Source of the DNA: Filomicrobium sp.
GTDB taxonomy: Bacteria > Pseudomonadota > Alphaproteobacteria > Rhizobiales > Hyphomicrobiaceae
Assembly (NCBI GenBank): GCA_017792465.1
Contig: CP051234.1
Location: forward strand, 436,606 to 500,605
Direction: 5' to 3'
Length of the DNA stretch: 64,000 nucleotides
The notes beneath the pieces were generated by a model. That model was given only the letters and a program-made list of their open reading frames with translations, had not been told where the DNA came from and made no database searches. A program made the position numbers and the translations under genes. This document shows positions 1 to 64,000 of this stretch, in pieces. Positions within the stretch are counted from its first letter, which is position 1. Each line of letters opens with the position of its first letter.

Positions 1-1
1 G

Positions 2-277
2 GCTGTTTTGAGTGGTTTTGCCGGGATGGCGGCGTCCGCGGCCTCGGGCGCGATGTTCTTTGCCTACGTCCTTTTGGGGCTGGCGATCATTCACTACGTC
101 ACGCGTGGCAGCGCCTGGCGGTTTGTGATCCTTTGGGCGCTTTATTTGGGGCTCATCGTCTTCAATACGGCGCTGTCTCTAGTCGTTGCGATGATCGGCC
201 TTGCCGAGCCGTTTTCGCCTCTGCGGCGCGATTTCATGAAGCCTCCCGACAATGACGGTTCCGACGACACGAGCTAG
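2..277 (+). CDS. DUF2232 family membrane protein (3' part)
   Basis: This is the C-terminal part of a hydrophobic membrane protein. The reading frame is open from base 2, so the gene begins before the window. It encodes two long hydrophobic stretches and a short polar tail rich in Asp. A multi-span membrane protein of the DUF2232 family normally lies between rpsR and rplI in alphaproteobacteria, and rplI starts about 100 bases downstream here. The family has no settled function. The assignment rests mainly on position and membrane character, because only about 90 residues are visible. Confidence 0.6.
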   Translation, partial: AVLSGFAGMAASAASGAMFFAYVLLGLAIIHYVTRGSAWRFVILWALYLGLIVFNTALSLVVAMIGLAEPFSPLRRDFMKPPDNDGSDDTS

Positions 278-381
278 GCCGGCCAGGCTGCTGGGATCCC
301 AGCAAGATTTCGATTTTCCAATTGCGGCAGTTGTCGCTTTTCACAAATGCAACTTGAAACATAAAAAGACGGAGTATCCCA

Positions 382-987
382 ATGCAGGTCATTCTTCTGG
401 AGCGTATCGGTCACCTTGGCCAGATGGGCGATGTGGTCAACGTGAAGAACGGTTATGCGCGCAACTACCTGTTGCCGCAGAAAAAGGCGCTGCGCGCGAC
501 AGATGCGAATATCGCTTATTTCGAAACTCAGCGCGTGCAGCTCGAAGCCAACAACCTTGAGCGCAAGAACGAAGCTGAAGCGGTTGGCGAGAAGCTCAAC
601 GGTCAGACGTTCGTTGCCATCCGTCAGGCCGGTGACACGGGCCAGCTATACGGTTCGGTTTCGACGCGCGATATCTCGGATGCGATCACCGAAGGCGGCT
701 ATTCCGTCGAGCGCCGTCAGGTCGTTTTGAACGCGCCGATCAAGGAACTTGGTCTGCATGAAGTCGACATCACTCTGCACCCTGAAGTCAGCGTCAAAAT
801 CATCATGAACGTTGCGCGGACCGATGACGAAGCCGAGCGTCAGGCACGCGGCGAAGACGTCACCGTGATCAAGGACGAAGAGCTCGACCTTGAGACCTTC
901 GATCCGGATGCCGAAGAAGCTGAAGCGACCGATGAGGTTGAAGAAGCCGCTGGCGAAGAAGCTTCCGAAGAAGAGCAAAAAGACTGA
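382..987 (+). CDS. rplI: 50S ribosomal protein L9
   Basis: L9 is a structural protein of the large ribosomal subunit that binds 23S rRNA. The N-terminal signature is clear: [13 protein letters not shown] followed by GYARNYLLP at about residues 28-36. The C-terminal domain covers about residues 65-150. GGAG at 371-374 precedes the ATG. The protein is 201 residues, while the family is usually about 150. The extra part is a C-terminal tail from about residue 150 made almost wholly of Glu, Asp and Ala. Such acidic tails occur in alphaproteobacterial L9 proteins and are probably disordered. dnaB follows, as is common. Confidence 0.97.
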
Positions 988-994
988 TTCTGTT

Positions 995-1030
995 TGGCTG
1001 GAAGGCCCGTTCTTAAAGGCTTTCCAGCCA
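995..1030 (+). terminator. Stem-loop downstream of rplI
   Basis: A perfect 9-bp inverted repeat lies just after the rplI stop: TGGCTGGAA at 995-1003 and TTCCAGCCA at 1022-1030, with an 18-base loop. No T-run follows, so it may be a weak terminator or an mRNA-stabilising hairpin between rplI and dnaB. Confidence 0.4.
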
Positions 1031-1173
1031 GCCGGCTCGTAGCGCCGGTCTGTGGTCCTGTCGCGGCTGAAATTTCGGCTGGCTGTGCATAGCTTGGATA
1101 AGCTTTGCTTGACGAGATCAGAGGCGCTGATTCTCGAATGTGAGAGGCAGCGATTCCAGATACGAGATGGGGC

Positions 1174-2697
1174 ATGAAACAACATGCCCTTCTCTCGACC
1201 GATCAGCTCAAGTCCGCCGCCCAGGCTGACGAGCCCCTCTCGTTCCGCCAGGTGCCCCACAACATCGAAGCGGAACAAGCCCTGCTTGGCGCCATCTTCG
1301 TCAACAACGAGGTCATGGACCGTGTGTCGGATTTCCTGCGGCCGGAACATTTCTACGATCCGCTGCACGCGAATATCTTCGAGACTATCCAGCAGCTCAT
1401 TTTCGCCAGCAAGACCGTGACGCCGACGACGCTGCGGACGTTCTTTGAGAACACCGAACCGATCGACGACGATCTGACGGTGCCGGAATATCTGTGGCGG
1501 TTGGCTGAGAACGCGACGACGATCATCAATGCGCGCGATTATGCGCGCACCATCCACGATCTGGCGACGCGGCGGAAGCTCATCAACATCGGCGAAGACA
1601 TGGTCAACACGGCTTATGACAGCCCTGTCGATCAGCCGCCGAAGGTGCAGGTCGAGGAAGCTGAAAAGCAGCTTTACTCGATCGCCGAGCAGGACAAATA
1701 CGGGCAAGGGTTTCTCGATTTTCCGACCGCGATGGATCAGGCGATCGAGGTCGCCAACAACGCGCGGATGCGTGGTTCGGATCTCTCCGGTCTACCATCC
1801 GGGTTGATGGATCTCGACGACATGATGGGCGGATTGCAGCCGTCTGACTTGATCATTCTGGCGGGTCGTCCGTCGATGGGTAAAACGGCGCTTGCGACCA
1901 ACATTGCAGTCAATGTCGCGTCTCAGAAACGGTTGCAGCGCTTCCAGGAAAATCCGGATGGCCCAGCGGAGCCGGCCGTCGTCGGGTTCTTCTCGCTCGA
2001 AATGTCGGCTGAACAGCTGGCGTCGCGTATCTTGTCCGAGCAGGCCGAGATTGCGTCGAACAAGATCCGTCGCGGTAAGATCGACGAAGAGGAAATGCGC
2101 CGTTTGGTGCTCGCCTCTCAGAGCTTGTCGCAGGCGCATTTGTTTATCGACCAAACCGGTGGCATTTCGATTGCTCAGCTGGCGGCCAGAGCGCGCAAGC
2201 TGAAACGCCAGCGTGGGCTCGATTTGCTCATCGTCGACTATATCCAGCTGCTGTCTGGCTCATCGGCTAAAGCGAGCGCTGGGCGCGTTCAGGAAATCAC
2301 CGAGATCACGACCGGCCTCAAAGCGCTGGCGAAAGAGCTGGAAGTTCCGCTGATCGCGCTGTCGCAGCTCTCGCGTCAGGTCGAGCAACGTGATGACAAG
2401 CGGCCACAGCTCTCCGACCTTCGTGAATCGGGCTCTATCGAGCAGGACGCCGACGTTGTGCTATTCGTTTTCCGCGAAGAGTATTACGTTTCCAGGCGCG
2501 AACCCTCGATCAACGAGGTGGAAGCGCACCAGAAATGGCAAACCGAGCTTGAGGCCGTGCAGGGAATTGGCGAAGTGATCATTGGTAAGCAGAGACACGG
2601 TCCGACGGGCTCCGTGCGCTTGCAGTTTACCGGCGAATTCACCCGCTTCGACAACCTCGACCGCGACCATCCGCTCGCGGGCCGAGGCGAGCAATGA
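1174..2697 (+). CDS. dnaB: Replicative DNA helicase DnaB
   Basis: DnaB is the hexameric 5'-3' helicase that unwinds DNA at the replication fork. The N-terminal helical domain starts at about residue 24 (VPHNIEAEQALLGAIF). The RecA-like ATPase domain follows, with Walker A GRPSMGKTA at residues 231-239, a Walker B-type LLIVDYIQLL strand, and the late motif RESGSIEQDADVV. Length (507 aa) is normal and there is no intein in the usual P-loop position. The ATG at 1174 places the conserved N-terminus correctly. Its stop overlaps the alr start by 4 bases (ATGA), implying translational coupling. Confidence 0.97.
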   Translation: MKQHALLSTDQLKSAAQADEPLSFRQVPHNIEAEQALLGAIFVNNEVMDRVSDFLRPEHFYDPLHANIFETIQQLIFASKTVTPTTLRTFFENTEPIDDDLTVPEYLWRLAENATTIINARDYARTIHDLATRRKLINIGEDMVNTAYDSPVDQPPKVQVEEAEKQLYSIAEQDKYGQGFLDFPTAMDQAIEVANNARMRGSDLSGLPSGLMDLDDMMGGLQPSDLIILAGRPSMGKTALATNIAVNVASQKRLQRFQENPDGPAEPAVVGFFSLEMSAEQLASRILSEQAEIASNKIRRGKIDEEEMRRLVLASQSLSQAHLFIDQTGGISIAQLAARARKLKRQRGLDLLIVDYIQLLSGSSAKASAGRVQEITEITTGLKALAKELEVPLIALSQLSRQVEQRDDKRPQLSDLRESGSIEQDADVVLFVFREEYYVSRREPSINEVEAHQKWQTELEAVQGIGEVIIGKQRHGPTGSVRLQFTGEFTRFDNLDRDHPLAGRGEQ

Positions 2698-3890
2698 GCG
2701 AAGCTGCCAAAGCAGCACGGATGATGATCGACGGTCCGCGCGACGGTTTGCGCGTTCCTTACGATGCCGCCGGGGTGGTAGTCGTTGATCTTCAGGCTCT
2801 TGGGCACAACTGGCAGTCGTTGCGCGACAAGGTCGCTCCGGCCGAATGCGCGGCGGTGGTGAAGGGCGATTGCTATGGTCTGGGCGCTGCCGCTGGCGTT
2901 CCGGCGCTTTGTGCGGCGGGGGCAAAGACGCTCTTTGTTGCCACCGTTCAGGAAGCCCGCCAGGTGCGCGGGCTGGCGCCGGATGCCACGATCTACGTTC
3001 TCGATGGTTTGCTGCCGGGAACGGTTGAAGAGCTGTTAGAGGTCGGCGCACTTCCGGTTCTCTCCAGCCTTCCGGAGATCACCGAGTGGGGGCAGGCAGC
3101 CCCCTCGCGCAAGGAGCCTCGGGCCTGCGCAATCCACGTTGATAGCGGGCTTAACCGGCTGGGCTTGAGCGCGCGCGAAATTCAAGAGCTGGCGCATAAC
3201 ATGCACCTGCTCGACCGTCTCGACGTCAAGCTGGTGATGAGCCATCTGGCGTGCGCGGACGAGCCGGATCATCCCAAAAACGCGCAACAGCTGGAGGTCT
3301 TCCATAGTCTGCAACCGTTGTTGCCGAGCGTGCCGTTGAGCTTGGCGGCTTCAGACGGGCTGATGCTGGGACCGGATTATCATTTCGATCTGGTTCGTCC
3401 GGGGTATGCGTTATACGGCGGGCAGACGCATCCGGAGCGGAATTGCCCGGTCAATCCGATTGTCGAAGTCTATTCCCGCGTTCTGCAAATTCGGGATTTG
3501 GCGCCCGGTCAGTCGGTCGGCTACAGCGCGACCTTCGTTGCCGAGCGGGTGACGCGGCTTGCTGTGGTTGCCGCCGGATATGCGGATGGCGCGCCTCGCC
3601 ATATGAGCGCGGGGTCTGGAGAACGCCACGGGTGGGTTGCGTTCAGAGGGCGTCTCGCACCGATCGTCGGGCGGGTTTCGATGGATCTCATCACCGTCGA
3701 CATTACCGATCTGGAAGACGTGGAGATTAATCGCGGCGATTGGGTGGAATTCGTCGGGCCGACGATCTCGCTGGAAGACGCCGGAACTTCGGCCGGCACC
3801 ATTGGCTACGAAATTCTGACACGGTTAAGCCCCCGCTTCGCGCGCGTTTATCTTGGCGGAGATGTCCCTGCCAATGCGGCGGAGGGCTAG
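2694..3890 (+). CDS. alr: Alanine racemase
   Basis: Alr is a PLP-dependent racemase that makes D-alanine for peptidoglycan. The PLP lysine is K57 in AAVVKGDCYGLG (family pattern AVVKADAYGHG). The second catalytic tyrosine is in GQSVGYSATF. The family motif VSMDLITVDITD and the late GTIGYEILTRL are present. Length is 398 aa. The ATG overlaps the dnaB stop by 4 bases, and radA starts 3 bases after the alr stop, so dnaB-alr-radA reads as one transcript. Confidence 0.96.
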   Translation: MSEAAKAARMMIDGPRDGLRVPYDAAGVVVVDLQALGHNWQSLRDKVAPAECAAVVKGDCYGLGAAAGVPALCAAGAKTLFVATVQEARQVRGLAPDATIYVLDGLLPGTVEELLEVGALPVLSSLPEITEWGQAAPSRKEPRACAIHVDSGLNRLGLSAREIQELAHNMHLLDRLDVKLVMSHLACADEPDHPKNAQQLEVFHSLQPLLPSVPLSLAASDGLMLGPDYHFDLVRPGYALYGGQTHPERNCPVNPIVEVYSRVLQIRDLAPGQSVGYSATFVAERVTRLAVVAAGYADGAPRHMSAGSGERHGWVAFRGRLAPIVGRVSMDLITVDITDLEDVEINRGDWVEFVGPTISLEDAGTSAGTIGYEILTRLSPRFARVYLGGDVPANAAEG

Positions 3891-3893
3891 GCG

Positions 3894-5270
3894 ATGGCGA
3901 AGGCTGCCAAGGTTCAATTCGTCTGCCAGAGCTGTGGCGGGGTTTCTCCGCGCTGGGCGGGGAAATGCCCGCATTGCGGCGAATGGAATACCCTCGTCGA
4001 AGAGCAAAACGTGGCGGCCGCCCCCGGCAGCGGTCTGAAAGGCGCATCGAAGGGGCGGGCGGTGCAGCTTGAAAGCCTCAAAGGCGAGACGCAGGAAACG
4101 CCGCGGTTCACGTCTTCAATCGATGAACTCGACCGCGTGACTGGTGGTGGCTTCGTGCCGGGTTCGGCGCTTCTCATTGGGGGCGAGCCGGGTATCGGCA
4201 AATCGACGCTTCTGTTGCAGGTAGCCGCATCGGTTGCCGGACGTGGCGGGCGATCGGTCTACTTCTCCGGCGAAGAGGCCGTGGCGCAGGTGCGGTTGCG
4301 CGCCGAGCGGCTCGGATTGGCGGATGCGCCGGTGGAGCTGGCCGCAGAAACCAATCTGGCTAACATCCTGGCGACGCTTTCTGCGGGGCCGCGCGCCGAT
4401 CTTATCATTATCGATTCCATTCAGACGCTATGGGCCGATGCGCTCGAAGCGGCGCCTGGCACCGTCAGCCAGGTGCGGGCTGCGACGCAAAGCCTGATCC
4501 GGTTTGCGAAACTTGCCGGGTCGGCGCTGATCCTCGTCGGGCACGTCACCAAGGAAGGCAGCATTGCTGGGCCGAAGGTTATCGAGCATATGGTCGATGC
4601 TGTGTTGTATTTCGAAGGAGAGCAGGGACACGCGTTCCGGATATTGCGGACGGTGAAGAACCGCTTTGGGCCGACCAACGAGATCGGCGTCTTCGAGATG
4701 GCGTCAGCAGGCCTCAAAGAAGTGGCCAACCCTTCTGAGCTGTTTCTCGGCGACCGCGACGCCGATGCTCCGGGTGCAGCGGTCTTTGCCGGGATGGAGG
4801 GGACGCGGCCGCTTCTGGTTGAAATTCAGGCGCTGGTGGCGCCATCGCCGCTCGGCACCCCGCGGCGCGCGGTTTTGGGTTGGGATTCCAATCGCTTGTC
4901 GATGGTGCTTGCGGTGCTTGATGCGCGCTGCGGCGTGTCGCTGGCGCAATGCGATGTCTACCTCAACGTCGCCGGGGGCTTGAAGATTACCGAGCCGGCG
5001 GCTGATCTTGCGGCGGCAGCAGCCCTGCTGTCGTCATTTTCGGGTGCTCCGCTTTCCACCGACTGCGTCTATTTTGGAGAGATTTCCTTGTCTGGCGCGG
5101 TTCGGGCGGCATCGCATGCCCCGGCGCGATTGAAAGAGGCCCAGAAGCTTGGGTTTTCGAAAGCCGTCGTTCCCGGTGCCGGAGACATCGACGAAAAGCG
5201 GCTAGATCTCGAGGTGGACCGTTTGGGCCATCTCAAACAGCTTGCGGAGATGATTGCCCCATGCCAGTGA
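3894..5270 (+). CDS. radA: DNA repair protein RadA/Sms
   Basis: RadA is a RecA-like ATPase that drives branch migration during recombination repair. It opens with a four-cysteine zinc finger (C11, C14, C25, C28). Walker A is GEPGIGKST with lysine at residue 103. The diagnostic KNRFG motif is at residues 255-259. The C-terminal third is the Lon-like domain with SLSGAVRA. Length (458 aa) is typical. It lies 3 bases after alr and before cvpA and purF, a conserved alphaproteobacterial order. Confidence 0.97.
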   Translation: MAKAAKVQFVCQSCGGVSPRWAGKCPHCGEWNTLVEEQNVAAAPGSGLKGASKGRAVQLESLKGETQETPRFTSSIDELDRVTGGGFVPGSALLIGGEPGIGKSTLLLQVAASVAGRGGRSVYFSGEEAVAQVRLRAERLGLADAPVELAAETNLANILATLSAGPRADLIIIDSIQTLWADALEAAPGTVSQVRAATQSLIRFAKLAGSALILVGHVTKEGSIAGPKVIEHMVDAVLYFEGEQGHAFRILRTVKNRFGPTNEIGVFEMASAGLKEVANPSELFLGDRDADAPGAAVFAGMEGTRPLLVEIQALVAPSPLGTPRRAVLGWDSNRLSMVLAVLDARCGVSLAQCDVYLNVAGGLKITEPAADLAAAAALLSSFSGAPLSTDCVYFGEISLSGAVRAASHAPARLKEAQKLGFSKAVVPGAGDIDEKRLDLEVDRLGHLKQLAEMIAPCQ

Positions 5271-5325
5271 AGATGAGCATCCCTCGGCCCGACTGCTGGA
5301 TGGGCGCTTTGGAGATCTTGAAGAC

Positions 5326-5901
5326 ATGATCGGTCCATTGACCTATTTGGATATCGGTGTGATCGCCGTTGCACTGCTTTCGGGTCTTTTAGCGCTCTAT
5401 CGCGGTCTCACACGCGAGCTTTTGGCCATCCTGTCGTGGATTATTGCCGGCCTGGCCGGGCTCTATTTCGTCCTCAATCACAAGAAGTTCGCGGCCGAAG
5501 TTGCCGTGCAGATGGGGCTTGAGCCGGAAGGCAGTGGGTTGATGGTTGCCCAGGGCGTCGTCGGTGGGCTGTTGTTCTTGATCGTTCTGATCGTTGTTCA
5601 CCTGATCACGTCGCGCATTTCCGATACCATTCTCGACAGCCAGATCGGCATGGTTGACCGCATCTTGGGCTTTGTCTTCGGACTGGTTCGCGGCTTTGTG
5701 ATCGTCGTCATCCCTTACATGCTGGCGCTGAACTTCGTACCTGAAGAAGAAAAGCAGTTTCCGTGGTTCCGAGACGCCATCACGAAGCCCTATATCGTTT
5801 CGACTGGCGAATCTTTGCGCGGATTTCTGATCGCCTACATCGTCCCGTTGATCGACCGGGCAACGGACAAGCATGAGGCGGCCGAACTCGACAAAAGCTG
5901 A
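5326..5901 (+). CDS. cvpA: CvpA family membrane protein
   Basis: CvpA proteins are small inner-membrane proteins named for colicin V production. Their biochemical role is unsettled, though links to envelope stress and biofilm are reported. The sequence shows about four hydrophobic spans and the typical start GPLTYLDIGVIAVALLSGL. I chose the ATG at 5326 because GGAG lies at 5311-5314 and the family N-terminus follows directly. A TTG at 5254 would add 24 polar residues and overlap radA. The radA-cvpA-purF order supports the call. Predicted length is 191 aa. Confidence 0.9.
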   Translation: MIGPLTYLDIGVIAVALLSGLLALYRGLTRELLAILSWIIAGLAGLYFVLNHKKFAAEVAVQMGLEPEGSGLMVAQGVVGGLLFLIVLIVVHLITSRISDTILDSQIGMVDRILGFVFGLVRGFVIVVIPYMLALNFVPEEEKQFPWFRDAITKPYIVSTGESLRGFLIAYIVPLIDRATDKHEAAELDKS

Positions 5902-6054
5902 GTGCGACCAATGGTCAACGTTTTCGGGTTCTGACAGACGGTTCGGTCTGACATATATCTGTCACTTCGGGAGATGGCCTGAAGCCGTGGCGGCTTCACT
6001 TTGTCTGCGCCTAGCGCGGATTACCGGACCTAGGCCAGCCGGTTGGAGGCTCAA

Positions 6055-7548
6055 ATGGCATTGAAGTTGGCGGGATCCGGGTTCGGATTGCATCAAGACG
6101 CGCATGGCGGGTATTCGTTTTTCGATCCAGACGATGACAGGCTGCGCGAAGAGTGCGGCGTGTTCGGCATCTTCCGGCATCCGGAGGCGGCGACTCTGAC
6201 AGCGCTGGGCTTGCATGCCTTGCAGCATCGCGGGGAAGAGGCCTGCGGGATTGCGACGACGGAAGGCAAAGAGTTCCACCTTGAGCGCCACATGGGTCTC
6301 GTTGGCGATAACTTCAATCAGCGCAGTGTTCTGGAGCGTCTCAAGGGCGATGCCGCGATCGGGCACAACCGCTATTCGACGACCGGCGACACGGCCCTTC
6401 GCAACGTGCAGCCTCTTTATGCCGATCTCTCCACCGGCGGCTTTGCTATCGCGCACAATGGCAACCTGACCAACCAGGCCATTCTGCGCCGCAATCTTGT
6501 CGAGCAGGGCGCGATCTTCCAGTCGACCTCGGATACCGAAGTCGTGCTGCACTTGGTGTCCAGATCGCGCCAGCGTGGCGTCATCGACCGGTTTGTCGAT
6601 GCCCTTCAGCAGATCGAAGGGGCCTACGCGTTCGTTGCTTTGACCGACGACATGCTGATCGGTGCGCGCGATCCAGTCGGTATCCGCCCGCTCGTTCTCG
6701 GTCAGCTCGAAGGCTGTTACGTTCTGGCGTCTGAAACGTGCGCGCTCGATATGATCGGGGCGGTTTTCGTCCGTGAAATCGAAAACGGTGAAGTGGTCAT
6801 CATCACGCAGGATGGCGTGCAGTCGATGCGGCCGTTCGAGAGCAAACCGGCTCGACCCTGCGTTTTCGAGTACATCTATTTCGCGCGCCCCGACTCGTTT
6901 GTTTCCGGGCAGTCGGTCTATGAGGTTCGCGAACGCATGGGGCGCGAGCTTGCCAAAGAAAGCCCGGCGGACGTCGACGTTGTCGTTCCCATCCCTGACT
7001 CTGGCGTTCCGGCCGCACTTGGGTTCGCAGAAGAGGCGCGGTGTTCTTTTGGTTTTGGGATCATCCGCAACCACTATATCGGGCGCACCTTCATTCAGCC
7101 CGAGCAGCGCATTCGCGAACTTGGCGTGCGCCGCAAGCACGCGGCCAACGCCGGTGTCCTCAAGGGTAAGAAGATCGTTCTGATCGACGACAGCGTTGTG
7201 CGCGGCACCACATCACGCAAGATCGTGCAGCTCGTCCGCGATGCGGGTGCGCTTGAAGTTCATATGCGGATCGCCTCACCGCCGATCATGCATTCGGACT
7301 ACTACGGGATCGATACGCCCGAACCTGACGACCTTCTGGCCGCGCGCAATACGCTGGAAGAGATGTGCCAGTGCATGGGGGCTGATAGCCTGGCGTTTTT
7401 GAGCGTCGATGGAATCTACCGGGCGATCGGCATTGAGAGCGGCCGCGATAATCGCAGCCCGCAGCTGAGCGACCACTGCTTCACTGGCGAATATCCAACC
7501 ACGCTTTCCGACCTGGCCGAATTCGGCAGTATCCGTTCGTGTTGTTGA
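6055..7548 (+). CDS. purF: Amidophosphoribosyltransferase
   Basis: PurF catalyses the first committed step of purine synthesis, transferring ammonia from glutamine to PRPP. The ATG at 6055 follows GGAGG at 6045-6049. A short propeptide precedes the catalytic cysteine, C34 in EECGVFGIF, which would become the N-terminal nucleophile after processing. The glutaminase motifs GHNRYSTTG and AHNGNLTN are present. The PRPP loop is VLIDDSVVRGTT, with D378 and D379. Length is 497 aa, normal for the long propeptide-containing form. Confidence 0.97.
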   Translation: MALKLAGSGFGLHQDAHGGYSFFDPDDDRLREECGVFGIFRHPEAATLTALGLHALQHRGEEACGIATTEGKEFHLERHMGLVGDNFNQRSVLERLKGDAAIGHNRYSTTGDTALRNVQPLYADLSTGGFAIAHNGNLTNQAILRRNLVEQGAIFQSTSDTEVVLHLVSRSRQRGVIDRFVDALQQIEGAYAFVALTDDMLIGARDPVGIRPLVLGQLEGCYVLASETCALDMIGAVFVREIENGEVVIITQDGVQSMRPFESKPARPCVFEYIYFARPDSFVSGQSVYEVRERMGRELAKESPADVDVVVPIPDSGVPAALGFAEEARCSFGFGIIRNHYIGRTFIQPEQRIRELGVRRKHAANAGVLKGKKIVLIDDSVVRGTTSRKIVQLVRDAGALEVHMRIASPPIMHSDYYGIDTPEPDDLLAARNTLEEMCQCMGADSLAFLSVDGIYRAIGIESGRDNRSPQLSDHCFTGEYPTTLSDLAEFGSIRSCC

Positions 7549-7650
7549 CAATCGCTCTTTGGCCCTGACTATTGGCGCCGCGATAGGACCGACGTCCGGG
7601 GGCGCCTGGGCGGGGACTAAGGCCCTATGGCTATTACGGGAGGATTGATA

Positions 7651-8730
7651 GTGCGCACGGGTCTGTCTGTTTTGGCGACTGCTCTGGTCGCCGCTTTCGC
7701 TTCGGCTGCTTCGGCACAGGATTTTGCCATCAATACCGGTGGTGAAACGGGCGCCTATTATTCGCAGTTTTGTCCTGCGCTCGCCTCAAAAATGAAAGCG
7801 GCCGGTTTGTCGGCCACCTGCAAGACCAGTGCGGGCACGGTTGAGAATATGCAGCGGGTGGCAGATGACCCGATGCAGCTGGGCTATGGTCAGCTCGACG
7901 TCATGGCGCTGAAGTCCAAGGATTTTGGCGGGTCCGGAGAATTCGTGCGGTTGCGCAAAGATGATGTGCGCGAATGCCTGTTTGCAGTCACCAAGGACAA
8001 GTCCATCGAGAACTACGGTCAGGTTGCTGTCCGTGCCGATGAGCTGCGGGTGGTTCTGCCGCCGGAGGCTTCAGGCAGTGCTGCCACGTTCCGCTATTTG
8101 CAGGAGATCGACCCCTATGGCGTCGGTCGTGCCAGCGATGTGATTTATGCAGCCAATACCGACGAAGCGATCAAGATTGCCTTGAACGACGACAAGACGG
8201 TCGCGCTCTTCGTTCAGTTTCCCGATCCCGAAAACGAGCGCTTTAAACTCGTCGGCAAGAATGGCGGTCACATCATTCCAGTGATCGACCGCACGATCCT
8301 CGACCAGTCGATCGGCGGCGTTCCGGTCTATTTCGCGCAAGAAACGCAGGTTGAAAACGCGGGTTGGCTGTCGAGCGGATCGAAGGTTGTAACGGCCTGC
8401 ACGCCGCTTGTCGTGTTCACCGGTCTAGGTTCGACGATCAATGACGACGCTGCACGCACGCGTCACAACCAAATGGAAGAGGTCGTGAGCGGCCTGCGTG
8501 GTGAAGACCTGTTGCCGAAGGCCAGCCTGTTTGCGCGCGTTCTCAAGCGGACGCGTGAGTTGACGGCGACGGGGGCGGAGAAGTTCGTGTCAATCTCTGA
8601 AGCTGCCCGCGATAAGGCTGCGCCGCTGTTCGAGAAAGCGCGTGAGGCTGCGCGCAAGGCCGTGCAGTCGGGTGAGCATGGGGCCGAGCATGAAGCGGCG
8701 CCTTCAACTCCGCCGGCAACCGAGAATTGA
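7651..8730 (+). CDS. TAXI-type TRAP substrate-binding protein (putative)
   Basis: This is a secreted protein of 359 aa resembling TAXI-family solute-binding proteins, which deliver substrates to TRAP transporters. The family hallmark is seen as INTGGETGAYYSQFC just after the signal peptide, followed by CKTSAGTVENMQRV and a two-lobe layout. The C-terminal 60 residues are an Ala/Glu-rich tail. I chose GTG at 7651 because GGGAGG at 7638-7643 fits it and an ideal signal peptide ending ASAASA follows. An ATG at 7627 lies before that Shine-Dalgarno site. No TRAP membrane subunit is in the window, so the substrate and partner are unknown. Confidence 0.65.
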   Translation: MRTGLSVLATALVAAFASAASAQDFAINTGGETGAYYSQFCPALASKMKAAGLSATCKTSAGTVENMQRVADDPMQLGYGQLDVMALKSKDFGGSGEFVRLRKDDVRECLFAVTKDKSIENYGQVAVRADELRVVLPPEASGSAATFRYLQEIDPYGVGRASDVIYAANTDEAIKIALNDDKTVALFVQFPDPENERFKLVGKNGGHIIPVIDRTILDQSIGGVPVYFAQETQVENAGWLSSGSKVVTACTPLVVFTGLGSTINDDAARTRHNQMEEVVSGLRGEDLLPKASLFARVLKRTRELTATGAEKFVSISEAARDKAAPLFEKAREAARKAVQSGEHGAEHEAAPSTPPATEN

Positions 8731-8804
8731 TCGGCGCGCGTTTTGGTTTTTGGTTCGACAGTCTTGATGTTGATTTGGTTTGAAGTTGATCTGGTGGCAC
8801 GCTT

Positions 8805-9572
8805 TTGAATAATCCCGAAGCCTCGAATAACGATGCCAGCAGCGGACCGCTTGCCGGCAAAATTGCGTTGGTGACAGGGGCAAGCCGCGGCATCGGACGT
8901 GCCGTTGCCATCGCGCTTGCAGCCAATGGGGCGCACGTCGTGATCCAGGGCCGGGTCGCCGGCGCGCTCGAAGAAACCGATGATGCGATCCGCGCGGTCA
9001 GCGGATCTTCGGCGACGATCATTCCGCTTAACTTGAGCCAGTCCGATCGCGTCGATGGTCTTGGACCGACGCTTTATCAACGCTTTGGCCGGCTCGATAT
9101 CTTCATTGCCAACGCGGGTATTCTGGGCTCGCTGTCGCCGCTGGGTCATGTCACCGAGAAGGTCTGGGATGATGTGATTGCCATCAATCTCAGCGCCAAC
9201 TGGCGGCTGATCCGTACGCTTGATCCGCTGCTTAAGCTGTCGGATGCAGGTCGGGCAGTTTTCGTGAGTTCTGGAGCGGCTTCGGGTAAGAAACCGTTCT
9301 GGGGGCCTTATGCGGTCTCAAAGGCGGGACTGGAGGCGATGGCGCGGACTTACGCGGCCGAATGCGAGAACACCGCAATCAAGTCCAACATCATCAATCC
9401 GGGTCCTATCGCGACGGCCATGCGTGCCAAGGCGTTTCCGGGCGAAGACCCAAAGACGCTTCCAACGGCTGAAGACATCGCCGGTTTGTTCGTCGAGCTT
9501 TGCCTGCCAGGCCTTGAGGCAAACGGCGAGACGTTCGATGGCCGGGCTTATCTGGCTCGCAAGTCAGGCTGA
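8805..9572 (+). CDS. SDR family oxidoreductase
   Basis: A short-chain dehydrogenase/reductase of 255 aa with a Rossmann fold. The cofactor motif TGASRGIG is at residues 24-31, the structural NAG in IANAGIL, the catalytic serine in FVSSGAASG and the YxxxK pair at Y169/K173. The substrate cannot be read from sequence. The start is a TTG at 8805 with GGTGG at 8793-8797; no in-frame ATG precedes the Rossmann motif. It converges with the hydrolase gene on the other strand 13 bases away. Confidence 0.85.
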   Translation: MNNPEASNNDASSGPLAGKIALVTGASRGIGRAVAIALAANGAHVVIQGRVAGALEETDDAIRAVSGSSATIIPLNLSQSDRVDGLGPTLYQRFGRLDIFIANAGILGSLSPLGHVTEKVWDDVIAINLSANWRLIRTLDPLLKLSDAGRAVFVSSGAASGKKPFWGPYAVSKAGLEAMARTYAAECENTAIKSNIINPGPIATAMRAKAFPGEDPKTLPTAEDIAGLFVELCLPGLEANGETFDGRAYLARKSG

Positions 9573-9585
9573 GCGACAGCCAAAT

Positions 9586-10398
9586 CTACTTCGGGAATTT
9601 TCCGTCGAACTCGATTGTCATGCCGTCATAGGCGGGTTCGACGCCATCGGGTAGCGAGCGGCGCAGCGCGTCGTAATCGAGGTCCGGCATCATGTGGGTC
9701 AGGATCGCGCGTTTCGGCTTGATGATATCGATCCATTCAAGGGCGCGTTTGACGTGGAAATGGCTGACGTGCGGCGCGTGGCGCAGGGCGTCGACGATCC
9801 AGACGTCGAGACCCTCCAGCAGCTCTGTTGCACCTTCGGGGAAATCGGAAATGTCAGGCGAATAAGCGAGCTTGCCGAAGCGGAACCCGAGCGAGGGAAT
9901 CGCGCCGTGGATCTGCGGGATGGCGAGAGCTTCGACGATGCCGGCCGGTCCGTCGACCGCGACCAGTTTGCCGGCTTCGATGTCGTGCGGGCGCAGGATC
10001 GGCTGATAGCCGCCGTCTTCTTTGGTCTGAAAGCAATATTCAAATCGCGAAATCAGGCTGTCGCGGGTTTGCTCGTCGAAGTAGACATCGACGCGTTTCT
10101 TCATCGCGTAGCAGACCATGCGCAGGTCATCGATGCCGTGCGTGTGGTCGGCGTGGTCGTGGGTGAACAAGACACCGTTGATCTTGGAGACGCGGGCGTC
10201 GATCAACTGCTCGCGGATATCCGGCGGGGTATCGATGAGGACGCTGGTGCGGCCCGATTTCTCGAAGCGGTCGACCAGGACGGAGCAGCGGCGGCGGCGG
10301 TTCTTGGGGTTTGAGGGTTCGCACTCGCCCCAATCGGGACCAAGGCGAGGCACGCCGCCGGACGGGCCGCAACCCAGGATCGTCAAACGGTAGGTCAT
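9586..10398 (-). CDS. MBL-fold metallo-hydrolase (PhnP-like)
   Basis: A metallo-beta-lactamase-fold hydrolase of 270 aa. The metal-binding motif HDHADH is at residues 80-85 and later histidines sit in QIHGAIPSLG and FHVKRAL. The N-terminal LGCGPSGGVPRLG is characteristic of the PhnP-type phosphoribosyl cyclic phosphodiesterase branch. In alphaproteobacteria this protein commonly follows TatD, as here, where the two genes overlap by 4 bases. A phosphodiesterase role is inferred from family. No phn genes are nearby, so phosphonate use is not implied. Confidence 0.85.
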   Translation of the reverse strand: MTYRLTILGCGPSGGVPRLGPDWGECEPSNPKNRRRRCSVLVDRFEKSGRTSVLIDTPPDIREQLIDARVSKINGVLFTHDHADHTHGIDDLRMVCYAMKKRVDVYFDEQTRDSLISRFEYCFQTKEDGGYQPILRPHDIEAGKLVAVDGPAGIVEALAIPQIHGAIPSLGFRFGKLAYSPDISDFPEGATELLEGLDVWIVDALRHAPHVSHFHVKRALEWIDIIKPKRAILTHMMPDLDYDALRRSLPDGVEPAYDGMTIEFDGKFPK

Positions 10399-11216
10399 GG
10401 CGTTCTCGCGGTCGCGGGCGCTAGTTGTGGCGGATCTGCCGGGCGCTTGGCTTTGCTGTAATGGCGGAAGAAGTTCTCGGTTGTGGCTTTGGCGAGGTCT
10501 TCGAGGCTCATGCTTCTGGCTTCCGCCACGACTTCCGCCGTGTGGGCGACATAAGAGGGCTCATTGGTTTTGCCGCGGTAAGGCACCGGAGCCAGATACG
10601 GCGCGTCGGTTTCGACCAGGATCCGATCGAGCGGGAGTTCGGCAGCGAGCTCGCGAAGGTTCTCGGCCTTCTTGAAGGTGACGACGCCTGAGAACGAAAC
10701 ATAGAGCCCGAGGTCGACGGCGCGCATGGCTAGATCACGTCCGCCAGTGAAGCAGTGCAGGACGGCTGGGAAGGCGCCCTTCTTGTGTTCTTCTTCCAGG
10801 ATGGCGGCCGTATCGTCGTCGGCTTCGCGGGCGTGAATTTCGAGCGGCAGGCCTGTCTCGCGCGCGGCGGCGATGTGCCGGCGGAAGCCTTCGGCCTGAG
10901 CTTCGCGCGGGGAGTTCTGGTAGAAATAGTCGAGCCCCGCTTCACCGACAGCCACGCACTTGGGATGCTGGGAGAGGCGGACGATTTCTTCGAACGGGAT
11001 ATCCAGTTCTTCGTGCGCGTTGTGAGGGTGCGTACCAACGGAGAAATAGATGTCGTCGTGGGCTTCGGCGATCGCTTTATAGGTCTCGAAGCGCCGGATG
11101 TGGGTTGAGATCGTCACCATCGTTCCGACGCCGGCGGCGCGAGCGCGCGCGACAACGCCATCCATGTCGTCAGCGAACTGGGGAAAGTCGAGGTGGCAAT
11201 GGTGATCGACGAGCAT
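10395..11216 (-). CDS. tatD: TatD family metal-dependent hydrolase
   Basis: TatD proteins are TIM-barrel metal-dependent deoxyribonucleases linked to DNA repair and turnover. The metal ligands are visible as DHHCHLDF at residues 4-11, VGEAGLDYF with its glutamate, EIHARE, LHCFTGG and the late ETDAPYL. Length is 273 aa, slightly long owing to a Pro/Ala-rich tail. The gene lies between metG and the PhnP-like gene on the minus strand, a common order. Its stop overlaps the next start, suggesting coupling. Confidence 0.92.
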   Translation of the reverse strand: MLVDHHCHLDFPQFADDMDGVVARARAAGVGTMVTISTHIRRFETYKAIAEAHDDIYFSVGTHPHNAHEELDIPFEEIVRLSQHPKCVAVGEAGLDYFYQNSPREAQAEGFRRHIAAARETGLPLEIHAREADDDTAAILEEEHKKGAFPAVLHCFTGGRDLAMRAVDLGLYVSFSGVVTFKKAENLRELAAELPLDRILVETDAPYLAPVPYRGKTNEPSYVAHTAEVVAEARSMSLEDLAKATTENFFRHYSKAKRPADPPQLAPATARTP

Positions 11217-11365
11217 CTCAAAGTCTTCCGTTCGGTTTGATTGGCTTTTGAATAGCGCAATCGAGCGCTCGACGAAGGTGTCCGGGAAATTATGCCGCGC
11301 CGGCGGATCTCAAGTCCGTCGGCACGGAAGTTGTTCGATGGGGCGGAGTGTTGACCTGTTCGGCA

Positions 11366-12970
11366 TCAGCCCTTCTTGCCTTTGCCCTTGCCGTTTTTTT
11401 CCTGCTGAGCGCGGCGTTCCTGCTCTTCTGGATCGATATAGCGCGGGAATACACCCGATGGCGCCGGGAGTTCGGTGCCGGCTTTCAGGCGGCCTTTTTC
11501 GCCTAAGTGAGCAAAATCGCGCGCATCTTCTGCGACGGCCAGCAGGTCGAGAAGCTTGCCAGATGAGGCCGGCATGACCGGTTGCGCCAAGATCGCGAAC
11601 TGGCGCACAACTTCGGCGGTCACATAGAGGATCGTCTCCATGCGCTTGAAGTCGGTCTTCTTCTTGGTCCAGGGCTCTTCGCCGGCAAAATAGCGGTTAG
11701 CTTCGGCAACGACGGCCCAGACGGCGTCGAGGTATTTGTTGATCGCCTGGGTTTGCATCGCTTCTCTGGCGCTTGCGTAGATCGCATCGGCCTGGGAGAG
11801 AATGTCCTTGTCGGCGTCTGTGAAGTCGCCAGGCTCAGGAACGGTGCCGCCGCAGTTCTTGGCGATCATCGACAGCGAGCGCTGGGCGAGGTTGCCCAAG
11901 TCGTTAGCCAGATCGGCATTCGTGCGGTTGACGATGGCTTCGTGCGAATAGTTGCCATCCTGGCCGAACGCGACTTCGCGCAGGAAGAAGTAGCGGACCT
12001 GATCGACGCCATAGGCTTCGACAAGATTGAATGGGTCGAGCACGTTGCCGACCGACTTCGACATCTTCTCTCCCTTGTTCAGCATGAAGCCGTGGGCGAA
12101 CACCCTCTTGGGGAGTTCGACGCCTGCCGACATCAGGAAGGCTGGCCAATAGACCGCGTGGAAGCGCACGATGTCCTTGCCGATGACGTGGACGTCGGCG
12201 GGCCAGTAATGCCATTTGGGATCGGTCTCGTCGGGAAAGCCGACGCCTGTAATGTAGTTTGTCAGGGCGTCGACCCAGACGTACATCACATGCTTGTCGT
12301 TGCCGGGCACCTTGACGCCCCAGTCGAAGGTTGTGCGCGAGATCGAAAGATCGCGAAGACCGCCTTTGACGAAGCTTGCAACCTCGTTGCGCCGCTCCGG
12401 TGGCAGGATGAAGTCCGGGTTGGCTTCGTAATGGGCGAGCAGCTTGTCCTGGTAGGCCGAGAGGCGGAAGAAATAGGTTTCTTCTTCGACCCACTCGACC
12501 GGCGTTCCCTGCGGCGACAGTTTTGTGCCGTCTTCGCCTTCGGTCAGTTCGCCTTCATCGTAATAGGCTTCGTCGCGCACCGAATACCATCCGGCGTATG
12601 AGTCCAGATAGATGTCGCCGTTTGCTTCCATGCGCCGCCAGATCTCCTGGCTCGCCTTATGGTGACGGTCTTCTCGTGTCGTGATGAAGTCGTCGTTGGC
12701 GCACGCCAGGGCCGAAACCATTTCGCGGAAGCGCGGCGTGTTGCGGTCGGCTAATTCGGCGGCCGTGATGCCTTCCTTGCGGGCCGTTTGCACCATCTTA
12801 ATGCCGTGCTCGTCGGTGCCGGTCAGGAAGAAGACGTCGCGTCCGTCAAGCTTCTCGAAACGCGCGATGGCGTCGGTGGCGATCGCCTCGTAAGCGTGGC
12901 CGATATGCGGGACGCCATTGGGGTAGGAAATCGCGGTCGTGATGTAGAACGGCTTTTTATCTTGCGGCAT
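11366..12970 (-). CDS. metG: Methionyl-tRNA synthetase
   Basis: MetG charges tRNA-Met. The class I signature HIGH is seen as PHIGHA at about residues 21-26 and KMSKS at residues 302-306. It is the compact form (534 aa) without the C-terminal EMAP-like tRNA-binding domain. I chose the ATG at 12970, which gives [19 protein letters not shown] four codons upstream is also open, and neither has a clear Shine-Dalgarno site. The C-terminus is Lys/Gly-rich. Order holB-metG-tatD on the minus strand is typical of the group. Confidence 0.96.
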
Positions 12971-13029
12971 GCGTACGGCCAATCAGTTGTATCTGGAAGA
13001 GCGGACGGCGCTGGGCGGCCCTGCTTTGA

Positions 13030-14151
13030 TCATTGCCGAGCCGCAGCTTCGATCCGCTGAATGGTTCCTAGGATAAAGGCCTTGCGGTCCAGGTTGAGCG
13101 CGCGTGTCTCGGCCTCCTCACGAGCGAGTGTTTCCCATAAGGCCGCCCAGGACGCAAGGTGATGCGGTTTGATCAGACGGTCGGCGATGGCGCTCTCTGG
13201 TCCATCTGCGGCGCCGGTTGCAGCGCTGCGGATGATTTTTGCCAGAAAATCGAAGAATAGCTCATGGTAGAGCGTATATTTTTCTTCCACCGCGGCCGGT
13301 GCCAGCTGGTCGGCCAGGTCGTGAACTTTGCCCCAGGGCGTCGCAGGGATCTTGGTCAGGATGTCGGTGATCTTTTTGCTGAGTTCAAGCCCGCCTGCGT
13401 GATGCAGCGAGATGAGGCGCCGCACGCTGCCCTGTGCCAGAGGCAGCAATTTTTCCAGGTCGTTTTCCGAGGGCTCGTCCTCGCCGCCGGCGGAAAAGGC
13501 CTGAAGGGTTGCTTTTTTGAGGTCGTCGGCGGAAAGCGCTGACAAATCGAGCTTGCGGCAGCGCGAACGGATCGTTTTCAAAAGCCGGCCGGGTTCGGAG
13601 GACAAAAGCAGGAAGATCATCCGTTCGGGCGGTTCTTCCAGTGACTTCAAAAGGGCGTTGGCGGCGTTGACATTCAAATCATCGGCCGTGTCAACGATGA
13701 CAACCCGCCATGCGGCATCTGATGCGCGATGGCTCAGAAACGAGCGCAGGCGGCGGACTTCGTCGATCGGGATCGTCGTCAGGAAGCGTTTGGCTTTGCG
13801 TTCGTAGGGCCGCCGCAGCACGAGCAGCCCTGGATGCGACAGCGCGACGACCTGCCGGTTGGCTTGCGAGCTATCGGGGATGTCGAGAGAGCCGGCCGCG
13901 ACCTGGCGTTCGTCGGCGCTGGCGAGCAGGCACTTGGCGAACTTATAGGCCAGCGTTGCCTTACCGATGCCGGGAGGTCCTGTCAGCAGCCAGGCGTGAT
14001 GCAGTTTGTTTTCGGCGAGCCGTGCTGCGAAATCGCGTTCGGCTTGTTCATGGCCGAAGAGCTTGTCGGTTTGGCGTGGATGCGGGAAGCCGTCGAGGAC
14101 GTCGGATTCGGGTTCGACCTCTATATCCTGTGTGGCTGGCGCCCGGGCCAT
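13030..14151 (-). CDS. holB: DNA polymerase III subunit delta prime
   Basis: HolB is the clamp-loader delta prime subunit that helps load the sliding clamp during replication. The AAA+ domain shows a P-loop GPPGIGKAT at residues 58-66, and the family segment VIVDTADDLNVNAANALLKSLEEPP is recognisable in the centre. Length is 373 aa. It lies 16 bases after tmk, a near-universal pairing in bacteria, and precedes metG on the same strand. Confidence 0.93.
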   Translation of the reverse strand: MARAPATQDIEVEPESDVLDGFPHPRQTDKLFGHEQAERDFAARLAENKLHHAWLLTGPPGIGKATLAYKFAKCLLASADERQVAAGSLDIPDSSQANRQVVALSHPGLLVLRRPYERKAKRFLTTIPIDEVRRLRSFLSHRASDAAWRVVIVDTADDLNVNAANALLKSLEEPPERMIFLLLSSEPGRLLKTIRSRCRKLDLSALSADDLKKATLQAFSAGGEDEPSENDLEKLLPLAQGSVRRLISLHHAGGLELSKKITDILTKIPATPWGKVHDLADQLAPAAVEEKYTLYHELFFDFLAKIIRSAATGAADGPESAIADRLIKPHHLASWAALWETLAREEAETRALNLDRKAFILGTIQRIEAAARQ

Positions 14152-14167
14152 CTCTATCGCTCCCGTC

Positions 14168-14794
14168 TCAGCCGCTCAGGCCGAAGCGTCGGGCGACGAC
14201 GCGGCTGATCTGTCCAGCGATATCGGCTTCGCTTTCGGAGGCGTCGATGACAACGCAGCGATCGGGTTCGCGCGCGGCAATATCGAGGAAGCCCTGGCGG
14301 ATTGTTTCGTGAACCTGGGCTTCAGCCTGGTCGTAGCGGTTGGTGTCTCCGCGCATGAGGGCGCGTTCGCGGCCGATGGCCGGATTGAGGTCGAGCATCA
14401 AGGTGAGGTCTGGAAAATAAGGCGCGACCGTGTGGGTCTCGACGGCCGAGATCAATTCCGCCGGGATGCTGGACAGTTCGCCCTGATAGACGCGGGTTGA
14501 ATCGATATAGCGGTCGCACACGACCCATTGGCCCAGCTCGATGACCGGCTTGATGAGTTCGGCGATATGTTCTGCGCGGGCGGCGGCGAAAAGCAGGAAT
14601 TCGGCTGTGCTCGCAGCGGGTCGCGTATTGAGGATCAAATCGCGGATCTGCTCTGCCAGCGGTACGCCGCCGGGTTCGCGCGTCAGAACGGCTTCAATAC
14701 CTTGCGAACGCAGGTCGTCGACAAGGCGGGAAGCCTGGGTTGATTTTCCGCTTCCCTCCCCGCCTTCCAGGGTTATCAGTCGGCCCGGTGTCAT
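14168..14794 (-). CDS. tmk: Thymidylate kinase
   Basis: Tmk phosphorylates dTMP to dTDP. The P-loop EGGEGSGKST is at residues 10-19, the DR motif in VVCDRYIDST, and the lid region follows LDLNPAIGRERA. Length (208 aa) is normal. The gene follows the D,D-carboxypeptidase gene and precedes holB, with 16 bases between tmk and holB. Confidence 0.96.
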   Translation of the reverse strand: MTPGRLITLEGGEGSGKSTQASRLVDDLRSQGIEAVLTREPGGVPLAEQIRDLILNTRPAASTAEFLLFAAARAEHIAELIKPVIELGQWVVCDRYIDSTRVYQGELSSIPAELISAVETHTVAPYFPDLTLMLDLNPAIGRERALMRGDTNRYDQAEAQVHETIRQGFLDIAAREPDRCVVIDASESEADIAGQISRVVARRFGLSG

Positions 14795-14829
14795 ATCCAG
14801 GTTCCGTTCGCTAGGCTCTTTGGCATGGG

Positions 14830-16098
14830 TCAGATCTTTTCCAGCAGGTCGCTGGCCTGGTCGGCGACCCAGCGCCAGGCCATGACGGCGATGGAATCAA
14901 GACCGCGCCTGACAAGCGAGCCTTGTTCGATATCTTCGGCGGCATAAAGCGGCACGTTGTTGACTGTGTTCGACTGACTGGTCACGCGCAGCGTTGCCAA
15001 TTGCTGGCCCTTCTTTAAAGGCGGCTTCAGCGGCGCATTATAGATGATCTCAGCCGACAAGCGCTGTCGGGCGGGCGTCTTTGTCAGGAGGACCTTGATC
15101 GGGCCCTTTCCGACAAGTGGCACGTAGAACTTCTCGCCGCCCCAGACCCGGGCATTGCCGACGACTTCATCGGCAGCAAAGATTTCGAACGACGAGAAAT
15201 TGTCGAAACCCCATTGCAGGAGTTTGACGGCTTCATTCTTGCGGTCGTTGCTGGTTTTTAGCCCATGGACGACGCAAATGAGCCTGCGGCCGTCTTGCAC
15301 GGCGGATCCGACGAGGCCATAGCCGGATTCTTCCAAATGGCCCGTTTTCAAGCCGTCCGCGCCGATGCCGGCCCCAAGTAGCGGGTTGCGGTTGAAGAAT
15401 GCATAGGGCCGGCGGCGGCCCTCGGGCTGATAGGGAAAGCGGGTCATCCCGAAATAATGATAGAATTCGGGATAATCGCGGATGATGTGGTCGGCGAGCG
15501 TCGCGATTTCGCGGGCAGTCATCAACTGGTCGGGATTGGGTAGACCGGTTGGGTTGCCAAACGTCGATTTGGGCATGCCGTGAGCGCGGGCATATTCGGT
15601 CATCAGCTTGGCGAAATTGGCTTCGCTGCCGGCAATCCCTTCGGCCACGATGATCGCGGCATCGTTGCCCGACTGGATGGCGATGCCCTTGACCAAATCC
15701 TCGATGCGGATCTGCTTGCCGAGGCCAGCAAACATTGCAGACGTTCTCGAAGGCGCGCCGCCTGTGCGCCAGGCATGCTCACTGACGGTGAACGTGTCAT
15801 CGAGCGTCAGCGCTCCCTGCTTGAGGCGATCAAAAATAATGCCGAGGGTGACCAGTTTGCTCATACTGGCGGGCGGGACAAGATCGTCAGCGTTCTTCTG
15901 ATAGAGGATGGCGCCGGTATTATAATCGACCAGAATTGCTTGTTGGGCCTTGGTCTGAAACGGGCGGGCGTGCGCTTGCAGAGGGGCCAAGACGAATGCC
16001 AAGAGGCTCAATATCGCAAGTCCGAAGCAGCCCGCGACCAAGTTCAGCTGTCGGTGGCGTGGATCGTTCCGAAACTGTGTGCGTATCGCCGCCTGCAT
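14830..16098 (-). CDS. D-alanyl-D-alanine carboxypeptidase (PBP5/6 type)
   Basis: A low-molecular-weight penicillin-binding protein that trims the terminal D-Ala of peptidoglycan stem peptides in the periplasm. All three active-site motifs are present: SxxK at S78-K81, SGN at 143-145 and KTG at 251-253. A signal sequence with a long basic lead ends near QAHA (residue 44). The C-terminal PBP5 domain is followed by an amphipathic end that would anchor it to the membrane. GGAG precedes the ATG. It lies just downstream of rlpA, another wall gene, and upstream of tmk. Confidence 0.94.
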   Translation of the reverse strand: MQAAIRTQFRNDPRHRQLNLVAGCFGLAILSLLAFVLAPLQAHARPFQTKAQQAILVDYNTGAILYQKNADDLVPPASMSKLVTLGIIFDRLKQGALTLDDTFTVSEHAWRTGGAPSRTSAMFAGLGKQIRIEDLVKGIAIQSGNDAAIIVAEGIAGSEANFAKLMTEYARAHGMPKSTFGNPTGLPNPDQLMTAREIATLADHIIRDYPEFYHYFGMTRFPYQPEGRRRPYAFFNRNPLLGAGIGADGLKTGHLEESGYGLVGSAVQDGRRLICVVHGLKTSNDRKNEAVKLLQWGFDNFSSFEIFAADEVVGNARVWGGEKFYVPLVGKGPIKVLLTKTPARQRLSAEIIYNAPLKPPLKKGQQLATLRVTSQSNTVNNVPLYAAEDIEQGSLVRRGLDSIAVMAWRWVADQASDLLEKI

Positions 16099-16234
16099 AC
16101 CCGCTCCTTACCATTGGCAGACTCGTGCCCGAGTCCTGCCGACTATCGGAATTCTGCTGTCGCCGGTCAACGGCGACACAGCTGTATCGCAGGTCAAATT
16201 GGCGAGAAATCAGGGGACTTGGCGCGTAATCGGA

Positions 16235-17008
16235 TTATTTTGACGCGTCGGCCAGAAATGCCTGTTCGCGGTGGTCGCTGCCATCCAGTGGCGCCGGGCC
16301 GGCGTAGCTGACTTCGACCTGGGTTGTTCCGAAGTGCGTGAAGCCAAGTTCTTCCGCGACCCGTGCGGAGACATCGATGATACGGCTCTTTTTGAAAGGT
16401 CCGCGATCGTTGATTCGGACCATCACCTTGCGGCCGTTTGCGAGGTTGGTCACGTAGGCATAAGACGGCAAGGGAAGGGTCCTATGGGCGGCCGTCAACG
16501 CGTGCATGTCATAAGTTTCGCCGTTCGCCGTTTTCTTGCCGTGGAATGCGTCGCCGTACCAGGACGCGACGCCGCGTTCGACATATTTGGGATCATGGCG
16601 CGGAACGTATCTGACGCCCTTGATCAGGTAGGGTTTCCCAATCTTGCGATAACCTCCGCCTTTGGGAAGCGACTGGGTCATAAGGCTGGCTTTTTGCAGC
16701 TTCGGTGCAGGCGTGCTGATCGCCGGCGGCGGAACGGCCAACAGCGAACTCCTGCTGGAGCGGTCGGAGAGATCCGGTGCGGTCATGACCTGGCTCTGCC
16801 AGGCGTCGGCGCTTTGCCAGTTTTCAGCATTTTGCAACGGCACGGCGAACGACGCGGGCGGCGGCAGCTGGGAGCAGGCTGCGAGACCTGCTGCAGCGAT
16901 GGCCAGAGCAACGGGTTGCATAGCCCGCCGCAATAGCTTTGCAGCGCCCGACTTTGCGGTGCTGCTTGCTCTCGACATTGATCCGGTAGATCTGCGGAAC
17001 CATTTCAT
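16235..17008 (-). CDS. rlpA: RlpA family septal-ring lipoprotein
   Basis: RlpA proteins are lipoproteins with a double-psi beta-barrel. Some members are lytic transglycosylases acting on denuded glycan at septa. The lipobox is GLAAC with the lipidated cysteine at C45. The barrel contains GVASWYGDAFHGKKTANGE, then RTLPLPSYAYV and VRINDRGPF. No C-terminal SPOR domain is present. In-frame starts exist at M1, M11 and M30; M30 would give a standard-length lipoprotein signal, so the true start may be internal. Confidence 0.9.
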   Translation of the reverse strand: MKWFRRSTGSMSRASSTAKSGAAKLLRRAMQPVALAIAAAGLAACSQLPPPASFAVPLQNAENWQSADAWQSQVMTAPDLSDRSSRSSLLAVPPPAISTPAPKLQKASLMTQSLPKGGGYRKIGKPYLIKGVRYVPRHDPKYVERGVASWYGDAFHGKKTANGETYDMHALTAAHRTLPLPSYAYVTNLANGRKVMVRINDRGPFKKSRIIDVSARVAEELGFTHFGTTQVEVSYAGPAPLDGSDHREQAFLADASK

Positions 17009-17153
17009 GGATGCCGATTAAGAATACTCGGGGCCACGAAGCAAGAGCAGGGAGGCCACACCGGGGCATCAATTCACAGGTCTCTTGATGCTGGGACGCG
17101 TTGCCGCTAGGTTCCCTCGCCTGTCGTCTCAGCTCATGGCTTGCGGGCGGCAC

Positions 17154-17243
<90 letters not shown>

Positions 17244-17283
17244 TAGTTATGTCCTCACGCGCTTGTCGCGCTCCGGACGGGGC

Positions 17284-17354
17284 GGCACTCATGCCGGGTC
17301 GCCTTGCTCCCTAGTCCTGCGGGCTTTTGGGCGGGTTCGGATTTCGTCTCTTAT
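17284..17354 (+). repeat. Left partial copy of dispersed repeat family
   Basis: The stretch reading GGGTCGCCTT, then TGCGGGCTTTTGGG and TTCGTCTCTTATC matches, with scattered changes, the right-hand end of the copy at 18825-19043 (GGGTCGCCTT, TGCGGGCTTTGGGG, TTCGTCCCTCATC). It abuts the A-type segment at 17355, so the units appear to be joined head to tail. Confidence 0.6.
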
Positions 17355-17452
17355 CGTCCGCCATATTTGGCTCACGGGCCAAAGGCCCTCCGGTCATGGC
17401 AGAGCCATGCTTCGCATGGACGGGGCGGCGCTTTATATCTCCCAACATTCGG
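17355..17452 (+). repeat. Repeat segment A, copy 1 (left half)
   Basis: These 98 bases match 18825-18922 over the same length with about five differences. Both begin CGTCCGCCATATTTGGCTC, contain GGCC palindromes and end CCCAACATTCGG. Here the match stops abruptly at CAACATTCGG (17443-17452). The sequence that follows in the other copy reappears at 18149, after a gene-carrying insert. Confidence 0.9.
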
Positions 17453-17529
17453 TATCTGTTTGTCTGCCTCAATCGCATATTTGGAAACAGCGTCGCTCTT
17501 GGATGACGTCAGCGAAGGGCCAGAAGAAG

Positions 17530-18006
17530 TCATTCATCCGGTCTCTTGTACTCTTTATCTGCCAGCGGTCCCAGCAAGGGGCCATACATCCACCTATTGA
17601 GCAAACCATCAGAGCTTTGGATGCCGACAATATCCATGATCTGCTCCAAATACGTGAGAAATCTTTCGCGGTCTTCCGTGTCGAAAAGCTCGTTTTGCGC
17701 CATTGTTCTCTCGAATTCACTCAAAACGAAGCCTTTTGACGGCCGGGATGGCAGGCCATCAATCAAGCGTTTTATCAAGTCGTTTAGTTGTGACTGTGCC
17801 AACAAACGATCCGTCTCTGGCCTCACTCCATTGAACGATGTTCCAGGCTCTTCAGAGTATTTTGGTTTTTCAAGAAGTGTATGGAGTTGCGCTAGATTGT
17901 CATTTGTAAGCTCGAGTTTTTCCTCTCGCTGCGACATGGGGTACATCCAAACAGAACTGGCAAGAATCGCGATCAGGATAAATGTAACAAGCTTGAATTT
18001 GCTCAT
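17530..18006 (-). CDS. DUF4844-like secreted or membrane-anchored protein
   Basis: A 158-residue protein of unknown function. One N-terminal hydrophobic segment (MSKFKLVTFILIAILASSV) would export or anchor it. The C-terminal part, with LNDLIKRLIDGLPSRPSKGFVL then FLTYLEQIMDIVGIQSSDGLLN split across it, resembles my recollection of DUF4844. I cannot confirm that without a search. I chose the ATG at 18006; a TTG two codons upstream is also open. The gene is visibly less GC-rich than its neighbours. It lies entirely inside a block that interrupts a dispersed repeat, so it is probably acquired. Confidence 0.6.
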   Translation of the reverse strand: MSKFKLVTFILIAILASSVWMYPMSQREEKLELTNDNLAQLHTLLEKPKYSEEPGTSFNGVRPETDRLLAQSQLNDLIKRLIDGLPSRPSKGFVLSEFERTMAQNELFDTEDRERFLTYLEQIMDIVGIQSSDGLLNRWMYGPLLGPLADKEYKRPDE

Positions 18007-18148
18007 TGGCAACTAGAAACCCTACGTCTTTCCTAACCATCACTGCATATTGCAGCAGAACTAGTGTAACAGACGCATAGAATGTCGGCAGTGGGTCACT
18101 TGCGGGCTGCTCATTTTTCAAGAATGCCTGACCGCTTTGAACTCTATC

Positions 18149-18248
18149 CAATATTCGGCAGGCCGATGTTAGGTTTCTTCTCGATCCAACATTCAGCAAG
18201 CCGATGTTGGGATAGCGCAGGGTCGCGTTTTTCACGCGCCCTGCGGGC
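18149..18248 (+). repeat. Repeat right half, copy 1
   Basis: These 100 bases match 18913-19012 over the same length at about 83% by eye. They contain two tandem palindromes of the form ACATTCGGC..GCCGATGT, then TTTTTCACGCGCC. The copy starts with CAATATTCGG (18149-18158), nearly repeating the CAACATTCGG that ends segment A at 17452. Joined to 17355-17452 it would rebuild a 188-base unit, exactly the length of the intact copy. Confidence 0.85.
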
Positions 18249-18357
18249 GTCCTGCCGCCGAGACGTGGTGTTGGCGTATATAACGTCGGGCGTCTGGGGC
18301 TTGGGTCGCACTGGCTGATAGACTTGAAGGGAACCTGTCCTTCCCCTATCTGTCGGG

Positions 18358-18405
18358 CGAAAGGACGACCTTTTCTTCGTTGAGATTGCACGCGGGACGG
18401 CCCGG
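18358..18405 (+). promoter_or_regulatory. Guanidine-II (mini-ykkC) riboswitch
   Basis: Two short hairpins with ACGR tetraloops lie just upstream of a small multidrug resistance gene. Hairpin 1 is AAAGG-ACGA-CCTTT at 18360-18373 (loop 18365-18368). Hairpin 2 is CGGG-ACGG-CCCG at 18393-18404 (loop 18397-18400). GAGG at 18415-18418 and the ATG at 18428 follow closely. This matches the known mini-ykkC architecture, in which guanidine docks the two ACGR loops and frees the ribosome site. The linked gene type is exactly the expected one. Confidence 0.85.
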
Positions 18406-18427
18406 TCAATATCAGAGGTGGCTGAGT

Positions 18428-18748
18428 ATGGCTTGGATTTGTCTTGTCGTTGCGGGAGTTCTTGAGGTCGCCTGGGCGTACTCGATGAAGAAGTCAGACG
18501 GTTTCACGCTTCTTGTGCCGAGCGCCATAACGATCGTGTTGATGATAGCCAGCTTCGCATTGTTATCGGTTTCGATGAAAACATTGCCGCTTGGTACGGC
18601 CTATTCCGTGTGGACGGGGATTGGCGCGGCAGGGGCTTTCATTGTTGGAATTGCATTTTTGGGCGAAGCGGCAACGCCGATGCGAATACTGGCGGCAGGA
18701 TTCATCTTGATGGGAATAGTGTTGATGAAACTTGCAAGCAGTCCGTAA
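18428..18748 (+). CDS. gdx: SMR family guanidinium exporter (SugE/Gdx)
   Basis: A 106-residue small multidrug resistance protein with four transmembrane helices that works as an antiparallel dimer, exchanging cation for protons. The essential glutamate is E13 in AGVLEVAWAYSMKKS. The Gdx/SugE subtype is indicated by GTAYSVWTGIGA and FLGEAATP. Members of this subtype export guanidinium rather than broad quaternary amines. The mini-ykkC riboswitch directly upstream supports that substrate. The ATG at 18428 has GAGG nine bases upstream. Repeat copies of one family lie on both sides of the gene. Confidence 0.9.
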   Translation: MAWICLVVAGVLEVAWAYSMKKSDGFTLLVPSAITIVLMIASFALLSVSMKTLPLGTAYSVWTGIGAAGAFIVGIAFLGEAATPMRILAAGFILMGIVLMKLASSP

Positions 18749-18824
18749 CAGGCCGCGTGCGCTCGCGCACTGCGGCTGGGGGGCGGCCTTCGCTATGGCT
18801 GCGGCTTCGAACTCTGTTGCTCGC

Positions 18825-19043
18825 CGTCCGCCATATTTGGCTCACGGGCCGAAGGCCCTCCGGTCATGGCAGAGCCATGCTTCGAATGGACGGGGCGGTG
18901 CTTTGTTTCTCCCAACATTCGGCAGGCCGATGTTCGTTTTAAATTCGACCCAACATTCGGCAAGCCGATGTTGGAGGTGCGCTGGGTCGCCTTTTTCACG
19001 CGCCGTGCGGGCTTTGGGGTAGGCTCGTACTTCGTCCCTCATC
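18825..19043 (+). repeat. Intact copy of dispersed repeat (copy 2)
   Basis: This is the uninterrupted reference copy. Positions 18825-18922 match 17355-17452; 18913-19012 match 18149-18248; and 19004-19043 resembles 17318-17354. It contains two palindromic hairpins, ACATTCGGC-AG-GCCGATGT and CAACATTCGGC-AA-GCCGATGTTG. There is no open reading frame of note. It separates gdx from the convergent glycosyltransferase gene. The rest of the spacer to 19228 shows nothing I recognise. Confidence 0.85.
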
Positions 19044-19228
19044 CTTGCATCGTTATCGGTTGCGCCTTCGTTCGATAACGCTGCGCAAGCTCGTGTTGAG
19101 TCAGGATGCCCACACAGCATCTGGCCCATTGGCTTCGTCGGTGGCGTTAGGACGACAAGCGCACGCAGTCGGCGGTCGGGCAACTGGCTGTGCGAGCCGC
19201 GGAGATTTCAATATCACGCCGATTGGGT

Positions 19229-20269
19229 TCAGCCGGTCTGATGGCTCGCGGCCCTGTTTCTCCGGAATATGCCTCGCAGCATGTTGGCAACAGGTGAATG
19301 GAAAATCATGCTGGCCAAGATCCGGCCTCTCAATGGTAGTCCATATCGTGTTCCCCAGGCCGCTGTATCGAAGCCGAGGAGAAAAGGGAGCATTTTGTAA
19401 AATGCCTGGCGCTCAAGTGGCGTATTGCGGCGCCGGCGCCAAACTCTGAACCAAAAATAGGTGTGCACGACACCGTTGCCGATCGTTGAATTTTGTTGGG
19501 CGCAAGCTTTCGACTGCGCTGTAATATCGGCTTCTGGAGGCGGCTCAGGAATTTTCAAATGAAGTGCGTCGAATTCGGAAGCCAGCGCTGCCCACTCTTG
19601 CGTTTCCAATTTCTGCGTTGAGACAGCTCCCTCGTGCGCGCGGTACTTCAGCACTAGCTTCGGCGGATTATGGATTTCTCCATGCTCGCTTAGCCTAATG
19701 TAGAGGTCATAGTCTTCTGCATAGGGAAACCCTTCTCGATATCCACCGATTTCGCGCAGCGTTTTCGTGCGTATCATTACGAGCGGATGGACCGCCACCG
19801 CAATTGCCGGCGGGAAAGTTTCAAGGTTCGTACGCGTTCTCCAGCCGCCCGTCGTTATTGTGGATTTATGGCCGTCATCGCCAAACGTCTCCGCGTAGCC
19901 GCCGACCAGGACACATTCCGGGTGGTCTGACAAATATTGGCATTGAAACTGAAAGCGGTCCTCCAAAGCTATGTCGTCAGCGTCCATGCGAGCAATAAAC
20001 TGCCCCGAGGCATGTTTGAGCCCGGTATTCAATGCAGAAACAATCCCTGCATTCTCTTGGCGCAATGGCACAATGCGCTGATCCCTTGCAGCATAGTGAC
20101 TGATTATCTGCGGTGTTGCGTCCGTGCTGCCGTCATCGATGATAATAAATTCAAGATCACTCTTGGTCTGAGCCAAAATCGACTCTATCGCTTCTGACAA
20201 ATAACGCTCACCATTAAATACTGGCATCAGGCATGAAATTGATGCGACGGTATTGGTTTCATTCAACAC
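19229..20269 (-). CDS. Family 2 glycosyltransferase
   Basis: A GT-A fold glycosyltransferase of about 346 aa. The N-terminal nucleotide-sugar domain shows SCLMPVFNGERYLSEAIES, IIIDDGSTD, and the metal-binding DxD in RMDADDIALEDR; the later GYREGFPYAEDYDL is also typical. It probably adds a sugar to a surface glycan, but no acceptor can be read. The start is uncertain: GTG at 20269 has AAGGG ten bases upstream, while TTG codons at 20287 and 20266 are alternatives. No in-frame ATG precedes the domain. It stands alone beside the repeat patch and is less GC-rich than the housekeeping genes. Confidence 0.85.
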   Translation of the reverse strand: MLNETNTVASISCLMPVFNGERYLSEAIESILAQTKSDLEFIIIDDGSTDATPQIISHYAARDQRIVPLRQENAGIVSALNTGLKHASGQFIARMDADDIALEDRFQFQCQYLSDHPECVLVGGYAETFGDDGHKSTITTGGWRTRTNLETFPPAIAVAVHPLVMIRTKTLREIGGYREGFPYAEDYDLYIRLSEHGEIHNPPKLVLKYRAHEGAVSTQKLETQEWAALASEFDALHLKIPEPPPEADITAQSKACAQQNSTIGNGVVHTYFWFRVWRRRRNTPLERQAFYKMLPFLLGFDTAAWGTRYGLPLRGRILASMIFHSPVANMLRGIFRRNRAASHQTG

Positions 20270-20821
20270 GCGACATACACCCTTCAAATAATTATTGAAA
20301 CAATGAGTGCAGATTATTGTCAGGTTATTGCGACGTCAAACTTGATCTTTGTTGTCGATCCATTTCCTTGTACTTGGCCGGACCTCTATGTTTGTTTTTT
20401 AGGCGGTCGCCAATATTTTGGCGGTTCTGATGAACAATTGATCACACAAAACAGGGTTTCTTATTATTCTGGATAGGCAGACCTGGTGGGTGCGCCAGCC
20501 TGATCAGATAGCGACGCGAGCAAAGGTCCAGTTGGGTTGCTGGCGAGGCATCTTTTCCTGACAGCATCCCTCCAGTCCGTCATGCGATCGTGATTTCGTT
20601 GGTCTGCAAAGCTGCCTGGGGGAGCCTTCACCTACCAGAGCTAGCTTGGAAGCCACGGTTACGAAGCGCGGATTGCCGGGGCCTCAGCGTATCGCTCTTT
20701 CTTGCCACGGTGAAAAAAGTTCGTGGTCGGTTAATGTGGTGTTCCCTGGGGTACGTAAAGGCGTTTTGGGTTGTGCCAACTTGCACTCAACAAGACTTTT
20801 GAGCGCAAGGGACAACGCGAC
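20270..20821. other. Non-coding stretch
   Basis: About 550 bases between the glycosyltransferase start and the hydrolase start. The left part is AT-rich and probably holds the glycosyltransferase promoter. A 70-codon frame at 20590-20802 has no ribosome site and no recognisable content. I see no RNA gene or repeat. Confidence 0.5.
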
Positions 20822-21751
20822 ATGATGCTTTCCGAACAGGGCAACGAGCCCAGAAACTTCTTTTCGAATTCCGCACAGTCTGAAAAGCGTGCCGGGGATC
20901 GGGCCTATGAACGTTTCTGCACGCCGCACCTTTCTGACCGCCGTGCCGAAAATCACGATGCGCTGATTGAGCGTTCGCGCAAACATCTCGGTCACGCGGT
21001 TCAAAGAGTGATCGAAACCAGAGACGGCCCGGTCAGCACCTATGTGCTTGAGCCAGACAGCAACTCAGACAACTCGGCGCCGGTGAAAACGGTGCTTCTT
21101 ATTCATGGCTGGACCTGTGAAGCGTCATTCATGTCGGTCATTGCTGAGAGCCTGCGTCGCTCGGGTTTTCGTGTGCTGCTGATCGACCTGCCGGCGCATG
21201 GGTTGAGCCCCGGGACCAAGACAAGCATCGTGGCTTGTGCACGTGCGGTGACCGACGTCATCGACGCGTTCGGTCCCATCGATTTTACGGTTTCGCATTC
21301 GTTGGGCGGCTTCGTATCGTTGTTGGCATCCGCAGGTGGTGCAGCTGTCAAAAAGGCCCGGCCGATGAGCGGTTATGTGTTCATCTCGATGCCGAACGAT
21401 TTCCGCGACATCACGACCGAATTTACCGATGACCTCGGCCTGTCGAAGCAAGCCGCGCGTCAGTTCGAAACACGTCTTGAAGTAACCGCTGGTTATCCTT
21501 TGAGTGAGCTGAACGCTGAAAGTTTTCTGGGTCGGATTGACCGCCCAGCGCTGCTTATTCACTGCGAGGATGATGACGAAATTCCTGTCGACTGCGCCTA
21601 CGATGTCGCTGCCTCGACAGAGCTGGCGCAACTGGAAACAGTGCGCGGTCTTGGGCACCGTAAGATCCTTTATGCGTCGCGTGTGGCACGAAGTGCTGCG
21701 GGTTTTTTGAAGCAATTGTCGGCGACGCAGGATGAGGAGAAAGCGGCCTAG
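20822..21751 (+). CDS. Alpha/beta hydrolase
   Basis: A single-domain alpha/beta hydrolase of 309 aa. The oxyanion segment is LLIHGWTCEASFM, the nucleophile elbow VSHSLGGF with S160, the acid in HCEDDDEIP and the histidine in GLGHRKIL. The elbow is S-H-S-L-G, so the first glycine of the GxSxG pattern is a serine. I chose the ATG at 20822 with AAGGGA nine bases upstream; the frame is open for 17 codons before it. The substrate is unknown. It converges with another hydrolase gene 70 bases downstream. Confidence 0.85.
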   Translation: MMLSEQGNEPRNFFSNSAQSEKRAGDRAYERFCTPHLSDRRAENHDALIERSRKHLGHAVQRVIETRDGPVSTYVLEPDSNSDNSAPVKTVLLIHGWTCEASFMSVIAESLRRSGFRVLLIDLPAHGLSPGTKTSIVACARAVTDVIDAFGPIDFTVSHSLGGFVSLLASAGGAAVKKARPMSGYVFISMPNDFRDITTEFTDDLGLSKQAARQFETRLEVTAGYPLSELNAESFLGRIDRPALLIHCEDDDEIPVDCAYDVAASTELAQLETVRGLGHRKILYASRVARSAAGFLKQLSATQDEEKAA

Positions 21752-21821
21752 TCATTCGTCGGTGGCTCCGGCTTGTGGTTGGTTGCCGTGGGATTGATGT
21801 CCGCAGGGGACTGTCCAAGAA

Positions 21822-22742
21822 CTATCCAAAGAAACCGGTCTTTCTCATCCAGGCATCAAACCATCCGGGCCAATCCAACGCTGGCGCGCCTCCTGCAGTT
21901 AGCGGGAAGCCGTGCCTGCCGTTCGGCAGAAGATGGAATTCAACTGATACTCCGGCGCGCTGGCAGGCCGCCGCCATGATCTGCGAGTGTGCCGGATTGG
22001 CGATGTCGTCGTCGGCGGCGTGGACCAGGAAGACCGGCGGGCAACTGGCATTCACATGCGTCTCGACGGACCAGTTCGCGCTGTCGGCGGGACTGGGTTT
22101 CTCACCGATAAGCAAACGCCGCGTCCAGGTTTTGTCGAAGGGCGGTTTGAGCGTGATGACGGGATAGATGAGGGCGGCCAGCGAAGGTCGCGCGGATCTT
22201 TCGTCGATTGCGTCGATGGGCGGGTAGGAGGCGAAATCCGATCGCACCGCAGCTATCCCGGCCAAGTGGCCGCCAGCGGAAAATCCCAGAAGACCCAGGC
22301 GTTCGGGATCGAGCCGATAGCGATCTGCGCTAGCCCGGATCAGCCGGATTGCGCGCTGAATATCCTGAAGTGGTGCCGAGGCGCCGGCGTTCCAGTCTTC
22401 GCGCGGCAGGCGGTAGGTCAGGACGAACGTGGTTATACCGCGCGCGGTAAGCCAGGTGGCGGCAGGATTGGCTTCCTTGGCAATCTGGATGCGTTTGTAG
22501 CCGCCGCCGGCTGCGATCAGAACCGCCGATCCGTTTGGGTTCAGTGGCGCAACGACCTTGAGGCTTGGGGTAGCGATATTGCTAATCGCGCCTCTTGGGC
22601 TGATCAGGACCGGGCCGGTCGGCCCGCCGCCACCGGGTGGGCTGTCAGGCCACAGTTCTAGCGATCTACCGCTCGCAACTGCGAACTGCGGAGAGATTGC
22701 CATGGCAGCCGAACCGAGCATGACCGAGCGTCGTGTGAGCAT
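21822..22742 (-). CDS. Secreted alpha/beta hydrolase (BD-FAE/lipase-like)
   Basis: An exported esterase-like protein of 306 aa. The N-terminus MLTRRSVMLGSAAMAIS has a twin-arginine-like pair and ends near AVAS. The oxyanion stretch is AAGGGYK, the nucleophile elbow GFSAGGH with S155, the acid in HAADDDIANP and the histidine in NGRHGFPL. This pattern is shared with xylan/feruloyl esterase and acetyl-esterase relatives. The substrate is not predictable. The neighbouring hydrolase on the other strand is unrelated in sequence. Confidence 0.85.
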   Translation of the reverse strand: MLTRRSVMLGSAAMAISPQFAVASGRSLELWPDSPPGGGGPTGPVLISPRGAISNIATPSLKVVAPLNPNGSAVLIAAGGGYKRIQIAKEANPAATWLTARGITTFVLTYRLPREDWNAGASAPLQDIQRAIRLIRASADRYRLDPERLGLLGFSAGGHLAGIAAVRSDFASYPPIDAIDERSARPSLAALIYPVITLKPPFDKTWTRRLLIGEKPSPADSANWSVETHVNASCPPVFLVHAADDDIANPAHSQIMAAACQRAGVSVEFHLLPNGRHGFPLTAGGAPALDWPGWFDAWMRKTGFFG

Positions 22743-23124
22743 TTCAGCCGCCTCAAAAGAAGCCCAGCGCGCGCAGATGCGTTAAGGCTCTCCGCGCTAT
22801 TCTAGCTCTTTTTTCTCGATCCGGGTGCGCCGTTCTCATGACAGAATTGGCTTTTCAAGGCTCGCCAGCGGTCGTTCTTGCCAGCGATGACGCGGTCGGC
22901 GTGATCGCGGCTCATGAGCGGATGGGAGTGTCGAGCAGCCTTTGCCTTTTGCGGTAGAGAGAGCGCTGTTTGACGAGTTTTGGAATAAATTGAGGCTCAT
23001 AGGTGTGGCGCAGCGATCACCGCGGGGCGTGGAAAAGCTGTTAATAAGTGACTGAGTTTTTTTGTTTTGAGTAAGTATTTCGGGGCCTTAGCTTTCTTGA
23101 GCGCAGGCCGATACCGGTGTTGTT
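22743..23124. other. Intergenic region with a short unexplained frame
   Basis: About 380 bases between divergent genes, probably holding both promoters. A 39-codon frame from ATG 22838 to about 22957 begins MTELAFQGSPAVVLASDD and looks protein-like, but it stops early, has no clear ribosome site and matches nothing I know. It may be a gene remnant. Confidence 0.35.
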
Positions 23125-23970
23125 ATGCGTTGTGTTGTCCAAGTCCTTGTGGGCTCGTGCCTGCTCCTGGGTGTTCCATCATCGCCATCTCAAGCGCAAG
23201 ATTGGAGCGGTGCCTATGCCGGTATTCACGCCGGCCATCGCTGGGCTGACCTGGATCTTTCGACACCTCCATATACCTTCTCTGACGGAACCGGCGGCAC
23301 CGTCTACATCCCGGCGCGCAATGAGCAATTCAGCTTGCGCGGCGCAATGGGCGGTTTTCATGCCGGATACAATACCTTTCTGACGCCGCAATTTCTAATT
23401 GGCATCGAGGCTGACATTACGGCTGCCAACGACCAGCGCTCGAGTAGCGCAGCCTTTTCCACCTCACACACAGAAACCAGCTTTCAAACGATTACGACGA
23501 TCACGCCGGGTGATCCGTGCGATGAAGGATGTGAATGCGAATGTGAATCTCCGCCGCCGGTGGTGACGACCACGCGCGTGCCTGTCCAGACAACCGTCGT
23601 GACGAACCAGCAGCGCAATTCATCGGTTGAACTGGTTTGGCAGGGGACGGTTCGCACGCGTTTCGGCTGGGTTGCAGGCAATTGGCTCTACTATGGCACG
23701 GCCGGTATCGCCTTCACGGGTTTCAGCTGGTCGGAAACGCTGAGCGTCGCCGATGGCGCTTCGCAGACCGTCTCGAAAAATGGTGTGCTGACGGGTGTCG
23801 TTTTCGGCGGCGGTGTCGAGACATGGATCGGTGAGAACTTGCTCTTCAGGGTGGAATACCTGCATGAGGACTTCGGCTCGACGACTGTGCCGCTGGCTTT
23901 CACCGCCAAGACCGGTGAGATCGACGTGGATGTCGATAAGGTGCGTGTCGGGCTTAGTCTCGCGTTTTGA
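23125..23970 (+). CDS. Outer-membrane beta-barrel protein with Cys-rich loop
   Basis: A 281-residue protein of the Omp25/OmpA-like beta-barrel group common in Hyphomicrobiales. A signal peptide ends near PSQAQ, the start of the barrel is DWSGAYAGIHAGHRW, and the last strand ends in LSLAF with the terminal Phe expected for BAM-assisted insertion. The odd feature is an insertion at about residues 120-165 holding C132, C136, C138 and C140 among acidic residues, followed by Pro/Thr/Val-rich sequence. This should sit in a loop and could bind metal or form disulfides. Function is unknown. Confidence 0.8.
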   Translation: MRCVVQVLVGSCLLLGVPSSPSQAQDWSGAYAGIHAGHRWADLDLSTPPYTFSDGTGGTVYIPARNEQFSLRGAMGGFHAGYNTFLTPQFLIGIEADITAANDQRSSSAAFSTSHTETSFQTITTITPGDPCDEGCECECESPPPVVTTTRVPVQTTVVTNQQRNSSVELVWQGTVRTRFGWVAGNWLYYGTAGIAFTGFSWSETLSVADGASQTVSKNGVLTGVVFGGGVETWIGENLLFRVEYLHEDFGSTTVPLAFTAKTGEIDVDVDKVRVGLSLAF

Positions 23971-24091
23971 GGTTTGGGTCTGACGGGGCTGATGGTGATT
24001 TCGCTTGGCGTTGCTGGGTGTTTGAGCCTGAACTGGCTTTCGTCCCAAATCCACTGAATGCGCCTAATTCGTCTTTGCCGAGTTTAGTCTG

Positions 24092-24655
24092 CTATTTTTT
24101 TGCCGGCTTTTTTTGGGTTTCAGTTTTGCTCTTGCCGGACTTTTTGGGCTTTTCGGTCGCTTTGGTCGCGGCCGAAGGTTCTGCGTCCGCTTTGACGACG
24201 CCCGTCTTCACCCCGATCGCATAGAGCTTCCAAAGCCCGTCGACGACTTCGTAGCCAAGCGTAAAACTGACCTGCTCAGGCTTGCTATCGAATATGCCGA
24301 CCAGGACTAACCGGCCTTGCGCGTCGATCGCGGCTGGCCGTACCAGCTTGGGTGCGAGTATGACGACTGGCGAAAGATCGATATTGCGGTGGCGTTCGGC
24401 TTGGAAAATTTCAGCCAGGCGGGCGGGGGTGTTGGCCTTTTGAAAACTCGGGCTGCCTAGATCGCGCAGGACGCTGTAGTTGCCAGTCTGATTGGCATGA
24501 TTGTACGCGATCAGGGACGTCTTGATCATGATTGAGAGTTGTAGCGGCGGCGGGACATTGACGGACCGGGCTTGGCCGTGGGCTGCCATCGTCAAGCAGA
24601 CGAGCGATAGAAGAGCTGCGCCCAGTCGATGAGAAAGTCGTCGCAAGAAGATCAT
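24092..24655 (-). CDS. Secreted protein of unknown function with Lys-rich tail
   Basis: A 187-residue exported protein. From the ATG at 24655 a signal peptide runs to about MAAHGQA. The middle part (VVDGLWKLYAIGV near the end) resembles small NTF2-like periplasmic proteins, but I cannot place it in a named family. The last 30 residues are Lys/Pro/Ala-rich and probably disordered. The frame is open further upstream to 24733, but only the later start gives a proper signal peptide. It lies just downstream of the giant adhesin, on the same strand, about 185 bases past the adhesin stop. Confidence 0.6.
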   Translation of the reverse strand: MIFLRRLSHRLGAALLSLVCLTMAAHGQARSVNVPPPLQLSIMIKTSLIAYNHANQTGNYSVLRDLGSPSFQKANTPARLAEIFQAERHRNIDLSPVVILAPKLVRPAAIDAQGRLVLVGIFDSKPEQVSFTLGYEVVDGLWKLYAIGVKTGVVKADAEPSAATKATEKPKKSGKSKTETQKKPAKK

Positions 24656-24840
24656 TGCTGCGTCGAACACCTTTGGATACCGCGTGCTTCGAACTGATAG
24701 CAGGTGAAGGACCGAATTGCTATCAAGCGACATGCGGGCCAGGCGCGCTCATTTGCGCGCCCAGCCGTGCGATTTTCACGCAGCCTGAGATCGACGTGAG
24801 GGTGAACCGGCAGAGCTGCAAGGCGACTGCCGTCCGGCGG

Positions 24841-27800
24841 TTACCAGGTCCATTGGACGCCCGCGCGTCCGGCGACCACGCCGTTTTGCCGGTAGTCCAT
24901 GAACTCGGAAAAGCCCCAGCCTATTCCCGCGTCGAGCGACAGCCGATCGCCTTTGACGATCAGGCTATTGCCAAGCACTCCCATGGCGCTGGCGCCGAAC
25001 GCGTTGGCGGAGCTGTCGTAGCTGTCGAATGCGCCCCACCCCACGCGCATCCCGAACCGCTCGCCGCGCGTCAGCGATGGGCTTTCTATCGCCATCGCCA
25101 CGGCAACGCCGGCTTGTACACGGGCCAGCCCTTTGAAGACAGCTCCGCCGTCTGACGCTAGATTGCCCCCTGCGTCAGTTGTCGGCAGTTCGAGCAGTCC
25201 CGATTGGGCCCGCTTGCTTTCCTGCGATGTGATACCCGGCATCGTGTAGGTGTTGGATGCCGTGCCGAAGACTTGCTGATCGGCGCGGGTTGTCGTCGCG
25301 CGGTAACCGAATGCGGCGGAGTTGTCGTAGGCCGCTGTTGCGCCAGGGCCGACGGCGGTCGAGCGGTAGCCGGATGCATTCGAGCTTCTGCCCAATGCTG
25401 CCGAGCTATTGCCGGTTGCGGATGCGAGATCGCCAATTGCCGTACCGCTATTGGATGCAGTCGCCATATATCCGACGGCGACTGAGTTAGTTGCGACGGC
25501 GCCGGTGCCGATGGCGATGGTGTTGGGCCCCGTCGACTGGGCATTGCCGATGGCGATTGATCCATTTCCGGTTGCCAGGGCATTAAATCCAAGTCCGGTC
25601 GCGTTTGTGCCTGAAGCAATCGCATTGGTCCCAAGCGATGTCGCATTGGTGCCGGTCGATTGCGCATCCGTACCAAGCGCCAATGCATTTTCGGCGGTGG
25701 CCTGAGACCGAATTCCGCCAGCGATACTGGATATGCCGCTTGCCGCTCCACCCTGGAGGGCCAGAGCATCAGTCGCGCTTGCGGTTGTCGTGTTGTTGGA
25801 CGTGCCACCAAATGCCGAAGCGCCGACTGCGGTTGAGGACGCTCCGTTGCCGATGGCGATTGAACTCGTCATGGTCGCCTGCGCCTGAAAGCCGTTGATG
25901 CCGCCGCCAATCGCGATTGCTGCTGCGCCGCTGGCGGTTGCGTTACGGCCGACGGAAATCGCCGTCGAAGCAGTGGAACTGGCGGCATTGCCGATCGAGA
26001 TCGATTGTATCGAATCTGCCGTTGCGTTGCCGATTGCGACAGAGTCGTCGCCATCTGCGTTAGCCCCCAGACCGATGCCGACCGCGCGGCGCCCGTCCGT
26101 GTCGACGTCGCGGCCGATGGCGATGGAATCGATTTGGTTTGCGTCTGCGGCTTGACCGACAGCGATGCCGCCGGATACTGCGACGCCGGCTTCCGCGCCG
26201 AGGGCGACTGCGTTGTCTATGCCATCGCCAATGACGATGCCCCGGCCGACTGCGGTTACGTCGGTCGATCCATTCACGCCGCCAACGGCGATTGTGGTCC
26301 CGTTGCCGATTGCTACGCCGCCTTCGGCAACGTCAGAAATCATTGAATCTGCGCCGACAGCGGTTCCGCTTTCGGCAGAGACTTGCGAGCCGTGTCCGAC
26401 GGCTGTGTTGGCGGTTTGGGTTGCGCGCGAATTGTTGCCAATCGAGACGCCTCCGTCGTTGAGATCGCCGGCAGAGATGCCGATGGAGACGCCAGACGTC
26501 GTTTGGGCTCCGTTGCCCAGCGCGACGCCGGTCGTTGCATCGGAATCCGGTCCTATGGCTATGCCGCCTGCGCCCGTCGCGCTGGCATCCGAGCCGACTG
26601 CGATGGCTTCGTCGGCGCCGGTTGTCACACGTTGGCCGATTGCGACGGTTTCGTTGCCGGTGACGGTGGTGCTGTCACCGAGAATGATATTGTCGTCGAC
26701 AGGAGCAACGTTGGTGCCGACATCGTTGTTGTTGCCGATCACGACGTTGTCGTTGCCGAAGATGTCGTTGTTGTTGCCACCAACGAAGTTGTCGTTGCCG
26801 TCTATGGTGATTGGGTCGCCGATTGCCGTGTTGTTGTTGCCGTCGATCTGATGCCCGCTGCCGATGGCAACGTTATTCATCCCGCTATTGAGAATGTTGA
26901 TGCCGCTGCCGAGCAGGCTGTTGTTGCCGCCGCTGCCGCTGTCGTTGTTGGCGCCGACAACGGTATCGTTGACACCCGCGCCAACCGACATGTAGCCGAC
27001 GACAGTGCTGTTGTCGCCGGACGCCGTGGAGCTGGCGCCGACCGCCGTAGAGTTGAGGCCGGATGCGGTCGCGTTTGCGCCGATTGCGGTCGCGTTGTCG
27101 TTCGTTGCCATGGCGCCGGCGCCGATCGCCGTCGCGCCGCTACCGTTCGCGACGGCACCGGCACCGTATGCGGTTGCCCCGTCTCCGCCGGTCGGCGTTC
27201 CCCCGGTTGCACTCGCGCCAGTACCGACAGCCGTATCGCCTTCGTTATCAGCGTTCGCGCCGTTGCCGACTGCGATGGCGTCTGGATCGCCGGTCGAAGC
27301 GGGCTGGCCGCCGTAGCCCGCTCCTGCCAGGCTTCCGCCGCCCAAGGTGATGCCTTCGTAGTAGCTGATGGCGTCCTCGTTCCCGAGCCGAATTGCGCCG
27401 CTAAACGAGGAGATGCCAAGGCCGGTCGAGAGGTTTGCGTAACCTCTGATGGTCCCGGTGAAGTCCGTGTTACATTCTGGAAGGTCGTTCTGGGCCGCCT
27501 GGACGCTGTTGGAGGCAATCGATACGGCGTCGGCGGCGATGCCTAGCGAATCTGCGCCAATCTCTCCTGGCTCATCGATGAGCAGGATATCGGTTGCCAG
27601 AGCGACGATATTACCGGCGAGCGAGACGGCGTCACTTGTGAAGTCGAGGCCGGTAATGGCTGGGTCGAGCTGGGCTGCGCAGGTGCCGCCTGAGACGCCC
27701 GAGATCGGATTGTTGGCCAGATAATTGTTGACGGCATTTTGCGTGTAGGCCGCCTTGTCGTTGTCGTCCGGAACGTTCGAATTCATCGGACCATTGGTGT

Positions 27801-28347
27801 TGGTCACACCGTCTGCTTCGACAGGGTTATTGTCCCAATCGCTTTGCGCATCTTTGGTGACTTGTGCGAGATCGTCGCCGAGAGCTTTGGCGTCAGCCTC
27901 GCTGATTACGGTTCCGCCCAGCGCAACGTTGGTTTCAAAAAACGGCGCACCGGTTGGGGGCGACGTCAGGGGGGCTGGATTGACGGTGACCTGCGCGTTC
28001 GCAGACATCGGCGTGAAGAGCAGCAGAAGGCAACTGAGTGCACTTAGGGCCGCGGACTTGGCGACGTGGTTTCCGCAGGTGTCTTCGGAAACGCCGTTGG
28101 TGCGCGCAACGTCAACTAGGCGATCTTGGTTCGATTGCCACGCGATGAAGAACCCGAATTGACGGCAGACGTTTAGAAAAGTTGCTCGCAGCCCAAACCA
28201 GCAAGCCATAACGCGGTTACTCCATCCATAACGCTTACTCCCCCGCACTTTTTGTTTTTTTGCCGCCAGAGATATGTCCTTATTTTTTTGAGCGAAAATC
28301 CACAGAATTTTTTGGTTAAGACGCGGGATTGATAAGCATTGTGACAT
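24841..28347 (-). CDS. Trimeric autotransporter adhesin (YadA-like)
   Basis: A type Vc surface adhesin of up to 1168 aa. After an unusually long leader (hydrophobic core at about residues 93-118, ending MSANA), a stalk/head region follows. From about residue 350 to 1000 it is built of YadA-head repeats with a period near 14 residues (AIG..A.A.G..S.A.G). In the middle the repeats become Asn/Asp-rich (GNNND). The last 70 or so residues are the membrane anchor, ending AGVQWTW. The start is uncertain: ATG at 28347 gives the full leader, while ATG at 28209 with GGAG upstream gives a shorter one. The trimer should bind surfaces or other cells. No partner gene is adjacent. Confidence 0.92.
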   Translation of the reverse strand: MSQCLSIPRLNQKILWIFAQKNKDISLAAKKQKVRGSKRYGWSNRVMACWFGLRATFLNVCRQFGFFIAWQSNQDRLVDVARTNGVSEDTCGNHVAKSAALSALSCLLLLFTPMSANAQVTVNPAPLTSPPTGAPFFETNVALGGTVISEADAKALGDDLAQVTKDAQSDWDNNPVEADGVTNTNGPMNSNVPDDNDKAAYTQNAVNNYLANNPISGVSGGTCAAQLDPAITGLDFTSDAVSLAGNIVALATDILLIDEPGEIGADSLGIAADAVSIASNSVQAAQNDLPECNTDFTGTIRGYANLSTGLGISSFSGAIRLGNEDAISYYEGITLGGGSLAGAGYGGQPASTGDPDAIAVGNGANADNEGDTAVGTGASATGGTPTGGDGATAYGAGAVANGSGATAIGAGAMATNDNATAIGANATASGLNSTAVGASSTASGDNSTVVGYMSVGAGVNDTVVGANNDSGSGGNNSLLGSGINILNSGMNNVAIGSGHQIDGNNNTAIGDPITIDGNDNFVGGNNNDIFGNDNVVIGNNNDVGTNVAPVDDNIILGDSTTVTGNETVAIGQRVTTGADEAIAVGSDASATGAGGIAIGPDSDATTGVALGNGAQTTSGVSIGISAGDLNDGGVSIGNNSRATQTANTAVGHGSQVSAESGTAVGADSMISDVAEGGVAIGNGTTIAVGGVNGSTDVTAVGRGIVIGDGIDNAVALGAEAGVAVSGGIAVGQAADANQIDSIAIGRDVDTDGRRAVGIGLGANADGDDSVAIGNATADSIQSISIGNAASSTASTAISVGRNATASGAAAIAIGGGINGFQAQATMTSSIAIGNGASSTAVGASAFGGTSNNTTTASATDALALQGGAASGISSIAGGIRSQATAENALALGTDAQSTGTNATSLGTNAIASGTNATGLGFNALATGNGSIAIGNAQSTGPNTIAIGTGAVATNSVAVGYMATASNSGTAIGDLASATGNSSAALGRSSNASGYRSTAVGPGATAAYDNSAAFGYRATTTRADQQVFGTASNTYTMPGITSQESKRAQSGLLELPTTDAGGNLASDGGAVFKGLARVQAGVAVAMAIESPSLTRGERFGMRVGWGAFDSYDSSANAFGASAMGVLGNSLIVKGDRLSLDAGIGWGFSEFMDYRQNGVVAGRAGVQWTW

Positions 28348-28481
28348 AACGGTGTCAGCGTTGAACGCGCGTCAGTAGGCGGGCGGTCGCAAGTGCCGTT
28401 TCGTCAAGGGCTCGGGCTTGCCGACGTGGCAGGATCTTTTTGAAGGGCTTTGGGCGTCAGATATCGGTTGACGGTTTTGCA
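28348..28481. other. Adhesin upstream region
   Basis: Short non-coding stretch between the adhesin start and the terminator of the next gene. It probably carries the adhesin promoter. No specific operator is recognised. Confidence 0.35.
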
Positions 28482-28518
28482 ATAGAAAACCCGCAGTCCG
28501 TATAACGAAACTGCGGGT
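28482..28518 (-). terminator. Rho-independent terminator of the 129-aa gene
   Basis: ACCCGCAGT (28489-28497) and ACTGCGGGT (28510-28518) form a 9-bp stem with a 12-base loop. Read on the minus strand it is followed by TTTTCTATT. It lies about 60 bases after the stop of the gene at 28579-28968. Confidence 0.8.
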
Positions 28519-28578
28519 CAAATTTCTCAATGTGATCTTTTTGAAATCGGCGACTGGAAGGGCCGGACTTCCCTCGGA

Positions 28579-28968
28579 TCAGAAGCGGTGTTTGACCGTA
28601 CCGCGGATCTGCAGATCGTCGTCGCTGTAGCTCAACGGAGGTTCTGCGCTGTCGGTGGCGTCTGCCGGGCTATCGGTTGCCCCGTACAGAAGCTCCAGGC
28701 CGAAATCCATTTTCGGCAAAACGCCGAGACTTCCCAGTCCGGGAATGAAGACCTCGGTTCCCGTTTTGGTTTTGGGAGTCGGCGTAGCAAATTCCATCTC
28801 GGCGCCGATGCCGCTCTGAGACGGCGTGCGCGAATTGTCGATGACGATACCAGGCGCCGGCGCATGGTGCTGGGTGGCACCGCCGGCTTGCTGTTCTTCA
28901 AACGCAATTGCTGGGAGGGCAGCCAATACAATGGCGGCCGCAATGCCCAACTGCTTCAAGCGTCTCAT
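28579..28968 (-). CDS. Small exported protein of unknown function
   Basis: A 129-residue protein with a clear signal peptide (KQLGIAAAIVLAALPAIA) and a terminal Phe in GTVKHRF, as in outer-membrane strands. The body is Pro/Thr/Asp-rich and contains MDFGLELLYG and LQIRGTVKHRF, which could be two beta strands. It is too short for a classic eight-strand barrel. It is monocistronic, with its own terminator, and sits between the adhesin and the porins. I do not recognise a family. Confidence 0.65.
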   Translation of the reverse strand: MRRLKQLGIAAAIVLAALPAIAFEEQQAGGATQHHAPAPGIVIDNSRTPSQSGIGAEMEFATPTPKTKTGTEVFIPGLGSLGVLPKMDFGLELLYGATDSPADATDSAEPPLSYSDDDLQIRGTVKHRF

Positions 28969-29149
28969 TCAAATCGCCCCGCGATCAACAACTTTAGCTA
29001 GCACCATGCGATGACGCACGTGCGAAAACAAGGATGTTTCGGCACCAGTTAAGTCCAGATGAACTTTTCTTGGTGCAGGTGTGTTCGGACGGTCATGTGG
29101 CGTCATTCACACACTTTTCTTAAGACTTTGTTTGCTTTTGAGATAAGCA

Positions 29150-29174
29150 AACGGGGCAGCCTGAGCCGCCCCGT
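29150..29174 (-). terminator. Terminator after porin 1
   Basis: ACGGGGC (29151-29157) and GCCCCGT (29168-29174) form a stem just downstream of the porin stop on the minus strand. The T-run that follows is weak (GTTTGCTTATC). Confidence 0.65.
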
Positions 29175-29207
29175 TGGTCGTTCCAAGTTCTGTGAGTTTA
29201 TACTCGA

Positions 29208-30368
29208 TCAGAACTTAATGCGGCCACCTGCGACAACGGTGTCGAAGTCGGCGTCAACACCTGGAGCAGCAGCGTCCTGGATGTCGTAGCTGCGGTAGGA
29301 GATGAAGAGATCCATTGCAGCTGCGTCGATCTTCTGGACAGCGCCCAGACCCCAGTAGTTGGCTGAGTCGTTGTCGTCGTCTTCGAATTCACCGCCCATA
29401 CCGAACAGGGTGGTTTTACCGATGGCGAAGAACCGGCGCTCAAGACCACCGCTGAGGAACCAGAAGCTTTCGTCGTCCAGCCAGGTATCGCGTTCGCGAT
29501 GACCAGCCGAAGCCGTGACGAATACGCCGGAAGGCATGTGCATGATGGACAGGCCACCGTTTACAGCCTGGGTCGGCGGATCGAAGGTGCCGCCAGCGCC
29601 GTTGTTGGTGTCAGTGTCTTCGCTATAGGCGATACCAGCAGCGATCTTGAAGCCACGGATTTCACCGGCATAGCGCAGAGCGACATCCCAGTAGTCGTCT
29701 TCACCCCAGGCTGCCGAAAGCAGGAAGCCGGAGAAGGTTGGCGTATCGTAACGAACGATGTTCTTACGGTTGCCCTCGAAGTTGGTCATCGCAGGACCAC
29801 CAAGGTCGTTCGAAATGATCGCGCCACCAGCCTGCGACGAGGACATGCCGTCGGCGAGGTTGGAGTTGGCAACGTTGATTTCGGCGATGCCTGAGCTTGC
29901 CGTGTCGGCGAGACCGACGCGGATTTTACCGAGGCGCTTGCTGGCCAAATACCAGTGAGCCTGACGGAATTCCGGGAGGTCCTGGCCTTCGTCGTCGTTG
30001 ACGCGAACTTTCGTTGCGTCAGCCTGCTGCCACTGCAGTTCGATCTGGTAACCGGCGCTCCATTCGGAGTTGATCGAAGCTTTGCCCTTGAAGCCGAAGC
30101 GCGTACCGGAGGTCTGCGGATCGACGACGTAGGTGTTGCTTTCGTTGACGCCGTTGCCGTCTGCGTCCCAGAACATTACAGCCGTGGTGACCTGACCGTA
30201 GATGGTCAGCGAAACTTTGCGGTTACCCTTGCGGGCTGTCGTGGCTTCAAGTTCTGCAACGCGTTCTTCGAGGTCTGCGCAGCAATCGCCGCCAAGGTCA
30301 GCTGCGAGGACGTTCGTCGAGAACAGCCCGGCTACTGCGGTCATGGCGACCAGAGAGATTCTTTTCAT
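29208..30368 (-). CDS. Outer-membrane porin (copy 1)
   Basis: A 386-residue general porin of the alphaproteobacterial type. The ATG at 30368 follows GGGGGA. The signal peptide ends VLAA, then LGGDCCADLEERVAELEATT forms a short coiled coil with a cysteine pair. The barrel begins VSLTIYGQVTTAVMFWD and ends AGGRIKF with the terminal Phe. Strongly similar to the porin at 31113-32294 in order and sequence throughout, so the two arose by duplication. It should form passive channels for small solutes. It has its own upstream region and terminator. Confidence 0.93.
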   Translation of the reverse strand: MKRISLVAMTAVAGLFSTNVLAADLGGDCCADLEERVAELEATTARKGNRKVSLTIYGQVTTAVMFWDADGNGVNESNTYVVDPQTSGTRFGFKGKASINSEWSAGYQIELQWQQADATKVRVNDDEGQDLPEFRQAHWYLASKRLGKIRVGLADTASSGIAEINVANSNLADGMSSSQAGGAIISNDLGGPAMTNFEGNRKNIVRYDTPTFSGFLLSAAWGEDDYWDVALRYAGEIRGFKIAAGIAYSEDTDTNNGAGGTFDPPTQAVNGGLSIMHMPSGVFVTASAGHRERDTWLDDESFWFLSGGLERRFFAIGKTTLFGMGGEFEDDDNDSANYWGLGAVQKIDAAAMDLFISYRSYDIQDAAAPGVDADFDTVVAGGRIKF

Positions 30369-31049
30369 AATTCCCCCAAATCCATGGTCAGTTTGACAAT
30401 TAACGAGCCGGAGCACCGCACAGCGCGTACAGCCGGTCACGGGGCGCTCAACACTCGCGTTGCGCTCGACAAAGAGGCAACGGCAGGAGCTGAAGGCACC
30501 TACGCCGGACACAACCAACACAAACTAGGAAACTAAACTCTGGCCGCTGCTAGCATTTGCCGACTTTAAGCCAGCACGTAAGCCGAGACTCGACTCAGCG
30601 GCGTTGGGGAGAAGCTAGCCCCACCCGTATGCAAGAAGGAATAGTGGATTGGACTTTCACCCAGCTTTGAGAGCCATCCGTTGCTCGGCCGCCACAAAAT
30701 GCGGCACAAAAGCGGCGGATCAGCACCATTTTGCGTGTTCTGAGACGCTGTAGGCCGATTTTGGCTGTTCAAAATTCGTGCGCGGGACCGCTTTGGATCC
30801 GAATTTAGCGAATCAAATCCGAGTCTTGGAAGGGTATGGAGTGCATATTGGCGGCGCAGTCGGCATGTCCGATTCCGCCGGGCTCAAACAGCGTTCATTC
30901 AGGTTGGAAGCAGCGGGGTTGGTGTTCGCCCGGGGTAGTTGAAGCTTAGTGATTGGCGCTTCGGAACTCACGATGCCCAGCTCCGTAGGTAGGCCCGGAC
31001 TACAACGCCGCCGGTGGTTTTGGGTGTTATCCCCAATCCTGTGGAGCCA
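30369..31049. other. Long non-coding region between the porins
   Basis: About 680 bases with no believable gene on either strand. The part next to 30368 should hold the porin 1 promoter and leader, and the length would allow complex control. No named operator or riboswitch is visible. Confidence 0.5.
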
Positions 31050-31081
31050 TAAGAAAAGGGCCACTCTTGAGAGCGGCCCTT
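31050..31081 (-). terminator. Terminator after porin 2
   Basis: AAGGGCC (31056-31062) and GGCCCTT (31075-31081) with an inner CTC/GAG extension form a strong hairpin. On the minus strand it is followed by TTTTCTTAT, 32 bases past the porin stop. Confidence 0.85.
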
Positions 31082-31112
31082 CCTATTAATTCACGCTTGC
31101 AGTCATCAAGTC

Positions 31113-32294
31113 TTAGAACTTGATGCGGCCACCACCGACGACGGTGTCGAATTCAGGGTCTGCGCCTGGAGCAGCGGCGTCCTGAATGTCGTAGTGACGG
31201 TAGGAGATGAACAGATCCATCGCAGCTGCGTCGATTTTCTGAACGACACCACCACCGTAGTAGTATGCGGAGTCATCGTCGTCGTCTTGGAATTCACCAG
31301 CCATACCGAAGAGGGAGGTTTTACCAAGCGAAGACCAGCGCTGCTCGATACCAGCGTTGACGAACCAGAAGCTTTCGTCGTCAATCCAGCCGTCGCGCTG
31401 ACGATGACCGCCAGATGCCGTTGCGAAGAGGCCGGTTGCTACGTGCTGGATCGACAGGCCGCCGTTGATGGCTTCGACCGGTGGATCAAACGTGCCGCCT
31501 GCGCCGTTGTTGCTGTCGGTATCTTCCGAGTATGCAACACCAGCAGCGATCTTGAAGCCGCCAACTTCGCCAGCGTAACGCAGAGCGACATCCCAGTAGT
31601 CGTCTTCGCCCCAAGCTGCCGACATGATGAAGCCAGCCATCGTTGGCGTATCGTAACGAACGACGTTCTTACGGTTGCCTTCGAAGTTGGTCATCGACGG
31701 ACCGCCAAGGTCGCCGGAGATGATTGCAGCACCAGCCTGCGACGACGACATGCCGTCAGCGATGTTGGTGTTGGCAACGTTGATTTCGGCGATGCCGGAG
31801 CTTGCCGTATCGGCGAGACCAACGCGGATTTTACCGAGGGTCTTGGACTTCAAGTACCAGTGAGCCTGACGGAACTCTGGGAGATCCTGACCTTCGTCGC
31901 TGTCGACGGTGACTTTCGTCGCGTCAGCCTGCTGCCACTGCAGCTCGATCTGGTAACCAGCCGAAACGTCTGGCGTGATCTTCGCATTGCCTTTGAAACC
32001 GAAGCGCGTACCGGAAGTCTGAGGGTCGACAACGTAGGTGTTGCTTTCGTCTACGCCGTTTCCGTCAGCGTCCCAGAACATCACAGCCGTCGTAACCTGG
32101 CCGTAGATGGTGAGCGAAACTTTGCGGTTGCCTTTACGAGCCGTAGTGGCTTCCAGTTCTGCAACGCGCTCTTCGAGATCTGCGCAGCAATCGCCGCCCA
32201 AATCAGCAGCCTTGGCGGACACGCCGCCGAACGCCAGCCCTGCAACCGCGGCAAGCGCGATCATGCTGGTCGATTTGAAGAGTCCCCCGAACAT
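31113..32294 (-). CDS. Outer-membrane porin (copy 2)
   Basis: A 393-residue porin paralogous to the one at 29208-30368. The ATG at 32294 follows AGGAGAAG. The signal peptide ends VSAKAA, then comes the same LGGDCCADLEERVAELEATT coiled-coil segment and the strand VSLTIYGQVTTAVMFWD. It ends VGGGRIKF. Differences from copy 1 cluster in places such as YYYGGGVV and QHVATGLFATASGGH, likely loops or pore-facing parts. Separate promoter and terminator allow independent regulation of the pair. Confidence 0.93.
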   Translation of the reverse strand: MFGGLFKSTSMIALAAVAGLAFGGVSAKAADLGGDCCADLEERVAELEATTARKGNRKVSLTIYGQVTTAVMFWDADGNGVDESNTYVVDPQTSGTRFGFKGNAKITPDVSAGYQIELQWQQADATKVTVDSDEGQDLPEFRQAHWYLKSKTLGKIRVGLADTASSGIAEINVANTNIADGMSSSQAGAAIISGDLGGPSMTNFEGNRKNVVRYDTPTMAGFIMSAAWGEDDYWDVALRYAGEVGGFKIAAGVAYSEDTDSNNGAGGTFDPPVEAINGGLSIQHVATGLFATASGGHRQRDGWIDDESFWFVNAGIEQRWSSLGKTSLFGMAGEFQDDDDDSAYYYGGGVVQKIDAAAMDLFISYRHYDIQDAAAPGADPEFDTVVGGGRIKF

Positions 32295-32788
32295 ACTGAA
32301 CTTCTCCTGTTTACTTACCCTATAAGGTACCCAACCCACTCGGACTGAACACCGTGATCAGTTTCACCGCGAGCCTGACACACAGTGGCGATTTCGAGCC
32401 TTGGCCAGTCCGGCATGGAGACAGTTAGCCCAAGGCATTCGCCGGCGTAAACCTCAAATGCCTTTGTGTACGCATTCACGAATCGGGCCGTGTCAACCTT
32501 GCAACAGACTGTTGTCAAGCCTCATTGCAGCAAGATGCTCCCATTTCCGGACATTCCGGAAATTACCACGCGTATACAATAGGTTGTCAGGCCTGGGCCT
32601 GGCGAGAGGCGGTTTATTGCTTTATCCCCACCGGTGCGTGACCGGCGATGCCAGAAACAAGCTTTAGAAGCGTCAAAAATGTGGCCAGCGACGATCAACT
32701 TGTCGAATATCAAGTGGAAGGCCAGTTGGAATGCGTAGAACTCAGTTCGTCCGCTCATGAGCAATAGTTCCCCTTGGGAGAGGTCGTT
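32295..32788. other. Divergent promoter region
   Basis: About 490 bases between the porin 2 start (minus) and the hydroxylase start (plus). It holds a perfect inverted repeat at 32543-32563 (listed separately). No gene is supported here. Confidence 0.5.
32543..32563. promoter_or_regulatory. Palindromic operator-like site
   Basis: ATTTCCGG (32543-32550), spacer ACATT, and CCGGAAAT (32556-32563) form a perfect 8+8 inverted repeat in a divergent intergenic region. The size suits a dimeric repressor. Which regulator binds is unknown. Confidence 0.4.
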
Positions 32789-34009
32789 ATGGATGAAATC
32801 GTGGTCATTGGTGCAGGCCCCGCCGGGCTTTGTGCAGCGCTGGTTCTGGCCGAAGCAAAAATTGCTTGCACGATCATAGCCGGGCCGCACCGCCCGGCTG
32901 GCAATCGGCCCGATACCAGGACGGCAGCGCTCTTCAATCCATCCATTACATTGCTTGAAAACATCGGTGTTTTTGACCAATGCCGGGACGACTGCGCCGA
33001 ACTCAAGTCCATTCGGCTGGTCGATGACACCGGCGGGCTTTTTCGGGCGCCTGAAGTGCTTTTCGAGGCCCACGAAATCGGGGCTCCGCGGTTCGGCTAT
33101 AATGTGCCGCAAGAGCCGTTGATGCGCGCTCTGCGGGCGGCAGCGCAAGCTTCTGAGCTAATTCGGATTGTCGAAAGCGAAGGCGTGCGCAGCGTCAGCG
33201 CGACGAGCGATCAGGCCGAACTGATGTTAGCGGAAGGCCTCAGTTTGACGTCGAAACTGGTGGTGGCCGCCGACGGACGCCGTTCGATTGCGCGCCAAGG
33301 CGTTGATATCGCAGTTAAAGACGTCTCCAGCGGCCAGTCGGCCGTAACTTGTGTTTTCGGTCATACGCGGCCGCATGCCGGGGTCTCGACAGAGTTGCAT
33401 CGCAAAGCGGGACCGCTCACGGTGGTGCCGATGCCTGGGATGATGTCGAGCCTGGTGTGGGTCGAGCGGCCTGATGTGGCTGATCGCTTGCGCTCGCTGG
33501 ATGACGCCGCATTCAAGCGAGTCCTGGAAGACAACCTGCAAGGTCTGTTGGGCGTGGTTCGAGATGTCGGGCCTCGGGCGATCTTTCCGCTTTCTCATCT
33601 GTCTGCTGACTCTATGGGCAGGAACCGCGTGGCTTTGGTTGGCGAGGCGGGACATGCGATGCCGCCCATTGGTGCCCAGGGACTTAATCTGTCGCTGCGC
33701 GACGTCGGTACGCTGGCGGATCTGGTTTCAGAAGCGGTTGCGGGCAATAGCGATGTCGGCAGCTCTGCATTGCTCGAGCGATACAGCGCACTTCGCAAGT
33801 CAGATGCAAAGAACCGGGATTTCGCGGTTTGGTCTATGAATCAAGCGCTTCTCTCCGACCTTCTGCCAGTGCAGGCGGCACGCGGGGCCGCGCTTCATAC
33901 CATCAAGGCGTTCGGCCCGCTGCGCCGGCAATTGATGCAGATCGGCATGGCGCCGACGACAGGGCTGCCGTCGATCATGCGTTCGCGCGATGTCGAACCG
34001 GCCGCCTGA
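32789..34009 (+). CDS. FAD-dependent hydroxylase of the UbiH/UbiF/COQ6 family
   Basis: A class A flavin monooxygenase of 406 aa of the kind that hydroxylates the ubiquinone ring. The FAD Rossmann motif is IGAGPAGL at about residues 8-15. The second FAD motif is VALVGEAGHAMPPIGAQG, then LNLSLRDV. The ATG at 32789 follows GGGAGAGG. Which ring position it hydroxylates cannot be told from sequence. It is not in a ubi operon; the next gene is a lipid A acyltransferase. Confidence 0.88.
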   Translation: MDEIVVIGAGPAGLCAALVLAEAKIACTIIAGPHRPAGNRPDTRTAALFNPSITLLENIGVFDQCRDDCAELKSIRLVDDTGGLFRAPEVLFEAHEIGAPRFGYNVPQEPLMRALRAAAQASELIRIVESEGVRSVSATSDQAELMLAEGLSLTSKLVVAADGRRSIARQGVDIAVKDVSSGQSAVTCVFGHTRPHAGVSTELHRKAGPLTVVPMPGMMSSLVWVERPDVADRLRSLDDAAFKRVLEDNLQGLLGVVRDVGPRAIFPLSHLSADSMGRNRVALVGEAGHAMPPIGAQGLNLSLRDVGTLADLVSEAVAGNSDVGSSALLERYSALRKSDAKNRDFAVWSMNQALLSDLLPVQAARGAALHTIKAFGPLRRQLMQIGMAPTTGLPSIMRSRDVEPAA

Positions 34010-34170
34010 CGGATTTAGCAAATTCTGTTGGCTCGGTCCCGCGTCAATGCGGGGCGATTGCCGTTCAGCGCGGGAGACTGTAAACGTCCCGGCGATGAGT
34101 TTTTGAGCGATTCCCTTTCGGGTGTTCTTGGACGCATTTGCTTTTTCATTCCGGCGGTTGCAACTTCCTG

Positions 34171-35085
34171 ATGTCGTCTTCTCCGCGTCTTACCGATCTC
34201 CAGTTCCGATTGGAGTATTACGCGCTTCGTGCGGTTATCGCCGTCGTGCGGTCGATCCCGCTTGAGACGGCGACAGCGATTTCTGCCAAGACCTGGTCGA
34301 CGCTGGCGCCGATCATCAATCCGAAGCGCCATCAACGCGCACTTGAGAACCTGAAGATCGCGTTTCCCGAAAAGCCGGAAGCCGAGCTCAACGTCATCCG
34401 TCGCAAGCATTGGGAAAATCTCGGTCGGGTCATGGCCGAGACGATGCAGATCGACCGGATTACTGCGGATCCGTCGCGGATGACCATCAAGCCGGCGGCG
34501 ATGTTTGATCGCTACAAGCACAAACTAGGGTCGGCGGTCGGCATTTCCTTGCACATGGGCAATTGGGAGTTGGCGATCTGGCCATTGGCCTATTCGGGGG
34601 CCAATCCGGCTGCGATCTACCGGTCGGTGACGAACCCTTACGTCGATCAATATCTGCGCGATCAACGCAAGGATCTTTACCCAGCGGGGCTTTTCGGCCG
34701 TGGCAAGGTGGGGGACCATGGGGACGACCGCAAGACGGCGCGCGTCATAACCGATTTCGTCCGCCGCGGCGGACGGCTGGGTATGGTCTGCGATCTCTAT
34801 GACCGCACGGGTATCCCGATCGAGTTCTTCGGCAAGCCAGCAAAGACCCAAGCGATTGGCGCGATGATCGCACGGCGGGTCGGCGCGCGCATCTGGCTGT
34901 CGCGCTGCAAGCGGATCGGCACGAGCAGCCGGTTCGAGATCGAGCTGCGCGAATTGCGGGTTCCGCGCAGCGCCAATCAGTCCGTAGACATTCAGTGGGT
35001 CATGATCGAGATGCAAAAGCAGTTCGAAGAATGGATCCGCGAAGCGCCCGAGCAGTGGATGTGGTCGAACCGGCGCTGGAGCTAG
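34171..35085 (+). CDS. Lipid A acyltransferase (LpxL/HtrB family)
   Basis: An inner-membrane-associated acyltransferase of 304 aa that adds a secondary acyl chain to lipid A. The family HX4(D/E) motif appears as HMGNWE in SLHMGNWELAIW, and the later RRGGRLGMVCDLYDR and the ending APEQWMWSNRRW are typical (usual form PEQYLWxHRRF). I chose the ATG at 34171, giving MSSSPRLTDLQFRLEYY. A TTG 11 codons upstream is also open. Confidence 0.88.
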   Translation: MSSSPRLTDLQFRLEYYALRAVIAVVRSIPLETATAISAKTWSTLAPIINPKRHQRALENLKIAFPEKPEAELNVIRRKHWENLGRVMAETMQIDRITADPSRMTIKPAAMFDRYKHKLGSAVGISLHMGNWELAIWPLAYSGANPAAIYRSVTNPYVDQYLRDQRKDLYPAGLFGRGKVGDHGDDRKTARVITDFVRRGGRLGMVCDLYDRTGIPIEFFGKPAKTQAIGAMIARRVGARIWLSRCKRIGTSSRFEIELRELRVPRSANQSVDIQWVMIEMQKQFEEWIREAPEQWMWSNRRWS

Positions 35086-35278
35086 TGTCGCGCGCTTCCG
35101 ATGTCGACCTGCGCTTGCTCGCAATGCGTCTTCGGTGACGATGCCGGGCTCAGCGAATTTCCGATTTTGGGTGGCTGGTTAACTGAATCCTTACCTTGAT
35201 CAATCTTTATAAACCTACTGCTGGAGTGTGTTGTCAGCAGTCGTGTTTTTGGGTTGTTCGACTGGGTAAGTAGACATT

Positions 35279-35665
35279 ATGCGTACATTTCTTATCGCGC
35301 TGGCGATTTGCGCTGCGATTGCGGTGCTCCCCTACCATGCAAAAGCCAACTCCATGCGTTCGGAGAGCGGATTAGCCCGCATCCATAAGCTGGGCATGGA
35401 AAACGGTCAGTTCTGCATGACCGATCACGAACATTTCGGTGAATCTGGAGCCTGGGCGACGCTGGATGAGGCCAAGTCTTATGCCGTCCGCTCGTGGTCC
35501 GGATTTACGCGTCTGGAGTACGGCGAAGTCTGGGCCAACTTCGAGCTTGCTGCCGATAAGGCCATGGAATGCGAAGAAGCCTATACGATGCGTGGCGACG
35601 GATGGGCCTGTTCAGTGAAGGCTCGGCCGTGCAAGGAATCCGAACGTGGCTGGTCGATGAAATAG
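35279..35665 (+). CDS. Small secreted four-cysteine protein, paralog 1
   Basis: A 128-residue exported protein of unknown function. The signal peptide ends near YHAKA. The mature part has four cysteines (C46, C98, C111, C118) and the pattern GLARIH..G...FCMTDHEHFG, then SWSGFTRLEYGEVWANF and GWACSVKARPC. The same pattern is shared with the gene at 35887-36237, so they are a tandem duplication. Four conserved cysteines suggest two disulfides, and the TDHxHxG segment could be a metal site. I know no named family. Confidence 0.8.
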   Translation: MRTFLIALAICAAIAVLPYHAKANSMRSESGLARIHKLGMENGQFCMTDHEHFGESGAWATLDEAKSYAVRSWSGFTRLEYGEVWANFELAADKAMECEEAYTMRGDGWACSVKARPCKESERGWSMK

Positions 35666-35886
35666 AGCGAACGGCGTTGGGGAAAATTGCAGCTCAAGGG
35701 GCTGCTTTTCCGCTTGGCTGACATGACGCGTTTACCATGTTGACGTGGATCAATTTCGCTGTGTCGATTTTGCAGCGGCGTGAAGCCTAAATAATGCAGT
35801 CGCTGTTTAGCGCATGAGAGGTTCGTCGGTATCTGGCATGGTCTGATTCTGCGAAACAGACTTTCCGCATATCGAGGGACCAGACG

Positions 35887-36237
35887 ATGGCTTTCAGGCA
35901 CACCGTTGTAATTGTAGCGGCGCTCGCCGCTAGTGTATCCGCGTTCGCAATTCCTGCATCCGCTGACGAAACGGGCCTTGCGGCTATTCATACGTGGATG
36001 AAAGTAGGTCGCAAAACCTGTTTTACCGACCACATGCATGTCGGTAATTCCAGCGGCAAGTCCTCCAAGAGAACGGCGCTGAAGGCTGCGATCGTCAGCT
36101 GGGAAGAATTCACCGCCGCCGAATATGGAACAGACTGGGCCTATTTCCGCAATGCGATCAAGAAGATGAAAGGCTGCAGCAAGGATTACGAGGGATGGGG
36201 CTGTACTGTTGAAGCTACGCCTTGCCGGCCTCGCTGA
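35887..36237 (+). CDS. Small secreted four-cysteine protein, paralog 2
   Basis: A 116-residue exported protein paralogous to 35279-35665. The signal peptide ends IPASA. The shared features are GLAAIHTWMKVG, CFTDHMHVG, SWEEFTAAEYGTDWAYF and GWGCTVEATPC, with cysteines C45, C97, C106 and C113 in the same order. The spacing between the last cysteines is shorter than in paralog 1. A strong terminator lies about 80 bases downstream. Function is unknown. Confidence 0.8.
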   Translation: MAFRHTVVIVAALAASVSAFAIPASADETGLAAIHTWMKVGRKTCFTDHMHVGNSSGKSSKRTALKAAIVSWEEFTAAEYGTDWAYFRNAIKKMKGCSKDYEGWGCTVEATPCRPR

Positions 36238-36316
36238 TTTTGCATTTTTACCTGAGCACAAAGCTTCGGTATTTCGTGTGGTCGGACACACTTGCAGTTT
36301 GGAACACTTAATAATG

Positions 36317-36343
36317 GGGCGGCATTGGCCGCCCTTTTATTTT
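36317..36343 (+). terminator. Rho-independent terminator
   Basis: GGGCGGC (36317-36323) pairs with GCCGCCC (36328-36334), followed by TTTTATTTT. It ends transcription of the secreted-protein pair before hppA. Confidence 0.9.
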
Positions 36344-36543
36344 GCTAGTCTTCGTTCAACTATCCACGTCTTCGACTGAAGTTCGAGGCTTTCCAGAAGC
36401 TCTTTGATTGCCATTACTTATCCAATTTGGCATGGTCCGGCCGCATATTCGCCAACAAGGCTAAAGGGCAACAGATGCGGATCACGGACTAAGCTCGTGC
36501 TTCGCCAAGAATGCCAATGGCTCCTTTCGGAGGGACAAAATTC

Positions 36544-38697
36544 ATGACTGAGATCCTTTGGGGGATCATCGCTTGCGGTGCTCTCTCGATTCTCTACGCG
36601 GTCTACACAATTCAAAGCGTGATGGCGTCAGACGCCGGCAACGAGCGCATGCAGGAGATTGCAGGCGCGATCCGCGAGGGCGCGCAGGCCTATTTGGGAC
36701 GGCAGTACACGACGATCGCCATCGTCGGCGCCGTCATTTTCGTACTTGCCTGGCTGCTTCTTGGCGGACTCGTCGCGTTCGGCTTTCTGATCGGTGCGGT
36801 GCTTTCGGGTGCTGCGGGCTATATCGGAATGCTGGTCTCGGTTCGCGCCAACGTCAGAACGGCGCAGGCGGCTTCGCAGTCGCTGGCGGCCGGTCTTGAT
36901 ATCGCGTTCAAATCGGGTGCGGTCACCGGGATGCTGGTTGCTGGTCTGGCGCTGCTTGGCGTTGCCACCTACTACAGCATCCTCACCGGTGTTCTGGGGC
37001 TTGAGCCTGGTTCGCGTACGGTCATCGATGCCCTCGTGGCGCTGGGCTTCGGCGCATCGCTGATCTCGATCTTTGCGCGTCTTGGCGGCGGCATCTTCAC
37101 CAAGGGTGCGGACGTCGGCGGCGACCTCGTTGGTAAGGTCGAAGCTGGCATCCCCGAAGACGATCCGCGCAACCCGGCGACGATTGCCGACAACGTTGGT
37201 GACAACGTCGGCGACTGTGCCGGTATGGCGGCCGACTTGTTCGAGACCTACGCGGTGACCGTCGTTGCGACGATGGTTCTGGCTGCGATCTTCTTCCTCG
37301 ATGCCCCTGAACTGCCAGCCATGATGGTCTATCCATTGGCGATTGGCGCGGTGTGTCTGGTGACGTCGATCGTCGGCACGTTCTTCGTCAAGCTTGGCTC
37401 GAACAACTCGATCATGGGGGCGCTCTATCGCGGCTTCATCGCGACGGCCATTTTGTCGGTGGCGGGTTTGGCGATCGCCAACTATCTGGTGTTCCCGGAT
37501 AAGGGCAGCGGCTTCGGCGTGATCGCCACGACGACGACCGGCATCGAGATTACGGGCATGAACCTGTTCATCTGCGGCCTTGTCGGTCTGGGTGTCACGG
37601 GTGCCATTATCTGGATCACCGAGTATTACACCGGTATCGGTTTCCGTCCGGTCCGCTCGATTTCTCAGGCCTCGGTGACGGGACACGGTACGAACGTCAT
37701 TCAGGGTCTTGCGATTTCGCTTGAAGCGACGGCGCTGCCGACGATCGTGATCGTCGCCGGCATCTTGTTGACCTTCAACCTTGCCGGTCTCTTCGGGACG
37801 GCGATTGCTACGACGACGATGCTCGGTTTGGCCGGGATGGTCGTTGCGCTTGATGCCTTCGGTCCGGTGACCGACAACGCCGGCGGTATTGCGGAAATGT
37901 CGGGTCTGCCGGCTGAAGTCCGCAAGTCGACTGACGCTCTCGACGCCGTTGGCAACACGACGAAAGCGGTCACCAAAGGTTACGCCATCGGTTCGGCGGG
38001 TCTTGGTGCCTTGGTGCTGTTTGCAGCCTACAACTACGACCTCAAGTACTTCGCGGCGCATCCTGACAAGTATCCGTTCTTCCAGGGCGTCGAGGTCGAT
38101 TTCGGTCTCGATAACCCGTACGTCGTTGTCGGGCTTCTGCTTGGCGGTCTTATCCCTTACCTGTTCGGCGGCATCGCTATGACGGCGGTCGGTCGTGCCG
38201 GTGGGCAGATCGTTGAAGAAGTACGCCGTCAGTTCCGCGAAAAGCCCGGCATCATGGAAGGCAAGGATCGTCCGGACTATGCGGCGGCCGTCGACCTTCT
38301 GACGCGTGCGGCGATCAAGGAAATGATCGTTCCGTCGTTGCTGCCGGTTCTGTCCCCGATCGTCCTGTTCTTCGTGATCAGCGCGATTGCCGACAAGGGT
38401 GCTGCGTTCTCGGCGGTCGGTGCGATGCTTCTCGGCGTGATCGTCACGGGTCTCTTTGTTGCGATCTCGATGACGTCGGGCGGTGGTGCCTGGGATAACG
38501 CCAAGAAGTCGTTCGAAGACGGTTTCGTCGATAAGGACGGCCAGAAGCACGAGAAGGGTGGCGAGGCGCACAAAGCTTCCGTCACCGGTGACACCGTCGG
38601 CGACCCTTACAAGGACACCGCAGGTCCTGCTGTGAACCCGGCGATCAAGATCACCAACATTGTTGCTCTGCTGCTGTTGGCGGTTCTCGCTCACTAA
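36544..38697 (+). CDS. hppA: K+-independent membrane pyrophosphatase (proton pump)
   Basis: A multi-span inner-membrane enzyme (717 aa) that hydrolyses pyrophosphate and pumps protons. The active-site cluster includes [20 protein letters not shown] and [15 protein letters not shown], and a second aspartate-rich site lies near the C-terminus ([15 protein letters not shown]). The motif [15 protein letters not shown] has Lys where K+-dependent enzymes have Ala, which marks the K+-independent class. The ATG at 36544 has GGAGGG nine bases upstream. It is a single-gene unit with its own terminator. Confidence 0.96.
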
Positions 38698-38726
38698 GCC
38701 GTTTGGCAATCACATTTACAAAAACG

Positions 38727-38755
38727 AAAAGGCCTCGCTTCGGCGGGGCCTTTTT
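38727..38755 (+). terminator. Rho-independent terminator of hppA
   Basis: GGCCTCGC (38731-38738), TTCG loop, GCGGGGCC (38743-38750), then TTTTT. A textbook hairpin preceded by AAAA. Confidence 0.93.
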
Positions 38756-38812
38756 GTTGGACGAACGATGTGGCGCCTCAGGACGCGGGCAACGAGAGGC
38801 GACGTTCGGGCT

Positions 38813-39175
38813 TTAGTCTTTTTGCGCGATGGTGGGTGCCAAAGCGTCATAGGCCGATAGCGCTTCGGCGCCATAGATCATCGAGGGGCCGCCGCCCATG
38901 TAAACGGCCATGCCGATCGTTTCGATAACCTCCGGGCGCGATGCGCCGAATTTCGCTGCGGCGCGCGCATGATAGGCAACGCATCCGTCGCAACGCGCGG
39001 ATATGCCGATGGCCAATGCGATCAGCTCCTTGGTTTTGGTGTCGAGTTCGCCTTTGACGGTTGCGGCTCCTGCCAAGCGGCCGAAGGCCTTTGCGACGTC
39101 GGGCATGGCGGTGCGCAAGGCACTCATGCGAGTATCGGTTTCCTCGACGAAATCGGACCAGTCGTTTGTGCTCAT
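38813..39175 (-). CDS. Carboxymuconolactone decarboxylase / AhpD-like protein
   Basis: A 120-residue all-helical protein of the CMD/AhpD superfamily. The redox pair C62-x-x-C65 with H69 (RCDGCVAYHA) is the AhpD-type active site, so a peroxidase-related thiol function is more likely than lactone decarboxylation. The start has AAGGAAG upstream. It is a single gene between hppA and a small open frame, and converges with hppA. Confidence 0.88.
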   Translation of the reverse strand: MSTNDWSDFVEETDTRMSALRTAMPDVAKAFGRLAGAATVKGELDTKTKELIALAIGISARCDGCVAYHARAAAKFGASRPEVIETIGMAVYMGGGPSMIYGAEALSAYDALAPTIAQKD

Positions 39176-39470
39176 TGTTCTTCCTTCTCATCCGAATTTG
39201 GGCTGGCGAATTGTGGCTGGCGCTTCCGAACGATGGCGCAGCACCTGCCGGTTCGGTTTGTTCGTCCGGCGGGTCGGGTCTGAGCACGGATGAGAGGGAC
39301 TGGCTCTGAGCGAAATCAATCTTAGTTCGAAAGGGGGATGGGAGGATCCCGGCAATTTTCCGCCGCGATTGTCTCGCCCGAAACAGCCTGCAGGCGCGCC
39401 CTGCAGCATGATCACTGCAATCGCTCCAATCGGAGCGGGTTTCACTCAAATGATTGCAGGAGAAGAATTC

Positions 39471-39605
39471 ATGCAAGGACACATGATTGCATTTCAGTCG
39501 GCCATGACGCGCAGCGGCGAGATGGTCAAAGCCAAGCCTGAAGCCGTGACCTCGGTTGCAGCGATCCGAGCCGCACTTGGTTCTCTGGTCGGCGAGAAAA
39601 ACTGA
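39471..39605 (+). CDS. Small hypothetical protein
   Basis: A 44-residue frame starting MQGHMIAFQSAMTRSGEM, preceded by AGGAGAAG at a good distance. The frame is open upstream, with further ATGs at 39408 and 39450, so a longer version is possible. It has no membrane segment and no recognisable domain. The ribosome site is the main reason to list it. Confidence 0.4.
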   Translation: MQGHMIAFQSAMTRSGEMVKAKPEAVTSVAAIRAALGSLVGEKN

Positions 39606-39729
39606 AGCTTTTCAATTCGGCTGAAATAATGTTGCCCAAGGGGTGGCCCGCAAACATGCGCGCCGCCCCTAGACGTTTTCAAGAGACGTGGAAATCTTCA
39701 ACCGCGCGTCCTTGCGCGACACGGACGCA

Positions 39730-40212
39730 TTAGCCGTCGCCGAAGATCTGCTTGGTGCCCAGGTTGCGGAACAGCTGTTTGAGGATGCCGTCTTCGTTGC
39801 CGCCAGGCGCGGGCGTGGTGCGCGAGATGAAGTCGAAGACCTTGCCGTCTTTCAACCCGTAGTTGGCGATGCGTTCCACTGACCCCAGCGGATTGAAGTA
39901 GACGGCAACGACCTGCCGGTCGACTTCGCTGGGTTTGAAGAACGCTGCTTGTGTGGCGGTGCTGGAGATATAGTAGTAGACATCTCCGCCGGTGCTGCTC
40001 GCCGTCGTCGTCGTCGACGGGCTGCCGAGCGTCAGGCGGACCTGCTCGCGGCTCATGCCGGGTTGTATCTGCTGGAGGTCGCCCTGGCTGAAATGCTGGC
40101 CATGCTTGAGGACCTGTTCGCTGCAGCCTCCCAACACCGTGAGGGCGGCAGCGGCAGCTGCAACGGCCGTCAGACACCGCAGTCTGCTAACAGGACGTGA
40201 CAGGTGGTGCAT
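39730..40212 (-). CDS. bamE: Outer-membrane assembly lipoprotein BamE
   Basis: BamE (SmpA/OmlA) is a small lipoprotein of the BAM complex that inserts beta-barrels. From the ATG at 40212 the lipobox is VLGGC with C30. The SmpA domain shows IQPGMSREQVRLTLGSPS and DVYYYIS, then VAVYFNPLGSVERI. Length is 160 aa. Longer in-frame starts at 40269, 40272 and 40311 exist, but this one gives a standard lipoprotein signal. The ubiquinol-cytochrome chaperone gene is divergent, as in many alphaproteobacteria. Confidence 0.92.
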   Translation of the reverse strand: MHHLSRPVSRLRCLTAVAAAAAALTVLGGCSEQVLKHGQHFSQGDLQQIQPGMSREQVRLTLGSPSTTTTASSTGGDVYYYISSTATQAAFFKPSEVDRQVVAVYFNPLGSVERIANYGLKDGKVFDFISRTTPAPGGNEDGILKQLFRNLGTKQIFGDG

Positions 40213-40404
40213 TTTGTTCTTGTTTGAGCCGCCACGTGGGCTGACCGGCTCATATTGGTTATGGCGCATCATCAGGTGACACCTGTTCGAATCGCTTTTG
40301 TTGGCCGTCATTCGTTCGCTTAAACCTCTTGAGAGCGAACAACAATCCGCTTTGCCCGTCTCTGTTGGGGACGGTGCTTTTTATTTGGGCTCGGAGGCGA
40401 GAAA

Positions 40405-40947
40405 ATGTTCGCGTGGTTGAAGACTCGCAAGAACGTTCAACGAAACGCGCGGCAGTTGTACGAATGCATCGTTTTACAGGCTCGGCAGCCGGATTTCTAT
40501 CGCCGGATCGGGGTGTTAGACAGCCTGGAAGGCCGTTTCGAGATGATTGTTCTGCACCTGTTCCTCGTTCTCGACCGGCTTTCGACTTTTCGTCCGGCCT
40601 CTGAGGACCTGGCGCGGACGCTCTCAGAGACGTTCGTGACGGATATGGACGACTGCATGCGCGAATTGGGTGTCGGCGACACGAGTGTGCCCAAGAAGGT
40701 CAAACGGGCGGCCATAGCACTGCGGGAACGCTCGACGGCGTACAAAAACGCCATGCAAGCGGGGCGGGGAGAATTGGCCGAAGCGCTGCGGGCATGCTCT
40801 GGCAGCCTTGAGGAACAACAGCTGTCCGAAGATGCTTCGGTGAAACTTGCAGACTACGTTTTGGCGTGTCAGGACACGCTTGCTCAACAGGACTATTCGG
40901 CCGATCCCGTGCCCACTCCTGAATTTGCCGATATCCGGGCGTTTTGA
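40405..40947 (+). CDS. Ubiquinol-cytochrome c chaperone family protein
   Basis: A 180-residue protein of the CBP3/UQCC1-like family, which assists assembly of the cytochrome bc1 complex. Family features are the N-terminal QLYECIVLQARQPDFY and RFEMIVLHLFLVLDRL, then FVTDMDDCMRELGVGD and VPKKVKR. It is followed 21 bases later by the DUF177 gene. The bc1 structural genes (petB, petC) are some 22 kb away in the same window. Confidence 0.9.
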   Translation: MFAWLKTRKNVQRNARQLYECIVLQARQPDFYRRIGVLDSLEGRFEMIVLHLFLVLDRLSTFRPASEDLARTLSETFVTDMDDCMRELGVGDTSVPKKVKRAAIALRERSTAYKNAMQAGRGELAEALRACSGSLEEQQLSEDASVKLADYVLACQDTLAQQDYSADPVPTPEFADIRAF

Positions 40948-40968
40948 GCATCTTTGCAGGCGATCCCC

Positions 40969-41511
40969 ATGAGCAAACTTGAGAATTGGCGTTACAAGGT
41001 CCACGAGATCCCGCGGGCGGGCGTTTCCCAGCATCGCGAAGCCAACGAAGAGCTCCGGCAGTCGGTGGCCGACGAGCTTGGCGAACCTGAGTGTCAGAGC
41101 CTTGTTGCCGACTACAAGATCAAGAACCTCGGCAAGGGGCGCTTTGGGCTTTCCGGATCGGTCGACGCGGTCTTCACACGGGCCTGTGTCGTGACGCTTG
41201 AACCTCTTCAGGAGGAGGTTCACGAGGTTCTCGATTGCGTCTTTGTTCCGCCCGAATACATGCCAGGACAGCAGGCGGAAGAAGAAGAAGCGCTCAGCGC
41301 CGAGGAATACGAGCCGATCAAGAACGAAATACTCGAGGTCGGCCGGGTGATTTTCGAAGTCCTATCGGCTGGTCTTGATCCCTACCCGCGTGCCGACGGC
41401 GCCAGTCTGGGCGACGTCGGGCAAGATGATGGGCAAGAAACGGCGGAAGAAGGCGCGCACCCCTTTGCAGCACTGGCTCAACTCAAGAAGGACCGCGACA
41501 ACACACCTTAG
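40969..41511 (+). CDS. DUF177 (YceD) family protein
   Basis: A 180-residue YceD/DUF177 protein. In many bacteria this family sits before rpmF-plsX and is linked to 23S rRNA metabolism; plsX is next here, without rpmF. The family core FTRACVVTLEPLQEEV is present, along with an acidic linker (EEEEALSAEEYEPI) and a C-terminal HPFAALAQLKKD. The ATG at 40969 is 21 bases after the chaperone stop. Confidence 0.9.
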   Translation: MSKLENWRYKVHEIPRAGVSQHREANEELRQSVADELGEPECQSLVADYKIKNLGKGRFGLSGSVDAVFTRACVVTLEPLQEEVHEVLDCVFVPPEYMPGQQAEEEEALSAEEYEPIKNEILEVGRVIFEVLSAGLDPYPRADGASLGDVGQDDGQETAEEGAHPFAALAQLKKDRDNTP

Positions 41512-41648
41512 ACAAAGAAGTTGTTTCGTTTCTCCAAAGGGGTATTTTCCAACCGCTCCGGGGACAATAATAAAAGACGGTCCGTTTGCGCCTGCAAAAC
41601 GGCAAATGCCGTCCCCTTTTTGACGAACAGAACGAGGCCAGACAGCGC

Positions 41649-42692
41649 ATGTTGGCGCATCGAACGATCGCGCTTGACGCCATGGGTGGCGATCATGGAC
41701 CCAACGTCGTGGTTGAGGGGGCATCGATCTCGCTCACACGGCATCCGGGGATGGATTTCATCCTTTATGGCGATCAAAAAGCCATTGAAGAAGAACTGCA
41801 GAAGTTTCCGGCTCTCGCCGAGCGCAGCAAGATCGTCCACACCGAATCCGTCATCGCCATGGATGCCAAACCAAGCCAGGCCCTGCGCCGGGGTAAGGGC
41901 AGCAGCATGTGGTCGGCGATCGAGGCGGTGAAGAACGAAGAAGCGCATGTCACCGTCTCGGCGGGGAACACCGGCGCGCTGATGGCCATGTCGAAACTGA
42001 TCCTGCGGCCGATGTCGGCGATTGAGCGCCCGGCGATCGCAGCGCTTTGGCCGACGGTGAAGTCCGAGTGCATCGTCCTCGACGTCGGTGCAAATATTGG
42101 TGCGGATGCCCGCCAGCTGGCCGATTTCGCGCTCATGGGTGCGGCCATGGCCCGCGCGCTCTTTCACCTTGAGCGTCCAAGCGTTGCCTTACTCAACGTC
42201 GGGGTCGAAGAAATCAAAGGCGATGAGGACGTTAAACAGGCGCATGCCTGGCTCAAGGAAACGAACGGACTGCCATTGGACTACCGCGGCTTCCTGGAGG
42301 GCGATCAAATCGGCCAGGGAACGGTCGATGTTGTCGTGGTCGAGGGGTTTGCCGGCAATATTGCTTTGAAGACGGCCGAAGGGACAGCCAAGCAGATCGG
42401 TCAATATTTGCGTGATGCGATGAGCCGGACGGTTTTTTCCAAGCTCGGCGCTATGCTTGCGCGCGGTGGGTTCAAGGTCCTGCGGCACAAGATGGATCCG
42501 AGGCGGGTCAACGGGGGCACGTTCTTAGGTCTGAACGGCGTCGTTATCAAAAGCCACGGTGGGACCGATGCGCTGGGCTTCGCCAGCGCCGTCGATCTTG
42601 GATATGAAATGGCGCAGTCTGGTCTTATTGGACGGCTTGCCGAGGACCTCGTCACGTTCCATCATCGTATTGGTCAAAATGCCGCAGAGTGA
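41649..42692 (+). CDS. plsX: Phosphate acyltransferase PlsX
   Basis: PlsX makes acyl-phosphate from acyl-ACP for phospholipid synthesis. Diagnostic motifs are [13 protein letters not shown] at residues 7-19, [13 protein letters not shown] and [10 protein letters not shown], and the late GGAPLLGL-type loop reads [17 protein letters not shown] chose the ATG at 41649 (347 aa). The frame is open upstream to 41586 but lacks family residues there. fabH follows after 186 bases. Confidence 0.96.
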
Positions 42693-42878
42693 GTCCGGGT
42701 TTCTGTAGAAGCCGGCTTGGCCCTAGACCGTTGGGTCTTACTGTGGCAGCTAGTGCCCTGATTAGATGGGGTGAATTCAAAAAGTCCCGCAAAGCGTCGA
42801 TCGACAGCGGAACAGCGTTTCCTATTAGACGCCAGCCGCTGTTAAGCCGAATCAACGGACGCAGCAAAAGAGGATAGA

Positions 42879-43856
42879 GTGGCAACCATTCGCTCGGTTA
42901 TCAGAGGTATCGGTGCACACGTGCCGGCCAAGGTCATGACGAACGAGGATCTGGCAAAAATCGTCGATACGAATGACGACTGGATTGTCGAACGAACAGG
43001 TATTCGCCAGCGCCACATTGCCGCCGAAGACGAGACTACGGCTGATCTTGGTGCGGCCGCCGCGCGCAAGGCGCTCGTTCGATCGGGCATCGATCCAACC
43101 GAGATCGACCTCATCATTGTTGCGACCGCTACGCCGGATCGGACGTTCCCATCTACGGCCGTTCGCATCCAGCATATGCTTGGCATTACGCGTGGGTGCG
43201 CATTCGATGTGCAGGCGGTCTGCTCCGGTTTCATCTATGCGATGGTGTGCGCCGACAACTTCCTGAAGGCTGGGCAATCCAGGCGGGCTCTTGTCATTGG
43301 TGCCGAGACGTTCTCGCGCATCCTCGACTGGGAAGACCGTTCGACTTGCGTTTTGTTCGGTGACGGTGCCGGGGCGGTCGTGCTCGAAGCGCAGCCGCAA
43401 CTGGGTGACCGAAGCGACCGGGGGATCATTGCCTCAAGGCTGCGCTCGGACGGGCGCTTCGAAGATCTGCTTTACGTCGATGGCGGGCCCGGCAGCACCA
43501 AGACGGTCGGGCATTTGCGCATGAACGGACGTGAAGTGTTCCGGCATGCCGTTCAGAAAATTTCCGGCGTGATCGAGGAGACGCTTCTGGCAGCCGGGTA
43601 TGCGGCGGACGAGATCAATTTGTTCGTTCCACATCAGGCCAATAAGCGCATTCTCGACGGCATTGCGCGTAAGCTCGACGTGCCACCGGATCGTATTGTC
43701 ATCACGCTTGATAAGCACGGCAATACGTCGGCCGCATCTATCCCGCTGGCGCTCAACTATGCCTTTGAGCAACGCCGGGTGCATGAAGGCGATCTGGTGC
43801 TGCTTGAGGCGATGGGCGGCGGGTTCACTTGGGGCGCACTTCTGGTTCGGTGGTGA
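42879..43856 (+). CDS. fabH: 3-oxoacyl-ACP synthase III
   Basis: FabH condenses acetyl-CoA with malonyl-ACP to start fatty acid synthesis. The catalytic triad is visible: C115 in [13 protein letters not shown]252 in [10 protein letters not shown] and N282 in HGNTSAAS. Length is 325 aa. The start is a GTG at 42879 with AGAGGA a few bases upstream. The plsX-fabH-ihfA order is conserved. Confidence 0.96.
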
Positions 43857-44067
43857 ACTGAAGATTTGCCTTGCAGATACCGCTTGAACCGACAATTCTT
43901 ATTCGCCGCCAAAGACGATAATGTTTACCTTTGCCTATTGGTGCGCCGCAACCTCGGTTGTGGCGAAATACTACGCGATTTCATAAGGTTGCGCGCATTG
44001 TTGCGTTGACCCTGGGTGCTAACCGCTCTAGCATCTTTCGAAATATTAATTTCCGGGGAGGCCACCC

Positions 44068-44385
44068 ATGACAGCAAAGACGCTTACACGCGCAGATCTT
44101 GCCGAAGCCGTAGTTCGGCAGGTCGGTCTGCCGCGGAATGAGTCGCAGGAACTCGTTGAACTTGTTCTGAAAGAGATTTCAAGCTGTCTGGCTGAGGGCG
44201 AGCCGGTCAAGCTGTCGTCGTTCGGTTCGTTTGGGATCCGCGAAAAGGGCGAGCGCATCGGCCGCAATCCGAAAACGGGCGAAGAGGTGCCAATCACGCC
44301 GCGGCGCGTCCTTGTTTTCCGTCCGAGCAATATCATGAAGGACCGCATCAACGCGGGCATGCAGAAGCCAAAGGCGGCAGAATAG
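44068..44385 (+). CDS. ihfA: Integration host factor alpha
   Basis: IHF alpha pairs with IHF beta to bend DNA in recombination, replication and transcription. It is 105 aa and shows [16 protein letters not shown], then [27 protein letters not shown] split over the arms; the intercalating proline sits in GRNPKTG. It follows fabH and precedes the MerR-type gene, a common alphaproteobacterial order. Confidence 0.95.
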
Positions 44386-44851
44386 TGCGCGCCTGATTTC
44401 GCGGGCCGTCTCTATTTATCGTTTCACTTTTTCCAGACTTGCTGTTTCGGCCGGACTGCTGTCGCGGTATCCTGATCCGGTCGTGGCGAACGGTGCCGTG
44501 GAACGTTTTTCTGCGGCAGACGGTTTGTCCGTCGTCGGCTGAACGCAGGGTGATGCGGCCGACGTGAAACAATTAAAAAACAATACTGCTGCGCACCAAA
44601 TTTGCGCCCTTGTTCTTGCGAAGATGGCTCTGACGATTTTGTTGGTGATTGTTCTTCGCAACCTTCGACAACCGTTTGACCGAACTTATGAATCGGGAAA
44701 CACTTTGTCGGTGACGTATCGGCCAAATGACCCTGCTTTCGACGTGGTCGGGTCTTGCCGTCAGGGGCCGGTGTGCGCCAGTGCCCACTTGATTGAAAAT
44801 TGGGCAGCGTGGCTTGGGAAGTTTCACAAAGACATTCAATTAGGAAGCGAA
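44386..44851. other. Spacer before the MerR-type gene
   Basis: About 465 bases. The frame of the next gene stays open back to 44564, but that extension looks like no protein domain and lacks a ribosome site. It probably contains a promoter. Nothing else is recognised. Confidence 0.5.
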
Positions 44852-45433
44852 ATGAGCAAGGCAGCGACAGCCTTTCGGACCATCAGTGAAGTTTCCGAGG
44901 AACTGGATGTTCCCAAGCATGTGTTGCGCTTCTGGGAAATGAAGTTTCCGCAGATCAAGCCGATGAAGCGCGGTGGAGGTCGCCGCTACTATCGCCCTGA
45001 GGACATGGCGCTGCTCAAAGGAATTTGCCATCTGCTGCATGCGGAGGCTTACACGATCAAAGGCGTTCAGAAGATCCTGCGCGAACGTGGTGTCGATGCC
45101 GTCAAGGATCTGGGTGAAGAGGAAGCGCCCGCCCCCAAGGCGGCGCGAAAATCGACCAAGGCCGTTGCTGCCAAGTCTGTTGCTGCAAAAGGTTCACGGG
45201 CGACTGCGAAATCGAAAGCCAAGGCCCCGGCTGCCAGCAAGACCGCGTCGCGCCGTGGGCGTGGTAAGGCCACCGCTAGCGCACTGGGTGAGGAGGCTGC
45301 GGCGATCGACAAGGACGTCGTCGACGCACTCAACCGGGCCATCGCGGAACTCCAGGCTTGCCGCAGTGCGTTGCTGACGGCGCCGCCTGCACGCAAGACG
45401 AAGGCTCGCACGTCGCGAGCGGCGCGCAACTAG
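44852..45433 (+). CDS. MerR family transcriptional regulator with H1-like tail
   Basis: A 193-residue regulator. The N-terminal winged-helix domain reads [22 protein letters not shown], followed by [13 protein letters not shown] helix with [13 protein letters not shown] follows. From about residue 90 the protein is Ala/Lys/Arg-rich like a histone H1 tail, ending with a short helix and [12 protein letters not shown]. The start has AGGAAGCGA upstream. This gene follows ihfA in many alphaproteobacteria. No metal- or drug-binding domain is present, so it may act as an architectural regulator. Confidence 0.88.
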
Positions 45434-45581
45434 CCCCACAAATGGGCGGGGCAGCTTCGTCATTCGATGATCTTGAGCCCGCAAGGCCAGCCGCGTCGGC
45501 GAGCGCTATCTGGCACTTTTAATACTCCGGCATTCGGGAGTTGACCGCGCGACGGGAACATTGCACAAACGGTGGCTCTGT

Positions 45582-45659
45582 CGGAGCGTAGCGCAGCCTG
45601 GTTAGCGCACCAGTCTGGGGGACTGGGGGTCGAGAGTTCAAATCTCTCCGCTCCGACCA
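45582..45659 (+). tRNA. tRNA-Pro (GGG)
   Basis: Acceptor CGGAGCG (45582-45588) pairs with CGCTCCG (45649-45655). Anticodon stem CCAGT/ACTGG with loop CTGGGGG gives anticodon GGG at 45617-45619. The T arm GAGAG-TTCAAAT-CTCTC is intact. Discriminator A at 45656 and encoded CCA at 45657-45659. Confidence 0.96.
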
Positions 45660-45842
45660 TTTCTTAACCGTCAGATTTCTAGAAGATTATTCCTTGGGGC
45701 GGACGTATTCGCTGCTATTGCGTTCGCTCGTGCGCTGAGGACTGTGACCCAGGTTGCGCCATCTCCTGAGTGATTTGTCATGCGTCTACTCGCATTCGGA
45801 AAGAAGCCGCCGTTAAGGACGAATACGCCCCCAATGAGCCGT

Positions 45843-46259
45843 TCATAGACGTATCTGGTGCACTGGAGGTGTTTGCAGGTCTTCGTTCGTCAGTGAGCAA
45901 GCCAACGGCTCTCCATTTAGCTCTATCTTCAGCCGAGCCTGAAAGTCGCCCTTCGAAATCGCCAGGCGGGAAACGACGATTTCTCGTGCGTCCGTTTCGC
46001 CAATCTTGACCTTCCCGGATTGCCGGGAGACGGTCTTTCCCGCGGCGGAGCGACTGACGACTTCGAACTCGAACGTGCCGGTGGCAGGGATCAAGGCGAT
46101 TGCGACAGCGCTGAGCTTGATGAGCCTTGCAGACGGCTGCGTGTCTATTCGACAACCGAAATTCTCTGCCGCCATTGCTCCTGGCGCAGACAAGAAGCAA
46201 ACAAGCGCGAGAAGCGGCACTAAAGCGCCAAGGATGCGGTTGTAGGTAAGCTTGCACAA
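45843..46259 (-). CDS. csgH: Curli chaperone/inhibitor CsgH-like
   Basis: CsgH is the alphaproteobacterial counterpart of CsgC: a small periplasmic protein that stops curlin subunits from forming amyloid inside the cell. After a signal peptide (ILGALVPLLALVCFL to GAMA) the mature part begins ENFGCRID, carries the VSRQSGKVKI strand typical of CsgC/CsgH proteins, and has two cysteines that could pair (GC near the start, LACS near the end). No ATG is well placed: TTG at 46259 gives a good signal peptide with a basic start, while the frame is open to 46466 inside csgG. It is the last gene of the curli locus. Confidence 0.75.
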   Translation of the reverse strand: MCKLTYNRILGALVPLLALVCFLSAPGAMAAENFGCRIDTQPSARLIKLSAVAIALIPATGTFEFEVVSRSAAGKTVSRQSGKVKIGETDAREIVVSRLAISKGDFQARLKIELNGEPLACSLTNEDLQTPPVHQIRL

Positions 46260-46353
46260 AGGGGCCGATGCAGCCTCAGACCCGCCGGAAGGGTGTCGCA
46301 CGGGCGCGCAATCCTGGTGCGCGAAGTTGCAATCGGCATCAGGATCACGAGAC

Positions 46354-47601
46354 CTACAGCATTCCTGTTTCCCGTTTGTCTTCGGCACGGTTATAGATTT
46401 CCAAAATTTTCTCGGCTTCGTGAGGGTCCGCCGTCGTCCAAAGGCCTTCCTTGATGCCCTCGGCAATCAGCGCGAACACACCGAGCTCGATGCCGTGGCG
46501 AACCGCCAGGGACCCGAGTTCGTTCTTTGTTACGCCGGCTTCGATTTCGAGAATTTTGTCGACGGCGGCAAACCGGTACGCCCCGCCCTGTAGGCCTACG
46601 GCGTAAATCGTTTTCGTCGTGGTTACGGATATGACGACCTCACTCGATATCGGATCGATAACGCGCAGATTGACGGTGACGGTATCCCGCCGGTGCTTCT
46701 TGTCTCCGCCTATCCCTAAGAAACGTGCTCCGACACCACTGGTCAGCTCGTTTGAGTCGAAACCGACGATGGACCCGGAGACGATGTATCGAGCGGCTTG
46801 GATTGCCGGAACTTGATGTTCGGTCAGGTTCGCGATCGCCTGCTGCGTCTGCAGTAACTCCAGCTCGCGCTTTGAGCGAACCAAGGTGCGCTGCTCTTCA
46901 TAATCGGGCGGCCTTTTGTCGGCGGCCGTGGCCCGGTCGAGATTGCCCTGCGCCTTCTGCAATCGCTCGCGCGCTTCCAGCACCTTCTCCCGCAGCTTCG
47001 TATCCTCTTCGGAAACGGTCGCGTTTGCGTCCGCCTCCTGCCGTTTCTTGAAAGCCTCACCTCTTTTCTTGAGCTCGGCATTCAATTTTTCAAATTCCCG
47101 CCGGGCCTCTTGAACGCTCGTGCGCAAACCGGAGAGGTTGGTGGCGCTTACGTTTTCGGCTTGCGGCAACGCATTTGGATCTAGGTGGATTTGCTGCAGG
47201 GCGTGGATGCGCTTTTGTGCGATGATCTTGCGCTCCTGAACGACGCTTGCCAGATCGACTCGCTCTAAAACCTTAAACCACTCGCCCTGGCCTGCTCGCT
47301 TCAAGACATCGATGAGGATTGGACCGCCGGCTTGCGTCACCGCACGCGAGAAATCGGCAAACACGTCGTTGGGCTTGAGCTGCCCTGTTTCGTCTTTGAC
47401 AGGAAAGACGCTGACAGGCACCCGACGGCGCGGCCGTGGAATATCTTCGATGAGCGTGCTGCTTTTTGTTTGCGTGATCAGATTGGCTGGGCGCGACAAG
47501 GGGTCCGAAATGGATCCGGCCACACACCCCGCCAAGTTCGTCGCCAGCAGCGGCATAATGATGAGTTGTGTCATACGCACAAACACTTTGACTTCCCCCA
47601 T
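46354..47601 (-). CDS. csgG: Curli secretion channel CsgG with coiled-coil insertion
   Basis: CsgG is the outer-membrane lipoprotein that forms the nonameric curlin export pore. The lipobox is NLAGC with C26. Family parts are EWFKVLERVDLASVVQERKII (split), AARYIVSGSIVGFDSNE, GVGARFLGIGGDKKH, VNLRVIDPISSEVV and the C-terminal ELGVFALIAEGIKEGLW. Length is 415 aa, against about 277 in E. coli. The excess is one block at about residues 131-268, rich in Glu/Lys/Arg/Gln heptads and predicted by eye as a helical hairpin. It falls between the periplasmic ERKII helix and the SGSIVGF strand. The ATG at 47601 has AGGAAA upstream. Confidence 0.9.
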   Translation of the reverse strand: MGEVKVFVRMTQLIIMPLLATNLAGCVAGSISDPLSRPANLITQTKSSTLIEDIPRPRRRVPVSVFPVKDETGQLKPNDVFADFSRAVTQAGGPILIDVLKRAGQGEWFKVLERVDLASVVQERKIIAQKRIHALQQIHLDPNALPQAENVSATNLSGLRTSVQEARREFEKLNAELKKRGEAFKKRQEADANATVSEEDTKLREKVLEARERLQKAQGNLDRATAADKRPPDYEEQRTLVRSKRELELLQTQQAIANLTEHQVPAIQAARYIVSGSIVGFDSNELTSGVGARFLGIGGDKKHRRDTVTVNLRVIDPISSEVVISVTTTKTIYAVGLQGGAYRFAAVDKILEIEAGVTKNELGSLAVRHGIELGVFALIAEGIKEGLWTTADPHEAEKILEIYNRAEDKRETGML

Positions 47602-47781
47602 AACTTTCCTGCGCGTCGCGTTTGAGTGAAAGGTTCGGATCGTCGCCGGTCCGGTGAACAAGCCTTTCGCTCTTTTTCCTCCCGCGATGCCCAATCGCGC
47701 GCCCCGTGTCCCCCGTGAAGATGCTTCTCAGCTAGGCTAAGAGGCTTCGTCGTCTCTGCCCCAAGTCATGTCCGGACCGGA

Positions 47782-48123
47782 TCACTGATTTGGGCTGGTA
47801 TTGTTATTTGGAATGTCGATGCCAATGATAGTGTCGATATTTCCAAGCAGATCGTTTGCATCGACGTTGGTATTGACGTTGGTTTGCTCGCTAGGCGTGG
47901 TGCCCGGGCCGTTTCCTTGGGTCAGGGATTGATTGAGAAGCCAGTCGCCGTTGAATGGCGATCCCCCAAAGGACGGGTTCACTGGCGTGTACGTGAGCTG
48001 GCCAGCTGCTAGAGAGCCTGTCAGCAGTGTCATTGCGCAACCGAATGCGAATAAACGAACGAACCGGCCGCCGGTGTTTCCGCTCTTGTTTGCTTTTTGG
48101 CTTTTCGAACTAACCTGGGTCAT
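47782..48123 (-). CDS. csgF: Curli assembly protein CsgF
   Basis: CsgF is secreted through CsgG and caps it, helping to hand nucleator to the cell surface. The protein is 113 aa with a signal peptide ending near LAAG. The mature N-terminus LTYTPVNPSFGGSPFNGDWLL matches the CsgG-binding segment of the family (NPSFGGNPFNG); the rest is Asn/Thr-rich. The ATG at 48123 has GGAG nine bases upstream. It lies between csgB and csgG. Confidence 0.88.
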   Translation of the reverse strand: MTQVSSKSQKANKSGNTGGRFVRLFAFGCAMTLLTGSLAAGQLTYTPVNPSFGGSPFNGDWLLNQSLTQGNGPGTTPSEQTNVNTNVDANDLLGNIDTIIGIDIPNNNTSPNQ

Positions 48124-48173
48124 TGGATCAACTCCACTCCACGTTATGTTGACAAATTCGACTTGGGCTCTCG

Positions 48174-48776
48174 TCAGTTTTTTCCAGCCGACAAAACGAA
48201 CAGCCTGGTTCCCGGCTGCCCGACTAGAAACAACCGGTTCGTCAGGCCTTCGCCGATTTGAATGCTAAGGACAGAGGTATCCTGACTCCCGATAATCCCG
48301 ATCGCCGATGTGTTCTGTCGGCCGACTTGCTGTTGAACGATCGTACTGCCAGGGCTGTTGAAAATTCCTGCGAATGCAGCATTCTCCTCGCCGATCTGAA
48401 CTGACGAGATAAATGAATCGCTGGAGTTCTGTTGAATGGCGGCGAAGCTGTTGCGATTGCCGAATTGCACAACGCGCGCGACGTTATAAAAAGGCGATGT
48501 TCCAAACTTCGGCGGCCGAAGCGCGTAACCTTGAAGTGAACTCAAACGCAGCTGGCTGAGATAGCGTTCGCCTTGGTCGCCGGCAATTTTTACATCAAGA
48601 AAATCCGTTGAGCTCGTCGCCGATGCCAGGTCTTCGGCCACTGTGTTCGTAGCCATGGTCATGGACGCAAACACGAGAACGAAAACGGCGACGAAATACT
48701 GCTGCAGTAGGCTCGCAGATCTTGCGTTTGGCTTTCGTGTTGAGCCGACCTGCGCCGCGTCAATCCTGCGGAGCAT
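48174..48776 (-). CDS. csgB: CsgB-like minor curlin / nucleator
   Basis: A curlin-repeat protein of about 200 aa. After a long leader with hydrophobic core FVAVFVLVFASMTMA, four imperfect curlin strands are visible: VQFGNRNSFAAIQQ, VQIGEENAAFAGIF, QQVGRQNTSAIGII and IQIGEGLTNRLFLV. The small number and irregular repeats suggest the nucleator rather than the main subunit. The start is uncertain: ATG at 48776 or GTG at 48824, neither with a strong ribosome site. It lies between csgA and csgF. Confidence 0.8.
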   Translation of the reverse strand: MLRRIDAAQVGSTRKPNARSASLLQQYFVAVFVLVFASMTMATNTVAEDLASATSSTDFLDVKIAGDQGERYLSQLRLSSLQGYALRPPKFGTSPFYNVARVVQFGNRNSFAAIQQNSSDSFISSVQIGEENAAFAGIFNSPGSTIVQQQVGRQNTSAIGIIGSQDTSVLSIQIGEGLTNRLFLVGQPGTRLFVLSAGKN

Positions 48777-49127
48777 GAAGGCAAGTATCGATTTCGACAA
48801 TCCTTGAAACACCGCACTCTCCACTCAACCAAGAATTAACAAAAACGACGCGATGTGATGCGAAATAAACGTAGGGCGATCATGAGCTGACGAATTGCTT
48901 TTTAGATATGGTTCAGCCCTAGTTTTGAAAATTTCCGATTGAATTAATTATAGCATCACGAAAGCGAGCGGTCCTTAATTTCAATTGTCAAACTGGTCGC
49001 GTTGCTTGCCTATGTATCTGGGAAGTCACTGCACTTGCAGCGCGTCTATATATTGAAATGGCAATCGCGCCCGCACGAGAAAAACTTGTCCCGCGCGGGC
49101 GTTATTCATGACCAGTTTTTCTGGCTT
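48777..49127. other. Spacer between csgA and csgB
   Basis: About 350 AT-rich bases with no gene. It contains a strong hairpin close to the csgA stop (49068-49101) and may hold a secondary promoter for csgB. Confidence 0.45.
49068..49101 (-). terminator. Stem-loop downstream of csgA
   Basis: CGCCCGC (49068-49074) pairs with GCGGGCG (49095-49101), with an inner ACGAG/CTTGT stem, 27 bases past the csgA stop. No T-run follows on the minus strand. It may act as a partial terminator or 3' stabiliser, letting csgA mRNA exceed csgB mRNA. Confidence 0.5.
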
Positions 49128-49802
49128 TTATTGATTGCTGAATTGTCTAAGCGTCGCCGAGTTGGCTGCGCCAACCTGGACGACTTCGCCGAAATTGCCA
49201 CCGCCGTTGTACGCGCCTTGCGTGACGGAAGCACTGTTGAATGCACCGATTTGAACGGTCGACAGCACGTTGACTGAAGGGGAGCCGTAGTAGTCGTAGG
49301 TGCCGCCGGAAATATCCTGGTCAATGATGACGCTGTTGAAGGCGCCAAGCTGGCCGGCTTTTAGAAGGTTCTGGCCGTAGTCGTAGCCAAGCTGATCGGT
49401 GTAGGCATAGTTCCCAGCGCCGATTTGTTCGACTTTTGCCAGGTTCCAAGCGCTATTGAAAGCGTTCTGTGAGCCAAAGTGGGTGTTGAATGCGCCGGTC
49501 TGCATTGTCCAGCTGCCATTCAGATTGTATTGGCTGTGATAGCCGCCTTCATTCTGGTAAATGTCGGCAACGTTATGGAAGCCCACCTGAGTGATGTCGG
49601 CGATATTGTAGTAGGTCACGTCAAGATAGCGTTCGCGTTTCTTCGCCCACTTGTAGTCGACGATTTCAGGGCCTTCGGCTTTAACGTCGACATCCGGAGA
49701 CTCAATTTCGAAAACTTTTTGAGGCTCGGGATTTGGATCTGTTGCAAAGGCCGGCGATACAAGAATTGCCGACATTGCAGCGGCTGCAATAAATTTCTTC
49801 AT
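49128..49802 (-). CDS. csgA: CsgA-like major curlin subunit
   Basis: A 224-residue amyloid fibre subunit secreted through CsgG. The signal peptide is MKKFIAAAAMSAILVSPAFA. After an acidic linker, six curlin repeats of the form QxGxxNxxxxxQ can be read: QVGFHNVADIYQ, QTGAFNTHFGSQ, QIGAGNYAYTDQ, QLGAFNSVIIDQ, QIGAFNSASVTQ and QVGAANSATLRQ. The longer spacers between repeats are Tyr/Gly-rich, so the stack would be less regular than in E. coli CsgA. The ATG at 49802 has GGAG upstream. It is the first gene of the curli locus. Confidence 0.9.
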   Translation of the reverse strand: MKKFIAAAAMSAILVSPAFATDPNPEPQKVFEIESPDVDVKAEGPEIVDYKWAKKRERYLDVTYYNIADITQVGFHNVADIYQNEGGYHSQYNLNGSWTMQTGAFNTHFGSQNAFNSAWNLAKVEQIGAGNYAYTDQLGYDYGQNLLKAGQLGAFNSVIIDQDISGGTYDYYGSPSVNVLSTVQIGAFNSASVTQGAYNGGGNFGEVVQVGAANSATLRQFSNQ

Positions 49803-50575
49803 AACATGGCACTCCAAACTAGTTCCGCATACTATTTACACGACTGCTTGGAGGAAGCAGGCGGACGCTCTGCGAGCGGGTTTTGCTGCACAGGTCGGCC
49901 ACCCTATCCCTCCCACGTCAATCGAAGCGCCGCTCTCAGACTTGCAACGCCCAACTGACCCGAGTTGAGGCTAAAAATAACCCCCCGTTAATCTCATCTA
50001 TGTAAATGCCTAAATCCAGCTCTATAGTTGTCACAATCAAAAATCATACTCTTGGATGCAATATTTGTTGCGGACCGACCACTTTGTCGCCTTATAATTG
50101 TCGGTAGCGTTCGGGATGACTATAGTAATGATGCCCATAAGTTGGGAAAGTTGAACAATTAGAACTTTTATTCGCTTTTGCCGAATGGTTAATTTCTGGA
50201 TATTTGCAGGGAACTGAAGTCTCTGCTTTTGCGTTCTTCGTTTCCTCTGTGCTCGGTCTTTCGGTTGTCGAATGTGGTTTATGGGATCCGTTCCGCTATT
50301 CGATAGGGCAGTCGCCATTGCGCTTGCGTCAGGTGCAACAGGGATTGCATCGCAATCAGCGAAAAATCGCGTCAGTCCGACAGCGCGTTGAAATTGAACG
50401 AGCGAACTGCGATTGGAAATAGGGCTGCGCCCTTGGCAATTGACCTTTGCGAAAGAGCCTAAGCGCCGTCATTACCTTTTTATCGACCGAGGTTGAAATG
50501 GTCTGAAACTTTGAGTTTGATTGACGTATTTTGCTAGGTCATTAGTTATTTATTCGCTTTTAGAGCACGCATCGC
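49803..50575. other. Divergent region between csgA and the LysR gene
   Basis: About 770 bases, AT-rich near 50000-50200. It should hold the curli promoter and the LysR promoter. Open frames at 50037-50318 (minus) and 50204-50422 (plus) overlap each other, lack ribosome sites and resemble nothing, so I do not call them. No operator is identified. Confidence 0.5.
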
Positions 50576-51481
50576 ATGCTGAAACATAAGCACCTCAGGC
50601 ATCTAGCCTATTTTGTAGAAATTGTGCGTGCCGGTTCGATCCGTAATGCGGCCTTGAAGGCAAAGTTGTCAGCAGCCGTCATGAGTGAAGCTCTGTCAAA
50701 TCTCGAAACGCACATGAAAGTCACGTTGATTAAGCGGTCTACGCGGTCAATGCAGCCGACAGCGGCCGGCCTCAGAGTGTTTGAGTATGCTTCAGCGATG
50801 GTGTCGGCTGCTGAAGCCGCGCTAGAAGCCGGCAAAGATGCTGCATCGATAACAAGCGGGCAATTGCGGATCTCTATCGCGTCAGAACTGACCTACACAA
50901 ACCTGCCGACGATTATTCGAAGTTTCGAAAACGCATTTTCGGGAACGCAAGTTCTGGTCTCGACAGCTGCCGATGCTGGAGATCGCCGGCAGGCGGAAGT
51001 TGAACTCAAAATCGTGGCCGATTACCGAGGGCACGGAGACGACCCAAAGGATGTCATTGCCAGTTTGCCTTTGGAGCTGGTGTGCGCACCCCACTTGTTA
51101 GCCGGTCACAGCTCCATAAGACTTCACGAAATCATATCTCGAATTGGCCTGATCGGCTCGGCAACGTTCGCCAATCGTTGGGATTTCATATACGCAACGC
51201 CGGTGCGGCCTGGGCAGTCGGAACCCTTGACCATGCGGTTCGACAGCAAGCTCAACGTCGAAGGCATGGCGGCAGCCCATCGGATGGCTCTCGAAGGACT
51301 TGGAGCGGCGCTGCTGCTGTCATCGCTGGTGTCAAAAGAGATCGAAGACGGACGCCTCGTCCGGGTTTCAAGTGACTACAATTTCGGCTTCTTGGATGTA
51401 TCGGTCGTGATGCGTGATGACCATCCTTCGCGATTGGCGAAGGCCTTCAAAGAGCATTTATTCTCTCATCACCTGCAGTGA
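50576..51481 (+). CDS. LysR family transcriptional regulator
   Basis: A LysR-type regulator of 301 aa. The N-terminal helix-turn-helix reads LRHLAYFVEIVRAGSIRNAALKAK (split at the turn) and LETHMKVTLIKRS; the C-terminal half is the effector-binding domain. It is transcribed away from the curli genes, and LysR regulators often control the divergent neighbour, so curli control is possible but unproven. No CsgD-type regulator is seen in the window. Confidence 0.88.
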   Translation: MLKHKHLRHLAYFVEIVRAGSIRNAALKAKLSAAVMSEALSNLETHMKVTLIKRSTRSMQPTAAGLRVFEYASAMVSAAEAALEAGKDAASITSGQLRISIASELTYTNLPTIIRSFENAFSGTQVLVSTAADAGDRRQAEVELKIVADYRGHGDDPKDVIASLPLELVCAPHLLAGHSSIRLHEIISRIGLIGSATFANRWDFIYATPVRPGQSEPLTMRFDSKLNVEGMAAAHRMALEGLGAALLLSSLVSKEIEDGRLVRVSSDYNFGFLDVSVVMRDDHPSRLAKAFKEHLFSHHLQ

Positions 51482-51638
51482 TCGAAGCGTTCTGGGCACC
51501 CCGTAAGGCGCAGAATTTTCTGACCCGATCGGCGACGGGGCTCCTTTCGGTTTGCGATGCGGCAATGTGTGAAGGTGCCGTTTGGCGGGTGCGATGTGGT
51601 ATGTCGCGTTGAGTGAACCGACACGCTGAGGACCGATC

Positions 51639-51983
51639 ATGAGCACGCCGCCGCCCTGCCCCAAATGCAATTACGAATATACCTACGAAGATCGCGGCTT
51701 GCTCGTCTGTCCGGAATGCGCGCATGAGTGGGATCCGGCGGCAGCTGAAAGTGCCGGTGACGAGGGCGGCAAAACGTTCCGCGATTCAGCAGGGAACGTT
51801 CTGCAGGACGGCGATTCTGTCGTTGTCATCAAGGATCTGAAGCTGAAAGGGTCCTCCAAGGTCATCAAGATGGGGACCAAGGTGAAGAACATTCGCCTCG
51901 TCGATAGTGATCACGACATTGACTGCAAGATCGACGGTATCGGCGCGATGAGCCTCAAGACCGAGTTCGTCAAGAAGGCCTGA
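51639..51983 (+). CDS. yjdM: YjdM/PhnA zinc-ribbon protein
   Basis: A 114-residue protein with an N-terminal zinc ribbon ([11 protein letters not shown], then CPECAHEW) and a C-terminal small beta domain ending [10 protein letters not shown]. Despite the old name PhnA it is not the phosphonoacetate hydrolase. The E. coli gene has been tied to mutagenesis suppression, but the biochemical role is unclear. It is a single gene between the LysR gene and hyi. Confidence 0.92.
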
Positions 51984-52050
51984 GGCCTGCATTTCGACGT
52001 TGCCGTTTCGTTCAACCTGTGGCGCGTTGGGATGTTGAAGGCTCGGACAC

Positions 52051-52815
52051 TCACGCGAAAAGCTTTAGCCAAGTGAGTCCGTCGACCGTCTCTCCGCGCG
52101 GGCGATATTCGCAGCCGACCCAGTCGTCGTAACCTGTGGCATCGATACGGGCGATCAGACCCTGAAAGTCGAGTTCGCCTTCGCCAGGTTCGCCGCGATC
52201 GGGCGGGCTGGCGATCTGGTAGTGGCTGGTGATGTCGGTGAATTCGCCGATTGCTTCGGCGACGCTGCCCTCTTCGATGTGGCGGTGGTAGAGATCGAAT
52301 TGCAGGCGAACGTTTGGCTTTCCGACGTCCTCAATAATGCGCCGGGCCTGGGCAGTTTGGGTAACGAGGTAGCCCGGCATATCGCGGGTGTTGATGGGTT
52401 CGGTCAGCAGGGTGACGCCATAGTCCGCGGCTTTGTCGGCAGCTGTCTTCAGGTTGGCTATCAGCGTCGCTTCATTGGCGCCTTTGGTGGTCAGGCCAGC
52501 CATGGCATGAAGCTGAGAGCAGCCCAGCGCTTCGGCATACCTTAGGGCTTGGTCCAGACGTTTGAAGAATTCGTCGGCTTTGTCTGGGACACCGGCCAAG
52601 CCGCGATCACCCGCCTCCCAGTCACCCGGCCAGATGTTGAAGAGGACGACTTCGACGCCAGCGGATTTTGCAAGGCTTGCCAATTCTTCGGCGGGATCCT
52701 CGTAGGGGAAGAGGAACTCGACGCCTTTGAAGCCGGCATCGGCGGCGGCCTGGAAGCGCGCCTTGAACGGCAGCTCGGTGAAGAGAAAGCTGATGTTGGC
52801 GCTAAAGCGCGGCAT
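52051..52815 (-). CDS. hyi: Hydroxypyruvate isomerase
   Basis: A TIM-barrel sugar-phosphate-isomerase-like enzyme (254 aa) converting hydroxypyruvate to tartronate semialdehyde. The start FSANISFLFTELPF and the segments KGVEFLFPYE, LLTEPINTRDMPGY and FDLYHRHIEEG match Hyi. The last part, GCEYRPRGETVDGL, is also characteristic. In methylotroph-like Hyphomicrobiales hydroxypyruvate is a serine-cycle intermediate. No other serine-cycle gene is in the window, so the pathway link is inferred. Confidence 0.9.
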   Translation of the reverse strand: MPRFSANISFLFTELPFKARFQAAADAGFKGVEFLFPYEDPAEELASLAKSAGVEVVLFNIWPGDWEAGDRGLAGVPDKADEFFKRLDQALRYAEALGCSQLHAMAGLTTKGANEATLIANLKTAADKAADYGVTLLTEPINTRDMPGYLVTQTAQARRIIEDVGKPNVRLQFDLYHRHIEEGSVAEAIGEFTDITSHYQIASPPDRGEPGEGELDFQGLIARIDATGYDDWVGCEYRPRGETVDGLTWLKLFA

Positions 52816-52847
52816 GGCGTGTCCTTCGTTCTAGTTCTTGCAGCTTT

Positions 52848-53270
52848 TCAGCTGAGATCGGGTTTTGACTGGCGCAGGCGCTTGACACCAGAGCGCTGCG
52901 TTTTGGCTTTCAGCCGTCTCTCCTTGGCGGCGCGCGAAGGTTTGGTCGGAATGCGCCGCTTGGGCTCGACGAGTGATTTGCGGATCATCGCTGCGAGACG
53001 CTCGCGCGCGTCGGCACGATTGCGTTCCTGAGTTCGGAAGCGTTCCGCGCGCAAAACGAGAATGCCTTCGTCGGTTAGTCGCGAACCGGCCAGGCGTTTC
53101 AGTCTCGCACGGACACGAGAGTTGAGTGCCTCACACGCATCGACATCGAAGCGCAGTTCGACGGCCGTCGAGACCTTGTTGACGTTTTGGCCGCCGGGGC
53201 CGGACGCGCGAATAAAGCGTTCCTGCAGTAAGTCGTCTTCAATCGCGATCTGGTCGTTGATCATCAACAT
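52848..53270 (-). CDS. arfB: Alternative ribosome-rescue factor ArfB
   Basis: ArfB (YaeJ) is a codon-independent peptidyl-tRNA hydrolase that frees ribosomes stalled on truncated mRNA. The GGQ motif is at residues 26-28 in RASGPGGQNVNKVST. The basic C-terminal tail (RAAKERRLKAKTQRS) enters the mRNA channel. I chose the ATG at 53270 with GAGG upstream; the frame runs on inside the flavin reductase gene, where it is not coding. It starts 10 bases after that gene's stop, so the two are likely co-transcribed. Length is 140 aa. Confidence 0.93.
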   Translation of the reverse strand: MLMINDQIAIEDDLLQERFIRASGPGGQNVNKVSTAVELRFDVDACEALNSRVRARLKRLAGSRLTDEGILVLRAERFRTQERNRADARERLAAMIRKSLVEPKRRIPTKPSRAAKERRLKAKTQRSGVKRLRQSKPDLS

Positions 53271-53280
53271 GGGCGATGCC

Positions 53281-53808
53281 TCAGGCCCGGTCTGCGAGGT
53301 TACGGTATTGGCCACGGAAATAAAGGAGCGGGGTGGTGCTGTCGTCATGCCGGCCGGCGATGACGCGTCCGACAAAAATGGAATGGGTGGTGAAGTGATG
53401 GCTTTCTTGCAGTTCGCAGTCGAGGTTTGCGATTGCGTCCTGAAGGACCGGCGCACCGGTTGAGAGTTCGGTCCATGTCGCGTGCTTGAAACGGTCGCTT
53501 CCTGAGACGCCGCGGCGGCCGGCGAAAACCTCGGCCAGTTCATGCTGTGGTTCGGACAGGAAATTGACCGAGAAGAAGCCATTGTCGGTTATTGCCTGAT
53601 GGGCCTGCGTGGTTTGCCCGACGCAGACAAGTAACTGCGGCGGCGAGGCGGACAGCGATGACACCGAAGTCGCGGTCAACCCGACACGCGCGCTTGCAGC
53701 GCCCGTTGCGACGATTGCGACGGCGGCGGCGTGCTCGCGCATGAGGGTCCGGTACTGGTCACTTGCCAGCCCGGCAGGACTTTCTTTGGGCTGGTTGGAA
53801 TTGCTCAA
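53281..53808 (-). CDS. Flavin reductase family protein
   Basis: An FMN-binding split-barrel protein of 175 aa of the flavin:NADH oxidoreductase group that feeds reduced flavin to monooxygenases. The segment VGLTATSVSSLSASPPQLLVCVG (split at the turn) and NFLSEPQHELAEVFAGR are typical. The start is a TTG at 53808 with AGGAT upstream, and no earlier ATG fits. No partner monooxygenase is adjacent. Confidence 0.88.
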   Translation of the reverse strand: MSNSNQPKESPAGLASDQYRTLMREHAAAVAIVATGAASARVGLTATSVSSLSASPPQLLVCVGQTTQAHQAITDNGFFSVNFLSEPQHELAEVFAGRRGVSGSDRFKHATWTELSTGAPVLQDAIANLDCELQESHHFTTHSIFVGRVIAGRHDDSTTPLLYFRGQYRNLADRA

Positions 53809-53870
53809 CGCTGCTGATCCTATCGTTCGTAATTGAGCCGCCGCGATTGGCTGAGGGCGGAGCTTGAGGC

Positions 53871-54242
53871 TTATGTTGTTTTGCTAACCTGGGCAAACAC
53901 GATTTTGTTTCCGAAGGGATCGGCGATGATCATCTCGCGGAAGCCCCAGTCTTGATCGAGAATGCCGGGGCGCGCGTATTTGTAGTTCTTGTTGGTCAAT
54001 TCCCGGTGCAGGGCTTCGATGTCGTCGGTTTCGATGCGAAGCGTGCTTCCCGGCGTTGCATCGCCATGGTGTTCACTCAAATGCAAGGCGACGCCGTCAC
54101 GGGATACCTGCATATATAGCGGCGCGTCGGGTGTGAAGCGATGCTCGAAATCGACATCAAAGCCCAGATAGCCGCAGTAGAACTCACGCGCCTTCGTTTC
54201 GTCGAAGCTGCGGAAGATTGCAATGGAGGTGCTTAGGGGCAT
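53871..54242 (-). CDS. VOC/glyoxalase superfamily protein
   Basis: A 123-residue single VOC-domain protein. The pattern IFRSFDETKAREFYCGYLGF, then LHLSEHHGD and MIIADPFGNKIVFAQ is that of the bleomycin-resistance-like glyoxalase subgroup. Metal-ligand or drug-binding identity cannot be fixed by reading. It lies between flavin reductase and the large oxidoreductase, all on the minus strand. Confidence 0.85.
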   Translation of the reverse strand: MPLSTSIAIFRSFDETKAREFYCGYLGFDVDFEHRFTPDAPLYMQVSRDGVALHLSEHHGDATPGSTLRIETDDIEALHRELTNKNYKYARPGILDQDWGFREMIIADPFGNKIVFAQVSKTT

Positions 54243-54281
54243 CTGCGTGGTTCCTTGCGTCGGTTGGGGCGCGTCAGTTGC

Positions 54282-55922
54282 TCATAGCTTCCCGCTTTTG
54301 ATATCGCGCAGGATTTCGCGGGCCGCGTTGCGTCCGGGAAGGCCGGTGACGCCACCGCCAGGATGAGCGCCGGCGCCGCACAGGTATAACCGAGGGAGCG
54401 GCATCCGATAAGCCGCGTAGCCAAGTGCCGGCCGCGCCGAGAAGAGCTGGTCGAGACCCATCTGCCCATGAAAGATATCGCCGCCGGTCAGGCCGAATTT
54501 TTGTTCGAGGTCCCAAGGCGAATGGATTTGGCGGGCAATGACGCTTTGTTTGAAGTTTGGGGCGTGGGCGCTGACGGTGTCGATGACGAGGTCGGCGAAG
54601 GCTTCGCGCTCCTTGGGGTCTTCCCAGCTGCGGCCCTCGGGGAGCGTTGGGGCGACGTGCTGGACGAAGAGGCTGGCGACGTGTTTGCCTTCGGGGGCGA
54701 GCGTTTTGTCGATCGTCGAGGGGATCAGCATTTCGACGACCGGCTGCTTCGACCATCCATGTTGGCGGGCGTCGAGATACGCTTGTTCGAGATACTGAAG
54801 CGTTGGGCCGATGATGATGCCGGAGCTGTGATGTGGGGCAGTTTCTCCTGGCTTGGTTGGAGCGCAGGTGAAGTTGGGGAGGGCATCGAGGGCGACGTTC
54901 ATGCGGAACGTTCCCGAACCGGTTTTGATGCGGGTGAAGAACCGGTGAGTCTGGTCGGGTACGGCCCCTGTGGGGAGGAGCTTCTGGAAGAGAAGTTTCG
55001 GCCCAATGTTGGCCGCGACGGCGCGGGCTTTCAGGATGCGGCCATCTTGCAGGCGCAGTCCGCGAGCCTCACCGCCTTCGATCAGGACTTCAGCGACGGC
55101 GGCGTCGGTTAGGATGGTCGCGCCGGCCTCTATGGCTGATTTCGCCATGGCCTGGGTGATTGACCCCATGCCGCCGACGGCATGACCCCAGACGCCCGGC
55201 TTGCCATTCACTTCGCCGAAGCAGTGGTGCAGCAGGACGTATGCTGTTCCCGGTGTCGAGGGAGCTGCATAAGCGCCGACGATCCCATCGAAGGCGAAGG
55301 CTGCTTTGACGGTTTCGTTTTCAAACCAGTCGTCGAGGAAGTCGGCGGCGCTCTTGGTGAAAAGGTCAAGCAGCAGGCGTTTGTCGTCGAGCGGTAGTGA
55401 GGCCATCTTGCTGCCGAGCGGTGCATTGCGGACGATTTCCCACCAGCCGCTGCCAGCATTGGGTGGCGTCTGTTTGGCTATATCGACGAGGAGGGCGGCA
55501 GCGCGATCCAGCGCAGTGTTGTAGGCGGGCAAGCGTTCGGCATCGCGCTTTGAAAATTGAGAGATGGCTTGTTGGCGGGCCGAGTCGCCGTAGGGAAACG
55601 CCAGATATCGCTCATCATCGACGGGCCAGAAGTTCGCCATCGGCCGTTCGATGACCTGCAGCCCATGTTTGGCAAGTTCCAGATCCTTGATGACTTGCGG
55701 GTTCAAGAGGCTGACGGTGTAAGAGGCGGTCGAATTGCGGAAGCCGGGATGAAACTCTTCGGTGACCGCCGCGCCGCCGACGATGGCGCGTTTTTCGACG
55801 ACGACGACATCGAGGCCTTGTCGCGCGAGGTAGGCTGCGGCCGTCAAACCGTTATGTCCGCCGCCGAGAATGACGATGTCATGGCGGCTGGCGATTTGGG
55901 TTTCATTTATCGAATCGGCCAT
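54282..55922 (-). CDS. FAD-dependent oxidoreductase (phytoene-desaturase-like, PYROXD2-like)
   Basis: A 546-residue flavoprotein of the CrtI/amine-oxidase superfamily. The N-terminal dinucleotide motif is ILGGGHNGLTAAAYLARQG, followed by VVVVEKRAIVGGAAVTEEF. The C-terminal FAD segment YLCGAGAHPGGGVTGLPGRNA is intact. The TEEFHPGF start places it nearer to PYROXD2-type proteins than to true carotenoid desaturases, and no carotenoid genes are nearby. The substrate is unknown. Confidence 0.88.
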   Translation of the reverse strand: MADSINETQIASRHDIVILGGGHNGLTAAAYLARQGLDVVVVEKRAIVGGAAVTEEFHPGFRNSTASYTVSLLNPQVIKDLELAKHGLQVIERPMANFWPVDDERYLAFPYGDSARQQAISQFSKRDAERLPAYNTALDRAAALLVDIAKQTPPNAGSGWWEIVRNAPLGSKMASLPLDDKRLLLDLFTKSAADFLDDWFENETVKAAFAFDGIVGAYAAPSTPGTAYVLLHHCFGEVNGKPGVWGHAVGGMGSITQAMAKSAIEAGATILTDAAVAEVLIEGGEARGLRLQDGRILKARAVAANIGPKLLFQKLLPTGAVPDQTHRFFTRIKTGSGTFRMNVALDALPNFTCAPTKPGETAPHHSSGIIIGPTLQYLEQAYLDARQHGWSKQPVVEMLIPSTIDKTLAPEGKHVASLFVQHVAPTLPEGRSWEDPKEREAFADLVIDTVSAHAPNFKQSVIARQIHSPWDLEQKFGLTGGDIFHGQMGLDQLFSARPALGYAAYRMPLPRLYLCGAGAHPGGGVTGLPGRNAAREILRDIKSGKL

Positions 55923-56113
55923 AGTTTCCGGGCTTTACTCAAGTTCGAATGTTTCATTGTGAGCCAAAAAGCGCCTTCCCTTAATGGATGGGATCTTATT
56001 TGGGACAGAATTTTTGTTCGTGCGCGAAGATCTTAAAGCGGCGTTAACGCACCTGGTTGCAGAGTTTGAAGGCAAAGAGCGCCCTCACATTTCCCTTTGG
56101 GAGGTTTGTAGCC

Positions 56114-56371
56114 GTGAAGTCGACAGCCACAATGATGATCGATGCCGAAGCGATCGCGCGGCCCGAATCCGGGCTGTCGCCGATGCACGTCGTGGGTTGG
56201 TTGATTACGGCTGTGTTCCCCGCGCTGTTCTGGACCGGGGTTATTGCATTTGCCGCGCCGCTTTTCGGGTTGTCGCTTTCGGCAATGGCGCTTGCGGTGA
56301 CTGCCGGATCGATTGGGCTGTTCTTGACGATGGTCTACGTGGCTGTGGTGCTTGGCGCCAGTCGGTCCTGA
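56114..56371 (+). CDS. Small two-helix membrane protein
   Basis: An 85-residue protein with two predicted transmembrane helices (VVGWLITAVFPALFWTGVI and ALAVTAGSIGLFLTMVYVAV). I chose GTG at 56114 because GGGAGG at 56099-56104 lies nine bases upstream; an ATG seven codons later is possible. Family and function are not recognised. Confidence 0.65.
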   Translation: MKSTATMMIDAEAIARPESGLSPMHVVGWLITAVFPALFWTGVIAFAAPLFGLSLSAMALAVTAGSIGLFLTMVYVAVVLGASRS

Positions 56372-56467
56372 ACAACCAAATCCAAACCTCATTCAAACGC
56401 CGACCGTGCGGGTCTAGTTGTTCGACCGCCTGCGCTGGCTTGTATCTTCGTGCAGGCCTTTCAGTCG

Positions 56468-56734
56468 TCAACCCCGCCAGGAACAGCGCAATTTGCGGCA
56501 GTTGCGGCGCTTGTTGCCGACCTGGCATCGCGAAGAGACAAAACGGCAGACCCGGCAGCTATAGGATGAGACGCAGCCGCGGTAGCTTCCGCCTTTGGCA
56601 AAACGGCAGGTGGTGACCGTCTGGCAGTCGCGGCCGGGATTGATCAGGCCGCCGGGGCCTTCCTGAGCGATTGCGGATTGAAAGCTGGTCGCTGCCATCA
56701 ATGCAGCAACGAGTGCGGTTGCCCTGACTTGCAT
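56468..56734 (-). CDS. Secreted eight-cysteine peptide
   Basis: An 88-residue exported protein. The signal peptide ends FQSAIAQ. The mature part of about 64 residues has eight cysteines (C37, C43, C54, C60, C63, C70, C79, C84) and is strongly basic near the end. The core DCQTVTTCRFAKGG and YRGCVSSYSCRVCRF recalls small Cys-rich proteins of Hyphomicrobiales whose function is unknown. An even cysteine count suggests four disulfides. Confidence 0.7.
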   Translation of the reverse strand: MQVRATALVAALMAATSFQSAIAQEGPGGLINPGRDCQTVTTCRFAKGGSYRGCVSSYSCRVCRFVSSRCQVGNKRRNCRKLRCSWRG

Positions 56735-56756
56735 ATCAATCCTCCCAGAACCCGAA

Positions 56757-56800
56757 ACATCGCTTGGGCCGATGTTGGGCTAACGCGCAGGGACACGCAA
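56757..56800 (+). repeat. Degenerate copy of the dispersed repeat palindrome
   Basis: AACATCGCTTGGGCCGATGTT, split by its loop, then GGGCTAACGCGCAGGG resembles the second palindrome and right flank of 18149-18248 (GCCGATGTTGGG, then AGCGCAGGG). It lies between the eight-cysteine gene and ilvE and suggests the family is spread through the genome. Confidence 0.5.
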
Positions 56801-56881
56801 CAGATCCAGCTTGTTATGGTGGACTGCCGGGCGGATTGTGTTGTGGAGGCAACGTCGCTGCGGGGCGCTGCGCGCGGTCGC

Positions 56882-57778
56882 TTATTCCGCTGCGGCCTGC
56901 GCGTCGGGATGAACGAGCGCCATGTAATCCTTCAGAAGCGTCTCGCAGATCTGCCCGGGTGTGAAGCGGTACTCGCCGATTTCGGCGACCGGGGTCACTT
57001 CTGCGGCCGTTCCGGTGATGAAGCACTCGGAGAAATCCGAGAGCTCTTCCGGCATGATGACGCGTTCGATAACTTCGTAACCGCGGGCCTTGGCGAGGCC
57101 GATAACCGTCCGGCGGGTGATGCCGTCGAGGAAGCAATCGGGAATTGGGGTGTGGATGACGCCGTCTTTGATGAAGAAGATGTTGGCGCCGGTGCATTCG
57201 GCAACGCGGCCGCGATAGTCGAGCATCAGGGCGTCGGCATAGCCGGCGCGCTCGGCGCGGTGTTTCTCGATCGTGCAGATCATGTACAGACCGGCCGCCT
57301 TGGCCTTGCAGGGGGCGGTTGCCGGATCAGGACGACGGTAGGTTGCATGGGTCAGACGGAGGCCTTTGAGGCGCTGCTCCATCGGAAAATAGGAGCCCCA
57401 ATCCCACGCTGCGATGGCGAGGTGAATGGTGTTACCTTGAGCTGAGACGCCCATCTGCTCGCTGCCGCGCCAGGTGATCGGGCGGACATAGGCATCAACG
57501 AGGTTGTTTTTCTGGATGACGGCGCGGCAGGCTTCGTCGATTTCCTCGACCGAGTAGGGAATTTCGAAATCGATGATGCGCGCGCCTTCTTTCAGGCGCT
57601 CGGAATGTTCGGTGAGCTTGAAGATCTGACCGCCATAGCAGCGTTCGCCTTCGAAAACGGCGCTGCCGTAATGCAGGGCGTGGGTCAGAAGGTGAAGCTT
57701 TGCGTCTTTCCAGGGGACCATTTCGCCGTCAAACCAGATCCAACCGTCGCGCTGGTCGAAAGGAACCAAACTGGCCAT
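56882..57778 (-). CDS. ilvE: Branched-chain amino acid aminotransferase
   Basis: IlvE is a fold-type IV PLP enzyme that makes valine, leucine and isoleucine from their keto acids. Markers are THALHYGSAVFEGERCY, YVRPITWRGSE, the PLP lysine in CKAKAAGLY, ALMLDYRGRVAECTGANIF and GITRRTVI. Length is 298 aa. The ATG at 57778 gives MASLVPFDQRDGWIWFDGE with AAGGAC upstream; the frame is open 60 codons further but without family residues. It is divergent from petP. Confidence 0.95.
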   Translation of the reverse strand: MASLVPFDQRDGWIWFDGEMVPWKDAKLHLLTHALHYGSAVFEGERCYGGQIFKLTEHSERLKEGARIIDFEIPYSVEEIDEACRAVIQKNNLVDAYVRPITWRGSEQMGVSAQGNTIHLAIAAWDWGSYFPMEQRLKGLRLTHATYRRPDPATAPCKAKAAGLYMICTIEKHRAERAGYADALMLDYRGRVAECTGANIFFIKDGVIHTPIPDCFLDGITRRTVIGLAKARGYEVIERVIMPEELSDFSECFITGTAAEVTPVAEIGEYRFTPGQICETLLKDYMALVHPDAQAAAE

Positions 57779-58013
57779 GGCGTAGTCCTTGTGCTCCGGC
57801 GCGCCCAAGTCCGGCGCGCTGCTCAAAACGTTGTCAGCCGCGCGTTTGGGCGGAAATGACAACTTCAGTTTCCGAGGGTTTCCCCGTTTGTCGCGTGTTA
57901 ACAAACCGCTGGCGAGGCAGATACTAGCGCGACAAAAAGGCTTGTCGAGAGTTAGCAACGGGCGCAGAATATGTCAATAAGGCTGACTTAAATTTGCAGG
58001 TCGTAACCGTCTG

Positions 58014-58670
58014 ATGGCTAGTGATCGCTCTCTTGATCGAGGAATGGACCGAGGTGGGAAATCCGCTGCCGCGCTCGATGACGCTGGCGCGCCGGCCGAC
58101 GGGCGTCGTCTAAGTGAAATCGCGACCTCTCAAGCGCCATCGGCAAAGGGTGCGGGCGCGGAGGATTTCGATCCTGCCAACCTTCCCGACGAAGAACGTA
58201 ATGCCTTGTTTGCCTGTATGGAGCTTTTGTTTTTCGCCTATCGCGAATTCACCAGCGAGCCTGATGCGATCCTGGAAACGTATAAATTCGGTCGTGCGCA
58301 TCACCGTGTTCTTCATTTTGTCAGCCGAAATCCCGGACTGCGCGTTGCCGACCTCTTGGAAATCCTTAAGATCACCAAGCAATCGTTGGCGCGGGTCCTG
58401 AAGCAACTGGTCGATGAAGGTTTCATCGTTCAGGAGGCGGGACGTACGGATCGTCGCGAAAGACTGCTTTATGTGACGGAGCGAGGGAAATCTCTTGCCG
58501 GACAATTGGCAGATCTGCAAATGATGCGTTTACGGAACGCTATCGCATCGGCTGGTCCCGATTCCGAAGGGAAGCTACGAAGCTTTCTTCTTGCCATGAT
58601 TGGGGAGGACCAAAGGAAACTTGTTGCTCGCTTGATCGACAAAACCGGGGATCTCGACACTCCGGGCTAA
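58014..58670 (+). CDS. petP: MarR family regulator (PetP-like)
   Basis: A MarR-type winged-helix regulator of 218 aa. The first 55 residues are polar and probably disordered. The DNA-binding part contains GLRVADLLEILKITKQSLARVLKQL and the wing DRRERLLYVTERG. In Rhodobacter capsulatus petP and petR lie together upstream of the petABC (bc1) genes, and the same MarR-OmpR pair stands here about 3.3 kb from petC. The PetP name rests on this order. petR starts 30 bases later. Confidence 0.85.
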   Translation: MASDRSLDRGMDRGGKSAAALDDAGAPADGRRLSEIATSQAPSAKGAGAEDFDPANLPDEERNALFACMELLFFAYREFTSEPDAILETYKFGRAHHRVLHFVSRNPGLRVADLLEILKITKQSLARVLKQLVDEGFIVQEAGRTDRRERLLYVTERGKSLAGQLADLQMMRLRNAIASAGPDSEGKLRSFLLAMIGEDQRKLVARLIDKTGDLDTPG

Positions 58671-58700
58671 CAACAAAGACCTACAGGGAGTCTGGCTGTC

Positions 58701-59420
58701 ATGACGGACAGTTCTGCTGCTGCCACCAAACCGGCGGTCTTGCCTGACGACGCGCCGCATATTCTTGTCGTCGACGATGACCAGCGTATTCGCGATCTTC
58801 TGGCACGCTATCTGTTCAATAATGGCTATCGTGTCACGACGGCCGGCGATGCTTCTGCGGCGCGCGCTTCGATGCGTGGACTGGCGTTCGATCTTGTGCT
58901 GCTCGATTGGATGATGCCGGGTGAAACCGGAATTTCGCTGGCCCGGGATTTGACCAGCCAGCGCGACATCCCGGTTTGCATGCTGACTGCGCGCACCGAT
59001 CCCGACGAGCGTGTTGCCGGTCTGGAAGCCGGGGTCGAAGACTATATCCACAAGCCATTTGATCCACGTGAGCTGCTGCTGCGCATTCGCAATATTCTGC
59101 GGCGAGGCACTGCGGTTCAGGGCAGCTGCGAAGAGATCCGCATGGGTGCGTTTCAATTCCACATCACCCGGGGCGAGCTTCGACGCGGCGATGAGGCCAT
59201 CCGGCTGACCGAACGCGAGCGGGAATTGTTGCGCCAGTTTGCCAGCAAGCCTGGGCAGCCGATCCCACGGCATGAGCTTTCCAGCGATGATTCTACGGGA
59301 AGCGAGCGCGCGATAGACGTCCAGATCAACCGATTGCGGCGCAAAATCGAGACTGATCCATCGAACCCGGTTTATCTTCAAACCGTTCGCGGAAAGGGCT
59401 ACATCCTTTACGTGGATTGA
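58701..59420 (+). CDS. petR: OmpR-type response regulator (PetR-like)
   Basis: A two-component regulator of 239 aa. The receiver domain shows the acidic pair in ILVVDDDQRI, phospho-acceptor D69 in LVLLDWMMPGE, and the lysine in DYIHKPFD. The C-terminal OmpR winged helix has LTERERELLRQFA and ERAIDVQINRLRRKIE. It is 30 bases after petP. In R. capsulatus PetR is needed for growth involving the bc1 complex. A sensor kinase gene follows in the same direction and is the probable partner. Confidence 0.88.
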   Translation: MTDSSAAATKPAVLPDDAPHILVVDDDQRIRDLLARYLFNNGYRVTTAGDASAARASMRGLAFDLVLLDWMMPGETGISLARDLTSQRDIPVCMLTARTDPDERVAGLEAGVEDYIHKPFDPRELLLRIRNILRRGTAVQGSCEEIRMGAFQFHITRGELRRGDEAIRLTERERELLRQFASKPGQPIPRHELSSDDSTGSERAIDVQINRLRRKIETDPSNPVYLQTVRGKGYILYVD

Positions 59421-59537
59421 GCGGCTGGTTCAGAGCTTCAGGCGTTTCAGATCTTTTGGGTGGTGAATTTGCGCCGCTGGCCGTGTGGCAGGCTGGTGGA
59501 TTGGGTGACAAGTGGCATTTCAAGGATATCCGGCTGA

Positions 59538-60968
59538 ATGGCGTTGATGGGCGAGCAGGAGACTTTGCGCAACTGGCGCAGCGTTCTGCAGCGGGTGCTC
59601 GTTCGCGTCGGCTCGTTTGTGAAGCTGCTTCAGTCGGGCGGCCTGCGCGTGCTTGCCGATTTGCTGCCCAAAGGCCTTTATGCGCGCGCTCTCATCATCA
59701 TCATCGCGCCGATTGTGGTGCTTGAAGGCGTCGTTGCGTTCGTCTTCATGGAGCGGCACTGGCAGGCCGTGACGTCACGTCTTTCGGAGGCGACTGCGCG
59801 CGAGATCTCAGCGCTCATTTCCGTTTACGAAGACTATCCCTACGACGACAGCTACAGCCGCCTGATTTCGATGGCGCGCGATAAGCTCAATTTGCAGATG
59901 TCGGTTTTGCCGCAAGGGGATCTGCCGCCGGCGCGCCCCAAGCCATTCTTCGACCTTCTCGACCGCGAACTTTCACGCCAGATCAGCCGGCAGATCGATC
60001 GGCCGTACTGGATCGATACGGTTGGGCAATCGAAGCTTGTCGAGATCCGCGTCAAACATGACGATGCGATTTTGCGGTTCGTGGCGCGACGCACGCAGAC
60101 CTATGCCTCCAACTCGGAAATCTTTCTTGTCTGGATGGTCGGATCTTCGGTGATCCTTCTGACGGTTGCGATCATGTTCCTGCGCAACCAGATCCGTCCG
60201 ATTTTGCGCCTGGCCGAAGCCGCCGATGCGTTCGGTAAGGGCCGGCCTGTCTCGCCTGATTTCAGGCCGCGGGGCGCGCGCGAAGTCCGTCAGGCGGCGC
60301 AGGCGTTTCTCGAAATGCGCGAGCGTATCACCACCCACGTCGATCAGCGCACGACGATGCTGGCTGGCGTCAGTCATGACTTGCGGACGGTTCTGACGCG
60401 CTTCAAGCTGCAGGTTGCGCTACTGGACGATAGTCCCGAGGTGCGGTCGCTGCGTGGCGATGTCGATGAGATGCAGCACATGCTGGAGGATTATCTGGCG
60501 TTTGCGCGCGGCCATGGCGGGGAGGAGGCCAAGCCCGTCAAACTGCGCGAGCTGCTTTATGAAATCGTCGATGAAACGAGTGTGCTGGGTGTTGATGTCC
60601 AACTGAAGATCAGGCGGCGGCGCAAGGATATTGTCGTCCCGCTGAAGCGGCATGCGTTCAAGCGGGCGATTTCAAACCTGGTTTCGAACGCTGCGCGCTT
60701 TGGCGAGCATGTGGTTATTCGCGCCGCGACCGAACGGCGCTGGCTGAGGATTGAAGTGGATGACGACGGTCCGGGAATTCCTGAGGCCGAGCGAGATCAT
60801 GTGTTCGAGCCGTTCTACCGGCTGGACGTTGCGCGCAACCAGGACACCGGCAACACCGGGCTTGGTCTTGCGATTGCCCGCGATATCGCGCGCAGCCACG
60901 GCGGTGATATTACGCTTGGCGAAAGCTCTATGGGTGGACTGCGGGCGATTATCTCGGTGCCGCTATAG
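59538..60968 (+). CDS. EnvZ-type sensor histidine kinase
   Basis: An inner-membrane histidine kinase of 476 aa. Two membrane helices (about residues 49-70 and 194-215) enclose a periplasmic domain of about 120 residues. HAMP follows, then the phospho-accepting H280 in GVSHDLRTVLTR. The ATPase domain has the N-box AISNLVSNAARF, G1 DDDGPGIP and G2 NTGLGLAI. The conserved proline two residues after the H-box arginine (HDLRTPLTR) is Val here. It lies 117 bases after petR and is the likely cognate kinase. Confidence 0.92.
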   Translation: MALMGEQETLRNWRSVLQRVLVRVGSFVKLLQSGGLRVLADLLPKGLYARALIIIIAPIVVLEGVVAFVFMERHWQAVTSRLSEATAREISALISVYEDYPYDDSYSRLISMARDKLNLQMSVLPQGDLPPARPKPFFDLLDRELSRQISRQIDRPYWIDTVGQSKLVEIRVKHDDAILRFVARRTQTYASNSEIFLVWMVGSSVILLTVAIMFLRNQIRPILRLAEAADAFGKGRPVSPDFRPRGAREVRQAAQAFLEMRERITTHVDQRTTMLAGVSHDLRTVLTRFKLQVALLDDSPEVRSLRGDVDEMQHMLEDYLAFARGHGGEEAKPVKLRELLYEIVDETSVLGVDVQLKIRRRRKDIVVPLKRHAFKRAISNLVSNAARFGEHVVIRAATERRWLRIEVDDDGPGIPEAERDHVFEPFYRLDVARNQDTGNTGLGLAIARDIARSHGGDITLGESSMGGLRAIISVPL

Positions 60969-60974
60969 TTCTGC

Positions 60975-61670
60975 TTATGTTGACGGGGCAGGCTCGGCGG
61001 GGGCCGGATCGTCGTGGTCGGGTTGATCGGCGGCGCTCGCGTCGGCAGATCGCCGGCTGCGTGACAGGCCAGAGCGCAGCATCGATTTCACGCGCTGGGC
61101 AGCATCAAAGACCGTTTCGATACCGGACATCGCCTGTTCGCCACGGCGCAGACGGCGGTCGAGGACAGCCATCGTTCTGGCCATGCCGGGATCGTCATCA
61201 TCCAGCCAGGTGCGGAATGCGGCGGCATAAACCGTGGCGAGGCCTGCGGTCTTGATAGTGCCTTTCGCGCCATCTGTTCCGACGCCTGCAGCTTCGAGCA
61301 TCCAGTGCTGAGACTTCATCATCGGGCGCAGCATGGAGATATCGAACTCACCTGAATTCGCGATTGAGCGCAGCGCCGACTTGTAGGGATCGAGGACGTC
61401 GAAGCGGGCCATGATGACTTCGAAGAGCGCGTCGCGTTTCGTTTCGCCGTCACGTGGAGCAGGGGCGTTGGTCAGGACTTCCTTGTCGACGGACGTCAGA
61501 AACGCGCTCAGGATTTCCGATTTGCTCGTGAAATGTTCCGATAGCTCGGCAAGAGACAGTTCGGCTGCGGAAGCGATCTGGCGGAGTGTTATGTCCTGCC
61601 AGGGCTGTTCGGCTGCCAGGCGCAAAGCGGCGGAAACGATCTTACCTTCGGTGGTTGCCAGATCGAGCAT
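60975..61670 (-). CDS. TetR-like transcriptional regulator
   Basis: A 231-residue protein with an N-terminal TetR-type helix-turn-helix (ITLRQIASAAELSLAELSEHFTSKSEIL, split at the turn) and a helical ligand domain. The last 35 residues are Ser/Arg then Asp/Pro/Ala-rich and probably disordered. The FTSKSEIL recognition helix end is typical of TetR (YFxSKEEL). It converges with the sensor kinase gene, 6 bases apart. Target genes are unknown. Confidence 0.8.
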   Translation of the reverse strand: MLDLATTEGKIVSAALRLAAEQPWQDITLRQIASAAELSLAELSEHFTSKSEILSAFLTSVDKEVLTNAPAPRDGETKRDALFEVIMARFDVLDPYKSALRSIANSGEFDISMLRPMMKSQHWMLEAAGVGTDGAKGTIKTAGLATVYAAAFRTWLDDDDPGMARTMAVLDRRLRRGEQAMSGIETVFDAAQRVKSMLRSGLSRSRRSADASAADQPDHDDPAPAEPAPST

Positions 61671-61793
61671 GGACCAAGCCTCCTTTGAGGTTCACCTATC
61701 CCATAGAAACGTAGGCACGGCGGAAGTGGATTGCCAGGGCTGCAAGGCCGTTATGGTTGCCGGGGACGGCTTGATCTTGGTGCGGTCTATGCC

Positions 61794-62669
61794 TCAAGCC
61801 TTCAGGACGCGGCCGGCGATGGCGTCCAGCTTTGCAACAAGAGATGGATCGCGTGCGTCCGGTGGCGTGATGATCGCGACTTCGAGGGCCTTGTCGGAGC
61901 CGATCGGGCAGGCCGGGTGCTGTTTGGGGAAGTTGCGCGCCAGGTTGGCGACGAGGCGCTGCGCCTTTTCCGTATTCGAGCGCATGATGGCGATGACGGA
62001 GGCGACGTCGACGTTTTCATGATCATCGTGCCAGCAATCGTAATCGGTGACCATGGCAAGCGTCGCGTAGCAGATCTCGGCCTCGCGGGCGAGTTTGGCT
62101 TCGGGCATGTTGGTCATGCCGATGACGGCGCAGCCCCAGGAGCGATAGAGCTCGCTTTCGGCGCGGGTCGAGAATTGCGGGCCTTCCATCACGAGGTAAG
62201 TTCCGCCGCGCGAGACGGAGACGTTTTCGGCCTTGGCGGCGGTCTCAAGGGCGTCGGCAAGCAGTGGGCTGACCGGCTCGGCAACTGAAACGTGGGCGAC
62301 GCAGCCGGCACCGAAGAAGCTTTTCTCGCGGGCGAAGGTGCGGTCAATGAACTGGTCGACGACGACGAAATGGCCGGGTGGCAGTTCTTCTTTGAGCGAG
62401 CCACAGGCCGAAATCGACAGCAAGTCGGTGACGCCGGCGCGTTTCAGGCAGTCGATGTTGGCGCGGAAGTTGATGCCGGAGGGCGGAACCTTGTGGCCGC
62501 GGCCGTGGCGGGGCAGGAAGCGGACCGGCAGCCCGTCGATATCGGCGAACAGGATGTCGTCGGATGGGCGGCCCCAGGGGCTCTCGACGTGCTTCCATTC
62601 GGCATTCTGGAGGCCGGGCAGATCGTAGAAACCGCTGCCGCCGATAATCCCGAGAACCGTGTCGGTCAT
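61794..62669 (-). CDS. mtnP: S-methyl-5'-thioadenosine phosphorylase
   Basis: MtnP cleaves methylthioadenosine, a by-product of polyamine and other SAM-dependent reactions, to adenine and methylthioribose-1-phosphate. The motifs GIIGGSGFYDLPGL at the start, FLPRHGRGHKVPPS, INFRANI, and YLVMEGPQFSTRAES are diagnostic for this family. The ATG at 62669 has GGGAAGG seven bases upstream (291 aa). It lies downstream of petC, separated by a terminator. Confidence 0.93.
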   Translation of the reverse strand: MTDTVLGIIGGSGFYDLPGLQNAEWKHVESPWGRPSDDILFADIDGLPVRFLPRHGRGHKVPPSGINFRANIDCLKRAGVTDLLSISACGSLKEELPPGHFVVVDQFIDRTFAREKSFFGAGCVAHVSVAEPVSPLLADALETAAKAENVSVSRGGTYLVMEGPQFSTRAESELYRSWGCAVIGMTNMPEAKLAREAEICYATLAMVTDYDCWHDDHENVDVASVIAIMRSNTEKAQRLVANLARNFPKQHPACPIGSDKALEVAIITPPDARDPSLVAKLDAIAGRVLKA

Positions 62670-62710
62670 GCTTGAACCTTCCCATAATTTTCTGCGCGCG
62701 ATTTTGATAA

Positions 62711-62740
62711 ACACAAAAGGCCCCGCGTGCGAGGCCTTTT
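62711..62740 (-). terminator. Rho-independent terminator of petC
   Basis: AAAAGGCC (62715-62722) and GGCCTTTT (62733-62740), with an inner CG/CG pair, form a stable hairpin 34 bases past the petC stop on the minus strand; TTTTGTGTTT follows. Confidence 0.85.
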
Positions 62741-62773
62741 GGTCGAGTTCTCATAGATTTGGGATGCTGCGCC

Positions 62774-63682
62774 TTAGTGTTTGACGCGGGCCCAGATCCG
62801 CTTCTTGGCCAGCCACAAAAGGAGCGTGGTGATCGCAAGATAGATCAGCGCCGTCCAGCCGAGCTGCTTACGCTGGTCCATCGAAGGATCAGCCGCCCAG
62901 GCGAGGAATGCCGTCACATCGGCCGCGTTCTGCGAGAGTGAAGCTTTGGCGCCAGCGTTTTCCTCATATTCGACGGCACCGCCTTCAGGCAGCGGCTGAA
63001 CCATCGCGATCTGGTTGCCTTCGAAGTATTTGTTGTAGTTCATCCCTTCGGCCAGATGGAAGCCTTCGGGTGGCTCTTCGTAGCCCGTCAGGATTGCGTA
63101 GAGATAGTCCGAACCGCCTTCGGCATAGCCCGTGATGACGTCCATGAGCATCATTGGGACGTGGATGTACCAGGCGGCATCGTTATGGACGCCGCGGGCG
63201 CGCGTGATGAGCGACAAGTCCGGAGGAAACGCACCGTTCTGGGCGGCGCGCGCTTCTTTCTCGTTCTTATACGGTCCGCGGATCGGGTCGGACAACTTGG
63301 CGGGACGCTCGAACATCTCGCCCTCGTCGTTGGGTCCGTCCATGATCTGGTTGGGCCATTCGGCTGCCAGGGCCTTGACGGCTTCTTCGTCGAATTCCGG
63401 ACCGCCCGGCTGGACGAGGTTTCGGAATTTCACCCGGTTCAGTCCATGGCAGGACGAGCAGACGTCCTTATAGACCTGAAAGCCGCGGCGGAGCTGCGGC
63501 CGGTCAAATTGACCGGCGATCCCGCTATAGCTCCAATCCTGACGCTCGATGTGGTGGCTACCGCCGCCATGTGCGCCTTCTTCGCCTTCGGCCGCCATGA
63601 CAGGTGCTGCCATGAAGCTGACCGCGGCAAGAGCCGAAGCAAACTGTCGGAGAAGGGCTGATTTAGAGTGTGACATATTCAT
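62774..63682 (-). CDS. petC: Cytochrome c1
   Basis: Cytochrome c1 is the heme c subunit of the bc1 complex, passing electrons from the Rieske protein to cytochrome c. After a signal peptide ending PVMA, the heme site is C75-S-S-C78-H79. The axial methionine is expected in the IAMVQPL segment. A C-terminal helix (ALIYLAITTLLLWLA) anchors it in the inner membrane. ATGs at 63682 and 63676 both fit the AGGGAGAAGGGAG tract; 63682 gives 302 aa. It follows petB by 13 bases. It lacks the N-terminal cytochrome b fusion found in Bradyrhizobium. Confidence 0.95.
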   Translation of the reverse strand: MNMSHSKSALLRQFASALAAVSFMAAPVMAAEGEEGAHGGGSHHIERQDWSYSGIAGQFDRPQLRRGFQVYKDVCSSCHGLNRVKFRNLVQPGGPEFDEEAVKALAAEWPNQIMDGPNDEGEMFERPAKLSDPIRGPYKNEKEARAAQNGAFPPDLSLITRARGVHNDAAWYIHVPMMLMDVITGYAEGGSDYLYAILTGYEEPPEGFHLAEGMNYNKYFEGNQIAMVQPLPEGGAVEYEENAGAKASLSQNAADVTAFLAWAADPSMDQRKQLGWTALIYLAITTLLLWLAKKRIWARVKH

Positions 63683-63695
63683 TCTCCCTTCTCCC

Positions 63696-64000
63696 TCAGC
63701 GGTGCTCAGGAGCGGCTGCCGCCCCTGCTGGTACGCCCGCACCGGCGCCTGCTGCCTCGTCTTCGCCAAGGACCGCTTCGGTAATCGAGCGCGGTGTCTT
63801 GGTCGGAGTTTCGATGGAGCTGACGATCGGCATGACGATCAGGAAGTGCGCGAAGTAGTAAAGCGTGAAGATGCGTGCCCAGAAGACGTAGACACCTTCA
63901 GCCGGTTTCGACCCGAGATAGCCAAGTGCGAGGCACGAGATCAAGAACAGCCAGAAGAACCATTTGTAGATCGGGCGGTACTTGGCAGAACGGACCGGTG
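63696..64000 (-). CDS. petB: Cytochrome b (3' part)
   Basis: This is the C-terminal end of the bc1-complex cytochrome b; the gene runs off the window at 64000. The visible 100 residues include RSAKYRPIYKWFFWLFLISC (split across the helix start) and LGYLGSKPAEGVYVFWARI, typical of the last helices, and then ARIFTLYYFAHFLIVMPI. It ends in an Ala/Gly-rich tail. The following petC start lies 13 bases after its stop. The Rieske gene petA is presumably upstream, outside the window. Confidence 0.93.
   Translation of the reverse strand, partial: PVRSAKYRPIYKWFFWLFLISCLALGYLGSKPAEGVYVFWARIFTLYYFAHFLIVMPIVSSIETPTKTPRSITEAVLGEDEAAGAGAGVPAGAAAAPEHR

Follow-up and report, generated by a model that had tools for sequence, protein, structure and literature searches.

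A foreign-looking gene at the tip of a hairpin in a tRNA-linked palindromic repeat array

In integron cassettes a single gene is joined at a palindromic site, and rhizobial intergenic mosaic elements (RIME), which belong to the same order as the present strain, are mosaics of palindromes situated between genes. The locus described here shares with integron cassettes the joining of one gene at a palindromic site, but no integron integrase over the cut-off and no second cassette were found; the likeness to RIME is one of general organization. Repetitive extragenic palindromic (REP) elements are targets of insertion sequences (Tobes & Pareja, 2006; PMC1525189), and palindromic repeats are to that extent already known as hot spots for foreign DNA. 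There, as at the present locus, palindromic intergenic repeats are broken at the hairpin axis, short direct repeats are present and the joined flanks rebuild the repeat. The inserts in that study are, however, transposase-bearing insertion sequences, several copies of which lie at one point, whereas the insert described here is a single gene with no recognised transposase and was seen once. Di Nocera (2013; PMC3733652) describes GTAG/CGTC-tagged palindromic repeats, which are likewise small palindromes in dimers and clusters, and some dimer partners are separated by inserted DNA. The main text of that paper does not contain the words Hyphomicrobium or Rhizobiales, and the genome studied here, in contrast, has no Y1 transposase. 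A literature search combining Hyphomicrobium with repetitive extragenic palindromic returned no title on this repeat, which leaves room for an earlier description of it. The present locus offers a clean case, a gene without a recognised mobility gene at a hairpin tip in a tRNA-linked array, and raises the question of whether hairpin breakage alone can let new genes into a genome. The practical gain is modest, as this is one event with a proposed mechanism only.

The window, which is the whole stretch of 64 000 bases analysed, comprises bases 436606–500605 of a genome assembled as one contig of 4470904 bases. An intact 188-base repeat (copy 2) lies at 18825–19012, and the complete unit to which it belongs (unit 2; head, hairpins H1 and H2, and tail) was traced on the forward strand by genome search and local alignment from 18825 to 19045. 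The initial annotation had described this copy as continuous and an upstream copy (copy 1, unit 1) as split in two, and both its coordinates and its identities hold. The left half (17355–17452, forward strand), consisting of the head and the left arm of H1, is identical to 18825–18922 at 93 of 98 positions (5 differences), and the right half (18148–18248, forward strand), with H1, H2 and the start of the tail, is identical to 18912–19012 at 85 of 101 (16 differences). In a whole-genome search the halves match copy 2 with E-values of 1.8e-38 and 3.2e-25, and the match is thus not due to chance. They stand in the correct order and on the correct strand and, when joined, rebuild the intact copy. 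Their divergence from copy 2 is unequal (5/98 versus 16/101; Fisher p = 0.02). The intervening insert (17453–18147, 695 bases) is bounded by an 11-base direct repeat with one mismatch, found by sequence comparison: CCAACATTCGG at 17442–17452 (forward strand), which is the left arm of the hairpin, and CCAATATTCGG at 18148–18158, which forms the first 11 bases of the right half. The 10-base version of the repeat gives an insert of 696 bases.

The insert is less GC-rich than its surroundings, as had been noticed from the letters alone (46.8 %, compared with 61.0 % at 16500–17452 and 58.1 % at 18159–19200). The reported lack of terminal inverted repeats is also borne out. Over the first 20 bases the two ends have 6 in common, local scores for ends of 20, 30 and 50 bases were matched by 1598, 1947 and 1150 of 2000 random pairs, and none of the 16 short inverted pairs listed links the two ends of the insert. 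No second copy of the insert was found in nine genus genomes, this one included (next best E 0.02). The insert does not have the make-up usual for an insertion sequence, the DUF4844 gene being the only gene recognised in it and the ends not being inverted repeats.

This gene (17530–18006, reverse strand) encodes a protein of 158 amino acids which, as suggested initially, belongs to DUF4844 (Pfam PF16133, E 3.2e-27, 95.5 bits, cut-off 25). The protein was not found in the 58 other relatives searched, among them eight other genus genomes. Of 397 genomes in the order, three, this one among them, have a DUF4844 match above the cut-off. The other two proteins, 53 and 54 % identical, appear to come from a Methyloligella assembly and a metagenome assembly of an unclassified member of the Hyphomicrobiales; no further relatives were found in a named collection. 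The low GC content, the failure to find the protein in 58 relatives and the rarity of DUF4844 in the order together suggest that the insert is foreign and that the gene probably came from another bacterium. Among solved structures there is one clear relative (PDB 4l3u, E 4.3e-13); being itself an uncharacterized protein, it gives no function. The predicted structural model is of moderate confidence (pLDDT 71.8) and has a long N-terminal helix, which in this model is probably a membrane anchor. Carriage by a phage was rejected, as no protein match was obtained in phages or viral contigs, and so was carriage by a plasmid, the insert having no plasmid DNA match and its protein one weak match, to a DUF4844 protein of Chryseobacterium (33 % across 53 % of the query length). 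A defence gene was likewise rejected after PADLOC returned no match for the four proteins given, and no paper naming DUF4844 was found in a literature search. Beside a DUF4844 gene in another family of the order (L082) lies a mosaic module, GCGCCTTCGGTTGCCCAC (L082 1349–1367), of which a run of up to 19 bases is identical in the present genome; judged from this module, the repeat family appears to reach beyond the genus.

The repeat is a mosaic unit of head, hairpins and tail, and not a single fixed repeat. Pieces of it recur across the genome and the genus. With the intact copy as query, a whole-genome search gave 24 matches, nearly all partial, and a slightly longer query had matches in 14 of the 59 genomes searched, this one included. 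The hairpin arm CCAACAYTCGG has 24 sites in this genome, compared with two for a reversed control, and at 20 of the 24 the right arm is present. When lengthened by one base, the arm occurs in eight of nine genus genomes, with 34 sites in G002, 51 in G003 and 36 in G008, often in tandem. Arrays occur in these three genomes, and relatives also have tandem hairpins at regular spacing. Hairpins or hairpin pairs without heads are common among the 24 sites of the present genome. Short palindromes are therefore found here in many copies, single, paired and in tandem, as in REP-like or interspersed mosaic palindromic repeats.

A rule-based count found a head and a tail close by at 6 of the 24 sites. 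Copy 2 was added separately, because each of its hairpins is scored as a site of its own, with the head close to one and the tail close to the other, which brings the uninterrupted head–hairpin–tail units of this genome to seven; three further distinct ones occur in relatives. A stricter pattern gave nine distinct units (six in this genome and three in relatives), and copy 2 is the only one among them to contain two hairpins. The view that a gene was inserted in a dispersed palindromic repeat is supported by these data, and the interruption looks derived, since uninterrupted units recur. The same recurrence makes it unlikely that copy 2 arose by loss of the gene. Together with the restriction of two hairpins to copy 2, it suggests a sister relationship between copies 1 and 2 and an uninterrupted order that is older than the interrupted one.

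The break lies where stem and loop of the first hairpin meet, the final base of the left half being the last one of the stem. In copy 2, H1 is predicted to fold with a 4-base loop, CAGG, at −4 kcal/mol (9 of 200 shuffles as good) and H2 at −7.8 kcal/mol (0/200). Folding of H1 is poor in the right half of copy 1 (−2.3 kcal/mol, 45/200), where H2 gives −5 kcal/mol (3/200), and no fold was obtained for the left half when extended into the first part of the insert (−0.2 kcal/mol). Left and right pieces both fit copy 2, including the CAGG and CAAG loops. The direct repeat reported at the break is present. Its 10-mer is, however, the hairpin's own left arm and not an arbitrary target; every hairpin of this type starts with the sequence, so that any further hairpin would supply it, and a target-site duplication is not proven.

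Near-tip breaks are not unique to this copy, as three of the 24 sites in the genome (L094, L096 and L103) also have a left arm without a right arm and run into other sequence; these involve short stretches, with no gene-sized insert. At L094, near 1500 (1110900 in the genome), a different palindrome apparently sits inside the tip of a CCAACACTCGGC hairpin. What may be an orphan right arm follows about 36 bases later, and this may therefore be a nested hairpin.

The sequence past the junctions was searched for a second head before the right half or for hairpins after the left half. Over 60–110 bases nothing exceeded the level of random pieces: local alignment scores were reached by 1677 and 1764 of 2000 window pieces, and junction-anchored homology tests were equalled by 67 of 400 and 104 of 1000 random pieces. 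A short anchored test after the left half found nothing similar (287/1500). Immediately ahead of the right half there is a weak resemblance to hairpin spacers (equalled by 46 of 1500 random pieces over four comparisons; best single comparison 20/3000, with one comparator set one base off), and from this resemblance the two halves may stem from different hairpins.

Repeat copies interrupted by other genes, which the initial annotation proposed to look for, were sought in the relatives as well as in this genome. The loci examined, which overlap, contained 248 arm hits, from which nine within 60 bases of a locus end were dropped, and these represent 137 distinct left arms. The loci cover all arm sites of G002 (34) and G003 (51), 33 of 36 in G008, four of seven in G004, all four in G005, all three in G006 and the one in G007. 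A right arm with at most two mismatches accompanies 122 of the left arms. Among the 15 without one, three (L040, L148 and L213) have a right arm at three mismatches, and several resemble chance matches inside genes. An exact right arm as far downstream as a gene's length was found for the window copy alone, where 759 bases separate the left arm from the H2 right arm; the count covers exact right arms within 2500 bases or up to the locus end, and decayed ones could be missed. At L040 an exact right arm lies 48 bases downstream.

These results do not favour the proposal that a cassette was moved in trans by an enzyme recognising the repeat, as no other such split was found among the 137 left arms, the insert is single-copy in the nine genus genomes, and neither an integron integrase over the cut-off nor a Y1/RAYT transposase was detected. 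The best match to the integron integrase model TIGR02249 in this genome reaches 81.4 bits, under the cut-off of 265. Matches as weak as this also occur in 14 of 14 control genomes, which suggests that they look like ordinary tyrosine recombinases. Y1 (HUH) transposase (PF01797) has no match in the genome and was detected in 5 of 14 control genomes. Readings as an integron cassette or as a REP with its RAYT are accordingly not supported, for want of the integrase and of the Y1 transposase, respectively.

The repeat array begins behind a tRNA-Ser (TGA) gene (17154–17243, forward strand, predicted by ARAGORN), and three mosaic units lie downstream of it. Unit 0, a short unit without a hairpin found by local alignment (17244–17355, forward strand), follows the tRNA directly, and its tail (17296–17355) matches the copy 2 tail over 63 bases with a score of 31. 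Units 1 and 2 then follow, each starting with a copy of the tRNA-Ser end, GTCCGCCATA; the end of the tRNA gene itself, continued into the bases that follow, is TTCCGCCATA. A tRNA-Arg (ACG) gene elsewhere (L233, 1429–1800; approximately 2923998–2924370 in the genome) has the same plan without cargo genes, with two tandem mosaic units behind it. The second of these has a hairpin and is headed by GCGCGCCAT, where the tRNA end is GTGCGCCAT. The pattern of a CGCCA end followed by a unit head occurs at 12 places, compared with three for a reversed control. Two of these are directly behind tRNAs and three are the extra heads (two here and one behind tRNA-Arg); the remaining seven have no tRNA in the 3-kb locus. 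The simplest reading is that the tRNA end was copied in tandem together with the unit.

The tRNA-Ser locus was read in six same-genus relatives, with G001 and G005 left out, and rlpA adjoins the tRNA in all six. No empty allele was found among them; a short unit, located no more than 420 bases behind the tRNA, was seen, by eye, only in G003. In G008, a gene matching window 28579–28968 sits about 340 bases behind the tRNA, so that approximately 11 kb (17250–28560) present here is missing at the same place in that genome. This may be either a gain here or a loss in G008.

A second stretch (18249–18800) apparently lies inside the tail of unit 1. The tail resembles copy 2 up to TGCGGGC at 18248, where the similarity stops, and the 25 bases before the copy 2 head agree with the end of the unit 0 tail at 15 of 25 positions, equalled by 6 of 20 000 random pieces, a length picked after the match had been seen (15, 20, 30 and 35 bases gave 836, 61, 14 and 63 of 20 000). 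The stop and the 25-base match are suggestive of an insertion of this stretch in the unit 1 tail. It contains a Guanidine-II (mini-ykkC) riboswitch (18357–18405, forward strand; Rfam RF01068, 35 bits, gathering threshold 32) and a gene for a sugE-type SMR transporter (18428–18748, forward strand; PF00893, E 5.3e-28), for which the best NCBIfam model is SugE at 119 bits, under its cut-off of 126. As the riboswitch lies 5' of the gene, the transporter is probably a guanidinium exporter. Both features (18357–18748) belong to the sequence that G008 lacks at this position.

Taken as a whole, the locus has the look of one isolated event at a site prone to insertion, and not of a new system for moving genes. 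We give an even chance to the reading that single foreign genes were captured at this tRNA-linked palindromic array, probably through repair of a broken hairpin. Foreign DNA with one gene would have been taken in at the first hairpin of the middle unit, at its tip, splitting the unit: a nuclease would open the hairpin near the tip, the opened ends would take up an incoming DNA fragment during break repair, and the left arm would be copied by fill-in or slippage. Hairpin-cleaving nucleases such as SbcCD could have a role at palindromes. The sugE stretch would probably have entered the tail of unit 1 in a second event. This break-repair capture is favoured by the end of the left half at the last stem base before the predicted H1 loop of copy 2, by the half hairpins at L094, L096 and L103, by the recurrence of uninterrupted units and by the way in which the halves rebuild copy 2. 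The GC-poor, single-copy insert with its rare protein, the variable stretch behind the tRNA, the copies of tRNA 3' ends that head extra units at both tRNA-Ser and tRNA-Arg, and the lack of inverted ends, of a Y1 transposase and of an integron integrase over the cut-off point in the same direction. Against it stand the poor H1 fold in the right half, the lack of an empty allele in the six relatives, and the unequal divergence of the halves, which would not be expected had a single unit been split at a later time. The weak spacer resemblance before the right half (46/1500) also counts against it, as does the 11-base direct repeat, which would be expected from a transposase too.

The direct repeat at both ends of the insert is indeed what an insertion-sequence transposase, lost or acting in trans, would leave on placing the segment at the symmetry axis of the hairpin and duplicating 10–11 bases. 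ISPsy8 and ISRm22 hit the axis of REP palindromes with repeats of 3 and 6 bases (Tobes & Pareja, 2006; PMC1525189). We consider this rather unlikely here, given an insert that has no terminal inverted repeats, holds no recognised gene other than DUF4844 and is unrepeated in nine genus genomes, with no second split found among the 137 left arms. Shuffling of modules is similarly improbable. It would have two separate mosaic pieces, the first with a half hairpin at its end and the second beginning at a hairpin, flank the gene, with the 10-mer as an ordinary hairpin start, and would accommodate the half hairpins at three other sites of the 24, the common headless hairpins and pairs, the regularly spaced tandem hairpins of relatives and the unequal divergence of the halves. 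It does not sit well with the fit of the pieces to copy 2 in order, strand, break point and CAGG and CAAG loops, nor with the occurrence of two hairpins only in copy 2 among nine distinct units. Homologous recombination between hairpin repeats of host and donor, the donor gene being already flanked by repeats, would draw on the presence of repeats across the genus and on the L082 gene, which adjoins a mosaic module common to this genome; with no DUF4844 protein found in the eight other genus genomes and arms of 11–25 bases, which are short for homologous recombination, it is very unlikely. A dedicated cassette recombinase is less likely than break-repair capture. Most improbable in our judgement is a scheme in which the tRNA-linked units serve as acceptor sites, with tRNA-end copies heading the units and hairpins marking the joints, and in which unit 1 would have taken up the DUF4844 gene and the riboswitch–sugE stretch through a recombinase acting on hairpins or on the tRNA end.

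In addition to the DUF4844 and sugE genes, the approximately 11-kb stretch encodes a glycosyltransferase (gene at 19229), two hydrolases, an outer-membrane protein, an unnamed protein and a YadA-type protein; no transposase or integrase was found among the scanned proteins of 17250–28560. The YadA-type protein (24841–28347; 1168 residues), which carries YadA head repeats and lies in the part missing from the G008 site, is probably a trimeric adhesin. Further downstream, 29208–32339 encodes two tandem paralogues of 437 and 408 amino acids, with no Pfam match at E 0.001, which are also paired in G008.
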